DNA of 64,000 bases, from the NCBI GenBank assembly GCA_003285105.1, contig CP030158.1, positions 2,270,501 through 2,334,500 of the forward strand, read 5' to 3'. This DNA is from Roseithermus sacchariphilus. GTDB taxonomy: Bacteria; Bacteroidota; Rhodothermia; Rhodothermales; MEBIC09517. Both the position numbers and the translations under genes were made by a program. How positions within the stretch are numbered: the stretch's first letter is position 1; every line of letters starts with the position of its first letter. Positions 1 through 64,000 of this stretch are shown here, one piece after another. The notes beneath the pieces are model-generated. The model did not search any database. It was not told the DNA's origin and worked only from the letters and a program-made list of their open reading frames with translations.

Positions 1-47
1 ACGATACCGGCGAGGAGGTCATCAAGAAGTTCCTGGTCATCCGTTAG
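1..47 (+). CDS. C-terminal end of a protein, probably a T9SS-secreted client (partial)
   Basis: The first codons read through to DTGEEVIKKFLVIR followed by TAG at 45-47. A short beta-strand ending in a basic residue (KKFLVIR) is typical of the last strand of type A T9SS C-terminal sorting domains, such as the MVLVK and MVLIK ends of other genes in this window. The rest of the gene lies outside the window, so its function cannot be judged. A PorV-like gene follows on the same strand. Confidence 0.5.
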   Translation, partial: DTGEEVIKKFLVIR

Positions 48-61
48 AAACGCCGGAGTGC

Positions 62-85
62 GCCGGGTCGGCCCTCCGGCCCGGC
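62..85 (+). terminator. GC-rich hairpin after the upstream gene
   Basis: Positions 62-71 can pair with 76-85 in a 10-bp stem with one G-U pair and a 4-nt loop, 15 nt after the stop codon at 47. It is followed by a C run, not a T run, so it is at best an atypical terminator. It may instead act as a transcript-stabilising hairpin before the PorV-like gene. Confidence 0.3.
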
Positions 86-140
86 GCCCCCCCCGGCGGG
101 TTCGATGCTATTTCCGGTGCTTACAACCGAGGGTATCCCA

Positions 141-1184
141 ATGAAGCTTAATACAACGATTGCCCTGTTCCTCGTGGCACTGCTCGTGGTGCCGCCTGCC
201 CTGGCTCAGGAAGCCGAAGACCCCGGATTCCAGGACACCGACGTCGAAAAGTCGGCCCAGACAGGCTTCAAGTTCCTCTCGCTGTCGCTGGATCCACACG
301 CCTCGGCCATGGCCGGAGCGCTCACGGCGCAGGACGTGGGGAGCTCGGTCGGGATGTTCTACAACCCGGCCACCATGGCGAACATGGAGGGTACGGTGGA
401 CGTCGCCGTCATGCAGACGCAGTTCATCGCGGACATCAACTACAACGCCGGCAGCATTGCTTTCCGTCCGGCCAGCGGCCGCTTCGGCGTCTTCGGCCTC
501 TCGGTGGTGGCCGTGGATTACGGCGAGTTCCAGGAAACCATCTACGACCCGAACACCACCTACCGCGACCTCGGGACGTTCAGCCCCACCGCCCTGGCCG
601 TCGGGCTGGGCTATGCCCGGGCGCTCTCCGACCGCTTCGCCATCGGCGGTAACGTGAAGTACGCCCTGCAGGACCTCGGCACCTTCGCCGTGGGCACGAC
701 CGAGGGGGGCAGCCTGACCTCCAAGGACTACTCCAAGGCCACGGCGGCGTTCGACTTCGGGGTGCTCTACAAGACGGGCTTCGAGAGCATGAACTTCGCC
801 ATGAGCGTGCGCAACTTCTCCCCGGAGCTGCGCTACGAACAGGAGAGCTTCGAGCTGCCGCTGACCTTCCGCATCGGCGTGTCGATGGACATGATCGACC
901 TGACCAGCATGGACCCGAACATGCACTCCTTCGTGTTGGCCATCGATGCCGAGCGGCCCCGCGACTTCGCCGAGCAACTCAAGATCGGCGGTGAGTACAA
1001 GCTCATGAACATTCTGGCGCTGCGGGCAGGGTATGTGTTCCCGACGGATACGGAAGGGGTCAACCTGGGCGTCGGGTTGCAGCATCAGTTGAACAGCGGC
1101 TTCGGCTTTGCCTTCAACTATGCCTATACCACGTACGACGTCTTCGATGCGGTTCACCGGATCGGCATCCAGCTCTCGCTGTAA
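141..1184 (+). CDS. PorV/PorQ-family outer-membrane protein
   Basis: This 347-aa protein has a classical signal peptide (MKLNTTIALFLVALLVV, with a likely cut after PALAQ). The body shows the family pattern: an N-terminal stretch placing the protein on the membrane (GFKFLSLSLDPHASAMAG), the motif MFYNPATMAN, and a series of amphipathic strands ending in IGIQLSL, as expected for a FadL-like beta-barrel. In the T9SS, PorV-type proteins shuttle or anchor cargo at the outer membrane. The ATG at 141 was chosen over an in-frame ATG at 105 because it places the signal peptide at the N-terminus. The gene before it seems to encode a T9SS client, which fits. A second paralogue lies at 18.9-19.9 kb. Whether this copy is the true PorV or a client-specific relative cannot be decided here. 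Confidence 0.8.
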   Translation: MKLNTTIALFLVALLVVPPALAQEAEDPGFQDTDVEKSAQTGFKFLSLSLDPHASAMAGALTAQDVGSSVGMFYNPATMANMEGTVDVAVMQTQFIADINYNAGSIAFRPASGRFGVFGLSVVAVDYGEFQETIYDPNTTYRDLGTFSPTALAVGLGYARALSDRFAIGGNVKYALQDLGTFAVGTTEGGSLTSKDYSKATAAFDFGVLYKTGFESMNFAMSVRNFSPELRYEQESFELPLTFRIGVSMDMIDLTSMDPNMHSFVLAIDAERPRDFAEQLKIGGEYKLMNILALRAGYVFPTDTEGVNLGVGLQHQLNSGFGFAFNYAYTTYDVFDAVHRIGIQLSL

Positions 1185-1269
1185 GATCGTCCGTCTGTGT
1201 GTTGGTTCTGGGTCAATCCACCGCCGCCTGCGGGCGTGCGGTGGATTGGCGTTCTAGGGGGTGTCGCAT

Positions 1270-3621
1270 ATGGTGGGCCGCTGGCCTTGGAACTGGAACG
1301 GGCTCGGTATCCTGGTCCTGCTGGGGCTGGTGGGCTGTGGAGGCTCGGAGCCCGTGGAGCCGGTGGAGCCGGCGGCGGACGTCGTCGCCCGGAGTGAAGG
1401 CACCCGCGCCATGGTGCAGGACCTGGAGCGGCTCTATCGGGAGACGCAGGCGGACGCGCTGGGCTACTATTACATGAACCTGGAGCATGCGGCGCGCATC
1501 CGCGAGCAGGCCGGCGGCCGGTTGGACGACATGCCGCCGGCGATGCGCCGGGCGTATGCGGTGGCGTTGCTCAACGGCGGGGATACCGCCGCCGCCATCG
1601 AGCAGATCGAGGCCCTCCTCCGCGAGAGGGGGGAGGAGGATGCGCTCCGCTCCCGGGACGGGCGGGATCTGCTCGCGCTGCAGGCCATCGCCTACCTGCG
1701 GCTCGGCGAACAGCAGAACTGCATCGCGCACCCCACGGCCGATGCCTGCATCCTCCCCCTTCGGGCATCGGCCATCCATCGGTGGCCCGAGGGTTCGCGC
1801 CGTGCCATCGACCTCTACACCCGGCTGCTCCGCCGCTACCGTACCGACTACGCATCGCGCTGGCTGCTCAACGTGGCGTATATGACCCTGGGCCGCTACC
1901 CGGACGACGTGCCGCCGGACCTGCTCATCCCCGGCCTGACGGCCGACACGTCCCGGGGCGTTCCGCGCTTTCCCAACGTGGCCGGGGCGCTCGGCGTGGA
2001 TGCCGACGACCTGGCCGGCGGCGTGGCCGTCGAGGACTTCAACCGGGACGGCCTCCTGGACATCGTCGCCACGGCCCACCGGCTCAATGACCGCATCTGG
2101 TTCTGGGTGAACGACGGACAGGGTGCCTTCATCGAACGCAGCCGCGAGGCCGGCCTCTCCGGCATCAGCGGCGGCCTCAACATCCTTCACGCCGACTACG
2201 ACAACGACGGCTTCGAGGATCTGCTCATCCTGCGGGGAGGCTGGCTCGGGGAACGCGGCCAGCACCCCAATTCGCTGCTCCGGAACAACGGCGACGGTAC
2301 CTTCGAGGACGTGACGGTCCGGGCCGGCCTGCTCTCGTACCACCCCACGCAGACCGCCGCCTGGCGGGACTTCGACCGCGACGGCTGGCTCGACCTCTTC
2401 ATCGGCAATGAGGAGAGCGACCGATGGCTCCAGGCCTGGCAGGGGGCGGGCATCGCACCGCCTCCCGAAGATCGCCCGCACCCCTGTGAACTCTACCGCA
2501 ACAACGGCGACGGGACCTTCACCGAGGTCGCGGCGCAGGTCGGCATCACGTTGAACGCCTTCGTCAAAGGGGTGGCCTGGGGAGATGTCAACAACGACGG
2601 ATGGGATGACCTTTACGTGTCCGTCATCGGAAGCCCCAACCGGTTGTACCTGAACCGCGGTCCGCAAGAGCCCTCCGGCTGGCGCTTCGAAGAAGCCGGG
2701 GCGGGGGTGCACGAGCCGTTCTTCAGCTTCCCCACGTGGTTCTTCGATTACGACCATGACGGCTGGGAGGACCTGTTCGTCGCCCCCTACGACCTGCGCC
2801 AGATCGGGGAGGCGGCGGCGGCCGTGGCCCGGGAATACCTGGGCCTGCCGGTGGAGACGGAGATGCCGCGGCTCTATCGCAACAACGGCGACGGCACCTT
2901 CCGCGACGTCTCGGCCGAGGTCGGCCTGAACCGGGTGCTGTTTGCCATGGGTAGCAACTTCGGCGACCTGGACAACGACGGCTTCCTGGATATCTACATC
3001 GGGACCGGAGCGCCCGATCTCCGCTCGGTGATCCCGAACCGGATGTTCCGCAACGTGGGCGGGGAGCGGTTCGAGGAGATCACGTTCGAAGGTGGCTTCG
3101 GGCACCTCCAGAAAGGGCACGCCGTGGCCTTTGCCGATCTGGACCGCGACGGCGATCAGGATATCTATGCCGCCATGGGAGGCGCCTACGAGGGGGACGG
3201 GTTTGCCAACGTGCTCTTCGAGAATCCGGGCTACGGTGCACGCCACGCCTGGGTGGCGCTGCGCCTCGAAGGCCGCCGCGCCAACCGCTCCGCCATCGGC
3301 GCCCGCATCCGCATCACCGTCACGAACTACGATGGGTCCCGGCGGCAGATTCACCGGACCGTGTCCACCGGCGGCAGCTTCGGTGCCTCCAGCCTGCAGC
3401 AGGAGATCGGGCTGGGCGAGGCGCAGCGCATCGACGAGGTGCACATCACCTGGCCGAACCGGGAGCGCACGGTGGACGTTATTACGGACATCGTCCCCAA
3501 TCGGTCGTATACGATCGTCGAGGGCCGGGCGGAAGCCGAGCCGGTGCCTGCCTGGCCGGTGCCGTTTCGAGTAGCCGGGACCTCTCCTTCACGGGCCGGG
3601 TCCTCTCACGGGGCTCATTGA
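1270..3621 (+). CDS. FG-GAP/VCBS-repeat lipoprotein with C-terminal UnbV/ASPIC domain (CRTAC1-like)
   Basis: About 783 aa. The N-terminus carries a hydrophobic segment and a lipobox (LGLVGC), so it is probably a lipoprotein. Residues roughly 35-215 are helical and TPR-like. They are followed by repeated FG-GAP/VCBS units with calcium-type loops (DFNRDGLLD, DYDNDGFED, DFDRDGWLD, DVNNDGWDD, DLDNDGFLD, DLDRDGDQD) and repeated YRNNGDGTF strands, giving a beta-propeller. The last 110 residues match the UnbV/ASPIC domain (IGARIRI, STGGSFGASS, ITWPNRE). CRTAC1-like proteins are secreted or surface proteins of unclear function. The start could also be the GTG at 1261. The stop overlaps the next gene start (TTGA), so it opens a five-gene translationally coupled operon. 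Confidence 0.85.
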   Translation: MVGRWPWNWNGLGILVLLGLVGCGGSEPVEPVEPAADVVARSEGTRAMVQDLERLYRETQADALGYYYMNLEHAARIREQAGGRLDDMPPAMRRAYAVALLNGGDTAAAIEQIEALLRERGEEDALRSRDGRDLLALQAIAYLRLGEQQNCIAHPTADACILPLRASAIHRWPEGSRRAIDLYTRLLRRYRTDYASRWLLNVAYMTLGRYPDDVPPDLLIPGLTADTSRGVPRFPNVAGALGVDADDLAGGVAVEDFNRDGLLDIVATAHRLNDRIWFWVNDGQGAFIERSREAGLSGISGGLNILHADYDNDGFEDLLILRGGWLGERGQHPNSLLRNNGDGTFEDVTVRAGLLSYHPTQTAAWRDFDRDGWLDLFIGNEESDRWLQAWQGAGIAPPPEDRPHPCELYRNNGDGTFTEVAAQVGITLNAFVKGVAWGDVNNDGWDDLYVSVIGSPNRLYLNRGPQEPSGWRFEEAGAGVHEPFFSFPTWFFDYDHDGWEDLFVAPYDLRQIGEAAAAVAREYLGLPVETEMPRLYRNNGDGTFRDVSAEVGLNRVLFAMGSNFGDLDNDGFLDIYIGTGAPDLRSVIPNRMFRNVGGERFEEITFEGGFGHLQKGHAVAFADLDRDGDQDIYAAMGGAYEGDGFANVLFENPGYGARHAWVALRLEGRRANRSAIGARIRITVTNYDGSRRQIHRTVSTGGSFGASSLQQEIGLGEAQRIDEVHITWPNRERTVDVITDIVPNRSYTIVEGRAEAEPVPAWPVPFRVAGTSPSRAGSSHGAH

Positions 3622-5441
3622 GTATCGCTGTGCTGCGTATTTCATCGTTTTTCGCACGTGTCCGTGCCGGTCGGGTCGCGGGACCGACGCGGTCGGTGGG
3701 GGGGCTGGTGGTCCTGATGGGGCTTCTGGCAATGGGGTGCGGAGGGCCTGCCCCGGCGCCGCCCCCGGCACCCTCCCCGGCGGCGCCCGCCCTGGCGTTC
3801 ACGGACGTGACGGCGGAGGCCGGACTGGCGGATTTCCGGCACGAAACGGGTGCCTTCGGGCGAAAGTGGATGCCGGAGACGCTCGGCGCCGGCGGCGGCT
3901 TCGTCGATGTGGACGGCGACGGCTGGCTCGATGTCCTGCTCGTGGCAGGGGCCACCTGGCCGGGCCACGGTGCGCCGGTACCCGCCCTCGAGCTCTACCG
4001 CAACGACGGCGACGGCACGTTCACGCGGGCCACGGAGCAGGCCGGCCTGGATCGTCTCGCCGCCTATGGCTTCGGCATCGCCGCGGCCGACTATGACAAC
4101 GACGGCGACCAGGACGTCTTTCTCACCACCCTCGGGGAGAACCGGCTCCTCCGCAACGACGGCGGCGTCTTCACCGACGTCGGCCGCGAAGCCGGCCTCG
4201 CCGACCCCGCCGAGTGGAGCACCGCCGCCCTCTTTTTCGATGCCGACCACGACGGATGGCCCGACCTGTACGTCGGCAACTACGTGCCCTGGACGCCCGA
4301 GACGGACAAGTGGTGTACGTCCGACGGGACGACCAAGGACTACTGCACGCCGCACCAGTATGAGGGCACGCCGGGCCGCTTCTACCGCAACAACGGCGAC
4401 GGCACCTTCACCGAACGGACCCGGGAGGCCGGCTTCGGCGGAAGTCCGGGCAAGACGCTGGGGGTGGCCGCGCTCGACTATGACGGCAATGGATGGACGG
4501 ACGTCTTCGTCGCCAACGACACCGAGCGGAATCTGCTCTACCGTAACAACGGCGACGGCACCTTCCGCGAGGTCGGCGTGGCGGCCGGGGTGGCGTTCAA
4601 CGAAAACGGCCGCGCACGGGCCGGCATGGGCGTCGATGCCGCCGTGCTGGACGAGAGCGGCCGTCCTGCCATCGCCGTCGGCAACTTCTCCGAGGAGATG
4701 GTCGGCCTGTTCCGCTACATGGGCCACGGCCTGTTTCGGGACCAGGCACCCGCTGCCCGGATCGGGATGCCGTCGTTCCTTTCGCTGACCTTCGGCCTGT
4801 TTTTCTTCGATGCCGACCTCGATGCCGATCTCGATCTGCTGCTCACCAACGGCCACATCATCGAGCACGTCGAACGCATGCAGGCCTCCATCACGTACCG
4901 CCAGCCGCCCCAGCTTTTCCTCAACCAGGGCGACGGAACGTTCGATCTGGCGGCGAATATAGAGGGCGGCGTCTTCGAACGGAAGCTGGTGGGACGCGGT
5001 GCCGCCTACGGAGATATCGACCGGGACGGGGATCTGGACGTGCTGATCACCGAGAACGGCGGGCCGGTGCACCTGTGGCGGAACGAGGTGCTCCCGAGGC
5101 GGCAGGGCGATGTGCACGTGCTCCGGGTGCATCTGGAGGGGGCGCCCCGCAACCGCGATGCCCTCGGTGCGCGGCTCGTGGCCGTTGCCGGAGGTCGGCG
5201 GCAGGAGTGGTTCGTGCGTACCGGCAGCAGCTATCTGTCTCAATCGGAGAAAACGGCCACGTTCGGTCTGGGCGCCGCCACCCGGGTGGACACGCTGCGG
5301 GTCTACTGGCCCGACGGTCGGATGGAGGTTTTCGAAAACGTGCTGGCCGATCAGGAATGGCGCCTGGTCCAGGGCCGGGGGCGGTTGGAGCCGATGCCGC
5401 GGCCGCGCTCCACACGCCCGATGGCGGCCACGATGGAGTAA
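3618..5441 (+). CDS. FG-GAP/VCBS-repeat lipoprotein with UnbV/ASPIC domain, second copy
   Basis: 607 aa. A lipobox (LLAMGC) follows a hydrophobic stretch. The mature part contains VCBS units with DxDxDG-type loops (DVDGDGWLDVL, DYDNDGDQD, DADHDGWPD, DYDGNGWTD, DIDRDGDLD) and ends in a UnbV/ASPIC domain (ALGARLVAVAGG, RTGSSYLSQSE, VYWPDGR). A pair of cysteines (DKWC..., KDYCTPHQY) is conserved in the paralogue at 6720-8471 and may form a disulfide. The TTG at 3618 overlaps the previous stop; a GTG at 3630 is the alternative. The next gene starts 4 nt after its stop. Function is unknown beyond a likely extracytoplasmic calcium-dependent propeller. Confidence 0.85.
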   Translation: MSIAVLRISSFFARVRAGRVAGPTRSVGGLVVLMGLLAMGCGGPAPAPPPAPSPAAPALAFTDVTAEAGLADFRHETGAFGRKWMPETLGAGGGFVDVDGDGWLDVLLVAGATWPGHGAPVPALELYRNDGDGTFTRATEQAGLDRLAAYGFGIAAADYDNDGDQDVFLTTLGENRLLRNDGGVFTDVGREAGLADPAEWSTAALFFDADHDGWPDLYVGNYVPWTPETDKWCTSDGTTKDYCTPHQYEGTPGRFYRNNGDGTFTERTREAGFGGSPGKTLGVAALDYDGNGWTDVFVANDTERNLLYRNNGDGTFREVGVAAGVAFNENGRARAGMGVDAAVLDESGRPAIAVGNFSEEMVGLFRYMGHGLFRDQAPAARIGMPSFLSLTFGLFFFDADLDADLDLLLTNGHIIEHVERMQASITYRQPPQLFLNQGDGTFDLAANIEGGVFERKLVGRGAAYGDIDRDGDLDVLITENGGPVHLWRNEVLPRRQGDVHVLRVHLEGAPRNRDALGARLVAVAGGRRQEWFVRTGSSYLSQSEKTATFGLGAATRVDTLRVYWPDGRMEVFENVLADQEWRLVQGRGRLEPMPRPRSTRPMAATME

Positions 5442-5445
5442 AAGA

Positions 5446-6723
5446 ATGGTGCGAATGCAACGAATCGGGGGCTGGTGCCTGCTGGGGGCGCTGTGTATCG
5501 GAATGCTCGGAGTGCTGGGATGTCGCAACGGTCCGGCACGGCCGCCCGGTGCGGACGACCCGCAGGTGGCCGAGCTGGTGCAGCGGATGCAGGCGGCCTA
5601 TGACCAGGGAGACTGGGGCACGGTCCTGGCGCTGGCGGACAGCGTGGAGGCACGGGCGCCCGGCGGGCCCGACGCGCCGTTCATGCGGGGCCTCGTCCTG
5701 ACCCGGCTCAAGCGCTACGACGCGGCCCGTGCCGCCTACGAACAGGCCCTGGAGCGCGACCCCTCCTACCGCAAGGCCTGGTACAACCTGGGCCACAATG
5801 CCTTTCTGCAACGGCAGTACCGGCAGGCGCTGGTCGCCTACCGCAACGAACGCGCCCTGATCGAGCGGGCCGCTCGGGCCCGGCCGGCTCCGGGCGAAGA
5901 GGTCGATCCGCAGGCCCTGCCGGCCGTCCTGGCCCAGATCGGGCGGACGTACGCGCTGCTGGGTGTGCAGGACAGCGCCCGCATGGCCTACGAAGACGCG
6001 CTGGCGCTGGACAGCACCTACGCGGTCGCGCACGCCTGGCTGGCCGAATTGCTCGAGGATCAGGGACACCTCGAACAGGCCCTCCACCATGCCCAGCGAG
6101 CGCTCGAAGCCCACCCGGAGGAAGTCGAGTACGCCTATCGAGTCGGGTTCCTCCTGTTTCAGGCCGGGCGGGTTCAGGAAGCGGCGCTGTTGCTCTCGGC
6201 CGTCGTGCAGCGGTGGCCCGGCCACGAGGGGGCCACGTACAACCTGGGGCGTGCGCTGATGGCCCTGGGCCGTGAGCAGGAAGGACAGGCCCTGCTGGAC
6301 CGCGTCGAGACGATCCAGCGCTTGCAGGAGCAGGCCCTGATGGCTCAGCGAGCCGTCGAGGTGCACCCGGACGACCCCGAGCGCTGGCTCGAACTGGCCC
6401 GGATGATGCTGCGCAGCGGCTACTACGACCGGGCCGAGGAGGCCTTTACGGCCGCCCTCGCCCTCAAACCCGACGACCTCGCCCTGCACAACGACCTGGC
6501 CAACTTGGCCCTCGTCCGCGGCGACACCGCCCTCGCCCTCCAGCGCTTCCAGACGCTCCTCCGCCGGGACTCTACCTTTGCCGATGCCTGGCTCAACCTG
6601 GGCATCATCTATGCCATGACCGGTCAGCCCCGGCAGGCCCGCCGCGCCTGGGAGCACGTGCTGAAGTACCGCCCCGACGACCCCGACGCCGCCGCCTACC
6701 TGGCGCGGCTCCCCCAGCCATGA
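5446..6723 (+). CDS. TPR-repeat lipoprotein
   Basis: 425 aa. The N-terminus is a lipoprotein signal (LLGALCIGMLGVLGC). The rest consists of about ten tetratricopeptide repeats, recognisable by helix pairs such as YDAARAAYEQALERDPSYRKAWYNLG, seen here in part (AWYNLGHNAFLQ, AMTGQPRQARRAWEHV), and spaced about 34 residues apart. TPR domains mediate protein-protein contacts, so it may scaffold the neighbouring FG-GAP lipoproteins in the periplasm or outer membrane. Its stop overlaps the next ATG (ATGA at 6720-6723). It is paralogous to the TPR lipoprotein at 8468-9703, so an FG-GAP/TPR pair appears twice. An in-frame ATG at 5455 is a possible alternative start. Confidence 0.88.
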   Translation: MVRMQRIGGWCLLGALCIGMLGVLGCRNGPARPPGADDPQVAELVQRMQAAYDQGDWGTVLALADSVEARAPGGPDAPFMRGLVLTRLKRYDAARAAYEQALERDPSYRKAWYNLGHNAFLQRQYRQALVAYRNERALIERAARARPAPGEEVDPQALPAVLAQIGRTYALLGVQDSARMAYEDALALDSTYAVAHAWLAELLEDQGHLEQALHHAQRALEAHPEEVEYAYRVGFLLFQAGRVQEAALLLSAVVQRWPGHEGATYNLGRALMALGREQEGQALLDRVETIQRLQEQALMAQRAVEVHPDDPERWLELARMMLRSGYYDRAEEAFTAALALKPDDLALHNDLANLALVRGDTALALQRFQTLLRRDSTFADAWLNLGIIYAMTGQPRQARRAWEHVLKYRPDDPDAAAYLARLPQP

Positions 6724-8471
6724 TGACGCCCCGCCTCGCTCTCGCCCTCCTGTGCCTCGTCGCAGCCGGCTGTGCGACGAAACCGGACGCCGCTTCGCCG
6801 CCGCCGGCGCCGGCGGCCACGACGCCGCTGCGCTTCACCGAGGTGACGGCCGCCGCCGGCCTCGACGGCTTCCGGCACGAAACGGGCGCCGAGGGAGCCA
6901 TGTACTTCCCCGAATCCATGGGCTCCGGCTGCGGCTTCATCGACGTCGACGGCGACGGCTGGATCGACATCCTCGGTGCCGGGGGCGGAACCTGGCCCGG
7001 CAGCGACAAGGACCCCGTGCCCCCGGTCTGGCTCTACCGCAACCGGGGCGACGGCACCTTCGTGCCGTGGACCCGCGAGGCCGGCCTGGAGGGGCACCCG
7101 GCCTACAGCCTCGGCTTCGCCGTGGGGGATTACGACAACGACGGCGACGAGGACTTCTTCCTCACCACGATGGCGGAAAACCAGCTCTTCCGCAACGACG
7201 GCGGCGTCTTCACCGAGGTGGCACGCGAGGCCGGTGTGGCCGGCGAGCCGGTCTGGAGCAGCGCGGCCCTCTTCTTCGATGCCGACCGCGACGGCTGGCT
7301 CGACCTCTACGTCGGCAACTACGTCCTCTGGTCGCCCGAAACCGATCTGTTCTGCACCCTCGACGGGGAGACGAAGGATTACTGCACGCCGCAGTCCTAT
7401 ACCGGCGTGCCGGGGCGGTTCTACCGGAACAATGGCGACGGCACCTTCACCGACCGGACCGAGGCGGCCGGCTTCCTCTCGGCCACCGGCAAGGCCCTCG
7501 GCGTGATCGAGCTCGACGTCAACCGGGACGGCTGGCCGGATCTCATGGTCGCCAACGATACGGATCCGAACCAGCTCTTCATCAACCGCGGGGACGGGAC
7601 GTTCGAGGAGCGGGGGATGCTCAGCGGGGTGGCCTACGATGAGAACGGCAAGACCCGCGCCGGCATGGGCATCGACGCGGGTGTGGTGGACAGCACGGGG
7701 GAGGTGTCGATCTTCATCGGCCACTTCACCCAGGAGATGATCGGCGTCTGGCGGCATCGGGGCAACGGGGTCTTCATCGACCGCGCGGCGGCGTCGAAGA
7801 TCGGCCGGCCCAGCCTGAAAACGCTCACCTTCGGCCTCTTCCTGTTCGATGCCGACCTGGACGGCCACCTGGATCTGTTCGCCGCCAACGGGCACGTCAA
7901 CCCCGGCATCGAGCAGATCTCGGATGTGTTTACCTACGCCGAGCCGGTGCACCTCTTCCGCAACCGGGGCGACGGCACCTTCGAGGACGTGGCCCCGCTC
8001 ATCGGCGGGGTCTTGCAGCAGCCGCTCGTGGCCCGCGGTGCCGCCTATGCCGACTACGACCGCGACGGGGACGTCGATGTCCTGCTCTGCGAGAACGCGG
8101 GCGGATTGCACCTGTGGCGCAACGACCTCGACAGCGACGCCTTCCTGCGTGTGCACGTGGAGGGGCGGACGAGCAACCGCAGCGGGCTGGGAACCCATCT
8201 GGTGGCTCTGGCCGGTGGTCATCGCATGGAGCGCCGCATCACGAGCGGCGCCAGCTACCTGTCCGCCTCGGAGCAGGTGGCGACCTTCGGGCTGGGGACG
8301 CACCCGCAGGTGGACTCCCTTATCGTCACCTGGCCCGGCGGGCGGGTGGAGCGCTTCGGCCCGCTGGCGGCCGGGCAGGAGGTGCTGATCGTGGAAGGCA
8401 CCGGCACGGTCCGTCCGCTCTCTCCCCATACCGCGACCGTGGCCCACGGCACAGACCGAGGCGAAGGATGA
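6720..8471 (+). CDS. FG-GAP/VCBS-repeat lipoprotein with UnbV/ASPIC domain, third copy
   Basis: 583 aa, closely related to the protein at 3618-5441: both contain FRHETGA near the N-terminus, the LFFDAD...GWLDLYVGNYVLWSPETD block, the KDYCTPQSYTG cysteine and the C-terminal UnbV domain (TSGASYLSASEQVATFGLG). The lipobox is LLCLVAAGC. Calcium-type loops recur (DVDGDGWIDIL, DYDNDGDED, DYDRDGDVD). It starts in the ATGA overlap with the TPR gene and ends in another ATGA overlap with the next TPR gene, implying translational coupling and balanced production. Confidence 0.87.
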   Translation: MMTPRLALALLCLVAAGCATKPDAASPPPAPAATTPLRFTEVTAAAGLDGFRHETGAEGAMYFPESMGSGCGFIDVDGDGWIDILGAGGGTWPGSDKDPVPPVWLYRNRGDGTFVPWTREAGLEGHPAYSLGFAVGDYDNDGDEDFFLTTMAENQLFRNDGGVFTEVAREAGVAGEPVWSSAALFFDADRDGWLDLYVGNYVLWSPETDLFCTLDGETKDYCTPQSYTGVPGRFYRNNGDGTFTDRTEAAGFLSATGKALGVIELDVNRDGWPDLMVANDTDPNQLFINRGDGTFEERGMLSGVAYDENGKTRAGMGIDAGVVDSTGEVSIFIGHFTQEMIGVWRHRGNGVFIDRAAASKIGRPSLKTLTFGLFLFDADLDGHLDLFAANGHVNPGIEQISDVFTYAEPVHLFRNRGDGTFEDVAPLIGGVLQQPLVARGAAYADYDRDGDVDVLLCENAGGLHLWRNDLDSDAFLRVHVEGRTSNRSGLGTHLVALAGGHRMERRITSGASYLSASEQVATFGLGTHPQVDSLIVTWPGGRVERFGPLAAGQEVLIVEGTGTVRPLSPHTATVAHGTDRGEG

Positions 8472-9703
8472 TGCGTCTGACTCAGCACATCGCCTGGTCC
8501 GGAGGAGGGACCGTGCTGCTGGCCGTCGTGCTGCTGGCGGCCGGCTGTGCCCGCGATCCCGAGCCGCCCGTCCTGACCGATCCGGCGACGCGGCGCCTCG
8601 TGGCGCTGGCGAACCGAGCGCTGGAGGAGGGCGAGTTCGCCCGCGCGCTGGCGCTGGCCGACAGCGCGGCCCGTCGGGCGCCCGGCACCGTCGAGCCCCT
8701 CTTCCTCAAGGGCATGATCCACTCCCGCACCCTGCAACTGGACGAGGCGGAGCAGGCCTACCGGCGTGTGATCGAGCTCGACCCGGACTTCCCCGGCGTG
8801 TGGAACAACCTGGGTAACAATGCGGTGTGGCGCGGGGCGTATCAAGAGGCCCTCGGCTACTACGCCCGCGAGCTGGAGATCGCCCCCGACCCCAAGCCCT
8901 GGAGCAGCATCGGGCGGATCTACCAGGAACTCGGCGTGGTCGACAGCGCTGCGTATGCCTTCGAGCAGGCGATTGCGCTGGATAGCAGCTACGTCTCCGC
9001 CTATCTGTCCTACGCGCGGTTGCTGGAGGAGGAGGGGGCCTACGAGCGCGCGCTGGCGCTGGTGGAGCAGGCGGCGGCGCACGAGCCGGAATCCATCGAG
9101 GTGCAGTACATGCAGGGGGCGTTGCTGGAGCGGCTGGGGCGGGAGGCCGAGGCGCTGCCCTATCTCGAGGCCGTCACCCGGGCCTGGCCCTGGCACACGG
9201 AGTCGCACTACAAGCTGGGGCAGGTCCTGCAACGGCTCGGGCGTGAGGAGGAAAGCCGGGCCGTCCTGACCCGCGCCGAGGAGCTATGGAAGCGGCAGGC
9301 GGACATCACCACGTATCAGAAAGGCCTCACGACGGATCCGGGCAATCCCTACGCGCACGCGGCCCTCGCCACGGCCTACCGGATGGCCGGCCGGTACGAC
9401 GAGGCCATCCGCTCCTACAAGCTGGCGCTCACCCTGGAACCGGACAACCTGGAGTTCCAGAATAACCTGGCCTCGCTCTATTTCCTCAAGCGAGATACCG
9501 TGGCCGCCATCCGAACCTACCATCGCATTCTGGACCAGGACCCGACGATGGTCGAGGTATGGGTGAACCTGGGGATCCTCTATGCGCTCAGCAGGGAGCC
9601 CGAGGCGGCGCGGCAGGCGTGGATGCAGGCGCTGGCACAGGATCCGACCAACGAGAAGGCCCGGCGCTATCTGGCCCGGCTCGAGGCCGGGGGCGATTCC
9701 TGA
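8468..9703 (+). CDS. TPR-repeat lipoprotein, second copy
   Basis: 411 aa. The signal ends in a lipobox (LLAAGC). The mature protein is built from TPR units (WNNLGNNAVWRGAYQEALGYYARELEIAPD, in part; AHAALATAYRMAGRYDEAIRSY; VWVNLGILYALSREPEAARQAW). It is the last gene of the operon; the next gene is convergent and its stop lies 40 nt away. The repeated pairing with an FG-GAP/UnbV lipoprotein suggests the two families form a complex. I recognise no catalytic motif. Confidence 0.88.
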   Translation: MMRLTQHIAWSGGGTVLLAVVLLAAGCARDPEPPVLTDPATRRLVALANRALEEGEFARALALADSAARRAPGTVEPLFLKGMIHSRTLQLDEAEQAYRRVIELDPDFPGVWNNLGNNAVWRGAYQEALGYYARELEIAPDPKPWSSIGRIYQELGVVDSAAYAFEQAIALDSSYVSAYLSYARLLEEEGAYERALALVEQAAAHEPESIEVQYMQGALLERLGREAEALPYLEAVTRAWPWHTESHYKLGQVLQRLGREEESRAVLTRAEELWKRQADITTYQKGLTTDPGNPYAHAALATAYRMAGRYDEAIRSYKLALTLEPDNLEFQNNLASLYFLKRDTVAAIRTYHRILDQDPTMVEVWVNLGILYALSREPEAARQAWMQALAQDPTNEKARRYLARLEAGGDS

Positions 9704-9742
9704 TCGGGCCGCCCCGGCGCGTCTGCCGGACGGTCGTACCGA

Positions 9743-11356
9743 TCATTCCGACGCCAGGCGGTCCAGGAGCAGGTAGCGGGCGCGGTGCGGTTCCGGCACG
9801 GCGCGGCTGTTCACGTCGATGTGCATGATCTGGATGGCGTCCTCGGCGACGTGGCCCGCGTCCGGCCAGGCGGGCAGGTCCGGGCCGTTCGGGTTGCCGG
9901 TCTGGATGAAGTGCACGAAGTAGCCCTGCAGCACGCGCGACACCGCGTAGTCATCCTCCGTCCAGGCATAGACCGGGTTGGTGTCGAGATTGCCCATGGC
10001 GTATTCGATCTCGGCGGAGTGCACGGCGCCGGTGGGCGGCGGGGGCGCTTCGGCCTCATCGCTGCGTACGATGCCGCCGGCGAGGCCGGCCACGGCATGG
10101 CCCATCTCCGGCCGCATCGGGGGGCGCGGATGAGCATAGTAGTACCGGTAGACCGGAAGATCCGTCGTCGTCCGGTGCATCTCGAACCACTTCCAGGTGC
10201 TGTAGCCGATGAAGCGATCCCCGGCCAGGTCCGTCGCGGCCTGGATGGTTTCCTCGACCGTCGTGGCCGGGTAGAGCGCCAGGACCTCGTCGGCCCGGTC
10301 GCCGTAGAGGTCCCGCACGACGCGGGCGAAGTGCTCGGGCGTGGGTTCCAGCGAGCCCAGGAGGGCGCGGTAATTCATTTCTTCCGAGTTCCAGCCCAGG
10401 AGCAGGGGCACGGCGGCCTGTTCGCCGGCGGCATAGATCTCCCGGACCGGGCGGGGGAAGAAGTAGCCGTCCGTGGTCACCGGGAAGCGCGGCATACCGG
10501 GCTGCGAGGCCAGCTCCAGCAGCCGTGTGGCCGAGAGGGCACGGAGGTCGGCCAGCGTGGGGGCTCCGATGCGTTCGCCGAACTGCACGCCCAGTTGCTC
10601 GGCGTCGGCCAGCGGCAGGGGCGCGCGCGAGCCCAGCAGCGAGCCGCTTTCCCCGATGGCGCCGGCGATCAGGTCCCGGGACAGCGGCGAGGCCATCTGC
10701 GCGCTGACCGACGCCGATCCGGCCGACTCGCCGGCGATGGTGATGCGAGCGGGGTCCCCGCCGAAGGCCGCGATGTTCTCTCGCACCCAGCGCAGCGCCT
10801 GCGCCTGGTCCAGCAGCCCGTAGTTGCCGGAGGCGCCGTGCGGCGATTCGGCGGAGAGCTCCGGGTGGGCCATGAAGCCGAAGACGCCGAGGCGGTAGTT
10901 CAGCGTGACGGTCACGATGCCGTGCCGGGCCATGCTTGCTCCGTCGTAGCGGGGCTCGGACCCGTCCCCGGCCATGAAGCCGCCGCCGTAGAAGTACACG
11001 AGCACCGGCAGGGGCGTCTCCGGCGAGGTGGTGGGCGTCCAGACGTTGAGGTACAGGCAATCCTCACTCATGCCCTCGCTGCGGAACATCATGTCGCCAA
11101 AGATGCGGGCCTGCATACACTGCGGGCCGAAGCGATCGGCAGGGCGGACGCCGGACCAGGGGGCCGGCGGCTGCGGGGGTTTCCAGCGGAGATCGCGGAC
11201 GGGCGGGGTGGCGTAGGGGATGCCCTTGAACGCCTGGACGCCGCCGGGCAGCGTGACGCCTTCCAGGCGGCCATAGGCCGTCTCGACGATCTGGGCCGAC
11301 GCCATCGGAACCAGGCCGACGGCGGCGAGGAGGAGAAGGGGGAGAAGGGCTTTCAT
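9743..11356 (-). CDS. Type B carboxylesterase/lipase family protein, secreted
   Basis: 537 aa with a signal peptide (LLPLLLLAAVGLVPMASAQ). It has the family hallmarks in order: YGRLEG and GIPYATPP near the N-terminus, the SEDCLYLNVW block (about 97-106), the oxyanion-hole motif YFYGGGF (about 121-127), and the nucleophile elbow GESAGS with Ser near residue 211. The acidic residue is probably in WNSEEMNY, and the histidine is probably in AVHSAEIEYAMGN. It hydrolyses carboxylic esters; the substrate is unknown (para-nitrobenzyl-esterase-like is the usual automatic name). It lies 55 nt downstream of the TonB receptor on the same strand, so they may be co-transcribed and handle the same imported compound. 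Confidence 0.92.
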   Translation of the reverse strand: MKALLPLLLLAAVGLVPMASAQIVETAYGRLEGVTLPGGVQAFKGIPYATPPVRDLRWKPPQPPAPWSGVRPADRFGPQCMQARIFGDMMFRSEGMSEDCLYLNVWTPTTSPETPLPVLVYFYGGGFMAGDGSEPRYDGASMARHGIVTVTLNYRLGVFGFMAHPELSAESPHGASGNYGLLDQAQALRWVRENIAAFGGDPARITIAGESAGSASVSAQMASPLSRDLIAGAIGESGSLLGSRAPLPLADAEQLGVQFGERIGAPTLADLRALSATRLLELASQPGMPRFPVTTDGYFFPRPVREIYAAGEQAAVPLLLGWNSEEMNYRALLGSLEPTPEHFARVVRDLYGDRADEVLALYPATTVEETIQAATDLAGDRFIGYSTWKWFEMHRTTTDLPVYRYYYAHPRPPMRPEMGHAVAGLAGGIVRSDEAEAPPPPTGAVHSAEIEYAMGNLDTNPVYAWTEDDYAVSRVLQGYFVHFIQTGNPNGPDLPAWPDAGHVAEDAIQIMHIDVNSRAVPEPHRARYLLLDRLASE

Positions 11357-11411
11357 GGCAGTGGCTGGATCGGGTGAGGGGAGGAGGGAAGGGAAAGAGG
11401 ATGCCCGGGCA

Positions 11412-13508
11412 TCAGAACCGGACGTTCAGGCCGGCCTGGATGGTGCGGCCGGGAGCCGGCTCGTAATAGCGTCCGCCAAACGCATTGACCACCACGGACC
11501 CGTTATAGGCGGTGTCGGTCAGGTTGCGCACCTGCGCGAACGGCTGGAGCCGTGCCCGGCCGAAGGCCAGCCCCGTGTGGCCCAGGTTGAGGTCCAGGAC
11601 CGCGTAGCCGTCGTTCTCGGCGGTGTTGGCGTCGTCCGCGAAGTAGGTGCTGACGGCCTCGAGCGTCGCCATGGCCCAGAAGCCCTGCCGTTCGCCACGC
11701 AGACGGAGGAAGGCCCGGTGATCCGGGATGCCCGGCAGCTGGTTGCCCTCCAGCGCCCCCTCGTCGAAGACGAAGCGGCTGCCGGCATACGTGGCGGATA
11801 GCTCCAGGGCCGGCACCACCGTCCAGGTCACGGCCAGCTCGACCCCGTCGTGCACCGTGCGGCCGCTGTTGACGTAGAACGTCTCGCCGTCCCCGCTCGT
11901 GAACGAGTTGAACTGGTCGGCCACGGTCATGTGAAAGACGGCGGCGTCCAGGACGAGGCGGGCGGTGGGCCAGCCTCCGCGGAGGCCGAGTTCGACGCCG
12001 CGGGTGCGCTGCGGCGCCAGGTCCGGGTTGAAGCCGCCGCCGGGTTCCGGGCTGTTGACGAGTTCGGTGGTCGTGGGCGTCTCGAAGGCGGTGCTGACGT
12101 TGGCAAAGAGGAGGGCGGAGCCGCGCTGGTAGGCCAGGCCGAAGGCGGGGCTCCAGGCCGCAAAGGTGCGGTGGCCCGACTGGTCGCCGTCGGTCGTGAG
12201 GCGGTCTTCCATGTCGAAGCGGACGCGGTCGGCGCGTAGCCCGGCCGTCAGCCGGAGGGCCGGGTGGAGGCGCAGGCCGATCACGGCATAGGCCGCGGTA
12301 TTGCGCACGGTTTCCTGCTGATCGGTGCGGCGGACGTCGCCCGGCCGGCCGCCCGCGTTGTTGCGTTCGAGCCGGTCGTCGTCCTGCAGGCCGGCGTCCA
12401 GGCCGAGGCGGTAGGTGAGGCGGCCCTGCGCGCCCTGGAGCGCCAGGCGGGCACCTCCGGCACGGCGAAACAGGTCGATGTAGGCAAAGGGCAGGGGATT
12501 CTGCAGGTCGCGCGTGATGCCGTAGACGGATGCCGAGGCCAGCCCGGCGCGCGTCTGCCGGTCCAGCGTCAGGCCGAGTTGGGCCTGGAGGCTTTCCTTG
12601 CCCGAGGCGGTATTGACGTAGCGGGTGTCCGCCCCCGTGCGGTCGGCTTCGAGCTGTTCCCGCGTCAGCGAGCCGGGGTGTTCCGTGTCGAGCGCAGCGG
12701 CGGCGGCGGTGACGCGCAGCCGCGTGCTCGGGCCGAGGGCGACGTGTCCGTGCAGCCCGGTGCGTGTCAGCCGTCCGGTGCTATAGTCCCGGAAGCCGTC
12801 CTGATGCGTCGTGGAGACGTAGGCCTGGACGTGGTGGGGACCGACGGGGCCGGCGGCCTCGGCCGTCGTCTGCCAGAGCCCGTCCGAGCCGGTGAGGGCC
12901 CGGATGCGGCCCGTGAAGGTGGGCGAGAGGGTCTGTGTGGAGAGAAACAGCGCGCCCCCGCTGCCGTTGCCCCAGAACAGCGAGGCCGGCCCGCGCATCA
13001 CCTCGGCGCGGCGCACCAGGGCAGGGTCCACGATGTCCAGGATCGCCTGGCCGTCGGGCATGGTCAGCGGAATGCCGTCGAGGACGACCTGCACGCCGCG
13101 CACGCCGAAGGCAGAGCGCCAGCCCATGCCACGGATCGAGAGGCGTTCGCCGAGGGCGAAGTGCCCGCGGTCGTTGAACCACGTGCCCGGCAGGGTGCCG
13201 AGCGCGGCGTCGAGCGTCAGCGCCGGGTCCAGGGCGAGCCGTGCCGGGTCCCGGACGTCGACGGCCACGGCGAAGGGGGCCGTCGCCTCCGTCTCCGTCG
13301 CCCGTACGGCTTCCACCTCGATGTCGGGGAGGGTGTAGCGCAGCGTGTCGGGCGATTGCCCGCGTGCCGGGTGGAGGGCCGGGAGGTGGAGCGCCAGGAA
13401 CATGACGGCCAGGAGGCCCGTGAGCGGCCGAGCAGAAACGGGGCGAGGCCAGAAGCGGGGGAGGCAGGGCATACCGGATACGACGGGTGGGACAGGGTGC
13501 CGCTTCAT
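11412..13508 (-). CDS. TonB-dependent outer-membrane receptor
   Basis: 698 aa. After a signal-like N-terminus the plug domain is clear (TLDAALGTLPG, LSIRGMGWRSAFGVRGVQVVLDG, MRGPASLFWGNGSGGAL), followed by a long barrel of alternating strands that ends in an aromatic residue (IQAGLNVRF). This architecture imports siderophores, vitamins or oligomers using the TonB-ExbBD proton motive force. It lacks the carboxypeptidase-like N-terminal domain seen in the receptor at 23.7-26.5 kb, so it is of the FecA/FhuA-like simple type. The ATG at 13508 places the signal peptide best. It follows the SpoIID-like gene by 44 nt and precedes the esterase. Substrate unknown. Confidence 0.9.
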   Translation of the reverse strand: MKRHPVPPVVSGMPCLPRFWPRPVSARPLTGLLAVMFLALHLPALHPARGQSPDTLRYTLPDIEVEAVRATETEATAPFAVAVDVRDPARLALDPALTLDAALGTLPGTWFNDRGHFALGERLSIRGMGWRSAFGVRGVQVVLDGIPLTMPDGQAILDIVDPALVRRAEVMRGPASLFWGNGSGGALFLSTQTLSPTFTGRIRALTGSDGLWQTTAEAAGPVGPHHVQAYVSTTHQDGFRDYSTGRLTRTGLHGHVALGPSTRLRVTAAAAALDTEHPGSLTREQLEADRTGADTRYVNTASGKESLQAQLGLTLDRQTRAGLASASVYGITRDLQNPLPFAYIDLFRRAGGARLALQGAQGRLTYRLGLDAGLQDDDRLERNNAGGRPGDVRRTDQQETVRNTAAYAVIGLRLHPALRLTAGLRADRVRFDMEDRLTTDGDQSGHRTFAAWSPAFGLAYQRGSALLFANVSTAFETPTTTELVNSPEPGGGFNPDLAPQRTRGVELGLRGGWPTARLVLDAAVFHMTVADQFNSFTSGDGETFYVNSGRTVHDGVELAVTWTVVPALELSATYAGSRFVFDEGALEGNQLPGIPDHRAFLRLRGERQGFWAMATLEAVSTYFADDANTAENDGYAVLDLNLGHTGLAFGRARLQPFAQVRNLTDTAYNGSVVVNAFGGRYYEPAPGRTIQAGLNVRF

Positions 13509-13552
13509 ACGATCCGGCCCGATAACGTTCCGTCGACGTACCGGCCGGCGCC

Positions 13553-14971
13553 TCACCAGCCGACGCGGCGGCGTGGTTTCGGCCGGGCGTTCTTCTCCGG
13601 GGGGGCGGTCTGCCTGGAGGCGGCCGGCACGACGGTCGGTGTCCGGGCAGGCGAGGTCGTCTGGGCCGCCGTCCGCACCACCTGCTCCACCGGTGGCACC
13701 CCGTGCGCGGCCGGAGCGTCCTCGGCGGCCAGCGCCGGAGCCGGGTACGGCATCGCCAGGTCGTCCATCGAGGCCAGACGCGTCCCGTCGAAGTAAAACG
13801 CCAGAATGTCCCGGTAGGAGCGTCCCTGCCGCGACATCTCCAGCGCGCCGTACTGGCTCAGCCCGACGCCATGCCCGAAGCCGCTACCGGAGAGGAGATA
13901 CGTGTTGCCCCGCCGTCGGGCCGTGAAGTGCGTGCTGCGGAGGGTTTCTTTGCCGAAGTGCCGGTTCACGAGCAGCCGGAATTCATTGGCCGGCACGACG
14001 CGGTACGTCTTCCCGTTGCGCAGCAGTTCGATCGTCGTCACCCGGCCGTCCGGGCTGCGATCGCCCAGGAGGAAGCCATCGCACTCGAACCCATAGCTGG
14101 CCGAGAGCCATTGCAGCAGGCGGTTGCGGTCGATGGTGGTTTCCCAGGACGCGTAGGGGGAATTCCGGTCGTACGGATCCGGTTTGCCGCGCAGGTACGG
14201 GAGTGGGCTGGCGTCCCAGACGGCGTCGTTGTCCGCCGTGTGGCCCCCGCTGGAGGCGGAGTACACGGCTTCGATCAGGGCGCCGTCGTAGGTCAGCACC
14301 TCCCCGGCCGTTGCCTGCGTGGCCGTCCGGGCTGCCTCGGTCTGCCGGTCCAGCCCCTCATAGACCTGCGAACTGGCGTGGTCTACGAGGTCGTAGGCGC
14401 TGCCGTATTTGCCGGAGGTGCGCAGGGCGTACGTGCGGACCAGCACGGCCATGGCTTTGGCGCCCTCGACGTCGTCGAACCCGTATTCCCGGCCGACGAC
14501 GCTGGCCACGTAGTCTTCGAGCGGGGCGTGGTTGACGAGCTGCAGCGCCGTCCCGTCGTCGGTGGGGGTGATGGTGAGGGTGCCGGGGTAGCGGCGGGTC
14601 AGCGGCGGGCTGGTGCCGTCGGTCAGGGCCAGGGTGAAGCCGGTTTCCGGCACCAGCGTCAGCGAAAGCGCAAAGAGTTGCCCGACGGGGGTGGTGACGC
14701 GGAGTTCTCCGTTGCGCAGGCCGATCTCCACGAGGTCGCCCGGCTCCAGCCGGGCCAGCGGTTGCCCGTCCGGCCGTCCCAGCACGGAGAGCATGCCGTC
14801 GGGGCTGTGCACGGCCACGGCGCGAGGGCCGTGCAACTCCAGCAGCCGCACGCGGACCGCCGGGGCATCGGCCCCGGGCTGCGCGAGGGCCGGCGTGGCC
14901 ATGGCGAGGAGGCAGGCGGCCATGAGGAGCCGCCGGCCGTGGCGCAACGCAGCAGAGAGGATCGCAGACAT
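13553..14971 (-). CDS. SpoIID/LytB domain protein (putative peptidoglycan lytic transglycosylase or amidase enhancer)
   Basis: 472 aa with a signal peptide ending near ALAQ. The centre carries the SpoIID/LytB signature: YRGTL-like entry (YPGTLTI), LEDYVASVVGREYGFD, AKAMAVLVRTYAL, the SSGGHTADNDAVW block and the C-terminal GSGFGHGVGLSQYGA. In sporulating Firmicutes SpoIID cleaves peptide-free glycan strands. In other bacteria the domain is found in secreted cell-wall enzymes or amidase enhancers. The C-terminal 60 residues are Pro/Ala-rich and basic. It lies near a GHL10 glycosidase (15304) and a PGRP-type amidase (17159), supporting a peptidoglycan role. The domain call is firm; activity is inferred. 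Confidence 0.88.
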   Translation of the reverse strand: MSAILSAALRHGRRLLMAACLLAMATPALAQPGADAPAVRVRLLELHGPRAVAVHSPDGMLSVLGRPDGQPLARLEPGDLVEIGLRNGELRVTTPVGQLFALSLTLVPETGFTLALTDGTSPPLTRRYPGTLTITPTDDGTALQLVNHAPLEDYVASVVGREYGFDDVEGAKAMAVLVRTYALRTSGKYGSAYDLVDHASSQVYEGLDRQTEAARTATQATAGEVLTYDGALIEAVYSASSGGHTADNDAVWDASPLPYLRGKPDPYDRNSPYASWETTIDRNRLLQWLSASYGFECDGFLLGDRSPDGRVTTIELLRNGKTYRVVPANEFRLLVNRHFGKETLRSTHFTARRRGNTYLLSGSGFGHGVGLSQYGALEMSRQGRSYRDILAFYFDGTRLASMDDLAMPYPAPALAAEDAPAAHGVPPVEQVVRTAAQTTSPARTPTVVPAASRQTAPPEKNARPKPRRRVGW

Positions 14972-15099
14972 GGCAGGGAGACGCCGGTGCGTGTGGACGA
15001 AGGAACGCCCCGCCCGGCACGAACGCGGCCTCCGGGCGAGGGCGGACAGGCGCTGCCGGAGGGGCGCCGGGCAGGAAAGAGGGGACCGGTACAGGCTCC

Positions 15100-15128
15100 A
15101 AGTTAGGTGTTGAGCCGCAAAAGCTCAA
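15100..15128 (-). promoter_or_regulatory. Candidate promoter of the SpoIID-like operon
   Basis: On the minus strand, TTGAGC (15128-15123), a 17-bp spacer and TAACTT (15105-15100) match a TTGAnn-N17-TAnnnT layout. The predicted 5' leader is about 120 nt. The -35 box is one arm of the inverted repeat TTGAGC/GCTCAA, so a regulator could bind over it. The same layout recurs at five other genes in this window. Confidence 0.4.
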
Positions 15129-15207
15129 AGCCTCATGCTCATCGTGTACTGCAGGTGGCGGCGTGCTCCGCCGGGCACGAGCCGCAGCGTCTCTACCGGC
15201 GAAGGGA

Positions 15208-15237
15208 CTGGCATTCCCGATCCGGGCGTGGTATCTA
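15208..15237 (+). promoter_or_regulatory. Weak candidate promoter of the GHL10 gene
   Basis: CTGGCA (15208-15213), an 18-bp spacer and TATCTA (15232-15237) lie about 66 nt before the ATG at 15304. The -10 is reasonable and the -35 matches TTGACA at only four positions. Confidence 0.25.
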
Positions 15238-15303
15238 GTGCTGCGCCGGCCCGGACCGGGGCGGCCGTCGTGCTCCTTCGTCCCGTCTTGTCGTATCGTT
15301 GCC

Positions 15304-17136
15304 ATGTCGTATCGCCGAACCCTCATCGGGCTGGTGCTCTCGTGTGGATTGCTCACCCTGGCCGCTCAGGCCCAGACGCCGCCCCGACACGAATTCCGGG
15401 GTGCCTGGATCGCAACGGTGCTCAACCTGGACTGGCCGACCTCGCGCACGGCCTCGCCCGCGGTGCAGCGCGAGGAGCTGGTCGCCATGCTGGACGAGCT
15501 GAAGGCCCTGGGGATCAACGCCGTGTTCTTTCAGGTCCGCGCCGAGAGCGATGCCCTGTATGCCTCCTCCATCGAGCCCTGGTCCTACTGGCTGACCGGT
15601 ACGCAGGGCCAGGCCCCGGATCCGTTCTACGATCCGTTGCAGGTGGCCGTCGAGGAAGCCCACCGGCGGGGGATGGAGCTACACGCCTGGTTCAACCCGT
15701 TCCGCGCGGTGCGAGGCTCGGGCTATCCCAACGCGGACACCCACGTCTCCGTCACGCATCCCGAGTGGATGCTGCGCTTCGGCTCGCTCCAGATCCTCGA
15801 CCCGGGCCAGCCCGCCGTGCGCGATTACGTCACGAGCGTCATCATGGATGTGGTGCGACGCTACGACATCGACGGGGTCCACTTCGACGATTACTTCTAC
15901 CCCTATCCCCCGAACCAGATCACCGACGAAGACGACGACACCTTCGAGGCCTATCACCGGGGGTTCACCGACCGGGGGGACTGGCGACGCGACAACATCA
16001 ATCGCTTCATCGAACAGGTCCACGACAGCATCAACGCCGTCCGCCCCGAGGTGGACTTCGGCATCAGCCCCTTCGGCATCTGGCGCAACGGCGTCCCGGC
16101 CGGCATCTCGGGGATGGATGCGTACGACATGATCTATGCCGACGCCACGGCCTGGCTGGATGACGGCACCATCGACTATCTCGTGCCGCAGCTCTACTGG
16201 CCGTTCGGTGGGAAGCAGGATTACGCCAAGCTGTCGTCGTGGTGGTCCTTCACCGCCTTCGGCCGGCACCTCTACATCGGCCACGGACTCTACCGGGCCG
16301 ACCGTAACACCTTCTCCGGGACGCTCTTCGCGGCGGACGAGGTGCCCCGGCAGGTGCGCTACAACCGGGAGGACATCGGCATCCAGGGCAGCGTGTTCTT
16401 CCGGGCGAAGAACCTCACGCACTACGCCTCCCGCGGCTTCGCCGATTCGCTGCGAACCGACCTCTACCGCTACCCGGCGCTGACGCCGCCGATGGACTGG
16501 AAGGACCAGACTGCCCCGGAGGCGCCCGTCGGCCTGGAGTATACCTGGACGGGCGAGGATGCCGTCACGCTGAGCTGGAGCCCGCCCGCGGCCACCGCCG
16601 GCGGGGCGTCGGCGCGGCGCTATGCCGTGTACCGGATCCGTTCGGCCGGCGTGCCGGACTTCGAGGAGGTGCTGGCTGAGGCAACGAACCTGCTGGCTGT
16701 CACGGGCGAGACGAGCTACACCGACCGTCCGGGCGAAGCCGACGTGCCATACTACTACGTGGTCACCTCGGTGAGTGCCAACTCGATCGAGAGTGCCCCG
16801 AGCAACAGCGTTTCGCTAGAAGGCCGTGCGGTGGCCGTCGAAGCCGAGCAGCCCGTGGCCTTCCGCCTGCGGCAGAACTACCCGAACCCGTTCAACCCGA
16901 GCACCGAGATCGCCTACGAGCTGGACCGGGCCGGGGCGGTGACGCTCGCGGTGTTCGACGTCCTGGGCCGGCGCGTCGCCACGCTGGTCGACGGGGTGCC
17001 GCAGGCACGGGGGCGCTACACGGTGCGGTGGAACGGCACGGACGACGCCGGGCAGCCCGTGGCCAGCGGCACGTACCTCTACATGCTGCGCGTCGGCGAC
17101 CGGCTGCAGACCCGGGCGATGGTGCTGGTGAAATAA
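15304..17136 (+). CDS. GHL10-family glycoside hydrolase (DigH/YngK-like) with T9SS sorting domain
   Basis: 610 aa. A signal peptide (LIGLVLSCGLLTLAAQAQ) is followed by a GHL10/DUF187 TIM-barrel: FRGAWIATVLNLDWP, INAVFFQVRAESDA, HAWFNPFR, VRRYDIDGVHFDDYFYPYP (Asp/Glu rich active-site strand), DFGISPFGIWR, DYLVPQLYWPF. Around 440-530 there is an FN3-like module, and the C-terminus is a T9SS type A sorting domain (NYPNPFNPST ... SGTYLYMLRVGDRLQTRAMVLVK). E. coli DigH of this family cleaves denuded peptidoglycan glycans. Here the product is predicted to be exported to the cell surface or medium. It converges with the amidase gene 22 bp away. The ATG at 15304 was chosen for the signal peptide. Confidence 0.9.
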   Translation: MSYRRTLIGLVLSCGLLTLAAQAQTPPRHEFRGAWIATVLNLDWPTSRTASPAVQREELVAMLDELKALGINAVFFQVRAESDALYASSIEPWSYWLTGTQGQAPDPFYDPLQVAVEEAHRRGMELHAWFNPFRAVRGSGYPNADTHVSVTHPEWMLRFGSLQILDPGQPAVRDYVTSVIMDVVRRYDIDGVHFDDYFYPYPPNQITDEDDDTFEAYHRGFTDRGDWRRDNINRFIEQVHDSINAVRPEVDFGISPFGIWRNGVPAGISGMDAYDMIYADATAWLDDGTIDYLVPQLYWPFGGKQDYAKLSSWWSFTAFGRHLYIGHGLYRADRNTFSGTLFAADEVPRQVRYNREDIGIQGSVFFRAKNLTHYASRGFADSLRTDLYRYPALTPPMDWKDQTAPEAPVGLEYTWTGEDAVTLSWSPPAATAGGASARRYAVYRIRSAGVPDFEEVLAEATNLLAVTGETSYTDRPGEADVPYYYVVTSVSANSIESAPSNSVSLEGRAVAVEAEQPVAFRLRQNYPNPFNPSTEIAYELDRAGAVTLAVFDVLGRRVATLVDGVPQARGRYTVRWNGTDDAGQPVASGTYLYMLRVGDRLQTRAMVLVK

Positions 17137-17158
17137 CGCGCGGCCGGTGGGGAGCGGA

Positions 17159-18799
17159 TCAGCGCACCACGACGAGCGTGTGCGTCTGATCGTAGACGGT
17201 GCCGGAGAAGCCTTCCACGATGAGGCGGTAGTAATACACCCCGCTGCCCAGCCCGGCGGCGTCGAAGGGGCTGGTGTACCACCGCTCCCCGGCCTGATAG
17301 GCGTTGACCAGCTCGCGCACCTGACGGCCCGTGCCGTCAAAGACGCGGAGCGTGACCAGGCCGTCCTGCTGGAGGAAGTAGCGGATCGTGGTGGTGCGGG
17401 CGAAGGGGTTCGGGAAGCTCTCGGTCAGCACGTAGGCCGCAGGCGCCGCGACGAGCACCTCCGTGGCGGCCAGCAGTTGCTCCCGGCCCCCTGCGCCCGT
17501 GGCGTAGAGCCGGTAGGCGACCGGGCCGGGGGTCGGCACCGTCGTGTCCACCCACGAGGCCGGCACGGCGCCGGTGCCTTCGGCGACGGTCGTCGTGCTG
17601 TCGCCCGCGGTGCGCTCGATGCGGTACGAGACGATGCCGTTGTCTTCGAGGAAGTCCCACGAGAGCCGCACGACCCCGTCCGCGTCCGCCGTCGCCGCGA
17701 TCGTGGCACGGCCCACGGGGGCGTTGCCGACGCGCAGCAACTCCTCGACGCGCGCCCTGATCACGTCGAGCAGGGCGTAGTTGTTGTCGCCGGGGCAGGC
17801 GGTGGCGCTGAAGTCGCGGTGGCCGCGGATGTTGGCAGGGGGTACGTCGTAGGTTTCGCTCAGGAAGGCCATGAGCGTGACGAGCGAGTCGAGGGTCGCC
17901 GGGGCCATCTCGTCGCGGCAGAAGCTGCCTTCGGGCGGGTGGTAGCAGCCCAGCATGCAGATGCCGATGTTGCCGGTGTTGTTGCCGCCCACATGGGCGC
18001 CCAGCACCAGCGGGGGGCCTTCGGCGAACGGCACGCTCTCGTCCAGGAAGGGGCGTCCCTGGTACACGTCGCCCTGTTCGTTCAGGACGAAGTGATAGCC
18101 GATGTCACTCCAGCCCCGGCCGTTCTGGTGGAAGTCCTGGATGGCCCGGACCTGCTGGATGCCTTCCTCGTACGTCTCGGCGCCGAAGCCGGCGGCGTGA
18201 TGGAGCGTCAGGTAGCGGTACGAGGACGGGGCCAGCGGCGAGGGCGTGCCGCGGAAGGGTGCCGCGCCCCACTCGCTGCGGCGCGTCAGGTGGGGGGGCG
18301 TGACGATGCCGGGCACGGGCCGGGCGTAGGGGGCGAGCGGCGTGGCCGGCGCCATGGCATCCGCGTCCGTGCGTGCGTCGAAGACCCCGGCACCGAGGAT
18401 CCGCACCTCGGCCCCGGCTTCCGTCGAGAAGCGCAGCTCGAAGCGCTGCCCGGTGCGCACGGCGTCGCCCCGGTAGGCCGCCATGAAGAAGGCGTCCGTG
18501 GCCGAGCGGGTCAGGTAGAGCGGGTACCAGTCGCTCCAGCCCTGCGGCGTTTCGAAGCGCACCTGACCCTCCAGGTCCGGCGAGGCGCTCACGCCCTGCA
18601 GCACGACGCCGGTGTAGGCGTCCTCCACCGCGGTGCTGCGCAACACGTGCCAGGCTCGCTTGCCGGCCACCTGTGTCTCGAGTGCCTCGAGCGGGACCTC
18701 CCGGTCCGCGAGGTCACCCAGCGATTGGGCGTGAAGAGGGGCAACGTAACCGAACAGGCCCAGGAACACGACCAGGCAGGCAGAAAGCCAGCGATCCAT
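17159..18799 (-). CDS. N-acetylmuramoyl-L-alanine amidase (PGRP/Amidase_2) with T9SS sorting domain
   Basis: 546 aa. A signal peptide ends near PLHAQ. After an N-terminal beta-rich region (about 30-160) the PGRP/Amidase_2 domain spans roughly 170-370: RRSEWGAAP, LTLHHAAG (first Zn His), GWSDIGYHFVLNEQGDVYQGRP, GAHVGGNNTGNIGICMLG, and GHRDFSATACPGD (second Zn His and Cys ligand). An FN3-like region follows, then a T9SS C-terminal domain (SFPNPFARTTTIRYF ... LIVEGFSG). It removes stem peptides from muramic acid, producing denuded glycans, which complements the neighbouring GHL10 and SpoIID-type enzymes. All zinc ligands are visible. Confidence 0.93.
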   Translation of the reverse strand: MDRWLSACLVVFLGLFGYVAPLHAQSLGDLADREVPLEALETQVAGKRAWHVLRSTAVEDAYTGVVLQGVSASPDLEGQVRFETPQGWSDWYPLYLTRSATDAFFMAAYRGDAVRTGQRFELRFSTEAGAEVRILGAGVFDARTDADAMAPATPLAPYARPVPGIVTPPHLTRRSEWGAAPFRGTPSPLAPSSYRYLTLHHAAGFGAETYEEGIQQVRAIQDFHQNGRGWSDIGYHFVLNEQGDVYQGRPFLDESVPFAEGPPLVLGAHVGGNNTGNIGICMLGCYHPPEGSFCRDEMAPATLDSLVTLMAFLSETYDVPPANIRGHRDFSATACPGDNNYALLDVIRARVEELLRVGNAPVGRATIAATADADGVVRLSWDFLEDNGIVSYRIERTAGDSTTTVAEGTGAVPASWVDTTVPTPGPVAYRLYATGAGGREQLLAATEVLVAAPAAYVLTESFPNPFARTTTIRYFLQQDGLVTLRVFDGTGRQVRELVNAYQAGERWYTSPFDAAGLGSGVYYYRLIVEGFSGTVYDQTHTLVVVR

Positions 18800-18869
18800 G
18801 GGGTAGGTAGGGGGATAGGGGGACGGGAGAAGGGCGATCGGTGCGTTCGTCGTTCGGCCGCCGGCCCGA

Positions 18870-19925
18870 TCAGAACGAGAGGTCGACGGTGAACCAGTGC
18901 GTCTGCTCCAGGCGGCCGAAGTCGGCGTAGGCGTAGTCGAAGCGCGCGCGCAGGGCGCGGTCGATGCGCAGGTTGAGGCCGCCGCCGAAGGTCAGCCCCT
19001 GCTCGCCGTCTTCCTCGAACAGGTTCTTGTAGCCGACGCGCAGCGCGATCAGGTCGCGGAAGCTGTACTCGGCGCCGGCGTTGAGGTACTGGCTGTTGTC
19101 GTTCGGCGTGGCGGTGTCCGTCGTGGCGACGATGCGGTGGTTCTCGGTCAGCACGGCGTCCCAGGCCAGCCCGACGCGGAAGACGAGCGGCAGCGGGTGG
19201 CGGTCCATCTGGTACTCGGCGTTGACGATCTCCACGTTGCCCTCCTGGCGCGGGTCCGGGTCGATGCTGTTGACGATGTCCCGGCCGCTCATCTGCATCT
19301 TCGAGCCGAAGTTGGACATGCTCGCGCCCAGGCGCAGGCGTTCGTAGGGCGTCGTGAAGAGCGTGCCGACGTCGAAGGCGACGGACGAGGCGCTGCTGTG
19401 CCAGATCTGCTCGCGGATGTACTTCATCGACCCGCCGATCGAGAAGCGATCCGTCAGGGCGCGGCCGAAGGAGAGTTGCAGCGCGAGGTCCTGCACGTCG
19501 AAGCGCTCGCCCGTGCCCTCCGGCTCGTCCACGGTGCGGACCTCCATGGTGCCGGAGTCGAGGTAGATGAGCGAGACGCCGATCGTGCCGAGGGTGCCGA
19601 GGTTCGTGCCGAAGGCGGCGTAGTTATAGGCGATGTCTGCCAGGTACTGCGTGTGGGAGAACTGGACGGCCGCGCCCTGCATCACGCCGAGGCCGGCCGG
19701 GTTCCAGTACATGGCCGAGAGGTCGCTGGCCTCGGCCACGAAGGAGCCGCCCAGCGCGATCGGCCGGGCGCCGACGCCGATCTTGAGAAACTGCGCGGCC
19801 GTCGTGCCCACCTTGGTGATGGTGCCTCGGTCCGGGTCGTTCGACGTGTCCTGGGCGTGCAGCGAGAGGGCGGGGAGCGTCAGCGCCGGGAGCATCAGCG
19901 CCAGGGCGATACGGAGACGTTTCAT
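18870..19925 (-). CDS. PorV/PorQ-family outer-membrane protein, second copy
   Basis: 351 aa from the ATG at 19925, which gives a clean signal peptide (LRIALALMLPALTLPALSLHAQ). Family marks include AAQFLKIGVGARPIALGGSF, the AMYWNPAGLG motif, and repeated strands ending in THWFTVDLSF. It differs from the first paralogue mainly in the N-terminal part. It sits 73 nt downstream of the 1141-aa T9SS client on the same strand, and the TonB receptor lies upstream of that client, so it probably serves export or anchoring of that client. An ATG at 19937 is also possible. Confidence 0.82.
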   Translation of the reverse strand: MKRLRIALALMLPALTLPALSLHAQDTSNDPDRGTITKVGTTAAQFLKIGVGARPIALGGSFVAEASDLSAMYWNPAGLGVMQGAAVQFSHTQYLADIAYNYAAFGTNLGTLGTIGVSLIYLDSGTMEVRTVDEPEGTGERFDVQDLALQLSFGRALTDRFSIGGSMKYIREQIWHSSASSVAFDVGTLFTTPYERLRLGASMSNFGSKMQMSGRDIVNSIDPDPRQEGNVEIVNAEYQMDRHPLPLVFRVGLAWDAVLTENHRIVATTDTATPNDNSQYLNAGAEYSFRDLIALRVGYKNLFEEDGEQGLTFGGGLNLRIDRALRARFDYAYADFGRLEQTHWFTVDLSF

Positions 19926-19998
19926 AAACCAGGTCATAGCGTGCGTGTCAGGGCGGCCTGTGCGGAGCGTGGGTCGTTTCACCGGGAGTCCTCCGCGT

Positions 19999-22900
19999 TT
20001 ACTTGATGACCGCAAACTTGCCGATGAACGTCCCCTCGGGCGAGTCTACGTGGTAGAGGTAGAGGCCGTAGGCGATGTTCATGTTGTCCTTCGTGCGCAG
20101 ATCCCAGAAGGCCTTGCCGTCGTCCAGCGTGCTGCTGTGCTCGATGGTGTCGACCAGCTCACCGGCCAGCGTGTAGATCCGGATGGTGCACTGCTGCGGG
20201 AGGTTGGCGAAGTAGAGCCGCCGGTCCCCGCGCTCGGTGCGGGAGAAGGGGTTGCGCGGCTCGATCTCGTTGGTGGCGACGTACGGGTTGGGCACCACGT
20301 AGATGTCGCGCAATTGCTCCGAGGCCATCTCGGCATCGACCCGCGCCCCGACCGTCTTGAAGTCGAAGGCGTCGGTCGTCGTGAAGGGCTTCTTCGTGCG
20401 GATGAAGAAGACGTCGCCGGCGCCGGGCCGCACGCCGATGTCTTCGAAGGCGACCTGCCACGTGGCGGTGATGCGGCCGTCGATCTCCTCCACGAACACG
20501 ATGATCTCGTCGACGTCCCACTCGCCGTTGCGGTTGATGTCCGGCACGAAGGCGTCGATCTGGGTGTTGGCCCGTGTCAGGTTGACGATGGTGAAGGGCA
20601 GCGGCAGGTTCGTGTTGAAGCCCGAGGTGACCGGCGAGTCGGCGAAGGTGATCTCATAGTCGGCCGGTTGCGGGATGCGTCCGGGCCCGGTCGTGGCGCG
20701 GCTGACGGTGAAGGGGATGCCCTGGTCGCCCTCGGCCCATCCGGTGCCGCCCTCGGAGAGGTCCAGTTCCAGCGGATCGTCCTGGACGAACAGGTGCAGG
20801 CCGTCGAAGACGAGGTTGGACTCCTCGTTGGCGAGGTTCCGGCTCTGGTAGACCGGGTAGTAGCGGAAGGTGGCCGTCAGCGGTCCTTCGGTGGTGAGCG
20901 GCGTGACCGTGCCCGCCTCGGGGTTGAGCACGTAGTCGGTGCCGGCCTCCAGCGTCTGGCCCGACGCCGTCTGCAGCTGGAAGCTCTCCGGCACGATGTG
21001 CGGCACGCCCAGCGTGGAGGCTTTCCCCGCCGCCCCGGTGATCGTCGCCGTGCGGGGGCGTTCGTCGAGGACCGAATAGGTCAGCGCCCCGTCCACCTCC
21101 TCGAAGGTGATCTGGTAGTCGCCGCCGTCCGGCACGGCCAGCGGGTCGACGATCTCGATGCGGATCGCGCCAGTGCCGTGGCCGGCTACCTGCTGGATGC
21201 CGCCGGCCGCCTCGATGGACGGCGGCACGTAGCCCGCCACCGGGGGGCGCGGGACGACCTGCACCGTGTTCACGTCGAAGATGTAGGAGTCGGTCGTCGG
21301 GTTGTACGTGATCGTCTTCGTCGTCTCGCTGGGCGGGATGCCGCCTTCGAAAGCCTCCGTGGGCAGCAATCCCCGGTCGTAGGCGACGACGGTGTAGTAA
21401 TACGTCTGCCCGTTGATGACGTTGTTGGAGTCGACGAACGTGTGGAACAGCCCCGTGTCGTCGCCCAGGTCATAGGCGACGCCGCGGCGGGGGAAGACGA
21501 TGGGAGAGGGGCCGGAGATGCCGTTCTTGAGGTCGAATTTGGCCTCGACGCCCTGCACCGTCTCCAGCGGGCGGTACAGGAAGCGCGTGCCGTTGATGTC
21601 CGTGATCGTCTGCTGATCGGCGAACTGGGGGTCCGTCGAGCGGTAGATCACATAGCCCTCGAAGTCGTTCTCGCGGGTGAGCGGGTCGATGGAGCGCTCG
21701 GCGCGGTCGTCCCAGTAGAGCGTCACCTTGCGGTCGCCGGGGACGGCGCGCACGACGGGCTTCTCCGGCGGCTTGGCGAAGCGGTAGCCGGCGTCGTAGA
21801 TCTGCTGCACGACGTCCGCGTTCAGCTCGAGGTCGTTGCGGTTCTCGCCCAGGATGAGGGCGATGGAGAAGCGTTTCGTTTCGCCGGCGCGCAGGCGGAT
21901 GGGGCCGGAGCCGTAGATGAAGACGTAGTCGCCGGGGTCCTTGGGCACCTCGACCGAGTCGAGGTCGACGGGACGGACTAATTCCCAGACCCGCTCGTCG
22001 TTCGAGATGCGGTTGCCGGCGAACGGCGGCGAGGCGAAGGACGTCAGCCCGATCATGTCGCTCTCGTCGATGTCCGTGTACTCGAAGTTGGGTTCGCCGG
22101 GGCGGGTGATGTCGAAGGGGTCGCCGGCCGTCGGGACGCCGTCGTTCTCGCCCTCGTCGCCCGTGCCGGGGATGCCGTCGATGCCGACGTCGTCGGTGTC
22201 CGGGTTCCAGTCGCCGTCGTTGTCGATGCCGTCGGTCCAGCTCTCGTCGGTCATCCCGTCGTCGTCGTTGTCGATGCCGTCGCCGGGGTAGAAGACGCCG
22301 TCGATGATCTCATTCCCGACGCCGGGGCTTTCGAGGAACTTGTAGCCGAAGTAGCCCGGCACCCGCCCGGCGATGTCCGAGCGGCCGTCGTCGTCCCAGG
22401 CGAAGACCATGTTGCGGGTGGTGTCGAAGCTGGCCAGGTCGTCACCCCAGTCGCGCGGGCCGCCGACGTGGGGGTCGCCCCACATGCCGAAGATCACGTT
22501 GTCGAGGTCCTTCTCGCTCTTGTTGGTGACCTTGTAGATCAGGAAGATGGCGTCCTCGGCGAGCGGGTTGGCCCACTGGTAGAGGCGCACCTCCATCTCC
22601 AGGCCCAGGCCGCAGTTCTTGTCGGGATCCGAGGGGAACGGGTCGTAGGCGAATTCGCAGTTGTTGTAATCGTTCATGAAGTAGAGGGCCTCCTTGTCGG
22701 CGTTGGAGGCGCCCTGCTGGAGCGCGCCGGGCCAGACGTACTGTTCCAGCGTCTCGTTGTACCAGGCGTCCGGCCACGAGTCGGGCTTGCCGTCGAGGTT
22801 TTCGTCGGGGGCGTCGCTCGTGGGGATCTTGTCCGAGGTGGGTTCGACCACCTGGATGCCCTCGAAGGCGCCGACGGGCTCGGCGCAGGGGATGGGCTGC

Positions 22901-23424
22901 CAGCCCCAGAAGGAGCTTCCGTCGGGCGAGATCTCGCCGCCGTTGGAGACGAGGCCGTCCGAGACGATGGTCATCACCCAGGTCGTGTCGCCGTCGGCGT
23001 CGAAGACGACGTTGCCGCTGGCGTCACGGAGCGGGCGGCTCTGCGGGTCGCGCGGGCGGCCCTCCTGCTTGTACGTGTCGATCACCCGTGCGGCGATGAA
23101 CGGGCCGAACTCGTAGCCGTAGCCCAGGCCGTTCCAGACGATGTCCGTGATCGTGTTACCGGGCGCGGAGATCGAGCCGAAGTTGAAGATCTGCGAGGTG
23201 ATCTTGTTGCCGTTGAGGATGGCGTCGCGCCGGTTGGTGACGTCCGGGCATTCGATGCTGCGGCGCTGGTCGAGCCGCTGGCGGCTGTGGTAGTCGATCC
23301 AGCGGGCGACCTGCCCGTCGGACCAGCCGCGCTGGCGGCCCTCACGGAGCTCTTTGCGGGACTGGGCGGCGGCGGGCAGCGCAAGGGCCAGGAGGAGAAC
23401 CGAGAAGAGAAGGCGTCGAACCAT
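19999..23424 (-). CDS. Large T9SS-secreted protein with FN3-like modules and Asp-rich calcium-type repeats
   Basis: 1141 aa with a signal peptide (LLFSVLLLALALPAAAQ). About residues 370-430 hold tandem acidic thrombospondin-type-3-like loops (DGIDNDDDGMTDE, DGIDNDGDWNPDTDD), likely binding calcium. An FN3-like block follows (KPVVRAVPGDRKVTLYWDD), and the C-terminus (VVPNPYVATNE ... GLYLYHVDSPEGTFIGKFAVIK) is a T9SS sorting domain. I recognise no enzymatic domain. Proteins of this kind are typically encoded with a TonB receptor and a PorV-like protein in Rhodothermales, which is exactly the local order (receptor, this gene, PorV-like). A surface-layer, adhesion or ligand-capture role is possible but not shown. 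Confidence 0.82.
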   Translation of the reverse strand: MVRRLLFSVLLLALALPAAAQSRKELREGRQRGWSDGQVARWIDYHSRQRLDQRRSIECPDVTNRRDAILNGNKITSQIFNFGSISAPGNTITDIVWNGLGYGYEFGPFIAARVIDTYKQEGRPRDPQSRPLRDASGNVVFDADGDTTWVMTIVSDGLVSNGGEISPDGSSFWGWQPIPCAEPVGAFEGIQVVEPTSDKIPTSDAPDENLDGKPDSWPDAWYNETLEQYVWPGALQQGASNADKEALYFMNDYNNCEFAYDPFPSDPDKNCGLGLEMEVRLYQWANPLAEDAIFLIYKVTNKSEKDLDNVIFGMWGDPHVGGPRDWGDDLASFDTTRNMVFAWDDDGRSDIAGRVPGYFGYKFLESPGVGNEIIDGVFYPGDGIDNDDDGMTDESWTDGIDNDGDWNPDTDDVGIDGIPGTGDEGENDGVPTAGDPFDITRPGEPNFEYTDIDESDMIGLTSFASPPFAGNRISNDERVWELVRPVDLDSVEVPKDPGDYVFIYGSGPIRLRAGETKRFSIALILGENRNDLELNADVVQQIYDAGYRFAKPPEKPVVRAVPGDRKVTLYWDDRAERSIDPLTRENDFEGYVIYRSTDPQFADQQTITDINGTRFLYRPLETVQGVEAKFDLKNGISGPSPIVFPRRGVAYDLGDDTGLFHTFVDSNNVINGQTYYYTVVAYDRGLLPTEAFEGGIPPSETTKTITYNPTTDSYIFDVNTVQVVPRPPVAGYVPPSIEAAGGIQQVAGHGTGAIRIEIVDPLAVPDGGDYQITFEEVDGALTYSVLDERPRTATITGAAGKASTLGVPHIVPESFQLQTASGQTLEAGTDYVLNPEAGTVTPLTTEGPLTATFRYYPVYQSRNLANEESNLVFDGLHLFVQDDPLELDLSEGGTGWAEGDQGIPFTVSRATTGPGRIPQPADYEITFADSPVTSGFNTNLPLPFTIVNLTRANTQIDAFVPDINRNGEWDVDEIIVFVEEIDGRITATWQVAFEDIGVRPGAGDVFFIRTKKPFTTTDAFDFKTVGARVDAEMASEQLRDIYVVPNPYVATNEIEPRNPFSRTERGDRRLYFANLPQQCTIRIYTLAGELVDTIEHSSTLDDGKAFWDLRTKDNMNIAYGLYLYHVDSPEGTFIGKFAVIK

Positions 23425-23510
23425 GGGTAGGGAAGTAGCGGTCTGTCGGCAGGGCCGGAACGCGCAGGCAGCGGCACCGCTGCGTGTCCGTCCGGAAGCC
23501 CTGAGAAGCG

Positions 23511-23651
23511 GTCGAGCGTCGAGTGACGAGTGACGAATTCGAAGGTCGAAGGTCGGGTGTCGAGGGCCGAAGATCAGCGGAAGCGGCGAGGCCGCCCCCG
23601 TCGGGTCACATCCACCGGCTGAAGGCGGATAGCGGAAAAGCGGACAGCGGA
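23511..23651. repeat. Intergenic heptamer-periodic repeats
   Basis: From 23511 the spacer reads in 7-bp steps: GTCGAGC, GTCGAGT, GACGAGT, GACGAAT, TCGAAGG, TCGAAGG, TCGGGTG, TCGAGGG, CCGAAGA. A second run (GCGGATA at 23625, GCGGAAA, GCGGACA, GCGGATC to 23653) has one single-base slip. It fills most of the 227-bp gap between the TonB receptor and the T9SS client. It is non-coding and resembles the heptamer arrays near 33.6 and 35.3 kb. Confidence 0.65.
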
Positions 23652-26468
23652 TCAGAAGCTGACCGTGACGCCGACCCGCACCTCACGCGGCGGGCTGTAC
23701 CAGTGGGGGCGGGTGTTGTATTCTTCCAGCGTGCTGATGCCGGGGAAGCCGTAGTACGGGCGCCAGGCGGCGTGCACGTTGAGCTGCTCGTCGAGCGAGT
23801 ACGTGGCCCGGCCGGTCGTGTTGAAGACGAAGCGCTCGTTGAGGCGGTCGAGGAGGTTGAAGACACGGGCGAAGGCCTGGACGCGGGCCCGGTCGCCGAG
23901 GCTGAACGTTTTGTACAACTGCGTGTCGAGCTTGAGCTGTGGGGGTTTGCGGTCGCTGTTGGGCAGCAGGTCGATGTTCTGGTCGATGATCTGCGGCGTG
24001 TAGGGGTAGCCGGTGGCATACTGCCCGATGAAGGAGATCCCCCAGTTGCCGGGGCGCGAGAGCGTCACGGTGGAGGAGAGGATGTGGCGCTGGTCGAAGT
24101 CGAGCGGGACGACCTCCAGTTCGTTTTCCCGACCGGAGAGGAAGTTGAAGAAGAAGGCGTTGGCGTCGGTGTTGTTACCCTCGGCGATCTGGAAGGTATA
24201 ATCCACCGTGGCCGAGAGCAGCCCGTTGCGGCCGCGGCGCTTGGTCAGGGCAAACGTGACGCCTTTGACGTTGGCGTAGTCCTTGTTCAGGTAGATGACG
24301 TAGGTGTCCTGCCCGGCGATGGTCGTGTAGCGCACGGTCTGCGGCGCCAGGTAGTCCCGGATGTCCTTGTAGAAGCCGGTGACGTCGAAGGCGAGCTGAT
24401 CGGTGAGCTGCTGTTGCAGGCCCATCTCGTACTGCACCGTGCGTTCGGGCCGCAGGTTGGCGTTGCCGAAGGTGGGGGTGGCGCCTTTCGGGAATTCGAA
24501 TTCCGGGTTGACGTACATATTCCGCAGCGGCGGCATCTGCGTGAAGTGCCCGTAGGAGAAGTGGATGATGCCGCGCTCGGTGATCGGGAAGGAAACGCCC
24601 AGCCGGGGCATGACCACGTTCGTGATCTTCGCCTCGGGGCGTTCCAGCGGCTGATCGTCCGGGCCGAGGGCGACGTACTGATCCAGTTCGAGCAGGTCGG
24701 GGATGTAGCGTCCGTTCGGGTCGAAGCGCTCGTAGCGCACGCCGGCGTTGATGATGAAGTCGTCGAATTCCAGCTTGTCCTGCACGTAGGCGCTCATCTC
24801 GAAGACGGGCTGGTCCTCGTAGAGGTCGTGCGAGGGGCTCTGGTCCGGGGGCAGCACCGTCGGCTGGCGGTAGGTGTTGCCGTCGTAGAGCACGACGAAG
24901 TTGCGCCGGTAGAGGCGGTGGAAGTTGAGTTCGACGCCCGCCTTGGCCTCGTGGATGATGCCGATCTGCTTCGTGACGTCGAGCTTGGTGCGGATCGAGC
25001 GGGACTTTTCGTAGACGTGTCCTTTCTGATTTCCGCCGAAGAGGAAGTTGCTGCCCGGGAAGCCCAGGATCTTCCCGTCGGAGACGTAGCGCGGGTCGAG
25101 CGGGTCTTCGTAGAGGTACGTTTCGGCGCTGTTGCGGGCGTAGGAGAGGCGGAAGGTGTAGAACGTTCGCGGGTCGAGCGTGTGCGTCCAGTGGAGGCTG
25201 TGGTTGTAGCTCCAGTCGCGCGTGCTGGCGACGCCGTCGGGGTTCATGCGGTAGGCGAAGTTGAAGGGCGTGCGTTTGCCGCCGTCGCGCAGGTGGGCAT
25301 ACTCGATCTTGGCGCCGGCGAACGGGCGCATCGTGATCTTGCCGAGCAGGTTGTAGCTATGGCTCGGGTTCATCGCCACCGTCTCGTCCGGCAGGGGCCG
25401 CCCCCCGCCGGGCCGCGTGGAGCCGTCGGGCAGCGTGACGGTTTCGTCGGCGCTGACGTATTCCCACCAGGGCTCGCCGTGGATCTCGTAGTACCAGGGG
25501 GTGGTGTTGAAGTTGGCCGAGTCCGAGGGCAGGTGCAGGCGGGTGCCGTAGATGTAGCCGTTGTCCTCGTCGTAGCGGCCGGAGAGGAAGAAGGAGGTGT
25601 TGCGGAGGAAGGGCAGGGGGCCGCTCAGGTTGCCCTCCAGGGTGTAGGTGTTCAGGGCCAGGCCCGAAGGTTTGCCGAAGATCTCGTCGTGCGCCGTGAC
25701 GCGGTCCCCGCCGTAGACGCTGAAGGAGCCCTCCAGCCGGTCCCCACCTTCCTTCGTGACCAGGTTCACGATGCCGGACATGGCCTTGCCGTACTCGGCG
25801 TTGAAGGCCCCGGAGATGACCGTCATCTCCTGGATCGCGTCCGCGGCGACGCCCGTGGCCAGGCCGTTCGTGTTGAACGGGTTGCCCACGGACATGCCAT
25901 CGACCAGGTAGGCGACTTCGTTGCTGCGGCCGCCGCGGATGTGGATTTCCCCGCCGGCGCCCGTCGTGACGCCGGCCTGTGTCGTGAGCACGCCGAAGAA
26001 GCTCTCCACCGGCAGTTGCTCGATCTCCTCGGCCACGACGGTCTTCTTCGAGGCCGTCAGGTCTTTCTGCACCAGCGGCCGCTCCGCCTGCACGACGATC
26101 TCCTGGCCTTCGACGATCTCCTCGCGCATCTCCAGGTCGTACCGCGTCGTCTGCCCGGTGGCCACCCGGATGCCTTCGACGATCTGGCTCTGGAAGCCGA
26201 TGTAGGAGAACTGCAGCGTGTACTCGCCCGGCCGCACGTTGACGATGATGTAGTTGCCGTCGGCGTCGGTCACGGTGCCCTGCCGGGTGCCCTGGATCAG
26301 GACGTTGACCCCGATGAGCGGTTCGCCGGTGACGGCATCGGTGACCCGGCCGGCAATCTTACCCTGGGCAACGGCTTCCGCAGGGGCCAGCGCGAGCAGC
26401 ATCAACAGCAGGCCGGCTGCCGCCAGGCCGGTGGCGGCGGGTCGGCAGAGAGAACGGGAGGTGGGCAT
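23652..26468 (-). CDS. TonB-dependent receptor with carboxypeptidase-regulatory-like domain
   Basis: 938 aa from the ATG at 26468. Order of domains: signal peptide (LLLMLLALAPAEAVAQ), CarboxypepD_reg-like domain (about 37-120: IAGRVTDAVTGEPLIGVNV, TVTDADGNYIIVNVRPGEY, YIGFQSQ), plug (about 150-250: LTTQAGVTTGAGGEIHIRGGR, AYLVDGM, GAFNAEYGKAMSGIVNLVTK), then a long barrel ending in VGVTVSF. This is the SusC-like/CirA-like layout common in Bacteroidota, but no SusD partner is visible; the downstream partner is the 1141-aa T9SS client instead. Substrate unknown. Confidence 0.92.
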   Translation of the reverse strand: MPTSRSLCRPAATGLAAAGLLLMLLALAPAEAVAQGKIAGRVTDAVTGEPLIGVNVLIQGTRQGTVTDADGNYIIVNVRPGEYTLQFSYIGFQSQIVEGIRVATGQTTRYDLEMREEIVEGQEIVVQAERPLVQKDLTASKKTVVAEEIEQLPVESFFGVLTTQAGVTTGAGGEIHIRGGRSNEVAYLVDGMSVGNPFNTNGLATGVAADAIQEMTVISGAFNAEYGKAMSGIVNLVTKEGGDRLEGSFSVYGGDRVTAHDEIFGKPSGLALNTYTLEGNLSGPLPFLRNTSFFLSGRYDEDNGYIYGTRLHLPSDSANFNTTPWYYEIHGEPWWEYVSADETVTLPDGSTRPGGGRPLPDETVAMNPSHSYNLLGKITMRPFAGAKIEYAHLRDGGKRTPFNFAYRMNPDGVASTRDWSYNHSLHWTHTLDPRTFYTFRLSYARNSAETYLYEDPLDPRYVSDGKILGFPGSNFLFGGNQKGHVYEKSRSIRTKLDVTKQIGIIHEAKAGVELNFHRLYRRNFVVLYDGNTYRQPTVLPPDQSPSHDLYEDQPVFEMSAYVQDKLEFDDFIINAGVRYERFDPNGRYIPDLLELDQYVALGPDDQPLERPEAKITNVVMPRLGVSFPITERGIIHFSYGHFTQMPPLRNMYVNPEFEFPKGATPTFGNANLRPERTVQYEMGLQQQLTDQLAFDVTGFYKDIRDYLAPQTVRYTTIAGQDTYVIYLNKDYANVKGVTFALTKRRGRNGLLSATVDYTFQIAEGNNTDANAFFFNFLSGRENELEVVPLDFDQRHILSSTVTLSRPGNWGISFIGQYATGYPYTPQIIDQNIDLLPNSDRKPPQLKLDTQLYKTFSLGDRARVQAFARVFNLLDRLNERFVFNTTGRATYSLDEQLNVHAAWRPYYGFPGISTLEEYNTRPHWYSPPREVRVGVTVSF

Positions 26469-26554
26469 ACGAAGCGGAAAGGACGGGGATGTGGGAAAAT
26501 TCGCAGCCAAGATAGCCAACGGGTCGAGGATGTACAGAAAAAAGTGATGAAAGG

Positions 26555-26583
26555 TACATAGTCCCCGCTGACTGGTCGGTCAG
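26555..26583 (-). promoter_or_regulatory. Candidate promoter of the TonB receptor
   Basis: On the minus strand CTGACC (26583-26578), a 17-bp spacer and TATGTA (26560-26555) lie about 87 nt before the ATG at 26468. The -35 overlaps the palindrome CAGACGTCTG at 26581-26590, a possible operator. Confidence 0.35.
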
Positions 26584-26599
26584 ACGTCTGATGTGCCTG

Positions 26600-26638
26600 A
26601 AAAAAAGAGGGGAGAGGCCGGCACCGGCCTCTCCCCTC
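26600..26638 (-). terminator. Rho-independent terminator of the FG-GAP T9SS gene
   Basis: Arms 26607-26621 and 26624-26638 form a perfect GC-rich stem (14-15 bp, tiny loop). Read on the minus strand it is followed by a T run (the A run at 26600-26606). It lies 20 nt after the stop of the gene ending at 26659. Confidence 0.92.
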
Positions 26639-26658
26639 CAGGTCCATGACGGCTGGGC

Positions 26659-28548
26659 TCACTTGATCAGGACCATCTTCCGGGTTTGCCGGAAGCTGCC
26701 GTATTCGAGCGAGTAGAGGTACGTCCCGCTGGCGACGGTCTGGCCGGCGTCGGACGTGCCGTCCCACGTCACCTCGTGCGTGCCGGCCGGATAGGCCTGC
26801 CCGTTGACGAGCGTGCGCACCAGGCGCCCGGTGATGTCGTAGACCTTGACGCTCACGCGCTTGTCGATGGGCAGCGTGAAGGCGATCGTCGTCGTCGGGT
26901 TGAAGGGGTTCGGGTAGTTCTCGTGCAGCTTATAGTCCGAGGGGAGGATGATCCGATCCTCTTCCACCGAAACGCCCGTCGCGCTGCCGGCCAGCACGCG
27001 CATGAAGATGCGGTGCGTGTTGGGCGATACGCTGGCCACGGTCAGGCTGTCTTCGGTGATGGCGTTGAGCACGTACAGGCTGTCCGGGACGCCCTGAATC
27101 CCGAAGGCCACCTCGTTTTCCCCGTCACCGTCGACGTCGCCCAGGAAGGCAAACTTGGAGGCGAACTCCGGGTTGGGGTCGCCGAGGGAGACGTCCAGCG
27201 GATTGCGGGCGTCGACGGCCGCATCGCTGTAGGTGATCGTCTCATCGGCGGCGACGATCTGGTGGAAGGCATCGTAGTTGTCAGAGGGCGACACGATTTC
27301 AACGACCGGGGAGTAACTGGCCGGGTCTTCCACGTCTCCTCCGATGTATTCGACGTAGTGGATCCAGGCAGCCGGGTTGCCGGCTTCGAAGTCAGCGGCG
27401 GAGTACCCCCGAGCCGTGCCGATCAGTCCGATGTTGCCGTCGCCGTCCAGGTCGCCGGCGGTGAGGCCGAGCGTGCTGAACCCGGGGATGATGCCGACCG
27501 AGACATTGTCCGCCGTGATCTCCAGGGCATTCTCCCCGCTCTCGTAGTTGATGACCGTGACGGCCCCGGTCTGGAGGTTCGGGCAGTAGACCTCCGTATC
27601 GCCATCGCCGTTGATGTCGACGCCGGTGCAGCCGAAGAAGGCCACGTGATCGTCCGGATCCGAAGCATGCAGGTAGACGTTCGTCGCGTTTTCGTCGGGG
27701 GCGACGTACTGGTTCGGGCCTGTGACGCGGACGTTGGTCAGGTTGAAGGCATTCCAGGAATGGAGGAGGATTTCGACGTTACCGTCCCCATCGAGGTCGC
27801 CCGGCACCATGCTGTAGGGGCTGCCGCCACCCCGGTCGACGGGGTCGAAGTCTTCGGAGGCGCGGCTGCTCAGGCGCAGCTCCTGGACGATGGTCGGGAA
27901 CGTATCGTTGATGTCGGTGGCACCGATCACGTACCAGTTGTCGTACCGGTTGTCGCTGCCGTTGTTGGAGATGAGCAATTCATCGCCGCCATCTCCGTCG
28001 ATGTCCATGGCGATCATTTGCTCGGTGCGCCACCGATCGGGCAGATCCCCATCGAATTCCCAGATCGTCGTCGGCTCGGAGCCGAAGTCATCGTTTCCCT
28101 GAGCCTCGAAGATGTAGAGGCCGGGCGGAAGCTTGTCGATGTTGGGGTTGTTCTCGTCGTAGTTCCGGCCGGCGAGGAAGTAAATCTCTCCCATTCCATC
28201 CCCGTCCATGTCACCCCCGGCAATGGCGCGGATGTTATTGGTGGTGGCGGTGGAATCGAGGGCCGGGGTGCTGTAGACCAGTTCCCAGGTATCGACGCCC
28301 ACGCTTTCGAGCACATGGACGCGTCCGCCACCGGAGTAGTCGGCTACGAGCACTTCGACGACGCCGTCGCCGTCCAGGTCGTACGGCCCGGCCACGTCGC
28401 GCGCGCCGGACTGCAAGCCCACCGTGTAGGGGGCAAAGAAATCTTCGGACGTGGGTACGTTGAACCGATAGTCGATTTTCTGTCCGAAGGCCTGATGCCC
28501 TCCGGAGAGGACGAGCACGGCCAGAAGAAGGGCGGTAGCTGTACGCAT
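26659..28548 (-). CDS. FG-GAP/VCBS-repeat protein with T9SS sorting domain
   Basis: 629 aa. A signal peptide (ATALLLAVLVLSGGHQAFGQ) leads into about seven FG-GAP-type units marked by calcium loops (DLDGDGVVEVL, DMDGDGMGEIY, DIDGDGGDELL, DLDGDGNVEIL, DINGDGDTEVY, DLDGDGNIGL, DVDGDGENEVA). The C-terminus is a full T9SS type A domain (NYPNPFNPTTTI ... SGTYLYSLEYGSFRQTRKMVLIK). It is a secreted surface propeller of unknown ligand. Unlike the CRTAC1-like lipoproteins at 1.3-8.5 kb it lacks a UnbV domain and a lipobox. The ATG at 28548 gives the signal peptide. It has its own promoter and terminator, so it is probably monocistronic. Confidence 0.9.
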   Translation of the reverse strand: MRTATALLLAVLVLSGGHQAFGQKIDYRFNVPTSEDFFAPYTVGLQSGARDVAGPYDLDGDGVVEVLVADYSGGGRVHVLESVGVDTWELVYSTPALDSTATTNNIRAIAGGDMDGDGMGEIYFLAGRNYDENNPNIDKLPPGLYIFEAQGNDDFGSEPTTIWEFDGDLPDRWRTEQMIAMDIDGDGGDELLISNNGSDNRYDNWYVIGATDINDTFPTIVQELRLSSRASEDFDPVDRGGGSPYSMVPGDLDGDGNVEILLHSWNAFNLTNVRVTGPNQYVAPDENATNVYLHASDPDDHVAFFGCTGVDINGDGDTEVYCPNLQTGAVTVINYESGENALEITADNVSVGIIPGFSTLGLTAGDLDGDGNIGLIGTARGYSAADFEAGNPAAWIHYVEYIGGDVEDPASYSPVVEIVSPSDNYDAFHQIVAADETITYSDAAVDARNPLDVSLGDPNPEFASKFAFLGDVDGDGENEVAFGIQGVPDSLYVLNAITEDSLTVASVSPNTHRIFMRVLAGSATGVSVEEDRIILPSDYKLHENYPNPFNPTTTIAFTLPIDKRVSVKVYDITGRLVRTLVNGQAYPAGTHEVTWDGTSDAGQTVASGTYLYSLEYGSFRQTRKMVLIK

Positions 28549-28638
28549 AGTGTTCTTCGATGGGTGAAATGAAGCGGGAAAAGAGGGGCGGGAGCGAGGT
28601 GCAGCGAAGCACGTCGACCTTGCCTGCCGGGACGGGTC

Positions 28639-28668
28639 AGTATAACGAAACCCGGCGTGTTCTTTCAA
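28639..28668 (-). promoter_or_regulatory. Candidate promoter of the FG-GAP T9SS gene
   Basis: On the minus strand TTGAAA (28668-28663), an 18-bp spacer and TATACT (28644-28639) give a strong vegetative-type promoter about 90 nt before the ATG at 28548. Confidence 0.5.
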
Positions 28669-28718
28669 ACAGGGACGTTGAAATGCGCTACGGGGCGGTG
28701 TGGGCCGCCCGGTGGTCG

Positions 28719-29552
28719 TCACAGCAGCAGCCGCTCCTTGAGTTGTCTGGAGCGCTCACGGCTGGCGATGACTTCGTGCCCGCCGGTCATCGCCAGCTTG
28801 TAGCGGCCGCTGAACCAGGCGATGAGCTCGCGGATGTGTTCGAGCCGCACGAGGGCCGAGCGGTGGACCCGCATGAAGTCCTGCGGGGAGAGGTTGGCCT
28901 CCAGCTGATCCAGCGTGTAGTTGACCACGTGCGGCCGCAGGTGCGCTTTGCCGCCCGGCATGTCTTCGTCGAGCACGTAGACGCGGGTGATGCCGTCCTG
29001 AATCTCGGCGGAGACGACGCGTTCGACGGGGACGACGAGGATGCGGTCGCGCACGGGGATGGAGAGCTGGCGGAGGTAGTCCGGCGGGGCGGCTTCGGCC
29101 GGGCGGGTTCGCTGCTGCTGGGCCTCGACCCAGTCGAGCAGTTGCGCCAGGCGCTCGTCGGTATCCGGGCGGGCGGCCGGGGTGCGGTGCAGCCGCTCGG
29201 CCCGGCCGACGGCGTCCTCGAGGCGTGCGCGGGAGACGGGTTTGAGCAGGTAGTCGATGGCGTTGGCTTCGAAGGCACGCACGGCGTAGTCGTCGTACGC
29301 GGTGGTGAAGACGACGACCGGCCGCCGGGTCGGTTCGAGGCGTTCGAGCACCTCGAACCCGTCGAGCCCCGGCATGCGAATGTCCAGGAAGAGCAGGTCG
29401 ATGGGCTGCTCGCGGAGGCGTTCCAGGGTGTCCACGCCGTCGCCGGCTTCGGCGGCGACGGTGAGGCGGCCGGCGTCCTCCATCGGTTTGAGCAGCCGCC
29501 GGAGGCGTTTGCGGGCGGGGGGTTCGTCGTCGGCGATCAGGACGTGCAGCAT
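28719..29552 (-). CDS. LytTR-family response regulator
   Basis: 277 aa. The receiver domain (1-120) has the acidic pocket in VLIADDE, phospho-acceptor Asp57 (FLDIRMPG), the Thr in VVFTTAYDDYAVRAF and the Lys in YLLKPV. The LytTR DNA-binding domain covers about 165-277 (RDRILVVPVERVVSAEIQDG, FMRVHRSALVRLEHIREL, LAMTGGHEVIASRERSRQLKERLLL). Such regulators bind direct repeats upstream of target operons. It follows its cognate kinase by 61 nt. The ATG at 29552 starts directly at the receiver fold; a longer reading upstream lacks homology. Confidence 0.93.
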   Translation of the reverse strand: MLHVLIADDEPPARKRLRRLLKPMEDAGRLTVAAEAGDGVDTLERLREQPIDLLFLDIRMPGLDGFEVLERLEPTRRPVVVFTTAYDDYAVRAFEANAIDYLLKPVSRARLEDAVGRAERLHRTPAARPDTDERLAQLLDWVEAQQQRTRPAEAAPPDYLRQLSIPVRDRILVVPVERVVSAEIQDGITRVYVLDEDMPGGKAHLRPHVVNYTLDQLEANLSPQDFMRVHRSALVRLEHIRELIAWFSGRYKLAMTGGHEVIASRERSRQLKERLLL

Positions 29553-29613
29553 GGCGTTCGCACCGGGAGCAAGGTGGGCCGGGGCGGTTGAACGGGGCGA
29601 CCCGCGTCGGGGT

Positions 29614-32199
29614 TCAGGAGGGGGCGGAGAGGGGGAGGCCTTCCTGCAGGCCATCCCCGGCGGGCAGCCCGGCCCGGGCGGGCGGCAGGAGGAGCGTGGC
29701 GGTGGTGCCGGCCTCCGGTGCGCTCTCGACGCGGAGCAGGTCGGTGCGGCCGTAGAGCCGTTCCAGGCGGTCGGCCACGTTGTTCAGCCCCAGGCCGAAG
29801 AAGGGGGCCTTGCCGATGGCCGGGCCGGGCTGCTCGAACAGGGCCGGGATGCCGGCGCCGGTGTCGCGCACCGTCACCTCGGCCAGCCCGTCGTCCCGGA
29901 GCCGGGCGGTCAGCTCCAGCCGGCCGGGCCGGCGCTGCTGTTCGAGGCCGTGCTTGACGGCGTTCTCCACGAGGGTCTGCACGGCAAAGGCGGGCACCGG
30001 ATGCGCCCGCAGCGCCGGGTCCAGCCGGCGCTCCACCTGCAGCCGATCGCCGAAGCGGGCCTGCTCGATCTGCAGGTAGTGGGTCACCAGGGCAAACTCG
30101 TCTTCCAGCGAGACGAAGGAGCGGCTGCCGGTCTGCAGGATGTGGCGGAAGATGGCCGCCAGGTGTTCGACGATCTCCTCGGCCTGCTCCGGGTGTTCCT
30201 CGATGAAGGCGATGATGGTGTTGAGCGCGTTGAACAGGAAGTGCGGGTTGATCTGCGCCCGGAGGGCGACGAGCTGCGCCTCGGCGCTCTGCCGCACGAG
30301 CGCCTTCTCGCGCTCGACCAGGGCGAGGCGTTCCATGGCCAGCACCAGTTGCCCGGCCAGCGCCCGCAGCATGTCCAGGTCCTCCAGGTTATAGACGCTG
30401 CGCCGCGGCCGCCGCGGGCCCAGCAGGATCACTCCGATGGGCGCGCCGTCCCCCATGATGGGGATGGCCAGGGCGGCGCCGCGCTCCTCCAGCAGCCGGG
30501 CCAGGGAAGCCGGCAGGGTGCTCTCGTTCAGTTCGGGGTTGCGGGACCACAGGCGCCCCTCGCGGGCCATGTGCGGCCAGATGAGCGAGACGACGCGCTC
30601 GGTCAGGTACGGCGGTTCGGGATGGTACCGGCTGGCCAGCCAGGTGTCCGGCGCATCGGGCGGGTGTACGTACAGCACCCCGGAGCGCACGCGGAAGACG
30701 CTGCCGATAACGTGCATCGTCTGGTGGATGAGGGTATGCTGATCCACGAGGGTGCGCATCTGCTCCTGGAACCGCGTCAGCTGCTTGCGGGCGCGCTGCC
30801 GTTCCGAGGCGAGGAACGTCGCGGCCAGTCCCCGCATCCGGCGTGCCAGCCGCTCGAAGAGCAACAGTAGCCCCACCACGTAGAGGCCGGCAACCACGTG
30901 GTTGGACAACCCCAGCATCGGGCTGTATTCCTCGATCACGGCCATGCCGCCCACCACGGCGAAGAACAACAGCCCCAGCACGGTGACGTACGTCACGGCC
31001 CGGCTCAGCACCTGGTCGACCTTGCCCAGCTTCAGCGTCGAGAGGGAGACGAGCGTGATCGGGGCAATGGAGAGCAACTGTCCGCCGACGATCAGCCAGC
31101 CGGCAGCCGTGTCTCCCACGCGGTCGGCGAAGAAGGGCATCGTCCCCGGTACGGCCAGCGCGGCGCCCAGGGCGATGAGCAGCGTCAGCCCGCTGCCGAC
31201 CCGGCCCCAGCCGCCCACGTGTTCCTCCGCCTCGTGCCGTTGCAGCAGGTAATAGATCAGCACCACCGCCGCCGCCACGGCGATGTAGCAGCAGACGTAG
31301 AACAGCGTCGGCTCGATCAGAGCGATCAGGGTGATCGGCCCGACGCTGCCGCGCACCGTCACCAGCAGCGCCAGCCCCGCCAGCACGACCGTCGGCAGGT
31401 AGATCAGCATGTGCGGGTGCCACGAGATGGCCGGACGCAGCAGCCGCGTGTCGATCATCACCTTGCGCAACAGCAGCGCCGGAAACCCGATCCACCCGAC
31501 GAGCCCGAGCAGCGTGAGCCCGCGGAACAGCACCTCGTAGGGCGTGCCGGCCGCCGGCGGTCCGGCACACTCCACCAGCAGCAGCCGCAGCATGTTGCCC
31601 ACGATCCAGAGCGAAGAGGTGACGATGAGCAGCAGCGAGAAGCGGGCCTTGCGGCTGCGCAACGCCAGCGGCCCGGCGATCACCAGGCCGAGCACGTGCA
31701 GGAACGCCCCCAGCGTGAAGCCCCAGAGCGAAAACCGCCACAGCGCGTCCGACAGCGGATAGAGGAAGGTGGGATAGGACGTCAGCGTGGCGCTGGTCGT
31801 CAGCGTCTGGTCCCCGCGCAGCAGGAAGTAGACGACCGTGTGGCCGGGGCCGACCCCGTCGATGGCGCGTTTGAGGTCGTCGGCGTTGAAATACTGCTGG
31901 CCGTCCAGCATGAAGAGCCGGTCCCCGGCCCGGATGCCGGCGCGGTCGCCCGGTCCGCCGGGGAAGACGTAGCCCGCCACGATGTTGCCGTCGTCATCCT
32001 GCCACACCACCCAGTCGTAGCCGGGCACGCGCGCGTCGAGGTCTTCCCCGTCGAGCAGGCGGGCGACCTCCACCCAGTCGGCAATGCGATGGCCGAGGGG
32101 GAGCAGCGCCACGAAGGGCAGGATCCCGATGAGGGCCAGCGCCAGGAGGCGGAAGGCACGGGGGCTATGGGGCGCGAAGGCGGGCACGGCAGCGTGCAA
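29614..32199 (-). CDS. LytS-type sensor histidine kinase with extracytoplasmic PDZ domain and GAF domain
   Basis: 861 aa. One membrane helix (about 15-35) is followed by a PDZ domain outside the membrane (about 60-135: VFPGGPGDRAGIRAGDRLFMLDG). Then come several hydrophobic helices (about 150-460), a GAF-like domain (about 490-620: RVRSGVLYVHP ... LAIPIMGDGAPIGVILLG), the His_kinase box (QINPHFLFNALN, about residue 640) and an HATPase domain (VENAVKHGLEQQ, DTGAGIP, GLGLNNV). It phosphorylates the downstream LytTR regulator. The PDZ domain suggests sensing of protein C-termini, for example misfolded envelope or T9SS proteins; that is inference. Confidence 0.92.
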   Translation of the reverse strand: MHAAVPAFAPHSPRAFRLLALALIGILPFVALLPLGHRIADWVEVARLLDGEDLDARVPGYDWVVWQDDDGNIVAGYVFPGGPGDRAGIRAGDRLFMLDGQQYFNADDLKRAIDGVGPGHTVVYFLLRGDQTLTTSATLTSYPTFLYPLSDALWRFSLWGFTLGAFLHVLGLVIAGPLALRSRKARFSLLLIVTSSLWIVGNMLRLLLVECAGPPAAGTPYEVLFRGLTLLGLVGWIGFPALLLRKVMIDTRLLRPAISWHPHMLIYLPTVVLAGLALLVTVRGSVGPITLIALIEPTLFYVCCYIAVAAAVVLIYYLLQRHEAEEHVGGWGRVGSGLTLLIALGAALAVPGTMPFFADRVGDTAAGWLIVGGQLLSIAPITLVSLSTLKLGKVDQVLSRAVTYVTVLGLLFFAVVGGMAVIEEYSPMLGLSNHVVAGLYVVGLLLLFERLARRMRGLAATFLASERQRARKQLTRFQEQMRTLVDQHTLIHQTMHVIGSVFRVRSGVLYVHPPDAPDTWLASRYHPEPPYLTERVVSLIWPHMAREGRLWSRNPELNESTLPASLARLLEERGAALAIPIMGDGAPIGVILLGPRRPRRSVYNLEDLDMLRALAGQLVLAMERLALVEREKALVRQSAEAQLVALRAQINPHFLFNALNTIIAFIEEHPEQAEEIVEHLAAIFRHILQTGSRSFVSLEDEFALVTHYLQIEQARFGDRLQVERRLDPALRAHPVPAFAVQTLVENAVKHGLEQQRRPGRLELTARLRDDGLAEVTVRDTGAGIPALFEQPGPAIGKAPFFGLGLNNVADRLERLYGRTDLLRVESAPEAGTTATLLLPPARAGLPAGDGLQEGLPLSAPS

Positions 32200-32536
32200 T
32201 CAGGGAGCGCGGAGGCGGCCCCGCCGGTGCGGCCGGGTGCCGCCAGTGCGGTCGGGTGCCGCCGGTGGGGGATACCTCCTAGCTAGGGGGCGAGATGGCC
32301 CCTGTCAAGAAAAAGCCGGGTCAGGCGCCGCGGGGTCCGTCCGGGTCGTACAGAACCGGTGTTGAGTGGATGATACCCGATGCCCCGGCATTGTTTCCGC
32401 CGCCGCGTAGGCCTGCGCGGATCATCTCGCCCGCGCAGGCATAGCCCAGAGCGCTCGTGGGGTCGCCGTCGAGGCCGCCGCCCGAACGGCTCCGCGTCCG
32501 TCCTCACCCCCCTGCGTCTCACCGCCTCGCCCTCCC
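32200..32536. other. Divergent intergenic region between the kinase and tatD
   Basis: 337 bp. It contains the candidate kinase promoter (32278-32308) and, in the kinase leader, two imperfect copies of a 19-bp GC-rich repeat starting near 32227 and 32246 (GTGCGGCCGGGTGCCGCC and a one-base variant). I see no clear tatD promoter, RNA gene or coding stretch. Confidence 0.5.
32278..32308 (-). promoter_or_regulatory. Candidate promoter of the kinase-LytTR operon
   Basis: On the minus strand a perfect TTGACA (32308-32303), a 17-bp spacer and TAGCTA (32285-32280) lie about 80 nt before the kinase start at 32199. Confidence 0.5.
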
Positions 32537-33361
32537 ATGCTCATCGACACGCACGCCCACATCTACCTGCACCGCTTCGAGGACGACTTCGACGCCATGC
32601 TGGCGCGGGCCCGCGAGGCCGGCGTCGAGGCGATCGTCATGCCGGCCATCGACGTGGCCTCCATCCGCCGGGCGCTGGCGCTCAGCGCAGCGTATCCCTC
32701 ACTCTTCGTCATGGCCGCGCTGCATCCCTCCGAAACGAAAGACGCCACGGACGCCGACTTCGAGGCGGTGGCGGCGAGCTGCGACGAGCCGCGCGTCGTG
32801 GCCGTCGGCGAGAGCGGCCTCGACTACTACTGGGACCGCTCCTTCGATGCCGTCCAGCACGACTTCCTGCGCCGCCACGCCCGGCTGGCCATGGAGCGCG
32901 ACCTCCCGCTGATCCTCCACAGCCGCGACAAGCCGGGGCGCGAGGAGGTCTTCGAAGACCTCGTCCGGATCCTGCAGGAAGAGCGCCGGGCCCACCCGCA
33001 GGGCCACCGGCTCCGCGGCATCTTCCACTGCTTCGGCGGCCCCCCGTGGCTGGCCGAGGCCGCCGCGTCCCTGAACTTCCTCGTCGGCCTCGGCGGGACG
33101 CTGACGTTCAAGAACAGCGGCGTCGATGCGGTCGTGCGCGAGGTGCCGATGGAGCAGATCGTGCTCGAGACGGACGCGCCGTATCTGGCGCCGGTCCCGC
33201 ACCGGGGCAGGCGCAACGAGCCGGCGTACGTCCGCCTCGTCGCCGAGAAGCTGGCCGAGGTGAAGGGGCTGTCCGTCGAGGAGGTCGCGCGCATCACGAC
33301 GGCGAACGCCCGGCGGCTGTTCGGCCTGCCGGACGGCGCGCCCCGGCCGTCGGCCGCCTGA
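32537..33361 (+). CDS. TatD-family metal-dependent DNase/hydrolase
   Basis: 274 aa. All TatD marks are present: DTHAHIYLHRF (metal-binding DxHxH), VVAVGESGLDYYWDRS (Glu metal ligand), ILHSRDKPG (His), GIFHCFGG (His), and the final LETDAPYLAPVPHRGRRNEPAYV with the catalytic Asp. TatD enzymes are 3'-5' exonucleases or broader hydrolases using two metal ions. Length is normal for the family. It is followed by a minisatellite array instead of a gene. Confidence 0.95.
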   Translation: MLIDTHAHIYLHRFEDDFDAMLARAREAGVEAIVMPAIDVASIRRALALSAAYPSLFVMAALHPSETKDATDADFEAVAASCDEPRVVAVGESGLDYYWDRSFDAVQHDFLRRHARLAMERDLPLILHSRDKPGREEVFEDLVRILQEERRAHPQGHRLRGIFHCFGGPPWLAEAAASLNFLVGLGGTLTFKNSGVDAVVREVPMEQIVLETDAPYLAPVPHRGRRNEPAYVRLVAEKLAEVKGLSVEEVARITTANARRLFGLPDGAPRPSAA

Positions 33362-33410
33362 GCATGGGGCCGGTACGGCACGGAACGGCGATCCGTAGAG
33401 CTGAGAGCGG

Positions 33411-33624
33411 CGGGCTGCCGGCTACGGGCTGCCGGCTACGGGCTGCCGGCTACGGGCTGCCGGCTACGGGCTGCCGGCTACGGGCTGCCGGCTACGGGCT
33501 GCCGGCTACGGGCTGCCGGCTACGGGCTGCCGGCTACGGGCTGCCGGCTACGGGCTGCCGGCTACGGGCTGCCGGCTACGGGCTACGGGCTGAAAGCTGA
33601 AAGCTGAAAGCTGACCGCTGACGG
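33411..33624. repeat. 14-bp minisatellite (12 perfect copies) running into heptamer repeats
   Basis: The unit CGGGCTGCCGGCTA is repeated 12 times without change from 33411 to 33578. A partial copy follows, then 7-bp units CTGAAAG x3 (33590-33610), CTGACCG (33611) and CTGACGG (33618). The 14-bp unit can be read as two heptamers. Identical copies and no unique spacers rule out a CRISPR array; the perfect identity indicates recent expansion by slippage. Confidence 0.95.
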
Positions 33625-33629
33625 CCATA

Positions 33630-33815
33630 CAGGGGGAAGTCCCCGAAGGGGGAAGGGGGTCATGACCGCCGCACCGCTGCCATCGCCCGGAGGACTACCC
33701 CTCCGCCGCTCCGCGACACCTCCCCTTCGCAAGGGGAGGATCTGGATGGCGCCCTCGGATCGGGCCACGCCCTTCCCCCTGGCCGCAGGCCATGCAGGGG
33801 GAAGTCCCCGAAGGG
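33630..33815. repeat. REP-like palindromic intergenic repeats
   Basis: A 21-bp sequence beginning CAGGGGGAAGTCCCC occurs at 33630-33650 and again at 33795-33815. Between them a perfect palindrome (CCTCCCCTT / AAGGGGAGG, 33719-33739) and a second hairpin (33772-33781 with 33795-33804) are present. The stretch between 33362 and the IS element therefore consists of repeats and shows no coding signal. Confidence 0.7.
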
Positions 33816-33823
33816 AGGTATTA

Positions 33824-35311
33824 TCGAAAGTTGTGGATGAGCAGGCGGCCTGGCCGTCGCTGCAGAACACAAAAAGGCGTATCCTGATTGCGGCTAACAT
33901 CAACCGCCCCGATGGGGCACAACCAGGACACGCCTTATGCACAACCAAGCTACTGTTCTTTCGCTTAAGAAGGAAGAGGCCCGTACGCAGGAAGAGGCCC
34001 GTACGCAGGAAGAGGCCCGTACGCAGGAAGACGCGCAGGAAGACGCCCGGTCGGTTCTCGACGAGATCGTGCGCCGAGGTGCCCAGCAACTGCTGCAGAA
34101 GGCCATTGAAGACGAGGTAGCAGCCTACATTGAGCGCCACCGTGATCAGCGCGATGAGCATGGCCACCGCCTCGTCGTACGCAACGGTCGCCAGCCGGCT
34201 CGTGAGATCGTCACGGGTGCCGGACCGCTTGTCATTGAGCGGCCGCGGGTCCACGATCGCCGGGAAGGGCACCACTTCACCAGCTCGATTTTGCCTCGCT
34301 ATCTGCGACGTAGTCCCTCGCTCGATGCGCTGATCCCGGTGCTCTACCTCAAAGGGGTCTCGACGGGAGACTTCAGCGAAGCGCTCACGGCCATACTCGG
34401 CGAAGGGGCCTCGGGACTCTCGCCGACCAACATCGTCCGGTTGAAAGAGGCCTGGCAGGCCGAGTTCGAGGCCTGGAGCCGGCGCGACCTGTCGCAGAAG
34501 CACTACGTCTACCTCTGGGCGGACGGCATCTACTTCAACGTGCGCCTGACACCCGAGCGACCTTGTATGCTGGTCTTGATGGGCGCAACCGCCGACGGTC
34601 GCAAGGAACTGGTAGGGTTGCTCGATGGCGAGCGAGAAAGCAAGCTCTCCTGGAAGGAGATGTTGCTCGACTTGAAGCGGCGTGGGCTCAGGAAAGCGCC
34701 TCTGCTGGCCATCGCAGACGGCGCCCTTGGCTTCTGGCCGGCTCTCGAGGAGGTCTTCCCGAGTACACGCCATCAGCGGTGCTGGGTACACAAGACGGCC
34801 AACGTGCTCGACAAGATGCCCAAGTCGCTCCAGGGCGTAGCCAAGCAGAAGCTGAAGGCGATCTACCAGGCGCCCACGCGCCGTGAGGCCCACGCGCCGT
34901 GAGGCCCTCGAGGCGCTCGATGACTTCGAGGCGCTCTACGGCGACCGGTACGCGAAGGCCGTCGCGTGCCTGCGCAAGGATCAAGACGTGCTGCTGACCT
35001 TCTACGACTTCCCTGCGGCACACTGGAAGCATCTGCGGACGACGAACCCGATCGAATCGACCTTCGCAACAGTGCGGCACCGTACCAGGCAGACGAAGGG
35101 CTGCGGATCCAGAGCAGCAGCCCTGTCGATGGTCTACAAGTTGGTGCGAGAAGCCGAAAAGCACTGGCACCGACTAGACGGCTACAAGACGATTATGATG
35201 ATCCTTCACGGAGTGACCTTCGTCGATGGCGAACCAATTGATGCCGCCAGACAGGCCGCTTGAACCGAGCAACAGGATGCGCTACCTGAAGGCCTCATCC
35301 ACAACATTTGA
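33824..35311 (+). mobile_element. IS256-family insertion sequence (defective)
   Basis: About 1.49 kb. The ends carry an inverted repeat whose core, GTTGTGGATGAG, lies at 33830-33841 and in reverse complement at 35294-35305. Weaker matches extend a further 6 bp outwards (TCGAAA against TCAAAT). It contains one transposase gene, now frameshifted. The exact ends and target duplication could not be fixed; no clear 8-9 bp direct repeat is visible. Heptamer repeats lie on both sides, so it inserted into or beside a repeat-rich spacer. Confidence 0.8.
33937..35263 (+). pseudogene. IS256-family (Transposase_mut) transposase, frameshifted by a 16-bp tandem duplication
   Basis: The first frame (33937-34902) holds the N-terminal part with catalytic Asp residues in YLWADGIYFNVRL and AIADGALGFW plus the RCWVHKTANVL motif. 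The second frame (to 35263) holds the catalytic Glu in TTNPIESTFATVRHRT and the C-terminus. The break is explained by the 16-bp unit CACGCGCCGTGAGGCC present twice at 34875-34890 and 34891-34906; removing one copy rejoins APTRREALEALDDFEALYGD in one frame. Near the N-terminus three 18-bp repeats (33973-34026) encode EEARTQ x3. The element is probably immobile unless a full copy acts in trans. Confidence 0.9.
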
Positions 35312-35325
35312 CTATATCTCGACGG

Positions 35326-35360
35326 CTGACCGCTGACGGCTGACCGCTGACGGCTGACCG
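35326..35360. repeat. Heptamer array CTGACCG/CTGACGG
   Basis: Five 7-bp units alternate CTGACCG and CTGACGG from 35326 to 35360, just outside the right end of the IS. The same two units close the array on its left side (33611-33624), suggesting one original array now split by, or bordering, the insertion. Confidence 0.8.
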
Positions 35361-35374
35361 CGTCGAAAACAGGC

Positions 35375-35421
35375 GCGCCCTTCTCCCCCCGGGGAAGGAT
35401 CCCGCAGGGGGAGAAGGGCGC
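35375..35421. repeat. Long inverted repeat downstream of dnaK
   Basis: Arms 35375-35389 and 35407-35421 pair perfectly over 15 bp with a 17-nt loop. It lies about 80 nt beyond the dnaK stop. There is no T run on either strand, so it is more likely a REP-like element than a classical terminator, although it could block transcription or 3' exonucleases. Confidence 0.6.
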
Positions 35422-35499
35422 CATCATCCAGGTCGGGGGCCTGCCACGAAGCGAACGAGTGCTCCGTGGCGGCTTCGTCGACTACGGCGCGAGCGCCGG

Positions 35500-37689
<2,190 letters not shown>

Positions 37690-37790
37690 TCAGAGGAATC
37701 CCGTTGAAGAGTAGCCCGGTGGCGAGCCGACCGGGGAGCATCCATGGAGCCCCGGTGGTATATTTCATCGCTCATCCTTCCACTGGCGCC

Positions 37791-38384
37791 ATGATCCGGT
37801 ACGTCCCGAATGCTCTGACGATTGCGCGCATCCTGCTGACGCCGGTGCTGCTGCTCCTGCTGTGGACCAACACGCTGGCGACGCTGGCGAGCGCGCTCGT
37901 CCTGTTCATCCTGGCCTCCATCTCGGACTACTGGGATGGCCGGCTGGCGCGGACCTATCAGGTGCGCACGCGCCTGGGGCAGTTCCTGGACCCGTTTGCG
38001 GACAAGGTCCTGGTACTGGGGACGTTCGCCACGCTCTCGGTCATGGAGCCGCAGATCGTGCCGTGGTGGGCCGTGCTTCTGATCGCCCTGCGGGACGTCG
38101 GGGTGACGGCTCTGCGTTCCTGGGCGGAGTCGCACGGACGCACCCTGCGTACCCTCTCAGCCGCGAAGTGGAAGACGACGTTTCAGCTCGTCTTCCTCAT
38201 CGGGATGCTGCTGGCGCTGACCCTGACCAAGATCCCCGGCTTCATCGGCTCCGCCGCCGTCCGGGTGCTGGAGAGCGGCTTCCCGTTCGCGTTGCTGCTC
38301 GTCGTGGTGGGGGTGACGGTGGGGACCGGGCTGCTCTACGCGTTTCGTCTCGAATACACCGCTGATACCGACCTGGATGGCTGA
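37791..38384 (+). CDS. pgsA: CDP-diacylglycerol-glycerol-3-phosphate 3-phosphatidyltransferase
   Basis: 197 aa, an integral membrane protein with several hydrophobic helices. The CDP-alcohol phosphotransferase motif DGx2ARx8Gx3Dx3D is complete at about 49-71 ([20 protein letters not shown]). The start [14 protein letters not shown] is typical of PgsA. It makes phosphatidylglycerophosphate from CDP-diacylglycerol and glycerol-3-phosphate at the inner membrane, the first committed step to phosphatidylglycerol. Its last 8 bases overlap pyrE, so the two are probably translated together. Confidence 0.93.
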
Positions 38385-39030
38385 CGCTCCCGTCGCTGAC
38401 GACCGCCGCCTCGCGGCCGACCTGCTGGCGATCGACGCCGTGACGCTGGCGCCGGACCGCCCCTTCACCTGGGCTTCCGGGCGCAAAGCCCCCATCTACT
38501 GCGACAACCGCCTGACCCTGGCCCACCCTGCCGTCCGTCGTCGCATCCGCGACGGCTTCGTGGCGCTCCTGCAGGCGCATGCGCTGACGCCGGACGTCAT
38601 CGCCGGCACGGCGACGGCGGGCATCCCCCACGCGGCCTGGCTCGCCGAGCGGCTGGATCTGCCGATGGTCTACGTCCGCTCGCAGCCGAAGGCGCACGGC
38701 CGCCGCAACCAGATCGAAGGGCGGCTGGAACCGGGCCAGCGGGTCGTGCTGATCGAGGATCTGATCTCGACCGGCGGCTCGTCGTTGGAGGCCGTGGCCG
38801 CCTTGCGCGAGGCCGGGGCGGAGGTGCTGGCGGTGCTGGGCATTTTCACCTACGGCTTTCCGGCCGCCGCCGCCGCCTTCGAAGCCGCCGGGGTGCCGCT
38901 CTACACGCTGACCTCGTACCCCACGCTGGTGGAGGTGGCCGCCGAGGCCGGCACGTTCGATGCCGCGGCGCTGGCCGCGCTGCGATCCTGGCAGCAGGAT
39001 CCCGTCGGCTGGTCCGAGGCCCGCTCCTGA
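38377..39030 (+). CDS. pyrE: Orotate phosphoribosyltransferase
   Basis: 217 aa. The PRPP-binding loop [14 protein letters not shown] (about 126-139), the substrate motif [16 protein letters not shown] (about 30-45) and the catalytic-loop [11 protein letters not shown] (about 106-116) are intact. It converts orotate and PRPP to orotidine monophosphate in pyrimidine synthesis. It overlaps pgsA by 8 bp, and cinA follows after 44 bp. Confidence 0.96.
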
Positions 39031-39074
39031 GCCGGCCCGCCTCCCGTTGTACCCACCCGAAGCCGTTCCCCCAC

Positions 39075-40349
39075 ATGCAGGCCACCATCGTCACCATCGG
39101 CGACGAGTTGCTGATCGGGCAGGTCGTCGATACCAATGCCGCCTGGATCGGCGAGCAGCTCAGCCTGATGGGCGTCTCCGTCGCGTGCATGGTGACGCTG
39201 GGCGACGACGAAGACGCCATCGCGCGCGAGCTGGCCCGGGCCTGGGCGGCCACCGACCTCGTGCTCGTCACCGGCGGCCTCGGCCCGACGCACGACGACG
39301 TGACGCGGGCGGCCGTGGCCCGGTTCGCCGGCCGGCCCCTCGTCTTCCACGCCGACGTCTACGAGCAGATCGCCGCTCGCTTTGCCGCCCGGGGCCGCTC
39401 GATCCCCGCGAGCAACCGGACGCAGGCCATGGTGCCGGAGGGCTTCGAGGTGTTACCCAACCCGGTCGGGACGGCACCGGGGCTGTGGTTCGAGGCTGCG
39501 GTGGAGGGGCGGGAGCGGGTGCTGGTGGTGCTGCCCGGCGTCCCGCACGAGATGCGGACGCTGATGCGGGAGCAGGTGCTGCCCCGCCTGGGGCGGCGGG
39601 AAGGGCTGGGCGTCATCGTCCACCGCACGCTGCTGACGGCCGGCATCGGGGAGTCCAACCTGCAGGAAGCCATCGGGGACCTGGGGCCGTACCTCGGACC
39701 GGGGCAGCGGCTGGCGTTCCTGCCCGGCAGCGGGGGGGTGCGGCTGCGCCTGACCGGCCTCGGGGACGACCGCGCCGCTGTGGAAGCCCGGCTCGCCGAA
39801 CTGGAGGCGTATCTCCGCAGCCGGATCGGCCCCTATCTCTACGGCGAGGGCGACGATACGCTGGAGGCCGTCGTGGGGCGGCTGCTGAAAGCGCGGGGGC
39901 TCACCATCGCCGCCGCCGAAAGCTGCACGGGCGGGCACGTCCTCAACCGGCTGACCAACGTCAGCGGCTCCTCGGCCTACGTCGTCGGCGGGATCGTGGC
40001 CTACAGCAACGCCGTCAAGATCGGATGGCTCGGCGTCGATCCGGCCGTGATCGAGGAGCAGGGCGCCGTCTGCGAGGCGTGCGCCCTGCAGATGGCGCGC
40101 GGCGTGCGCGAGCGCTTCGGTGCCGACATCGGCGTGTCCACCACCGGCGTCGCCGGCCCGACGGGCGGCACCCCGGACAAGCCCGTCGGCACCGTCTGGC
40201 TCGGCTATGCCGATGCCGAGGGCAACCGGGCGGTGCAGATGCACTTCGGCGTGGATCGGCTCATCAACAAGGAGCGGTCCGTCACGGCCCTGCTGGACCT
40301 CGTGCGCCGGCAGGTGCTGCGCGCCGGCGCCACCACCGCCCCAGACTGA
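39075..40349 (+). CDS. cinA: CinA-like protein (nicotinamide-nucleotide amidohydrolase with MoaB-like domain)
   Basis: 424 aa, the normal two-domain form. The N-terminal MoaB/MogA-like domain (1-170) has ATIVTIGDELLIGQVVDTNAAW, LVTGGLGPTHDDVT and VLPGVPHEM; in homologues it hydrolyses ADP-ribose-type compounds. The C-terminal domain (about 265-424) has AAAESCTGGHVLNRLT, GGIVAYSNAVKI and GVAGPTGGTPDKPVGTVW, the NMN deamidase core. It recycles NMN to NaMN in NAD salvage. cinA next to recA is a widely conserved arrangement. Confidence 0.95.
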   Translation: MQATIVTIGDELLIGQVVDTNAAWIGEQLSLMGVSVACMVTLGDDEDAIARELARAWAATDLVLVTGGLGPTHDDVTRAAVARFAGRPLVFHADVYEQIAARFAARGRSIPASNRTQAMVPEGFEVLPNPVGTAPGLWFEAAVEGRERVLVVLPGVPHEMRTLMREQVLPRLGRREGLGVIVHRTLLTAGIGESNLQEAIGDLGPYLGPGQRLAFLPGSGGVRLRLTGLGDDRAAVEARLAELEAYLRSRIGPYLYGEGDDTLEAVVGRLLKARGLTIAAAESCTGGHVLNRLTNVSGSSAYVVGGIVAYSNAVKIGWLGVDPAVIEEQGAVCEACALQMARGVRERFGADIGVSTTGVAGPTGGTPDKPVGTVWLGYADAEGNRAVQMHFGVDRLINKERSVTALLDLVRRQVLRAGATTAPD

Positions 40350-40385
40350 CGCCCCCCGGAACGATGCGCGTCCCCGTCGTTCAAG

Positions 40386-40427
40386 CAGACACCGGGGCGG
40401 GTTACGAACGCCCGGGCCGGGTGTCTG
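40386..40427. other. Inverted repeat between cinA and recA
   Basis: CAGACACC (40386-40393) and GGTGTCTG (40420-40427) flank an inner GC-rich stem. No T run follows. It could be an attenuating hairpin after cinA or part of recA regulation. I cannot identify a LexA box here. Confidence 0.45.
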
Positions 40428-40445
40428 AACCCTGTGACACGGGGG

Positions 40446-40460
40446 TGGCACCGGGCGTGC
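40446..40460 (+). promoter_or_regulatory. Possible sigma54-like -24/-12 element upstream of recA
   Basis: TGGCACCGGGCGTGC matches the sigma54 consensus TGGCAC-N5-TTGC except for one base of the -12 box, with correct GG-to-GC spacing, 62 nt before the recA ATG. In GC-rich DNA this may be chance. An extra TAGCTT at 40462-40467 could instead be a vegetative -10 without a good -35. Confidence 0.2.
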
Positions 40461-40521
40461 GTAGCTTGCCGTCGTTCCGTGGCATCACACCCCTTGCACC
40501 CATTGACCAGCACCAACCACC

Positions 40522-41562
40522 ATGTCTGACAACGCCGCCAAGCAGAAGGCCCTCGGCCTCGCACTCAAGCAAATCGAAAAGCAATACGGCAAAGGCTCCG
40601 TCATGCGGCTGGGCGACGCCCCGGCCGTCCGGGTGGACGCCATCCCGACGGGCTCGCTGGCCCTGGATGCCGCCCTCGGTATCGGCGGGGTCCCCCGGGG
40701 GCGTATCGTCGAGATCTACGGCCCGGAGTCGTCCGGTAAGACGACGCTGGCCACGCACATCGTCGCCGAAGCCCAGCGCATGGGCGGCACCTGTGCCTTC
40801 ATCGACGCCGAGCACGCCTTCGACCCCACCTATGCCTCGCAGCTCGGGGTGGACGTGGACAACCTGCTGATGGCGCAGCCCGACACCGGCGAACAGGCGC
40901 TCAACATCTGTGACATGCTCGTGCGCAGCGGGGCGCTCGACGTGATCGTCATCGACTCGGTGGCCGCCCTGGTGCCGCAGGCCGAGATCGAGGGCGACAT
41001 GGGCGACAGCCACGTGGGCCTGCAGGCCCGCCTGATGAGCCAGGCCCTCCGCAAGCTGACTGGCACGATCAACCGGACCAAAACCGTGCTGATCTTCATC
41101 AACCAGATCCGGGAGAAGATCGGCGTCATGTTCGGCAGCCCGGAGACGACCACCGGCGGCCGGGCCCTCAAGTTCTACTCCTCCGTCCGCATGGACATCC
41201 GCCGCATCGGGGCGATCAAGGACGGGACGGACGTGGTGGGCAACCGTACGCGGGTCAAGGTGGTCAAGAACAAGGTGGCGCCGCCTTTCCGCCAGGCCGA
41301 GTTCGACATCATCTACGGCGAAGGCATCTCCTCGCTCGGCGAACTGGTCGATCTCGCCGTCGATCACGACATCATCACCAAGAGCGGGTCCTGGTACTCG
41401 TACGGCGACGAGAAGCTGGGGCAGGGGCGCGAGGCCGCCAAGCAGTGGCTCCGTGACAACCCGGAGGATCGGGAGATCATCAAAGGGCGCGTCAAGGAGA
41501 TCCTCCAGATCATCAAGCCGCTTTCGGCCGACGAGGAGACGGAGGAGCTCGTCGAAGACTGA
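40522..41562 (+). CDS. recA: Recombinase RecA
   Basis: 346 aa, normal length. Walker [10 protein letters not shown] (67-75), the catalytic Glu region [10 protein letters not shown], Walker [13 protein letters not shown], the L1 and L2 DNA-binding loops ([39 protein letters not shown] in part) and an acidic C-terminus ([10 protein letters not shown]) are all present. It forms the ATP-dependent strand-exchange filament and activates LexA-type repressors where these exist. A strong terminator follows after 30 nt. Confidence 0.99.
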
Positions 41563-41591
41563 CGGCCCGGACGGCATGGCGTATCTTACCG

Positions 41592-41623
41592 GCCACCCTG
41601 GATCGCTCCGGGGTGGCTTTTTT
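41592..41623 (+). terminator. Rho-independent terminator of recA
   Basis: GCCACCC (41592-41598) pairs with GGGTGGC (41611-41617). Three more pairs (one G-U) extend the stem to 10 bp with a 6-nt loop. Six T residues follow at 41618-41623. Confidence 0.93.
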
Positions 41624-41718
41624 CTTACGATCCAGGCCGCAGGTGGGCGGCGAGGCGGTACGTCTGCCGCCGGCCCGACCCGTCGAGGCCGGTGCACGGA
41701 CCCTCTGACTCTGACGAC

Positions 41719-42393
41719 ATGAATCTGCGCTGGATGGGATGGTTGCTGCTGCTGGTCGGGACGCTGGGCCACCCGGCGAGCGGGCAGCCGTGGATGCCGG
41801 CGGAGGAGGTGTTGTTGCGCCGGCTCAATGCCGAGGAGGCCCCCCTCGTGCGCGGGGTGCTACGCGGCGCGGACGTGACGGCCTATCCGGTGTTCGTCGG
41901 CGCCCCCGTGGTGGCCTGGGGGATCGGATGGATGCAGGAGGGCGCCTGGGCCGCTCCGTACCGCCTGACGCTGGCCTGGGCCGGGACGGCCGGCGGCACG
42001 CTGCTCGTCAAAAGGCTGGTGCGGCGGCCCCGGCCGTTCGTCACGCTCGCCGGCCTGACCGTGCGCGCCCGCGGCTACGATCGCAGCGTGTTCGGCCGCA
42101 CCTCCTACAGCTTCCCGTCCGGGCACGCCGCGATGGCCTTCGCCGTGGCTACCTCCGTCAGCCTCTCGTGGCCGGCGTGGTACGTGGCGGTGCCGAGCCT
42201 GGTGTGGGCCGGCGGGGTGGCCGTCAGCCGGGTCTGGCTCGGCGTGCATTATCCGAGCGACGTGCTGGCGGGGGCGGTGCTCGGGGCCGGGGTGGCGTAC
42301 GGGGTGCACCGGCTGCGGGACGTGCTCACGCCGACGGCGCTGGGCGGAGGCGAGGGGGCGCCCGTCCTCACGGTGCGGTGGCGGTGGCGGTGA
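41719..42393 (+). CDS. PAP2-superfamily phosphatase (membrane)
   Basis: 224 aa with an N-terminal signal or anchor helix and further hydrophobic helices. The three PAP2 signature motifs are present: KRLVRRPRPF (KX6RP), SFPSGHA (PSGH) and SRVWLGVHYPSD (SRX5HX3D). Such enzymes dephosphorylate lipid phosphates, for example undecaprenyl pyrophosphate or phosphatidylglycerophosphate. pgsA is 3.3 kb upstream, but the substrate cannot be inferred. A bidirectional hairpin follows the gene. Confidence 0.92.
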   Translation: MNLRWMGWLLLLVGTLGHPASGQPWMPAEEVLLRRLNAEEAPLVRGVLRGADVTAYPVFVGAPVVAWGIGWMQEGAWAAPYRLTLAWAGTAGGTLLVKRLVRRPRPFVTLAGLTVRARGYDRSVFGRTSYSFPSGHAAMAFAVATSVSLSWPAWYVAVPSLVWAGGVAVSRVWLGVHYPSDVLAGAVLGAGVAYGVHRLRDVLTPTALGGGEGAPVLTVRWRWR

Positions 42394-42433
42394 GCCTGGC
42401 CGTCCGGGGTGGATCCAGCCGGGCAGGAACAAC

Positions 42434-42464
42434 AAAAAAGCCGAAGGCAGCGGCTGCCTTCGGC
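42434..42464 (-). terminator. Bidirectional terminator between the PAP2 gene and tRNA-fMet
   Basis: Arms 42440-42450 and 42454-42464 pair perfectly (GCCGAAGGCAG / CTGCCTTCGGC) with a 3-nt loop. On the minus strand six T residues follow, ending tRNA transcription just after the CCA. On the plus strand it lies 46 nt after the PAP2 stop. Confidence 0.9.
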
Positions 42465-42469
42465 TTTCG

Positions 42470-42545
42470 TGGTAGCGGGGGCGGGATTTGAACCCGCGAC
42501 CTTCGGGTTATGAGCCCGATGAGATACCAGCTTCTCCACCCCGCG
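42470..42545 (-). tRNA. Initiator tRNA-fMet (CAU), CCA encoded
   Basis: 76 nt on the minus strand from 42545. The acceptor (CGCGGGG with CCCCGCU) has an unpaired C1:U72. The D-stem has A11:U24. The anticodon stem ends in three consecutive G:C pairs (29-31:39-41) around loop CUCAUAA with anticodon CAU. The T-arm is GCGGG-UUCAAAU-CCCGC. The 1:72 mismatch and three G:C pairs mark the initiator. The 3' CCA is genomically encoded. Confidence 0.97.
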
Positions 42546-42558
42546 ATGTAGGATTCGC

Positions 42559-42587
42559 ATGATACCAAGAGAGAGGCCGCCTGTCAA
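42559..42587 (-). promoter_or_regulatory. Promoter of tRNA-fMet
   Basis: On the minus strand a perfect TTGACA (42587-42582), 17-bp spacer and TATCAT (42564-42559) end 14 nt before the mature tRNA 5' end. It is the strongest promoter match in the window. The truncated toxin gene ends right beside it. Confidence 0.75.
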
Positions 42588-42589
42588 AT

Positions 42590-42968
42590 GAAGATTTTTT
42601 TGAGAGAGAAGGCGGGACGTGCCGCGCACCGGAAGGCCGAGGGCGATAGCACCGTTTCGGGCGGCCCGGTCATCGAGAATAGCTTCGTACCCGGGGTGAT
42701 GGTGTGCCCACGCCAGCACGGCTGTCTCACCCTGCCCCAGATCCCACGCGCTGATCTCTGGCGTCAGGGGTGCGTCCTCTTCGATGAACCGTTGTCCGGC
42801 CTCGCGCAGCCATCGGACCGATGGGTCCCGGGCATCCCCGCGCAGCACTTCTTCGGCTGTGCTCGCCGGGATCACCAGCCGCTCACACAGTGCCGTCAGC
42901 AGAGGGGCCCGCCCGATCCGGGTGAGCACGATGAGGGGCGACGCATTGACCACCCAGCGCCTACTCAC
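42590..42968 (-). pseudogene. DUF3368 (PIN-like) toxin gene, 3' end lost
   Basis: Translation starts at a GTG (42968) overlapping the antitoxin stop. It shows the DUF3368/PIN pattern: VVNASPLIVLTRIG with the first catalytic Asp replaced by Asn as usual in this family, PASTAEEVLRGD, LGQGETAVLAWAHHHPGYEAILDDRAARNGAIALGLPVRGT. Homology stops near SRLLSQK, about 45 residues before a normal end, and the frame then runs on without a stop through the tRNA-fMet promoter and gene in antisense. The breakpoint (about 42590-42610) marks an edge of accessory DNA. It is probably non-functional. Confidence 0.75.
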
Positions 42969-43215
42969 GACCCAGTTCTTCGTCCAGCTCTTGCGCGGTC
43001 ACCTGAAAGGGCGAGACCTCAAAGCGCCCCAGCGCGTCGAGGAACGCCTGACGGCTCAGGCCCGCCAGCTCGGCGGCCTTCGATTGGGAGATACGGCCCA
43101 GTTCATACCACTTGACGGCCGCGGCCAGGCGCAGTTCTCGGGCAAACTCCTCCGGCGACGTGCGCAGAATGGAAAACGCGCTCTCCGGGAGTTCTATCGT
43201 GACTTTCGTAGGCAT
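42961..43215 (-). CDS. UPF0175-family antitoxin
   Basis: 84 aa from the ATG at 43215 (MPTKVTIELPESAFSI). It contains the family core RELRLAAAVKWYELGRISQSKAAELAGLSRQAFL (in part), a helix-turn-helix, and a C-terminal tail that would bind a PIN/DUF3368 toxin. It overlaps the toxin start by 8 bp (GTGAGTAG). The antitoxin looks intact although its toxin is truncated, so it may persist as an orphan or neutralise related toxins. Confidence 0.88.
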   Translation of the reverse strand: MPTKVTIELPESAFSILRTSPEEFARELRLAAAVKWYELGRISQSKAAELAGLSRQAFLDALGRFEVSPFQVTAQELDEELGRE

Positions 43216-43338
43216 GGGATGCTGGATTGCCGTCCGGTCGTCGCAGGCCGGAGTCGGCTGGCAAGGGATGGCACCGGTTGAACGCACGTTGCCGTACTTT
43301 TCTCCCGAAACGAATCCCGCCGGCGTCCGGGGTGGCCG

Positions 43339-44235
43339 TCAACTCGCCTCGTAGCTCTGCGCGATCAGCGGCTGCGCCGCCGCCAGGTCCTCGTCCGAGC
43401 GGATCGTGATCTCCAGGTCCCCCGTGCCGTAGTGGCCGACCTTCCGCACATCGCGTGTGAAACCGCGTCGCAGCGCTACCTTCTCCGGGTCGAGCTTCAC
43501 GTAGACGAGCAGCGTCCCCTTCTGCGGGTGAACCTCCACGCAGGCGAAGTTCTTGATGCGCTTGAAGGCCGCGTAATGCTTGAGCGTCTTCTCCTGCACG
43601 TCGTCGCCGAGCGCCAGGCAGAAGGCCCGCAGCGCCTCGAACCGGTCGCGCAGGGCGGTCGGCGCCTTTTCGAGCAGCTCTGCGAAGGTGCTCCCTCCCG
43701 ACCGGGAGATCCCTATCGGAACGGGTTGCTCCACCGTAGCGCCGACCAGTTCGAGCAGCAGCAGGTCGTCGCCGTAGCGGCGATACCGCATCAGCTCGAT
43801 GCTGCGGTGGATCTGCTGGATGGCGTGCTCGTCGTAGCGGGTGAAGTCGCCGGCGATGCAGATCAGGCGCGGGGCCGTCCAGTCGATTTGCTCGGCCGCC
43901 TCGGCCCCGAGCCGTTCCATGACCAGCAGCTTGAACTCGGCGCGGTGGTCGAGCAGCCAGTCGAGGTAGAACAGGCCCTGGTTGATGACGTTCTCGTTGA
44001 GCGCGCGTTTGTACTCGATGATGACGGGCGAGCCGTTCTCGTCGAGCCCGAGCGTGTCGATACGACCCCCGTGGCGCGGGCCGGTGCTGTACTCGGTGGC
44101 CAGAAAGCGCACGCCCAGCATCGGCTCCAGGTGCCGCTCGATCAGGGTCTGCAGCGACTTCTCGACGGCCACGCCCTGCGCCTGCAGTTCCTCGACGTGG
44201 TCGGGGTGGATACGAAAGAGCTTGAGGTCACTCAT
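43339..44235 (-). CDS. DUF5655/NucS-like putative PD-(D/E)XK nuclease
   Basis: 298 aa. The N-terminal half resembles NucS/DUF91 endonuclease-like domains: LKLFRIHP, LEPMLGVRFLATEYST, then GGRIDTLGLDENGSPVIIEYKR, which supplies the D-X(n)-E-X-K catalytic triad. The C-terminal part (about 190-298: LRDRFEALRAFCLALGDDVQEKTLKHYAAFKR ... VYVKLDPEKVALRRGFTRDV) matches DUF5655. Related proteins are annotated as endonucleases, often with unknown roles. The start at 44235 fits MSDLKLFRI. It stands alone between two toxin-antitoxin loci, so a defense or repair role is plausible but unproven. Confidence 0.78.
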   Translation of the reverse strand: MSDLKLFRIHPDHVEELQAQGVAVEKSLQTLIERHLEPMLGVRFLATEYSTGPRHGGRIDTLGLDENGSPVIIEYKRALNENVINQGLFYLDWLLDHRAEFKLLVMERLGAEAAEQIDWTAPRLICIAGDFTRYDEHAIQQIHRSIELMRYRRYGDDLLLLELVGATVEQPVPIGISRSGGSTFAELLEKAPTALRDRFEALRAFCLALGDDVQEKTLKHYAAFKRIKNFACVEVHPQKGTLLVYVKLDPEKVALRRGFTRDVRKVGHYGTGDLEITIRSDEDLAAAQPLIAQSYEAS

Positions 44236-44464
44236 CGACGTGGGCGATGGGTTGGCCCCACAGTCTCCGTCATGCCCGGGAGGAACACAAGCGGCCCGAC
44301 GAACAAGCCGGTGAGGCACGTCTTCCGGCGGCCCCGGCGCCGCGTGCGATGTGCCTTCGGGATCAGTCGCGGCGAGGCGCGGAGGGCCTGGCCAGGGTGG
44401 TTTGACCTGCGTCGAAGGGGCACAAGCGCTTGCGTTTCAGGCAGAAACCTGCGAGTCCACTCGT

Positions 44465-44484
44465 TGTTGAACAAATGTTGAACA
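44465..44484 (+). promoter_or_regulatory. Probable operator of the AbrB/Doc toxin-antitoxin operon
   Basis: The near-palindromic 9-mer TGTTGAACA occurs twice (44465-44473 and 44476-44484), 11 bp centre to centre, on the same face of the helix, 40-60 bp before the antitoxin ATG. Conditional cooperativity by antitoxin dimers would fit. I see no good -10 box in the remaining gap. Confidence 0.5.
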
Positions 44485-44523
44485 TTCATGCCTCCTCGTC
44501 TTGTGCCAGGTAGATTGGCTCCC

Positions 44524-44751
44524 ATGGTCAAAGAAATCATTACGCGACAGGCGGGTGGCTCGATCACCGCCACGCTGCCCAAGGAGATGATGGACCGGCT
44601 GCACATTGCACCGGGCGATAAGCTCTTCGCCATCGAGACGAAGGACGGGGTGCTGCTGACGCCCTACGATCCCACCTTCGACGAGGCCATGCGGGCGTTC
44701 GAGCAGGTGCGCCGGCAGTACCGGAACACCCTGAAGAAGCTGTCGGAATGA
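44524..44751 (+). CDS. AbrB/MazE-type (SpoVT-AbrB) antitoxin
   Basis: 75 aa. The swapped-hairpin domain is clear (GGSITATLPKEMMDRLHIAPGDKLFAIETKDG), followed by a C-terminal toxin-binding tail (FDEAMRAFEQVRRQYRNTLKKL). It should neutralise the Doc toxin encoded immediately downstream (ATGA overlap) and autorepress via the repeats at 44465-44484. The ATG at 44524 is preferred; upstream in-frame codons add no conserved sequence. Confidence 0.92.
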   Translation: MVKEIITRQAGGSITATLPKEMMDRLHIAPGDKLFAIETKDGVLLTPYDPTFDEAMRAFEQVRRQYRNTLKKLSE

Positions 44752-45152
44752 GCACCGCGCCCCGCTGGCTGACGCGGCTCATGGTGGATACGATCCATGC
44801 CGAGTTGCTCCACGAACACGGCGGCTCGCCAGGGGTGCGCGACGAGGATCTGATCGAGTCGGCGTTGGCGCGGCCTGTGCATCGCCACCACTACGAACCC
44901 ACCCGTGACCCGGCGGAGTTGGCGGCCGCCTACCTCTTTGGCCTGGTGAAGAACCACGGGTACGTCGACGGCAACAAGCGGGTTGGCTTCGCGGCCGCTG
45001 CCGTTTTCCTACTGTTGAACGGATGGGTGCTCACAGCCTCGGAAATGGAGGCCTACGATGTCGTGATGGGCGTCGCAGCGGGCACCTTCTCGGAGGCAGA
45101 CCTGGTCGTGTGGTTCCGCCAACATGCAGAGCCTGCCGGGTCCCAGGAGTAA
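44748..45152 (+). CDS. doc: Doc-family toxin (Fic fold)
   Basis: 134 aa. The Fic/Doc motif HGYVDGNKR occurs at about 70-78, the Doc form of HxFx(D/E)GNxR, with a family-typical N-terminus (DTIHAELLHEHGGSPGVRDEDLIESALARP in part). Doc phosphorylates EF-Tu and halts translation. The phage P1 partner is Phd, while here the antitoxin is AbrB-like, a frequent exchange. The pair overlaps by ATGA. A 16-bp-stem terminator lies about 115 nt downstream. Confidence 0.93.
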   Translation: MSTAPRWLTRLMVDTIHAELLHEHGGSPGVRDEDLIESALARPVHRHHYEPTRDPAELAAAYLFGLVKNHGYVDGNKRVGFAAAAVFLLLNGWVLTASEMEAYDVVMGVAAGTFSEADLVVWFRQHAEPAGSQE

Positions 45153-45268
45153 CTCGGAACAGCCCCGGCCGTCAATCGGCAGTTCATTCACGGTAGGCAG
45201 CGCTGCAGGTACCGTACGCGTGCGCAAACGTGTAAACTGAATTGTAAACCACAATTGGATACTACATA

Positions 45269-45304
45269 AAAAACGCCTATTTCAATGCTGAAATAGGCGT
45301 TTTT
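45269..45304. terminator. Bidirectional terminator after the Doc operon
   Basis: Arms 45269-45284 and 45289-45304 form a perfect 16-bp stem with loop ATGC. The stem base is A5/T5 on both sides, so it can work in both directions. It closes the Doc operon and insulates it from the defense island. Confidence 0.92.
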
Positions 45305-45939
45305 GGAGGTTTCGTACCCGGGGTGAGTATGTAAGGGCCTTCGCAGACAGGGCCAATCGGCGCGTTTGGGCCGTTTTTCAACCATCCAGCCTATCTATAA
45401 TATCCGGATGATGACGGACCTGATCGCCCCTTTGTAGAACTATTGTAGAACGGGGCTGGCAGCCCGCGGATAAGCACATCAACCCGGGCCCGTCGGCTTA
45501 CAGGTTTGTTCGAAGGTGACACCGCTCAACGCTGCAAAAAAGGGTGGAGCGAGATGGTCACGGCGGTGAGCGTTGATACGTTCCGCGCCAGTCCATGTGT
45601 AGGGCACCCTGCTTGGCCGAGCATACCCTTTCGCTTGCGCCGATAGCGATGCCGGCAGTACAAGCCTCCAGCGTTCTCGGGTGCATCCTCTGAACCCCTC
45701 CTCTACCGAATGAGTTCGAAACGTACCCTTCCAACAGAAAGAACCGACGGAGCCCCGTGCCTGCGAACGACAATGCACTAGATTTCCAATACAGAGAAAT
45801 AGATTTCTCACCCCTGCCCTTAACAAACTGCGACAAGGCCCGAATCAGGCGCACTAGAAGGCAATAGCCTGGGATCCAGGTTTGGCACACCTTTGGTCGA
45901 GACGTACCCTGTCATCCACCACCAAACCCCCTTACGGCT
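45305..45939. other. Low-GC spacer before the defense island
   Basis: Together with 45153-45268 this is the longest gene-free stretch (about 790 bp). It holds a pair of TTGTAGAAC repeats (45432-45440, 45443-45451; 11-bp period), a palindrome GAGAAAT-AG-ATTTCTC (45794-45809) and the promoter region of the herA-like gene. Base composition is clearly less GC-rich than the surroundings. Short open frames here show no domain-like sequence. It may contain gene debris or an attachment site. Confidence 0.5.
45881..45912 (+). promoter_or_regulatory. Candidate promoter of the defense-island operon
   Basis: TTGGCA (45882-45887), 17-bp spacer and TACCCT (45905-45910) fit the vegetative layout seen elsewhere, 30 nt before the ATG at 45940. 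The same bases also give TTGGCAC with a weak TGGT at the sigma54 -12 position, which matters because a sigma54-type AAA+ protein is encoded in the operon. Confidence 0.3.
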
Positions 45940-48060
45940 ATGCGCACCATCGGCCAGCACATCGCACAGGGCAGCGACCTCGTCAAACTCATCCAGCCCG
46001 AGAACTTCGTCGGCTGGATCTATGACATCAGCTATGATACCGCCCGGGTCATGACCAACGACCTCTGGAAGGCCAATGCCCTGGGCGTTCCGCACAACGG
46101 CTTCCTCCTCGCTACGGCCTTCAATCCCGAGGCCTATACCGAGGCGGCCGAGGAAGAACGTGAAGTGATCCTCCTGCGCGTGATCGGTCCTGCCCGCCTG
46201 CCCAAGGACGATGAGACCGTACGGGCCAAGATCGACTATTTCCAGAAACAGACAGAGGTGCATGGCAGCCGTGACCGTGATTACGACGACGTCACGCGCA
46301 ACTGGATGCAGTTCCATGGCCTCGAATGTAGCATCCGGGGCACGTTCTTCATCCGCGACGGTGAGCTCTGGCTCGGCAGCGACATCGAGTCTTACTTCTC
46401 GGCCACGCGCCTCAACGTGTACCGCCCTCGAGGGCGTGCGCTGGAGACGATCGTGAACTACGTGGACCCGATCCGCCGGAAGAAAGCCGCCGCGGATGCC
46501 GCCGCGCTCGGCATCAAGGGTCCCATCCAGCCGTTCCGCGTCGGCACGGTCCGGTATACCTCGACGGACCGCCAGCACCGGCGTGACGAGGGGGAACACG
46601 TACCCTTCTACATCGCCCCCTCCGACCTGCTGGCACGCCGCACGTTCGCAGCGGGGATGACGCGTACGGGGAAGTCCAACCTGGTCAAGCACCTGGTCTC
46701 GACGGTCAAGCGCGTTGCGGATGACGGCGGCGTGCCCATCGGACAGCTCATCTATGACCTCAACGGCGAGTACGCCAACGCCAACCAACAGGACAAAGGC
46801 TCCATCGCCGACGTCTACCCGAACGACACGGTGCGCTACCGGCTCGTGCCGGCCGCCGGCTTTGAGGAGTTGCGGACCAACTTCTACGAGCAACTCCATG
46901 AGGGCTTCGCCATCATCCAGCGTGAGCTGGAAGAGGCGGGTGCCGCACAGTCGAATTACGTCCGCAGCTTCCTCAACATGTCGCTCGATGAGCCGGACCC
47001 GCAGGAACGGGGCGAACACCACCGCTGGGAACGGCGCGTGGCGGCGTACCGGGCCCTGCTATACCGTGCCGGGTTCGACGCACCGGCCAACTATCGCATC
47101 CGGTTTGCAGCAAGCCAGGCGGTCCGGCAGGCCGTGGAGAACGAAGCTGGCCACCCGTTCAACACCGTCCAGCGAGGAAACGCGACCTACCTCGACCTGA
47201 CGCCGGCCGAGGCGGTGAAATGGTTCCTGGCCGCCCGCCGTGCCAACCTGGCGAATCCCCTGCCCGGTGGCTCAGACGGCTGGGTCGACGATACCCTGCG
47301 CACCCTCCTGGACATGCTGGCGCAGGAGCAAAATGGGACGTTCATCTCCGGCTTCCGGCTGCTCGCCGACGCCCGGAAATATCATTCCCCGGCACGGACC
47401 GATAACGTGGCCGACGAGATCTACCGGCACCTCGTCGCCGGCAAGATCGTCATCCTGGATCTGTCCGTGGGCGATCCGCGCATCAAGGAGCGCATCAGCA
47501 AAGACGTCGCCTCCAGGGTGTTTCACACCTCGATGAATACGTTCATCCAAGGCCGGACCCCACCCAACATCATGGTCTACGTGGAGGAGGCGCATAACCT
47601 CTTCGGCAGGGACGACGACCTCACCGACACGTGGCCGCGCCTGGCCAAGGAGGGCGCGAAGTTCGGCATCGGGCTCGTCTACGCCACACAGGAGGTGTCT
47701 TCGATTCATCCCAACATCCTGGCCAACACCGAGAACTGGTTCGTCACGCACCTCAACAACGAGCGGGAAGTCAGGGAGCTGGCCCGTTTTTACGACTTCG
47801 CCGACTTCAGCACGTCGATCATCCGGGCGCAGGACGTCGGCTTTGCCCGTGTCAAGACGCTCTCCAGCCCGTTCGTCGTGCCGGTGCAGATCGATCTCTT
47901 CGACCCGGAGGCGGAGAAGCGCCGCCTTGCCGGGCAGCACGGGGGCGCTTCCACCACCGATGACGTGCGCGGGGACGGCGCGGCTCCCGCCTCCGACGAG
48001 CATCCCGAGCCGCCCTTGCCTGATGCCGGCGATCGTCCCAACCTGTTCCACCGTCAATAA
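45940..48060 (+). CDS. HerA-like hexameric DNA translocase/helicase ATPase
   Basis: 706 aa. Walker A GMTRTGKSN lies at 239-247 and Walker B with the catalytic Glu in MVYVEEAHNLF near 545. The sensor or arginine-finger region is WFVTHLNNEREV. The N-terminal 200 residues include a HAS-barrel-like beta domain. HerA pumps DNA through the NurA nuclease ring. The tail beyond 660 is Pro/Ala-rich. nurA-like follows after 8 bp, so the two form a pair. In bacteria such pairs are mostly found in defense loci and not in replication-repair operons as in archaea. Confidence 0.92.
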   Translation: MRTIGQHIAQGSDLVKLIQPENFVGWIYDISYDTARVMTNDLWKANALGVPHNGFLLATAFNPEAYTEAAEEEREVILLRVIGPARLPKDDETVRAKIDYFQKQTEVHGSRDRDYDDVTRNWMQFHGLECSIRGTFFIRDGELWLGSDIESYFSATRLNVYRPRGRALETIVNYVDPIRRKKAAADAAALGIKGPIQPFRVGTVRYTSTDRQHRRDEGEHVPFYIAPSDLLARRTFAAGMTRTGKSNLVKHLVSTVKRVADDGGVPIGQLIYDLNGEYANANQQDKGSIADVYPNDTVRYRLVPAAGFEELRTNFYEQLHEGFAIIQRELEEAGAAQSNYVRSFLNMSLDEPDPQERGEHHRWERRVAAYRALLYRAGFDAPANYRIRFAASQAVRQAVENEAGHPFNTVQRGNATYLDLTPAEAVKWFLAARRANLANPLPGGSDGWVDDTLRTLLDMLAQEQNGTFISGFRLLADARKYHSPARTDNVADEIYRHLVAGKIVILDLSVGDPRIKERISKDVASRVFHTSMNTFIQGRTPPNIMVYVEEAHNLFGRDDDLTDTWPRLAKEGAKFGIGLVYATQEVSSIHPNILANTENWFVTHLNNEREVRELARFYDFADFSTSIIRAQDVGFARVKTLSSPFVVPVQIDLFDPEAEKRRLAGQHGGASTTDDVRGDGAAPASDEHPEPPLPDAGDRPNLFHRQ

Positions 48061-48068
48061 GATGCACC

Positions 48069-49499
48069 ATGCCGTACGAAGGTGAATTCGCGGACAAAGC
48101 CTCCCATTTCGACATCGTCAAGAACCCCGAGGTCGCGGCCTTCCTGAACGAGCAGTGCGACTTCATCAAGCCGCCCTCGGAAGCGGAGGGAAAAGCCATC
48201 GCCGCACGGTTCGTTGTGCCGCCGCCGCTCGACGAGTCCCTGCTGCCGAGGCGCGTCATCGCGACCGATGGCAGCCTCCTGGAGACGAGCTGGGACGAGC
48301 AGCTTCCGAGCACCAGGATCGGCTACGTCAAGGTGGGCTCGGTCCTCATCGATATGCAGGACTTCCAGGGGCTGCGCGTGCGGGGCGGGCGTATGGTCGA
48401 TCCGTTCAAGGTGGCGGCCCTGGAGCGCAACAAGGACGCCCTCACGTTCCCCCTGCCCAGCGCCAACGTCCGCTTCATGGGGAAGGACAACGTCCGCGAT
48501 GGCTTCCGCGCCGCGGTGGATGCCCACCTCGCCTCGGAAAAAACCTGGCTCGTACCCGGCAACCCGAGGACGAGCCTGCGCAGCACGCTCTTCGTGCTGG
48601 CTTCGCGGCGACAGGGGCGGTACGCTGGCCAGCCCATGGGAACGGGCGACCCCACGAAGCTGCGTATCCACAAATGCCCCGATTGTGGGCAGGGGCCGGT
48701 CGAGGTGGCGGATATTCCGGAGCAACAATACTGTCCGCATTGCGGGAGCGAGGTGTATCCCACCGACTGCCTCCGGCTCTGGGAAGAGGTCTCGGACTAT
48801 CAGTCCAATGAAGCGGTCTTCCGGCGGTTCATGCTCATCGTCGAGCACCTGCTCGTGGCGCATTACATCCGCTTCGCCTACGAACTGGAAGGATCGCTTT
48901 CGTCGCTGAGTGAGCTGGCCTTCTTCGTCGACGGCCCGCTGGCCATCCATGGCACGGCGGCCTGGCTCCATGGCAGCCTCATGGCGTACCTTCACGCCAT
49001 CAACACCCGGCTGGAGGAGCGCGGGTACGGGCGCCTGCTGGTGATCGGCCTCCAGAAGTCCGGGGCTGTGGTGGACCATGTGCGGCTGATCGACCGGTTC
49101 ATCCCGAACAACCGGCTCTTTGCCATCGACGACGATTACCGGTACACCTACATCCGCGCCGGCAAAGACCCCTCGGGCAACACCTTCGGCTACGAGACCT
49201 ACTACGGGCAGGACTTCATCTACAAGACCCCGTCGGGGCGAGTCTTTGTCTTTGCCCTGCCGTATCCTTTCGCCTCGAAGCATCCCGAGGGTGTCGATTT
49301 CAAGACGGCCAAGGCCGATATCAGCCGGTATCCCGAGTTGAGCCGGGCGCTGACGCTCATCCACCACTTCGAGTCCGATCTGTATGAGAATGCCGTGATC
49401 CCGGTGGCGCTGGCGCACCGCTACACGGCCATCAGCCTGGAACCTGGTGGACGGGTGCTGAATCTGCTAACCAACAGGGCGCTGGAGCAAAAGGTGTGA
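48069..49499 (+). CDS. NurA-domain nuclease with zinc-ribbon insertion
   Basis: 476 aa. The NurA active-site motif RRVIATDGSLLE (Asp near 67) and the second acidic strand AFFVDGPLAIHG (about 298-309) are clear, with a further conserved LVIGLQKSG and SGAVVDHVRLIDR. Between them an insertion contains two CxxC pairs (CPDCGQGPVE, CPHCGSEV) forming a probable zinc ribbon, which standard archaeal NurA lacks. Partnering HerA, it would degrade DNA ends processively. The gene is longer than typical NurA (about 350-400 aa). Its neighbour is a type I restriction operon 52 bp downstream. Confidence 0.88.
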   Translation: MPYEGEFADKASHFDIVKNPEVAAFLNEQCDFIKPPSEAEGKAIAARFVVPPPLDESLLPRRVIATDGSLLETSWDEQLPSTRIGYVKVGSVLIDMQDFQGLRVRGGRMVDPFKVAALERNKDALTFPLPSANVRFMGKDNVRDGFRAAVDAHLASEKTWLVPGNPRTSLRSTLFVLASRRQGRYAGQPMGTGDPTKLRIHKCPDCGQGPVEVADIPEQQYCPHCGSEVYPTDCLRLWEEVSDYQSNEAVFRRFMLIVEHLLVAHYIRFAYELEGSLSSLSELAFFVDGPLAIHGTAAWLHGSLMAYLHAINTRLEERGYGRLLVIGLQKSGAVVDHVRLIDRFIPNNRLFAIDDDYRYTYIRAGKDPSGNTFGYETYYGQDFIYKTPSGRVFVFALPYPFASKHPEGVDFKTAKADISRYPELSRALTLIHHFESDLYENAVIPVALAHRYTAISLEPGGRVLNLLTNRALEQKV

Positions 49500-49551
49500 C
49501 AAGGTGTTAGTTTGGCCTGCCGGGAAGCCATGAGAACGGATGCACTATGAT

Positions 49552-51816
49552 ATGAGCGACCACCGACATACAGAAGCGGATGCACGTCTCGTCATTGATG
49601 AGCAGCTTCGTCAGGCTGGTTGGGACCCCTCCGACCATTCGCAGGTCGGCATCGAGGTCAAGATCCCTCTCGGTGACGGTGCTCCCGAGCGTGTGGCAGA
49701 CCCGGCTTGGCCTTATGAGGCACGTCCTGCCAAGGGCGGACGCGCCGACTACGTGCTCTACGACCAGCAGGGCAACCCCCTGGCCGTCATTGAAGCCAAG
49801 AAAACGGCGATACAACCGTACACCGCCAAGCAGCAGGCGCTGCCGTACGCTCGACAGCTGGGCGCCCCCTTCATTTTTCTGACCAACGGCGAGCTCATCT
49901 ATTTCTGGGACTACCAGAACGACGACGCCCGCATTGTCAATGCATTTTTCTCGCGGCAGGACCTGGAGCGGCTGCTGTATCTGCGCCGGGAGCGCAAACC
50001 GCTGGCCACGGTTCCGATCCCCGAGCACTTCGTCAGTAATGGGCGGGCATGCACCCTGCGCCCGTACCAGCGGGAGGCCATGCGAGCCCTGGACCACGCC
50101 ATTGAACTGGGCAAGCGGCGCTTCCTCATCGAACTCCCCACCGGAACAGGCAAGACCGCGCTCATCGTCCTCTACCTCAAGCGCCTCATCGAGGCCGGCC
50201 ATGCCATGCGGGTGCTCTTCCTCGTGGACCGGGAGCAGCTGGCCATGCAGGCGCTGGCTGCCTTCCAGGACCTGGCCCCGCACTACAGCAGCTACTGGCT
50301 GCGACCCGGCACAGAACGGGAGGAGAAGCAGATCACCGTGTGCCTCCTCCAGACGATGATCAGCCGCTACGAGGAGTTCACCAGCGGCTACTTCGACGTG
50401 GTTGTCATGGACGAGAGCCACCGCTCCATCTACGGCAACTGGCAGACGGCCCTCACCCACTTCGATGCTCTCCACATTGGGCTTACGGCCACGCCGGCCG
50501 CCTACATAGACCGCAACACCTACCGCTTCTACGGCTGCGAGACGAATAAGCCGGACTTCTCGTATCCGATTCAGCAGGCTTTCGAAGAGGGTTACCTCGT
50601 TCCTTACACGTTTGCCACGGGCATTACGCGCCTCATTGCCGAAGGAGCGGAGGACGAAGAAGAGCACTACGACCCGGCCGCCTTCGAACGCAAGTGGACC
50701 AACGAGGACACCAACCGCCTGATGATGCAGGAGTTCGATCGGCTGGCGTGGGAGAACTACAAGAACCTGGCCCCCGATCAGGACCCCGGTCCCGGGAAGG
50801 CTGTCGTCTTCGCTATCACCAAACACCACGCGGCGCGGCTGGCACGGTACCTCAACGAACTGCATCCCGAACACAGGGGGCGCTATGCCGAGGTCATCAC
50901 TTCGGACGTACAAGATGCAGGTGAGCTCATCCGGCGTTTCCAGCAGGAAACTTACCCGATGGTGGCTGTCAGCGTGGACATGCTGACGACCGGCTTCGAC
51001 TTGCCCGAACTGCTTCACCTGGTCCTGTGCCGCCGGGTGCGCAGCCCCATCCTCTACCAGCAAATGCGCGGCCGGGGCACCCGGCGGGCCGACCACATCG
51101 GCAAACGTCGCTTCGTCATCTACGACTTCTTCGGCAACAAAGAGTACTTCGGCGACAGCGACGCGGACGTCTTCTCCGGGGCGGCCACCGGGCGAGCGCC
51201 GGGCGGTAGCGGAAGCGATCGGGCGCCTACCGAGCGAGAACTGGCCGAGTTGGGCCTCGAAGACGAATGGCTGCGGGCCGTCTCCTACGTGGAAGTCGGG
51301 CCCGAAGGCGAGCGGATCGACAAGCGCGCCTACCGGAGCTACTGGGAAGATGCCGTTCGGGCCGCCGCCGGCACCGATCCCATCCTCCGCAAAATCCGCG
51401 ACGGGCAGCCGCTTTCTGCCGAGGAAGAACAGGAACTGGCCCGCCGGCTCAACACGCCCGACTACTATTTCAACCAGGACAACTTACGCCGCGCCTACGA
51501 CAACACGACGGGCGACCTGATCGACTTCGTGCGCGTGGCATTGGGACAGGCCCGGGTGAAAAGCCGTGAGGAAATCCTTACGGAAAACTTCCAGGCCTGG
51601 CTCGTCACGAAGAACCTGACGCCGGAGCAGGCACAATACCTGACACTGCTTAAAAACCGGGGCATCGTCAAAGGCGGCATCCGCGTACACGACCTCTTCG
51701 AGCCGCCACTTTCGATCCTCGATGCCGCCGGCGTGGGCGTCGAACTCTTCGGCGAGGTGGAGCTGAAGCGCATCATTCAAGAACTAAACGAATCGGTCTT
51801 CCAGGAGGCCGCCTGA
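49552..51816 (+). CDS. hsdR: Type I restriction endonuclease subunit R (HsdR, EcoEI-like)
   Basis: 754 aa. The N-terminal PD-(D/E)XK nuclease has Asp66 and EAK at 81-83 (RADYVLYDQQG ... VIEAKK). The SF2 helicase shows Walker A LPTGTGKT (195-202), DESH (287-290), TATPAA, and motif VI QQMRGRGTRR. The C-terminal region (about 640-754) holds the HsdR C-domain (YYFNQDNLRRAYDNTTGDLIDFV in part). It cleaves unmodified DNA after ATP-driven translocation with HsdM and HsdS. An ATG at 49540 is an equal alternative start. The gap to hsdM is 12 bp. Confidence 0.95.
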   Translation: MSDHRHTEADARLVIDEQLRQAGWDPSDHSQVGIEVKIPLGDGAPERVADPAWPYEARPAKGGRADYVLYDQQGNPLAVIEAKKTAIQPYTAKQQALPYARQLGAPFIFLTNGELIYFWDYQNDDARIVNAFFSRQDLERLLYLRRERKPLATVPIPEHFVSNGRACTLRPYQREAMRALDHAIELGKRRFLIELPTGTGKTALIVLYLKRLIEAGHAMRVLFLVDREQLAMQALAAFQDLAPHYSSYWLRPGTEREEKQITVCLLQTMISRYEEFTSGYFDVVVMDESHRSIYGNWQTALTHFDALHIGLTATPAAYIDRNTYRFYGCETNKPDFSYPIQQAFEEGYLVPYTFATGITRLIAEGAEDEEEHYDPAAFERKWTNEDTNRLMMQEFDRLAWENYKNLAPDQDPGPGKAVVFAITKHHAARLARYLNELHPEHRGRYAEVITSDVQDAGELIRRFQQETYPMVAVSVDMLTTGFDLPELLHLVLCRRVRSPILYQQMRGRGTRRADHIGKRRFVIYDFFGNKEYFGDSDADVFSGAATGRAPGGSGSDRAPTERELAELGLEDEWLRAVSYVEVGPEGERIDKRAYRSYWEDAVRAAAGTDPILRKIRDGQPLSAEEEQELARRLNTPDYYFNQDNLRRAYDNTTGDLIDFVRVALGQARVKSREEILTENFQAWLVTKNLTPEQAQYLTLLKNRGIVKGGIRVHDLFEPPLSILDAAGVGVELFGEVELKRIIQELNESVFQEAA

Positions 51817-51828
51817 GCAAACGACACG

Positions 51829-53559
51829 ATGGATATACAGGTTCGACAGACGCTCGACCGCATCACCAACATGCTGTTCGCCGGCGGGGTCAACAACCCC
51901 ATTACGTACATCGAACAGCTCTCGTACCTCATTTACCTCAAGATGCTCGACGAGGAGGAGGCGCGGCGTGCGGGCCTGCAGGCCCGCCTGCTGGGCGAGG
52001 AGGCCAACGGCAACGCACAGCCGCTCTTCCCGGAGCAGGCCGAGCGCTACCGCTGGAGCAACTGGCGCTTCAAGAGCGGGGAGGAGCTGGTGAAGTTCGT
52101 TCGTGATGAGGTCTTCCCCTACATGGCCTCGCTCGTGAAGGAGGCCCCCAGAGTGGCCGTCTACTTCCAGGATGCCCGCCTCGAAGTGGACGACCCCGCC
52201 GTGCTCAAGCAGGTCGTCGACGAGATCGACACGATCCAGTTCTCGAAGATGGGGCCGGACGCCAAGGGCGACATCTTCGAGTACCTGCTCACGTACCTGA
52301 GCACCATGGAGGGGGCGCTGCTGGGGCAGTTTCGCACCCCCAAGCAGATCCGCGCCATGATGGTGGCGATGGTGGACCCCGACCTCGGCGACACGATCTT
52401 TGACCCGGCCTGCGGCACCGGCGGCTTCCTCATCGACGCCGTGGAACATGTGCTGGCGCGCTACTCTAGCCCCGAATTGGTGAAAGAGGCCCCCATCTAC
52501 GGCGAGACCTGGCTCGAAAACAAGGGCTGGACCCTCGAAGAAGCCAAACGGCAGATCCCCAACCTCCAGACGTACAAACGCGGCCCCGCCGACCGTATCC
52601 CCACGGGCGGCTGGGAAATGCTGGAGCGCTCCGTCTACGGCTTCGACGTCTCCCGGCAGATGATGCGCATCGCCATGATGAACATGGTGCTGCACGGCCT
52701 TCGCAACGCCAACATCAAGCGGGCCAATACCCTCTCGGAGACGGGCGGCCTCACCGACGAAGACCTGAAACGCCGTTACCGTGTCATCCTGTCCAACCCG
52801 CCCTTTGCCGGGGTGCTGCCCAAAGACTCGATCCGCAAGGACCTGCCCACGAAATCGAAGAAAAGCGAGCTGCTGTTCCTGGGCGTGATGATGCAGGCGC
52901 TGGCCCCCGGCGGCCGGTGCGCTGTGGTCCTGCCCGAGGGCGTCCTCTTCGGCTCAACGAGTGCCCACCGCGACCTGCGCCGCAAGCTGGTGCATGAGTT
53001 CGAACTGCTGGCGGTCGTCTCGCTCCCGGCGGGCGTCTTCAAGCCCTACGCCGGTGTGAAGACCTCGGTGCTCGTCTTCCGCAAGCCGAAGGCCGAGCGG
53101 GTGCACGCTACCGAACCGGCCACGCAAAAGGTATGGTTCTACGAGGTCCGCAACGACGGCTACGACCCCGACAGGGTCGCCGGCGGCGGGCGCGTGGAGA
53201 CGCCCGAAGCCAACGACATCCCGGCGCTGCTGGCGGCGTGGAAAGCCTACAAAGCCTCCGGCTTCCGGGAGCCGCCGGGCGTGGAGGCCAACGCCGTGCT
53301 GGAGCCCGGCACCGAGCCGCCCGCCTGCTGGTGGGCCGACGTGGAGCGCATCGCAGAGAACGACTACAGCCTCTCGGCCGGACGCTACAAACCCCTCGTG
53401 CGGAAAGAGCGCCGCCAGGAGGACCCCGGCGAACTCATCGAAGAACTGCTCGACCTGGAACATCGCATCGCGGCGGGCCTGATGGACCTGCTGCGCGAAG
53501 TGGACCCGGAACGCGCCGCCCAGCGTAACGCACCAAAGATGGAGGAGGAAATGAAATGA
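51829..53559 (+). CDS. hsdM: Type I restriction-modification N6-adenine methyltransferase (HsdM)
   Basis: 576 aa. The helical N-terminal HsdM domain (1-150) precedes the SAM motif FDPACGTGGF (191-200) and the catalytic NPPF (323-326). The motif VLPEGVLFG and the late VVSLPAGVFKPYAGVKTSVLVF are typical. It methylates the adenine of the bipartite site chosen by HsdS and is needed for restriction. hsdS starts in an ATGA overlap with its stop. Confidence 0.97.
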   Translation: MDIQVRQTLDRITNMLFAGGVNNPITYIEQLSYLIYLKMLDEEEARRAGLQARLLGEEANGNAQPLFPEQAERYRWSNWRFKSGEELVKFVRDEVFPYMASLVKEAPRVAVYFQDARLEVDDPAVLKQVVDEIDTIQFSKMGPDAKGDIFEYLLTYLSTMEGALLGQFRTPKQIRAMMVAMVDPDLGDTIFDPACGTGGFLIDAVEHVLARYSSPELVKEAPIYGETWLENKGWTLEEAKRQIPNLQTYKRGPADRIPTGGWEMLERSVYGFDVSRQMMRIAMMNMVLHGLRNANIKRANTLSETGGLTDEDLKRRYRVILSNPPFAGVLPKDSIRKDLPTKSKKSELLFLGVMMQALAPGGRCAVVLPEGVLFGSTSAHRDLRRKLVHEFELLAVVSLPAGVFKPYAGVKTSVLVFRKPKAERVHATEPATQKVWFYEVRNDGYDPDRVAGGGRVETPEANDIPALLAAWKAYKASGFREPPGVEANAVLEPGTEPPACWWADVERIAENDYSLSAGRYKPLVRKERRQEDPGELIEELLDLEHRIAAGLMDLLREVDPERAAQRNAPKMEEEMK

Positions 53560-54770
53560 TGTGGCCCTTCTACAAGATGAGTCAAGTAGCAGAGATTAAT
53601 CCGCGAGACAGCCACTGGAAAAAATTGCCAGACGACACGATGGTGTCATTTGTCCCCATGCCAGCTGTCTCGGAAATTACGGCATCTATCGAAGATGCTG
53701 AGATTCGTCCACTCGGCGAGGTAAGGCGAGGCTATACCCATTTCCGCGATAATGATGTGCTATTTGCTAAAATCACTCCGTGTATGGAAAATGGGAAAGT
53801 CGCTCTTGCACAGCATCTTAAGAGTGGCTTGGGGTTCGGATCTACTGAATTCCACGTGATCAGAAGCAAGGATGGCGTTCTACCCCGTTATCTCTATTTC
53901 TTTGTGCGACAGCCTTCCTTCCGTCGCCATGCCAAGCAACGAATGAGAGGTGCCGCGGGCCAACAACGGGTCCCCAAACAGTTTCTAGCAGATTATCAGA
54001 TCCCCCTTCCACCCCTCTCCGAGCAGCGCCGCATCGTCGAGCTGCTCGACCGGGCCGATGCGCTGCGCCGGATGCGCCGCGACGCCGACGCGCTGGCCGA
54101 GCGGGTGCTGCCGGCGCTCTTCTACCAGATGTTCGGCGACCCTCGGAGTAACCCGAAGGGAATCAAGAAGAAGCCGCTTAAGAAGCTTCTCAGAGTAAAG
54201 AGTGGCTCTTTCCTTCCAGCAAGGTCAATGGACTCCGAAGGGCCTTATCCGGTCTACGGTGGAAATGGCATCAATGGATATCACTCCGAATATCTTTTCG
54301 AGGAGCCTGTCATCGTTATAGGACGAGTCGGGGCATATTGCGGAGTAGTACACCGCGCACCTCCTCGCTCATGGGTCACAGACAACGCGCTCTATGTGAG
54401 TGAGATGAGCGACGAGCTAAACGAGCGATACCTTGAACTAGCGCTTCGACTTGCGAATCTCAACCAGTATTCGAGTAAAGCAGCACAGCCGCTTATCTCA
54501 GGTAAGCGGATTTATCCCGTCGAAATTCTGGTGCCTGACCTGGATGCGCAGGAGACGTTTGTCAATCGGGTTGCTGCACTCGACAAGCTCAATGCACAGG
54601 CTGCCAAGAGTCGAAAAGCCCTAGACGACCTCTTCACCCTCATGCTCCAGCGTGCCTTCAGCGGCGAGCTGACGGCGGCCTGGCGGGAGGCGCATCTGAA
54701 GGAACTGTTGCAGGAGATGGAGGCGCAGGCCCGGCACCTGGGGCTGCCCCAATCCACGCAACCGGCCTGA
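53556..54770 (+). CDS. hsdS: Type I restriction-modification specificity subunit (HsdS)
   Basis: 404 aa with two target-recognition domains (about 1-150 and 205-345), each followed by a conserved coiled-coil spacer (LPPLSEQRRIVELLDRADALRRMR and a second near 345-375). The first TRD and the second TRD are visibly less GC-rich than the spacers, the usual sign of TRD exchange between lineages. The final sequence ELTAAWREAHLKELLQ is the C-terminal HsdS signature. The TRDs define the two half-sites, which cannot be predicted from sequence here. The gene appears intact. Confidence 0.94.
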   Translation: MMWPFYKMSQVAEINPRDSHWKKLPDDTMVSFVPMPAVSEITASIEDAEIRPLGEVRRGYTHFRDNDVLFAKITPCMENGKVALAQHLKSGLGFGSTEFHVIRSKDGVLPRYLYFFVRQPSFRRHAKQRMRGAAGQQRVPKQFLADYQIPLPPLSEQRRIVELLDRADALRRMRRDADALAERVLPALFYQMFGDPRSNPKGIKKKPLKKLLRVKSGSFLPARSMDSEGPYPVYGGNGINGYHSEYLFEEPVIVIGRVGAYCGVVHRAPPRSWVTDNALYVSEMSDELNERYLELALRLANLNQYSSKAAQPLISGKRIYPVEILVPDLDAQETFVNRVAALDKLNAQAAKSRKALDDLFTLMLQRAFSGELTAAWREAHLKELLQEMEAQARHLGLPQSTQPA

Positions 54771-54772
54771 CC

Positions 54773-54973
54773 ATGCCCGAGCCGAAACACACCCCTCTCC
54801 CCGAGACGCGGCGGCTCCTCGAGGCCTGCCGCTCGCGGCAGGCCTCGCACTACGGGGCGCGGCTGGCCGGGGTGGTGCTCTACGGCTCGGCCCGCTCCGT
54901 CCCGGCCGACGCGTACGAGCAGGGCGCCACGCAGCGCTACCGCAACGCACGCGCCGAGGGGCTTGCCGTATGA
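54773..54973 (+). pseudogene. Internally deleted MNT-type nucleotidyltransferase
   Basis: 66 aa. The N-terminus matches MNT-family antitoxins up to GVVLYGSARS, the helix-loop with the GS motif. It then jumps straight to a typical C-terminus (YEQGATQRYRNARAEGLAV). The middle of about 40 residues with the catalytic D-x-D pair and the strand after it is missing, yet the frame is kept. It starts 2 nt after hsdS and overlaps the HEPN remnant by ATGA, as intact MNT-HEPN pairs do. It cannot transfer nucleotides. Confidence 0.75.
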
Positions 54974-55080
54974 GCCATCCCCGGGCCGACGAGATCCGCG
55001 CCAACCTGGAGCGCGCCGGAGAGACGCCGGAGGCGGCCCGCCTGCTCCTGCGGGAAGGCTTCTGCGACAGCGCCGCCTCC
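54970..55080 (+). pseudogene. Truncated HEPN-domain gene
   Basis: Residues 1-37 (SHPRADEIRANLERAGETPEAARLLLREG, seen in part, then FCDSAAS) match the first helix pair of HEPN toxins paired with MNT proteins. After that the reading becomes proline-rich and unrelated, and the ATPase gene begins in another frame at 55118. The RX4-6H RNase motif is absent, so only a stub remains. Together with the MNT remnant it shows that a toxin-antitoxin pair decayed or was partly replaced here. Confidence 0.72.
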
Positions 55081-55117
55081 TCGGCGCCGCCACCGGCGAC
55101 GAACAACACGACGAACG

Positions 55118-56794
55118 ATGATCCGATCCCTCTACCTGAGCAACTTCAAGGCCTTCGGCGACACCGGCGGGCAGCCGATCCCCATTCGGCCCATCACCCT
55201 CATCTTCGGCCCCAACAGCGCCGGCAAGTCGAGCCTGATCCACAGCCTGCTGCTGGCGCACGAAGCGCTCCACACCGGCAACCTGGACGTGCACCACACC
55301 CGGGCCGGCGGTCGATCTGTCGACCTGGGCGGCTTCCGGCAATACGTGCACCGGCACCGCACCGAAGCGCCGGTGCAGTGGGGCGTGGCCCTCGCCGTCG
55401 AGGACCTGCCGGAGGAGCGTCTCCCGGAGTTGCTCTCAGGTGCCGACACGCTCAAAGTGCTCCTGCACATCGGTATGGAGCATCGTGAGGACGAGCGCAC
55501 CGGTGAGGTGCGGCCCGTCGGCCCTCCCCACGTCCGCCGCTACGAAGTAGAAATCGACGGCAAGCTGCTGTTGACCATGAGCCGGCGCCACACGGGCTAT
55601 TTGCAGCTGGACCGGTTACACACGACGCATCCCATCCTGAAGCAGGTGATGGAGGCCATTCTCCTGGCCCACACCACCACCGCCGAAATACGCCCGGACG
55701 ATCTGCATGCCGTCGAGCGATCCATCAACGAGATAACACCCGATCTCAAGGCTCAGGGAACGGGCCTCTTGCCGCGCCGGCTCGATGCGCTGAGAAACTC
55801 CTCGGCCGTTGGAGAAACCCTCATCCCGATCAGCCGCGAGCACCGGGGAAGCGACATCGAAGGCGCAACACGTCTGTTCCTTCCCCGCATCCTCAATACC
55901 CTGTTAGTAGGGATCCACGATGCGTTGAAGCAAGCCTTCGGCCGGATGAGCTATCTGGGTCCGCTTCGTTCCTATCCGCCCCGGCATTTCGCGTTCTCCG
56001 ACGACCAGGACCCAAACTGGCAGGCCGGTGGCGGGCAGGCCTGGGATCTGGCCCGGCGAGACGAAAAGATCCGCGAAGCCGTCAATCGCTGGCTCCGCTC
56101 CGACCGGCTCACCAACCCTTACGAGCTACGCATTCGCCGCCTCATCAGCGATCGCTCCGAAGCCCTCCAGCAGCAACTCTACCGGGCCCTCGATGAGCTA
56201 GGAAATCAGGCATCTCTTGCGGGGGGTGCTATCCAGCCTACTGACGAGGACCTTTCAGCAACCTGGGATACCGACCTCCTCACACGCCGCTTTATGGAGT
56301 ACCTGACCGACCCGGACGCCGTTGAAGGCTATGCCGAGCTGGTCCTCTGGGACGTGCAGCGAGAAACCGAGGTCAGTCACCGCGACGTGGGCGTGGGTGT
56401 GAGCCAGGTACTGCCGGTGCTGGTGCTGGCTTATGCCAGCGAGAACAACCTCATCGCCATCGAACAGCCCGAGATCCACGTGCACCCCGCCCTTCAGGCC
56501 GAACTGGGCGATGTCTTCATCGAGTCGGCGCTCGGTCCAAGGAAGAATACATTCCTGATCGAAACGCACAGCGAACACCTGATGCTGCGTATCCTTCGGC
56601 GCATCCGGGAGCAGACAGAAGGCGAAGCCGATCCGGGACTTCACCCTATTCGCCCCACCGATGTCAGTGTGCTCTACGTAGACCCCCGTGGCAGCGACAC
56701 CGCCGTCAAGGAGATCCCCGTCACCGACGACGGTGATTTTGCCGAACGCTGGCCGGCCGGTTTCTTTACCGAACGCGAGAAAGAACTGTTTTAA
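55118..56794 (+). CDS. DUF3696-type SMC-like AAA ATPase (defense associated)
   Basis: 558 aa. ABC/SMC-type ATPase: Walker A GPNSAGKSS at 31-39 right after LSNFKAF, a signature region DVGVGVSQVLPVLVLA, Walker B LIAIEQPEIHVHP (about 450) and the H-loop LIETHSEHLMLR. The C-terminal tail (TAVKEIPVTDDGDFAERWPAGFF, in part) is the DUF3696 mark. A long middle region (about 60-400) forms the coiled or helical arm. Such ATPases are sensors that control an effector encoded beside them (compare Septu, Gabija and retron partners). The partner starts 2 nt downstream. Function is inferred from architecture. Confidence 0.88.
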   Translation: MIRSLYLSNFKAFGDTGGQPIPIRPITLIFGPNSAGKSSLIHSLLLAHEALHTGNLDVHHTRAGGRSVDLGGFRQYVHRHRTEAPVQWGVALAVEDLPEERLPELLSGADTLKVLLHIGMEHREDERTGEVRPVGPPHVRRYEVEIDGKLLLTMSRRHTGYLQLDRLHTTHPILKQVMEAILLAHTTTAEIRPDDLHAVERSINEITPDLKAQGTGLLPRRLDALRNSSAVGETLIPISREHRGSDIEGATRLFLPRILNTLLVGIHDALKQAFGRMSYLGPLRSYPPRHFAFSDDQDPNWQAGGGQAWDLARRDEKIREAVNRWLRSDRLTNPYELRIRRLISDRSEALQQQLYRALDELGNQASLAGGAIQPTDEDLSATWDTDLLTRRFMEYLTDPDAVEGYAELVLWDVQRETEVSHRDVGVGVSQVLPVLVLAYASENNLIAIEQPEIHVHPALQAELGDVFIESALGPRKNTFLIETHSEHLMLRILRRIREQTEGEADPGLHPIRPTDVSVLYVDPRGSDTAVKEIPVTDDGDFAERWPAGFFTEREKELF

Positions 56795-56796
56795 TC

Positions 56797-57675
56797 ATGG
56801 TGCATGAGTACGCACTGGAGCCGGACGTGCTCTCAACCTGGGATAAATTCAGGTATTTCATGGAGCAGTTCGGCGTCGAGCACGGACGTCTCATTTCGCA
56901 GTTTCCAAAGAAATGGAAGCGGTACGTCATCGAAGCGTGTGCGGATACGGAAATCAACCGGAAAAGGATCGAAGTGCGACTACGGTCTATCGATGATCGG
57001 CTCATCCGTTCGGGTCGTCCCTACGACCCGAAACAGTCCTGGCTGGTTAATGCCATTACCCAGCACGGCCAAAATCCTTTCCATGCCATCATCGCGCGGC
57101 AAAACCCGGTCAACCACGCGGACGTGATTAAGGCCGACGACGTCAGTGATTCGACGCCAAAGTGGGCCGTCCGTGCACGTAAGCGGGTACGCAGAAGCGC
57201 CATGGATCTGGCCGAGGCCATCGCACCGCTGATCAGGATCAGCAAGAAGGTCGTCTTAGTGGATCCTTATTTCAGACCAACGGAGCGACGCTACCAGCGA
57301 AGCCTCGGAGCAATCCTGAGAACGGGTTGGCATTCAGGAATCGAGCGCATCGAAATTCACTGCCGTACGCTTGGAAATCCAACAGAGATGTGGGAGAACG
57401 ATTGCCGGCGGGCTTTCTTGCCATGTTTGCCGAACGGTGTAGCGGTCACGCTGGTGCGCTGGCGTGAGCGAGACGGCGGGGAAACCATGCATGCCCGTTA
57501 CGTCCTGACCGAGCGCGGCGGTTTACACATCGACTATGGCCTGGACGAGGGCAACGGAAACCAGACGACCGATATTTCTCTGCTCAGTCAGGCAGATAGT
57601 GCCGAGCGTCTCCGCGATTACGAAACCCCCATCTCACCCTTTGATGAGGTGGACCGTATTACGCTTCGCCGGTGA
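56797..57675 (+). CDS. Putative effector with phospholipase-D/MIT_C-like fold
   Basis: 292 aa, not a family I can name with certainty. The C-terminal half has KVVLVDPYFRP (about 151-161), as in PLD-like and MIT C-terminal domains (IxDPYF), then HARYVLTERGGLHIDYGLDEGNG (in part; His232), comparable to the H-x-R/K strand followed by a GLD-type turn of MIT_C. The N-terminal half (1-130) is charged and helical (ISQFPKKWKRYVIEACADTE in part). It starts 2 nt after the ATPase and ends 5 nt before the next ATG, implying a strict pair. PLD-fold proteins can be nucleases or phospholipases. Only one His motif is seen, so a dimeric active site would be needed. Confidence 0.6.
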   Translation: MVHEYALEPDVLSTWDKFRYFMEQFGVEHGRLISQFPKKWKRYVIEACADTEINRKRIEVRLRSIDDRLIRSGRPYDPKQSWLVNAITQHGQNPFHAIIARQNPVNHADVIKADDVSDSTPKWAVRARKRVRRSAMDLAEAIAPLIRISKKVVLVDPYFRPTERRYQRSLGAILRTGWHSGIERIEIHCRTLGNPTEMWENDCRRAFLPCLPNGVAVTLVRWRERDGGETMHARYVLTERGGLHIDYGLDEGNGNQTTDISLLSQADSAERLRDYETPISPFDEVDRITLRR

Positions 57676-57680
57676 GTCCC

Positions 57681-59330
57681 ATGAGCAAGAAAACCGACGG
57701 CTATGTCCTCCTCTCCTGGATCGCCAAAAGCAACGATCCCTACCAGCAGGTAGGCGAGCAGCGGATGCTCGGCCCCACGCTCGGGCTCCTCTTCGAAGAG
57801 GCCTCCCCCTATCACGGGCAGATCACGGACGTGGTGCTCTTTGCCCGGGACCACGACGAAAAGCCACGATCCGGCGAGCTATCGGAGCGCCAGATCCTCG
57901 ACTACCTCACGCGCGAGATCCGGGAGCGCGATCCCGGTATCACGGTGCACCCACGCCTCTGGGAGGGGGAGGACCCGACCGACTACGAGGCCATCCACGC
58001 CTTCCTCAAGGCCGAGGTGCCCCGGCTGCGCGAGCAGTTTCCCGGGCGCGCGTGGGTCATCCACATCAGCCCCGGCACGCCCGCCATGCAGACCATCTGG
58101 GTGCTGATGGTCGAGACGGGGCAGATCCCGGGGCCGGTCACCATGGTCAAGTCGTACCGGCCGTGGGAGCGCAAGGAGGGCAAGCTGGCCGTGCCGGTGC
58201 GGCTGAACCTGGAGACCCTGTTCCGGACGCTGCCGGCCTCCCGTCCGGCGGAGGTGGCCGACGAGGGCGAAGAGATCTTCTGGAACCCGGCCCGCTTCCG
58301 GTCCGACCGGCTGAAACAGCTCTACGCGCAGGCCCGCCGCATCGCCCCTCTCAACGTGCCCGTGCTGATCCTGGGCGAGCGCGGCACCGGCAAGACGACG
58401 CTCGCCTCGTGGATCCGCCTCAACAGCCCGTTCCGCAACAAGAAGCTCGACGACCACTGGCCCTCGCTCGCCTGCGGCGCCTACACGTCCGAGACCATGC
58501 GCTCGGAGCTGCTGGGCCATAAGAAGGGCGCCTTCACCGGCGCGGACCGGGACAAACCCGGCCTCTTCCAGCAGGCCGACGGCGACACCCTCTTCCTCGA
58601 TGAGATCGGCGACATCTCGCCGGACCTGCAGCGCCTGCTCATCCGCGCCATCGAAGAGAAACGCTTCTACCCCCTCGGGGCCGACAAGCCCGAGCAGAGC
58701 AACTTCCGCCTCATCACGGCCACCAACCGCCCGGTGGCCGACCTCCGCCGCCGCCTCGACGACGACTTCTTCGACCGCATCGGGCAGTTCGTGCTGCGCC
58801 TCCCGCCCCTCCGCGAGATCCCCGAAGAGATCCCCTGGCTCTGGCCGACCGTGCTGCAGGAAGCCCTGCGCCGTGCAGGCGCCCGGACGCTCTTTGTGCC
58901 CCTGGACGAAGCAGACGAGCACCGGCTGGTGGAGCAGCTGCAACGCCATCCGTTGCCCGGCAACATCCGCGACCTGTTCAAGGTGGCCAACCAGCTCATC
59001 GCGTCCCGCATCGCCGTGGACGAGGCCACCCCGGTGCTGCCCCCGGACGAGGCGATCCGCCACGCCCTGAAGGCCCTGGAGACGGACCTCTTCCCACCGC
59101 CCGAGGTGGACCTGGCCCGTGCGCTGGCGGCGGCCTACGCGAAAGACCTGCCCCTCGACAGCCTGCTCGAAAACCTGGAACGGGTCGAGATCAAGCAATA
59201 CACCCGCAAGTTCTCCGCCTACCTGGCCGACGAGGTGCTCCGGTACGCGAAGCGGCACGGACGCAACGTGGAGGAATGGACCGATTACACGCCCCGTCGG
59301 CTTCAGGACCTGCAGAAGGCGCGAGTGTAG
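57681..59330 (+). CDS. CARF-AAA+ sigma54-activator-like protein (RtcR-like)
   Basis: 549 aa from ATG 57681 (GTG at 57672 possible). The N-terminal domain (1-190) is a CARF-like sensor: DVVLFARDHDE, a helix ILDYLTREIRER, and IHISPGTPAMQTIWVLM (128-143), the signature of RtcR sensors. The AAA+ domain has Walker A GERGTGKT (232-239), an intact GAFTGA sigma54-contact loop (283-288) and Walker B TLFLDEIGD (303-311). The region after 440 is helical, without an obvious Fis-type helix-turn-helix. RtcR binds an RNA-derived ligand and activates rtcBA; no rtc genes are visible here. Being inside the operon, it may activate the island in response to a cyclic or RNA-end signal. Confidence 0.85.
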   Translation: MSKKTDGYVLLSWIAKSNDPYQQVGEQRMLGPTLGLLFEEASPYHGQITDVVLFARDHDEKPRSGELSERQILDYLTREIRERDPGITVHPRLWEGEDPTDYEAIHAFLKAEVPRLREQFPGRAWVIHISPGTPAMQTIWVLMVETGQIPGPVTMVKSYRPWERKEGKLAVPVRLNLETLFRTLPASRPAEVADEGEEIFWNPARFRSDRLKQLYAQARRIAPLNVPVLILGERGTGKTTLASWIRLNSPFRNKKLDDHWPSLACGAYTSETMRSELLGHKKGAFTGADRDKPGLFQQADGDTLFLDEIGDISPDLQRLLIRAIEEKRFYPLGADKPEQSNFRLITATNRPVADLRRRLDDDFFDRIGQFVLRLPPLREIPEEIPWLWPTVLQEALRRAGARTLFVPLDEADEHRLVEQLQRHPLPGNIRDLFKVANQLIASRIAVDEATPVLPPDEAIRHALKALETDLFPPPEVDLARALAAAYAKDLPLDSLLENLERVEIKQYTRKFSAYLADEVLRYAKRHGRNVEEWTDYTPRRLQDLQKARV

Positions 59331-59372
59331 GCAAGTACTTTCCGCAATAAATAAACCAAGACCTTATTCACT

Positions 59373-60732
59373 ATGGCACAGAACACATTTCCCTACGAAG
59401 CAAACATTGAGACCGCAAGATTGCTGTTGGATGTGGAAAATCCTCGCATTCCTCAACAGCCTTCCAATCAGCGCGATGCCATCGTTTCGATGGCAAGGAA
59501 CCAAGAAAACAAACTGTTGGCGCTTGCCAAACATATCGTCGAAAATGGCCTAAACCCTGCCGATCGGCTCATTGTTATCCCGGACGGTCCCGATGATTTT
59601 ATTGTGCTTGATGGGAATCGCCGCCTCACGGCTTTGAAGGTGCTCGAAACACCCGAAATGGTTCTCGATAGTCTTAAGGGGTCGGCAGCCAGACAGCTAA
59701 AGAAGCTAGCAGATACATATAAGCAGGCCCCTATCGACCGGCTACCCTGTATAGTTTTACGCGACCGAGAAGAAGCAGACACGTGGATCGAGCTTCTGCA
59801 CGATGACAAAAGCGGTGGTGCCGGCCCCGTGAAGTGGAGTGCACAGCAGAAACGGCGCTATCAGAGTCGCAGGGGAGCCAAACCCTACCATCTTCAAGTT
59901 TCTCGATTTTGTAACGCAGCAAGGCTCTCTGAGTCAAGAAACGCAGCAGAAGATCGCAGCGGGAAGGTATCCAGTCAGCACGTTAGAACGGTTGCTTAAT
60001 ACGCCTTACGTTAGAGAAAAGCTGGGTATAAAGTTCAGCGAAGGGAAAGTGCAAACCCATCTACCAAAGAACGAGGTGCTCAAAGGACTCAGCCATGTAA
60101 TAGACGACATTGGGACGGGACGGGTGAAGGTAGGACAGTTAATGAGACAGGCCCAGCGTATCGATTATATCAACGGGCTGGACGAAGCTGTACTTCCCGA
60201 TTTAACCCTGGCCCAAGGTAAAGCACAATCGATTGAGGACCCTTCGCCAGAACCCGAAAAGCCCGACGGGAAACCGCGTAGCAAAGACCGCCAGCATAGT
60301 ACCACCCGCAAACATCTCATCCCGCATGACTTCACTATTAGCATCGAAGCTGCCCGCATTAACGATATTTACATTGAGCTGAAACGACGGCTCGAAGTAC
60401 AGAAGACGCCAAATGCCGTTGCCGTTATGCTACGTGTCTTTCTAGAACTGAGCCTTGATGATTTCTTAGAGCGGAACAGCATTGATGTACAAGGTCGTCC
60501 AACTCTGGCCAATAAGGTCAAAGCGTCTGCAGATTACCTGCAGAACCGAGGGGTCATGAGTGCGAACGAACTTCAACCAATTCGCCGTGCAGTTCAAGAC
60601 CAAGACGATACGAACTCTGTTAGAACGTTGCATGGATTCGTACACAACCGACGATTTTCACCTGCGCCGAGTGATTTGATAGCTATCTGGGATACCTTCC
60701 AGATCTTCTTCGAGCAACTGTGGCCAGACTGA
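59373..60732 (+). pseudogene. ParB-like nuclease-domain protein with HEPN-like C-terminus, frameshifted
   Basis: Two frames make one protein of about 450 aa. The first (59373 to about 59875) has the ParB/Srx core: RLLLDVENPRIPQQPS, LAKHIVENGLNPADRLIVIP, FIVLDGNRRLTALKVL. The second (to 60732) resumes with EPNPTIFKFLDFV and ends in a helical region whose SVRTLHGFVHNRRFSP fits a HEPN RX6H motif. Removing one G of the GGGG run at 59872-59875 joins them exactly (RREPNPTIF). The gene is markedly less GC-rich than its surroundings. It may be a real mutation, a slippage switch or a sequencing error. Role unknown; similar proteins occur in defense islands. Confidence 0.8.
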
Positions 60733-60783
60733 TCCACCTTGCCTATCTTTTAGGGTGACTATCGCTAGCATTGCAGCGCCCCC

Positions 60784-61701
60784 ATGTACTACTCCCCCCT
60801 CCGTTATCCCGGCGGCAAACGCAAGCTCGCCAACTTCTTCAAGCTGCTGTTCCGGGCGAACGACCTGATGGACGGGGACTACGTGGAGCCCTACGCGGGC
60901 GGGGCCGCGGTGGCCCTCGCGCTGCTCTTCGAGAACTACGCAGCCCGCATCCACATCAACGACCTGGACCGGGGGGTCTATGCGTTCTGGCGCGCCGTCC
61001 TCTGCGACACGGACGCGCTCTGCCGGCGTATCGCCGAGGTGCCCGTCGACATGGAGACCTGGGAGCGGCAACGCGCCGTCTATGACGCGACGGACCCGGA
61101 CCCGCTCGACCTCGCGGTGGCCACCTTCTTCCTCAACCGCACCAACCGATCGGGCATCATCACGGGCGGCGTCATTGGAGGCAAGGCCCAAAAGGGCGCC
61201 TGGAAGCTCGATGCGCGCTTCAACAAGCCCGACCTCATCCAGCGGATCGAAAAGATCGCCCGCCATCGGAGCCGCATCCACCTGTACAACGACGATGCGG
61301 CCCCCTTCATCGACCGCATGGCGCACACCCTGCCACCGCGGTCGCTCTTCTACCTCGATCCTCCCTATTACGTCAAGGGCAAGAGCGAGCTCTACGCCAA
61401 CTATTACGAGGAACAGGACCACCGGCTCATCGCGGAGCGGGTAAGCCGCCTCGAGCATCCCTGGGTCGTCTCCTACGACGACGTGCCGGAAATCCGCACG
61501 CTGTACCGGCGCTTCCGCTGCGTGGCCTATGGCATCAGTTACAGCACACAGGACCGGTATCGGGGGCGGGAGGTGATGTTCGCCTCGGATGGGCTGGTGC
61601 TCCCACCGGTCGACAACCCCTCGGCGATCAAGGCCGGCGAGTGCCGCAGGCTGGAACGGCACATCGCGCAAGCCGCCGCAGCGCCCCTGTTGGACCTGTG
61701 A
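60784..61701 (+). CDS. Dam-family DNA N6-adenine methyltransferase
   Basis: 305 aa. Motif order is that of Dam/MT-A70-alpha-class enzymes: MYYSPLRYPGGKRKL (motif X), YVEPYAGGAAVAL (motif I), INDLDRGVY, and catalytic DPPY at 192-195 (FYLDPPYYVKG). LNRTNRSGIITGG is typical of phage- and island-borne Dam enzymes. No matching restriction enzyme is adjacent; the GIY-YIG gene 0.5 kb downstream is a possible but unproven partner. It may modify the host against an island nuclease or belong to a mobile element. Confidence 0.93.
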   Translation: MYYSPLRYPGGKRKLANFFKLLFRANDLMDGDYVEPYAGGAAVALALLFENYAARIHINDLDRGVYAFWRAVLCDTDALCRRIAEVPVDMETWERQRAVYDATDPDPLDLAVATFFLNRTNRSGIITGGVIGGKAQKGAWKLDARFNKPDLIQRIEKIARHRSRIHLYNDDAAPFIDRMAHTLPPRSLFYLDPPYYVKGKSELYANYYEEQDHRLIAERVSRLEHPWVVSYDDVPEIRTLYRRFRCVAYGISYSTQDRYRGREVMFASDGLVLPPVDNPSAIKAGECRRLERHIAQAAAAPLLDL

Positions 61702-61732
61702 GCCCACCCTGACAGGGATCCGGTCCAGAAAT

Positions 61733-62209
61733 ACATTCACTATCCCGTTCCCAGAGCACAACTCGACCGTGCCCATCATCGCCTTCACCGCGTCCCGGCA
61801 ATCATGGCTCCTCCAGAAGCTGGAAGACGAAGGGGTCGATGGTTACTGGTCGAAGGAGCGTCCCGGAGAGGGCGTCAGTGACCTGTATAGTGCCTCGCAA
61901 GCAGCCGAGCTGTTGGATCAGATTCGTGAAGCCGTTTCCCGTCGTGAGCGATATGCCTTCCTCTCGCTGAGCCCTGCTAAACCCAACGGTAAGGGTATGG
62001 CCAGCCCTGACAGCAACGCACATATGCGGCTTCTTCTCCTCTATGAGGGACGATGCGATCTGGCAGATCTGTTTGATCGCTACCGCCGAGACATTCGCAA
62101 CCGGCTCGATCTCATCCACGGCGAATCTCTGAAAACCAGGGCCTCCCATGCTACGCTCGAAGATGTACGAGGCCTCGTCAGGGTGTTACGTTTTGCCCTG
62201 AGGGGGTGA
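61733..62209 (+). pseudogene. Fragment of a receiver-domain protein
   Basis: The readable part (about 150 aa) begins in the middle of a response-regulator fold: VPIIAFTASRQSWLLQKLEDEGVDGYWSKE (in part) gives strand 4 with the conserved Thr, then strand 5 with the conserved Lys. The first half with the phospho-acceptor Asp is absent, because the Dam gene and 30 nt of spacer occupy that place. About 110 further residues (LLLLYEGRCDLADLFDRYRRD, in part) match nothing I recognise. A GTG at 61769 could start a 146-aa product, so a short real protein is not excluded. Confidence 0.55.
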
Positions 62210-62220
62210 ATGCCTTGGCC

Positions 62221-62727
62221 ATGGATATTCTTTCTCCACTCCTTCGCCCCCACCTGTGGTATGACCGCCCCACGCTCGTAAACGACGGGCGCCTGATCCC
62301 CGAGGCCGGCGGTATTTATGCCTGGTACTTCGACGAAGCCCCACCCGAAGTGCCCGTCTCGGATTGCCATACGCACCGGGGGTGGAAACTTCTCTATGTG
62401 GGCATCTCGCCGTCTCGCCCCGTCGTTCGGCGGACGGCGCATCAGACCCTGCGCAAGCGGCTACAAGCCCACCTGAGCGGCAACGCCGAGGGATCCACGC
62501 TGCGCAGGACGCTGGGTATCCTGCTGGCGGAGACCCTGGGCATTGCTCTGAGACGCGTAGGGAGTTCCGGGCGGCGGATGACGTTCACGCCTGATGGAGA
62601 AGCACGGCTCTCGGCCTGGATGGACCGGCACGTACGGATAGCCTGGCTGGTCTGCGACACCCCCTGGGCGCTGGAGTCGGTGATGCTGGAGACCTGTTCG
62701 TTGCCGCTGAACTTGATAAGGCAATGA
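62221..62727 (+). CDS. GIY-YIG-like nuclease, C-terminal tail frameshifted
   Basis: 168 aa from ATG 62221. GIY-YIG core: GGIYAWYFDEAPP and KLLYVGISPSRP, followed by RKRLQAHLSGNAEGSTLRRTLG, the pattern of a small GIY-YIG family in which the C-terminus normally continues PLNL...N.HHPF. Here the frame stops after SLPLNLIRQ (62727), but the next frame from 62726 reads DHHPFAPRLKQLRKAARVQA (then QLPIVR) to a TAA at 62807-62809. A net 2-base deletion around 62712-62725 explains this. The catalytic part is intact, so the shortened protein may still be active. The restored stop would overlap the stop of the convergent integrase. Confidence 0.78.
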   Translation: MDILSPLLRPHLWYDRPTLVNDGRLIPEAGGIYAWYFDEAPPEVPVSDCHTHRGWKLLYVGISPSRPVVRRTAHQTLRKRLQAHLSGNAEGSTLRRTLGILLAETLGIALRRVGSSGRRMTFTPDGEARLSAWMDRHVRIAWLVCDTPWALESVMLETCSLPLNLIRQ

Positions 62728-62805
62728 CCATCATCCCTTTGCGCCTCGTCTGAAGCAGCTCCGGAAAGCGGCCCGCGTGCAGGCGGCGCAGTTACCCATC
62801 GTCCG

Positions 62806-63918
62806 CTAACGCGCATACCCTGCAAAGGCCCGCTCCACCTGCTCCCTGACCGCCCCCGCGAACACATCGGCGTAGGTGCGCGCGGTGATGCGGATGTCGC
62901 TGTGGCCGAGGAGCTTCTGGATCGTGCGCAACGGCACACCGGCCGAGGCCAGCACGGTGCCGTACGTCTTACGCAGGCTGTGGAACGTCAGCGACTCCGG
63001 GAGTTGGGCCATCCGCCGGTATTTCCTGAAAAGACGGCTGGTGCGGGCGTAGCTGAGGCGTCCCTCGCCGCCCGGGCTCTGAAACACGTAGCCGCCCTGC
63101 CACCCCCGCTCCGCATAGAGGCGCCGCAGCACCTCGGCGGCATCAGGGCTGATGTGGACCGTACGCTCATCGCCCGTCTTGGTACGGTGCTCCCGGCGGT
63201 TGCTGCGCACGACGACCAGCGCCTCCTCCACGTTCACGTCCGCCCATTGGAGCGCGCAGAGCTCGCCCAGGCGCAGCCCGCTGCCGGCGGCAAAACGCAC
63301 CACGTCGGCAAACCAGAGGATCTCCCCCGCACGCGCACCCCGCATCCGGTGATGCGCCTCGATGGTAGTCAGCAGCCGGTCCAGCTGCTCCACCGTGAGG
63401 TAGTTGACCGCTTTCCGAGGCGCTTTCGGACGACGGATCTCGTCGCAGGGGTTCTGGGGCGCATACCCGGCCGTGACGCAGAACGTGAAGAAGGTATTCA
63501 GCCGGGCATAGTACGTGCACCGGGTGTAGTCGGCCAGGCCGGGCTGGTGAATGAAGCGCCGCACGTCCTGCACCGTGACCCGATCGACCGTGATCTCCGG
63601 TGCCAGGAACGAGGCAAAGCGCTCCAGCACACGCAAACGCTGCCGGGTGGAATGCCGTCCGTAGCCCTCGGCCTCACGATGCCGGGCATAGGCGGCGATG
63701 GCTTCGGACAGGAGGACGGTGCGGCGGAGGGCCTCCTGCCAGGGGTCGTAGTCGCCGCGCATGTAGGCGTCGCTCAGTTCGATGAACCGCCGCTGCGCGT
63801 CGCGCTGGTTCTTCGTGCCCAGGGCCACCCACTTGCGCCCGCGGTGCCGGTCGTAAAAGTCGGCGTAGTACGATCCTTTCTTCTTCCTCAGCCGGGGTGC
63901 TCTACGTGCGGGGATCAT
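62806..63918 (-). CDS. Tyrosine recombinase/integrase
   Basis: 370 aa. An N-terminal arm-type domain (KKGSYYADFYDRHRGRKWVALGT, in part), a SAM-like core-binding domain (about 65-165) and the catalytic domain follow. Active-site residues: Arg216 (GSGLRLGELCAL), His313 and Arg316 (FHSLRKTYG), His339 (LLGHSDIRIT) and nucleophile Tyr349 (ARTYADVF). It is of the phage/ICE type, not XerC/D. It converges on the defense island with a few bp of overlap with the GIY-YIG tail, so it probably mobilised the island or a neighbouring element. No attachment site could be located within the window. Confidence 0.94.
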   Translation of the reverse strand: MIPARRAPRLRKKKGSYYADFYDRHRGRKWVALGTKNQRDAQRRFIELSDAYMRGDYDPWQEALRRTVLLSEAIAAYARHREAEGYGRHSTRQRLRVLERFASFLAPEITVDRVTVQDVRRFIHQPGLADYTRCTYYARLNTFFTFCVTAGYAPQNPCDEIRRPKAPRKAVNYLTVEQLDRLLTTIEAHHRMRGARAGEILWFADVVRFAAGSGLRLGELCALQWADVNVEEALVVVRSNRREHRTKTGDERTVHISPDAAEVLRRLYAERGWQGGYVFQSPGGEGRLSYARTSRLFRKYRRMAQLPESLTFHSLRKTYGTVLASAGVPLRTIQKLLGHSDIRITARTYADVFAGAVREQVERAFAGYAR

Positions 63919-63961
63919 GGCAGGTCGGGTGCAAGGGTTTGACGTGAACGGGAAGGCCGGC

Positions 63962-64000
63962 TCAGGCGAGCGCGGCGAGCAACTCGGCCGGCGTGTAGAC
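63962..64000 (-). CDS. C-terminal end of an unidentified gene (partial)
   Basis: On the minus strand an open frame enters at 64000 and reads VYTPAELLAALA before a TGA at 63964-63962. The pattern TPAELLAAL would suit a helix-turn-helix or similar small protein, but twelve residues are too few for an assignment. It lies upstream of the integrase on the same strand, where excisionase or regulator genes are often found. Confidence 0.35.
   Translation of the reverse strand, partial: VYTPAELLAALA

Follow-up and report, generated by a model that had tools for sequence, protein, structure and literature searches.

Gene content of the island and domains of the CARF-AAA+ protein

The window, by which we mean the whole stretch of 64,000 nucleotides of Roseithermus sacchariphilus DNA that was analysed, carries a run of genes that begins with a HerA-like ATPase and ends with a gene for a CARF-AAA+ protein, followed downstream by two PD-Lambda-5-like genes, the first of them frameshifted:

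45940-48060, forward strand: HerA-like ATPase, first of the run (partial PADLOC and NCBIfam HerA matches)
48069-49499, forward strand: 476-aa protein, NurA-like as suggested by its position (no PADLOC or NCBIfam match)
49540-51816, forward strand: hsdR of a type I restriction-modification (R-M) system (PADLOC and NCBIfam)
51829-53559, forward strand: hsdM of the type I R-M system (homology to M genes of R-M operons; related loci)
53556-54770, forward strand: hsdS of the type I R-M system (PADLOC and NCBIfam)
54774-55110: apparent MNT-HEPN toxin-antitoxin remnant between hsdS and the ATPase gene (read by eye)
55118-56794, forward strand: AAA ATPase with C-terminal DUF3696 (Pfam; plasmid homologues)
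56797-57675, forward strand: effector-like protein of 292 aa that pairs with the ATPase in a separate module (homologues in five plasmid records, with an ATPase gene adjoining)
57681-59330, forward strand: CARF-AAA+ protein of the RtcR_PspF1 family, 549 aa (open frame, Pfam, PADLOC, tree)
59373-60732, forward strand: PD-Lambda-5A-like gene, split by a frameshift near 59840-59999 (PADLOC)
60784-61701, forward strand: PD-Lambda-5B methyltransferase, open frame (PADLOC)

The initial annotation had placed the CARF gene in a defence operon, 5 nt behind an ATPase-effector pair. Both observations hold, with hsdRMS, PD-Lambda-5 and related genes around it and 5 nt left between the end of the effector gene and the CARF start codon. 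The effector-like protein matched no family in Pfam, PADLOC, NCBIfam or PHROGs, and a search for direct repeats as island ends gave none of at least 18 nt (14-nt seed). Within the CARF gene the following features were located:

57681-58220, forward strand: CARF domain, residues 1-180 (AF2 model, Csm6 fold matches, Pfam RtcR over cut-off)
58065-58088, forward strand: CARF strand-4 motif ISPGTPAM, residues 129-136
58278-59000, forward strand: sigma54-activator AAA+ domain, residues 200-440 (Pfam; FlrC and PspF folds)
58374-58397, forward strand: Walker A, GERGTGKT, residues 232-239
58527-58544, forward strand: L1 loop GAFTGA, residues 283-288, intact
58590-58607, forward strand: Walker B, LFLDEI, residues 304-309
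59190-59318, forward strand: C-terminal helices (residues 504-526, 530-532 and 538-546), a probable degenerate helix-turn-helix (HTH; AF2 model, family alignment)

The CARF signature noticed earlier proved to be invariant in an alignment of 38 sequences, and the Walker motifs and the GAFTGA loop are intact as had been described. Pfam recognized the Sigma54_activat domain (E 3.5e-42) and the RtcR N-terminal domain (25.9 bits against a cut-off of 23.1). The PADLOC model RtcR_PspF1--CARF_AAA_HTH (PDLC01994) matched residues 7-547 with E 9.6e-175 and 580 bits, and because this match is full-length the protein is, as judged from its sequence, of a kind already known. It is not RtcR itself, since it scores 223.8 bits with the RtcR equivalog of NCBIfam, below the cut-off of 650. 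The AlphaFold (AF2) model has a mean pLDDT of 87, with about 85-97 over most of the CARF domain. As the initial annotation had expected, the N-terminus takes a CARF fold in this model; its nearest structure is Csm6 with a bound cyclic hexa-adenylate analogue (6tug_B; Z 18.3, rmsd 2.3 over 152 residues), and a second Csm6 structure (8pe3_A) matched with Z 16.6. The AAA+ domain matches FlrC (Z 26.1) and PspF (Z 23.8).

A copy of the CARF gene with 95.8% nucleotide identity is found in another genome (L039), on a contig that ends inside the gene. The match begins one base before the ATG of the window gene, and conservation starting only there supports the chosen start codon. Comparison of the two copies over 337 codons gave a dN/dS of 0.34, which points to purifying selection on a protein with intact Walker and GAFTGA motifs. 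Upstream of this copy lie an MNT-HEPN pair and a gene for a DUF499 protein, so that the CARF gene appears to move independently of the genes in front of it. The MNT-HEPN-like pair there is longer than the remnant in the window.

With regard to the C-terminus, the initial annotation had seen no Fis-type DNA-binding domain. This stands insofar as Pfam HTH_8 gave no match in the protein even at E 10, with the HTH_8 cut-off passed at eight other places in the same genome, but the terminal 45 residues can be aligned with the HTH of relatives, two of which (L041 and L073) have weak HTH_8 matches, and the RtcR_PspF1 model is covered to its last column but one. In the AF2 model a long helix is followed there by a helix of a single turn and then by the final helix; a fold search with the C-terminal part alone reached a best Z of 3.2, and no HTH entry stood out. 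Alignment and model together make a degenerate HTH likelier than none.

Relatives of the CARF gene and sigma54 sites at their operons

A second CARF-AAA+ copy is present in the same genome, and two other Rhodothermales (L034, L040) carry its orthologues. These core copies are chromosomal, with a kinase or FabH gene upstream and a LysM transglycosylase gene downstream. The copies at L032 (about 10140-11783), L034 (11188-12879) and L040 (1421-3079) all have GAFTDA, not GAFTGA, and those at L032 and L034 lie between Ser/Thr kinase and LysM transglycosylase genes. In the tree the window protein groups next to the core copies (support 99/97), then with L041, and then with a clade of 13, the helicase-operon clade, to which its own clade is sister (joint clade support 100/99). 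Viral collections and phage records yielded no relatives of the protein.

In the clade of 13 the CARF gene stands last, in the order SF1 helicase, protein of about 375 aa (X), PLD protein, CARF; the window gene and the L039 copy likewise end their gene runs. The SF1 helicase resembles the C-terminal half of Mokosh MkoA. The full quartet helicase-X-PLD-CARF was found in 16 loci from five phyla (L047, L050, L055, L057, L059, L061, L064, L068, L076, L078, L085, L087, L111, L112, L114 and L115), mostly with a sigma54 site in front, and is possibly an undescribed defence system. On a Klebsiella plasmid (L113) a helicase-PLD-CARF operon is broken by IS elements and the helicase is missing.

Other relatives stand before hsdRMS rather than ending a helicase operon. 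On Methylocella, Azotobacter and Vibrio plasmids the ATPase and effector genes directly follow hsdRMS. In the Methylocella set a WYL regulator precedes hsdR, and the sets of Azotobacter and V. coralliilyticus have there, in place of WYL, a CARF activator of the sister subfamily, so that V. coralliilyticus p337 and Azotobacter pAcX50d combine a CARF activator, hsdRMS, a DUF3696-type ATPase and a homologous effector. In Deinococcus the pair occurs without hsdRMS and without an adjoining CARF gene in the stretch read. Since the pair is found with WYL, without hsdRMS in Deinococcus, and with the CARF gene at the opposite end, it is a module of its own, separate from the CARF gene. The hsdRMS-ATPase-effector operon, for its part, is repeatedly accompanied by ligand-binding regulators, the copy in the window having its regulator at the other end. 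The unit of hsdR-M-S, a DUF3696-type ATPase and an effector of about 295 aa recurs in the window (49540-57675) and at L090, L116, L120 and L122, and its regulator varies between WYL, PspF2 CARF and PspF1 CARF.

The operons of these relatives were surveyed for -24/-12 sites with a scoring matrix based on the published consensus. Sites of at least 11 bits within 250 bp of an operon start were counted, and other genes of the same loci served as controls. Such a site precedes 10 of 15 helicase operons and all 6 hsdR starts, against 8 of 343 controls (Fisher 1.4e-11 and 1.2e-9, respectively), these p values being rough because the loci include related ones. The helicase operons divide into 8/11 in the first set and 2/4 among newly fetched plasmid and genome loci, the hsdR starts into 2/2 and 4/4. 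The 11-bit threshold was picked after the first set had been seen; the result changes little between thresholds of 9 and 11 bits, and at 12 to 14 bits the excess over controls persists, with the new helicase loci falling to 1/4 or 0/4. Starts added once the pattern had been seen have a site of at least 11 bits in 7 of 10 cases (5.7e-9), and other downstream genes in 4 of 8. When the first set was compared with shuffled sequences, 9 of the 11 helicase-operon starts did better (p<0.05), and only 1 of 44 CARF gene starts.

In the helicase loci the activator gene is itself part of the operon downstream of the site; at the hsdRMS operons, among them those on p337 and pAcX50d, the site lies between activator and hsdR. 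Palindromes that could be upstream activating sequences occur at each locus upstream of the sites, with no common motif seen. Taken together, the excess at operon starts is good evidence, on the level of promoter sequence, that this family of CARF activators switches on neighbouring defence operons via sigma54. At one locus (L048, about 9640, reverse strand) a gene from the control set, divergent from the CARF gene, has a strong site of 14.2 bits, and some CARF activators may therefore serve divergent targets.

Proposed sigma54 control of the island and the rival explanations

The genome encodes RpoN (PF00309, E 7.7e-18). Neither RtcB nor RtcA or the RTC family gave a match anywhere in it, control searches being positive, so that the description of the gene as lacking rtc partners holds for the whole genome. 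No Cas10 was found with the Csm1 and Cas10 palm models, the search for an oligoadenylate source covering Cas10 of type III CRISPR; an apparent match to the Csm1 model was rejected, as it reads as an HD domain, RNase Y-like. The signal cannot be one that depends on RtcA/RtcB, and type III CRISPR is an unlikely source of it in this host. Possible signals are RNA fragments or a nucleotide produced in the course of infection.

The promoter evidence within the island itself is thin. A sigma54 scan of the whole window showed no clear excess over shuffles, and after retraining on the family sites the best same-strand site of the island reached 9.5 bits, compared with 13.5 bits for the weakest training site. 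A weak site of 9.5 bits lies 150 bp before PD-Lambda-5A. One lead was seen in front of the run:

45883-45898, forward strand: perfect TGGCAC -24 box with a broken -12 (GT for GC) (TGGCACACCTTTGGTC; TTTGGCAC)

Its distance to herA is 58 bp, where an operon promoter would be expected, and it scores a non-significant 4.4 bits; only 1 of 107 control genes from this genome has TGGCAY comparably far upstream, and as the box was found after looking it is counted only as a lead. Four exact sigma54 consensus sites lie elsewhere in the genome, with no obvious defence genes near them. The Rhodothermales core copies have no good adjacent sigma54 site either, and this, together with their GAFTDA loop, suggests that the branch of the window protein and the core copies may be leaving sigma54 control.

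Among the alternatives left by the initial annotation, a ligand-gated transcriptional switch or a non-transcriptional AAA+ component, the former is favoured by the sigma54 sites before the defence operons of relatives, but it finds no good site within this island. On balance, we think that the window protein is probably a ligand-gated sigma54 activator (bacterial enhancer-binding protein) of the defence operon that it ends. Here the CARF domain would hold the AAA+ motor inactive, by analogy with E. coli RtcR, whose CARF domain represses the motor and which oligoadenylates do not activate (PMC9650030); a nucleotide-type signal, arising from infection or RNA damage, would lift this block on binding. 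The released motor would form a ring whose GAFTGA loops contact the sigma54 holoenzyme at a -24/-12 promoter at the operon start, and remodelling of the holoenzyme would lead to transcription of the defence genes and of the activator itself as the last gene. Repression by the CARF domain, the ligand, the ring and the promoter targeted in this genome are inferred. The missing convincing site in the island, the degenerate HTH and the frameshifted PD-Lambda-5A downstream speak against such control of the operon.

The same lack of a good island site, along with the consensus sites elsewhere, the weak site before PD-Lambda-5A and the independent movement implied by the L039 copy behind unrelated genes, could also mean that the protein is a sigma54 activator with targets elsewhere in the genome, or of PD-Lambda-5 only, and forms a separate small module in the island. 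We regard this as unlikely, given that the sites of the family lie beside the activator gene and that the exact consensus sites elsewhere have no obvious defence genes nearby. If sigma54 function had been lost altogether, the CARF-gated motor might act on another protein of the island, as the degenerate HTH, the missing island promoter and GAFTDA in the sister group would allow. That the window copy keeps GAFTGA, the sigma54-contact loop, in a genome with rpoN, and that sites in both other subclades suggest a transcriptional ancestral role, makes such a non-transcriptional role distinctly improbable.

A tie of the CARF gene to the ATPase-effector pair was not supported. A three-gene abortive system in which the CARF protein gates the effector directly would fit the 5-nt spacing on one strand, but was rejected as highly improbable because its parts occur apart: the pair lacks an adjoining CARF gene in Methylocella, with its WYL regulator, and in Deinococcus, the CARF activator stands at the opposite end of the operon on the Azotobacter and V. 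coralliilyticus plasmids, and the L039 copy of the CARF gene has no such pair in front of it. That the gene is idle or in decay, as the frameshifted neighbour and the MNT-HEPN remnant might suggest, is scarcely credible in view of the motifs, all intact, and the dN/dS against L039.

Relation to known RtcR-like proteins

To our knowledge, the ways in which defence islands are switched on are poorly understood. Activation of R-M and other defence genes through sigma54 by RtcR-like CARF proteins was predicted in 2014 and 2024 (PMC4012209; PMC11090510), the latter work touching on promoters once, in passing. No promoter test of this prediction was found in the accessible literature; the idea itself is not new, the promoter test is.

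The window protein matches the RtcR_PspF1 model as a whole and falls within RtcR_PspF1 in the tree, but most members found end a helicase-X-PLD operon. The window gene instead closes a run of HerA, hsdRMS, ATPase and effector genes, and the HTH of its product is more degenerate. The protein shares the order of CARF and sigma54 AAA+ (and probably HTH) domains with E. coli RtcR, the activator of rtcBA, but its genome lacks rtcA and rtcB. RtcR_PspF2 proteins upstream of hsdRMS agree with it in domain order, and two plasmids have them beside the same set of hsdRMS, ATPase and effector genes, but they form a separate subfamily that stands first in the operon, with a clearer HTH and clear sigma54 sites, unlike the window gene in its last position. 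The RtcR homologues associated with CoCoNuT likewise occur in superoperons for defence, some of which include type I R-M and PLD genes, though at the 5' end (PMC11090510), and the window gene ends its run. Csm6 of type III CRISPR provides the nearest solved CARF structures, but the window protein lacks its HEPN effector domain.

Within two subfamilies the survey backs the sigma54 prediction for RtcR-like CARF proteins, and it points to plasmid-borne loci in Vibrio, Azotobacter and Pseudomonas at which sigma54 control is directly testable. We tentatively suggest that PspF1-type CARF proteins might be built-in infection sensors that turn on entire defence operons, interchangeable among helicase-X-PLD, hsdRMS-ATPase-effector and DUF499 operons and exerting sigma54-dependent positive feedback from the last gene, and that the quartet might be an undescribed, sigma54-inducible defence system. 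Plasmids of Rhodoferax and Polaromonas (L038, L118) carry a CARF activator before a VWA-PP2C-kinase-AAA operon, and at L038 the end of the CARF gene holds a sigma54 site of 16.6 bits.
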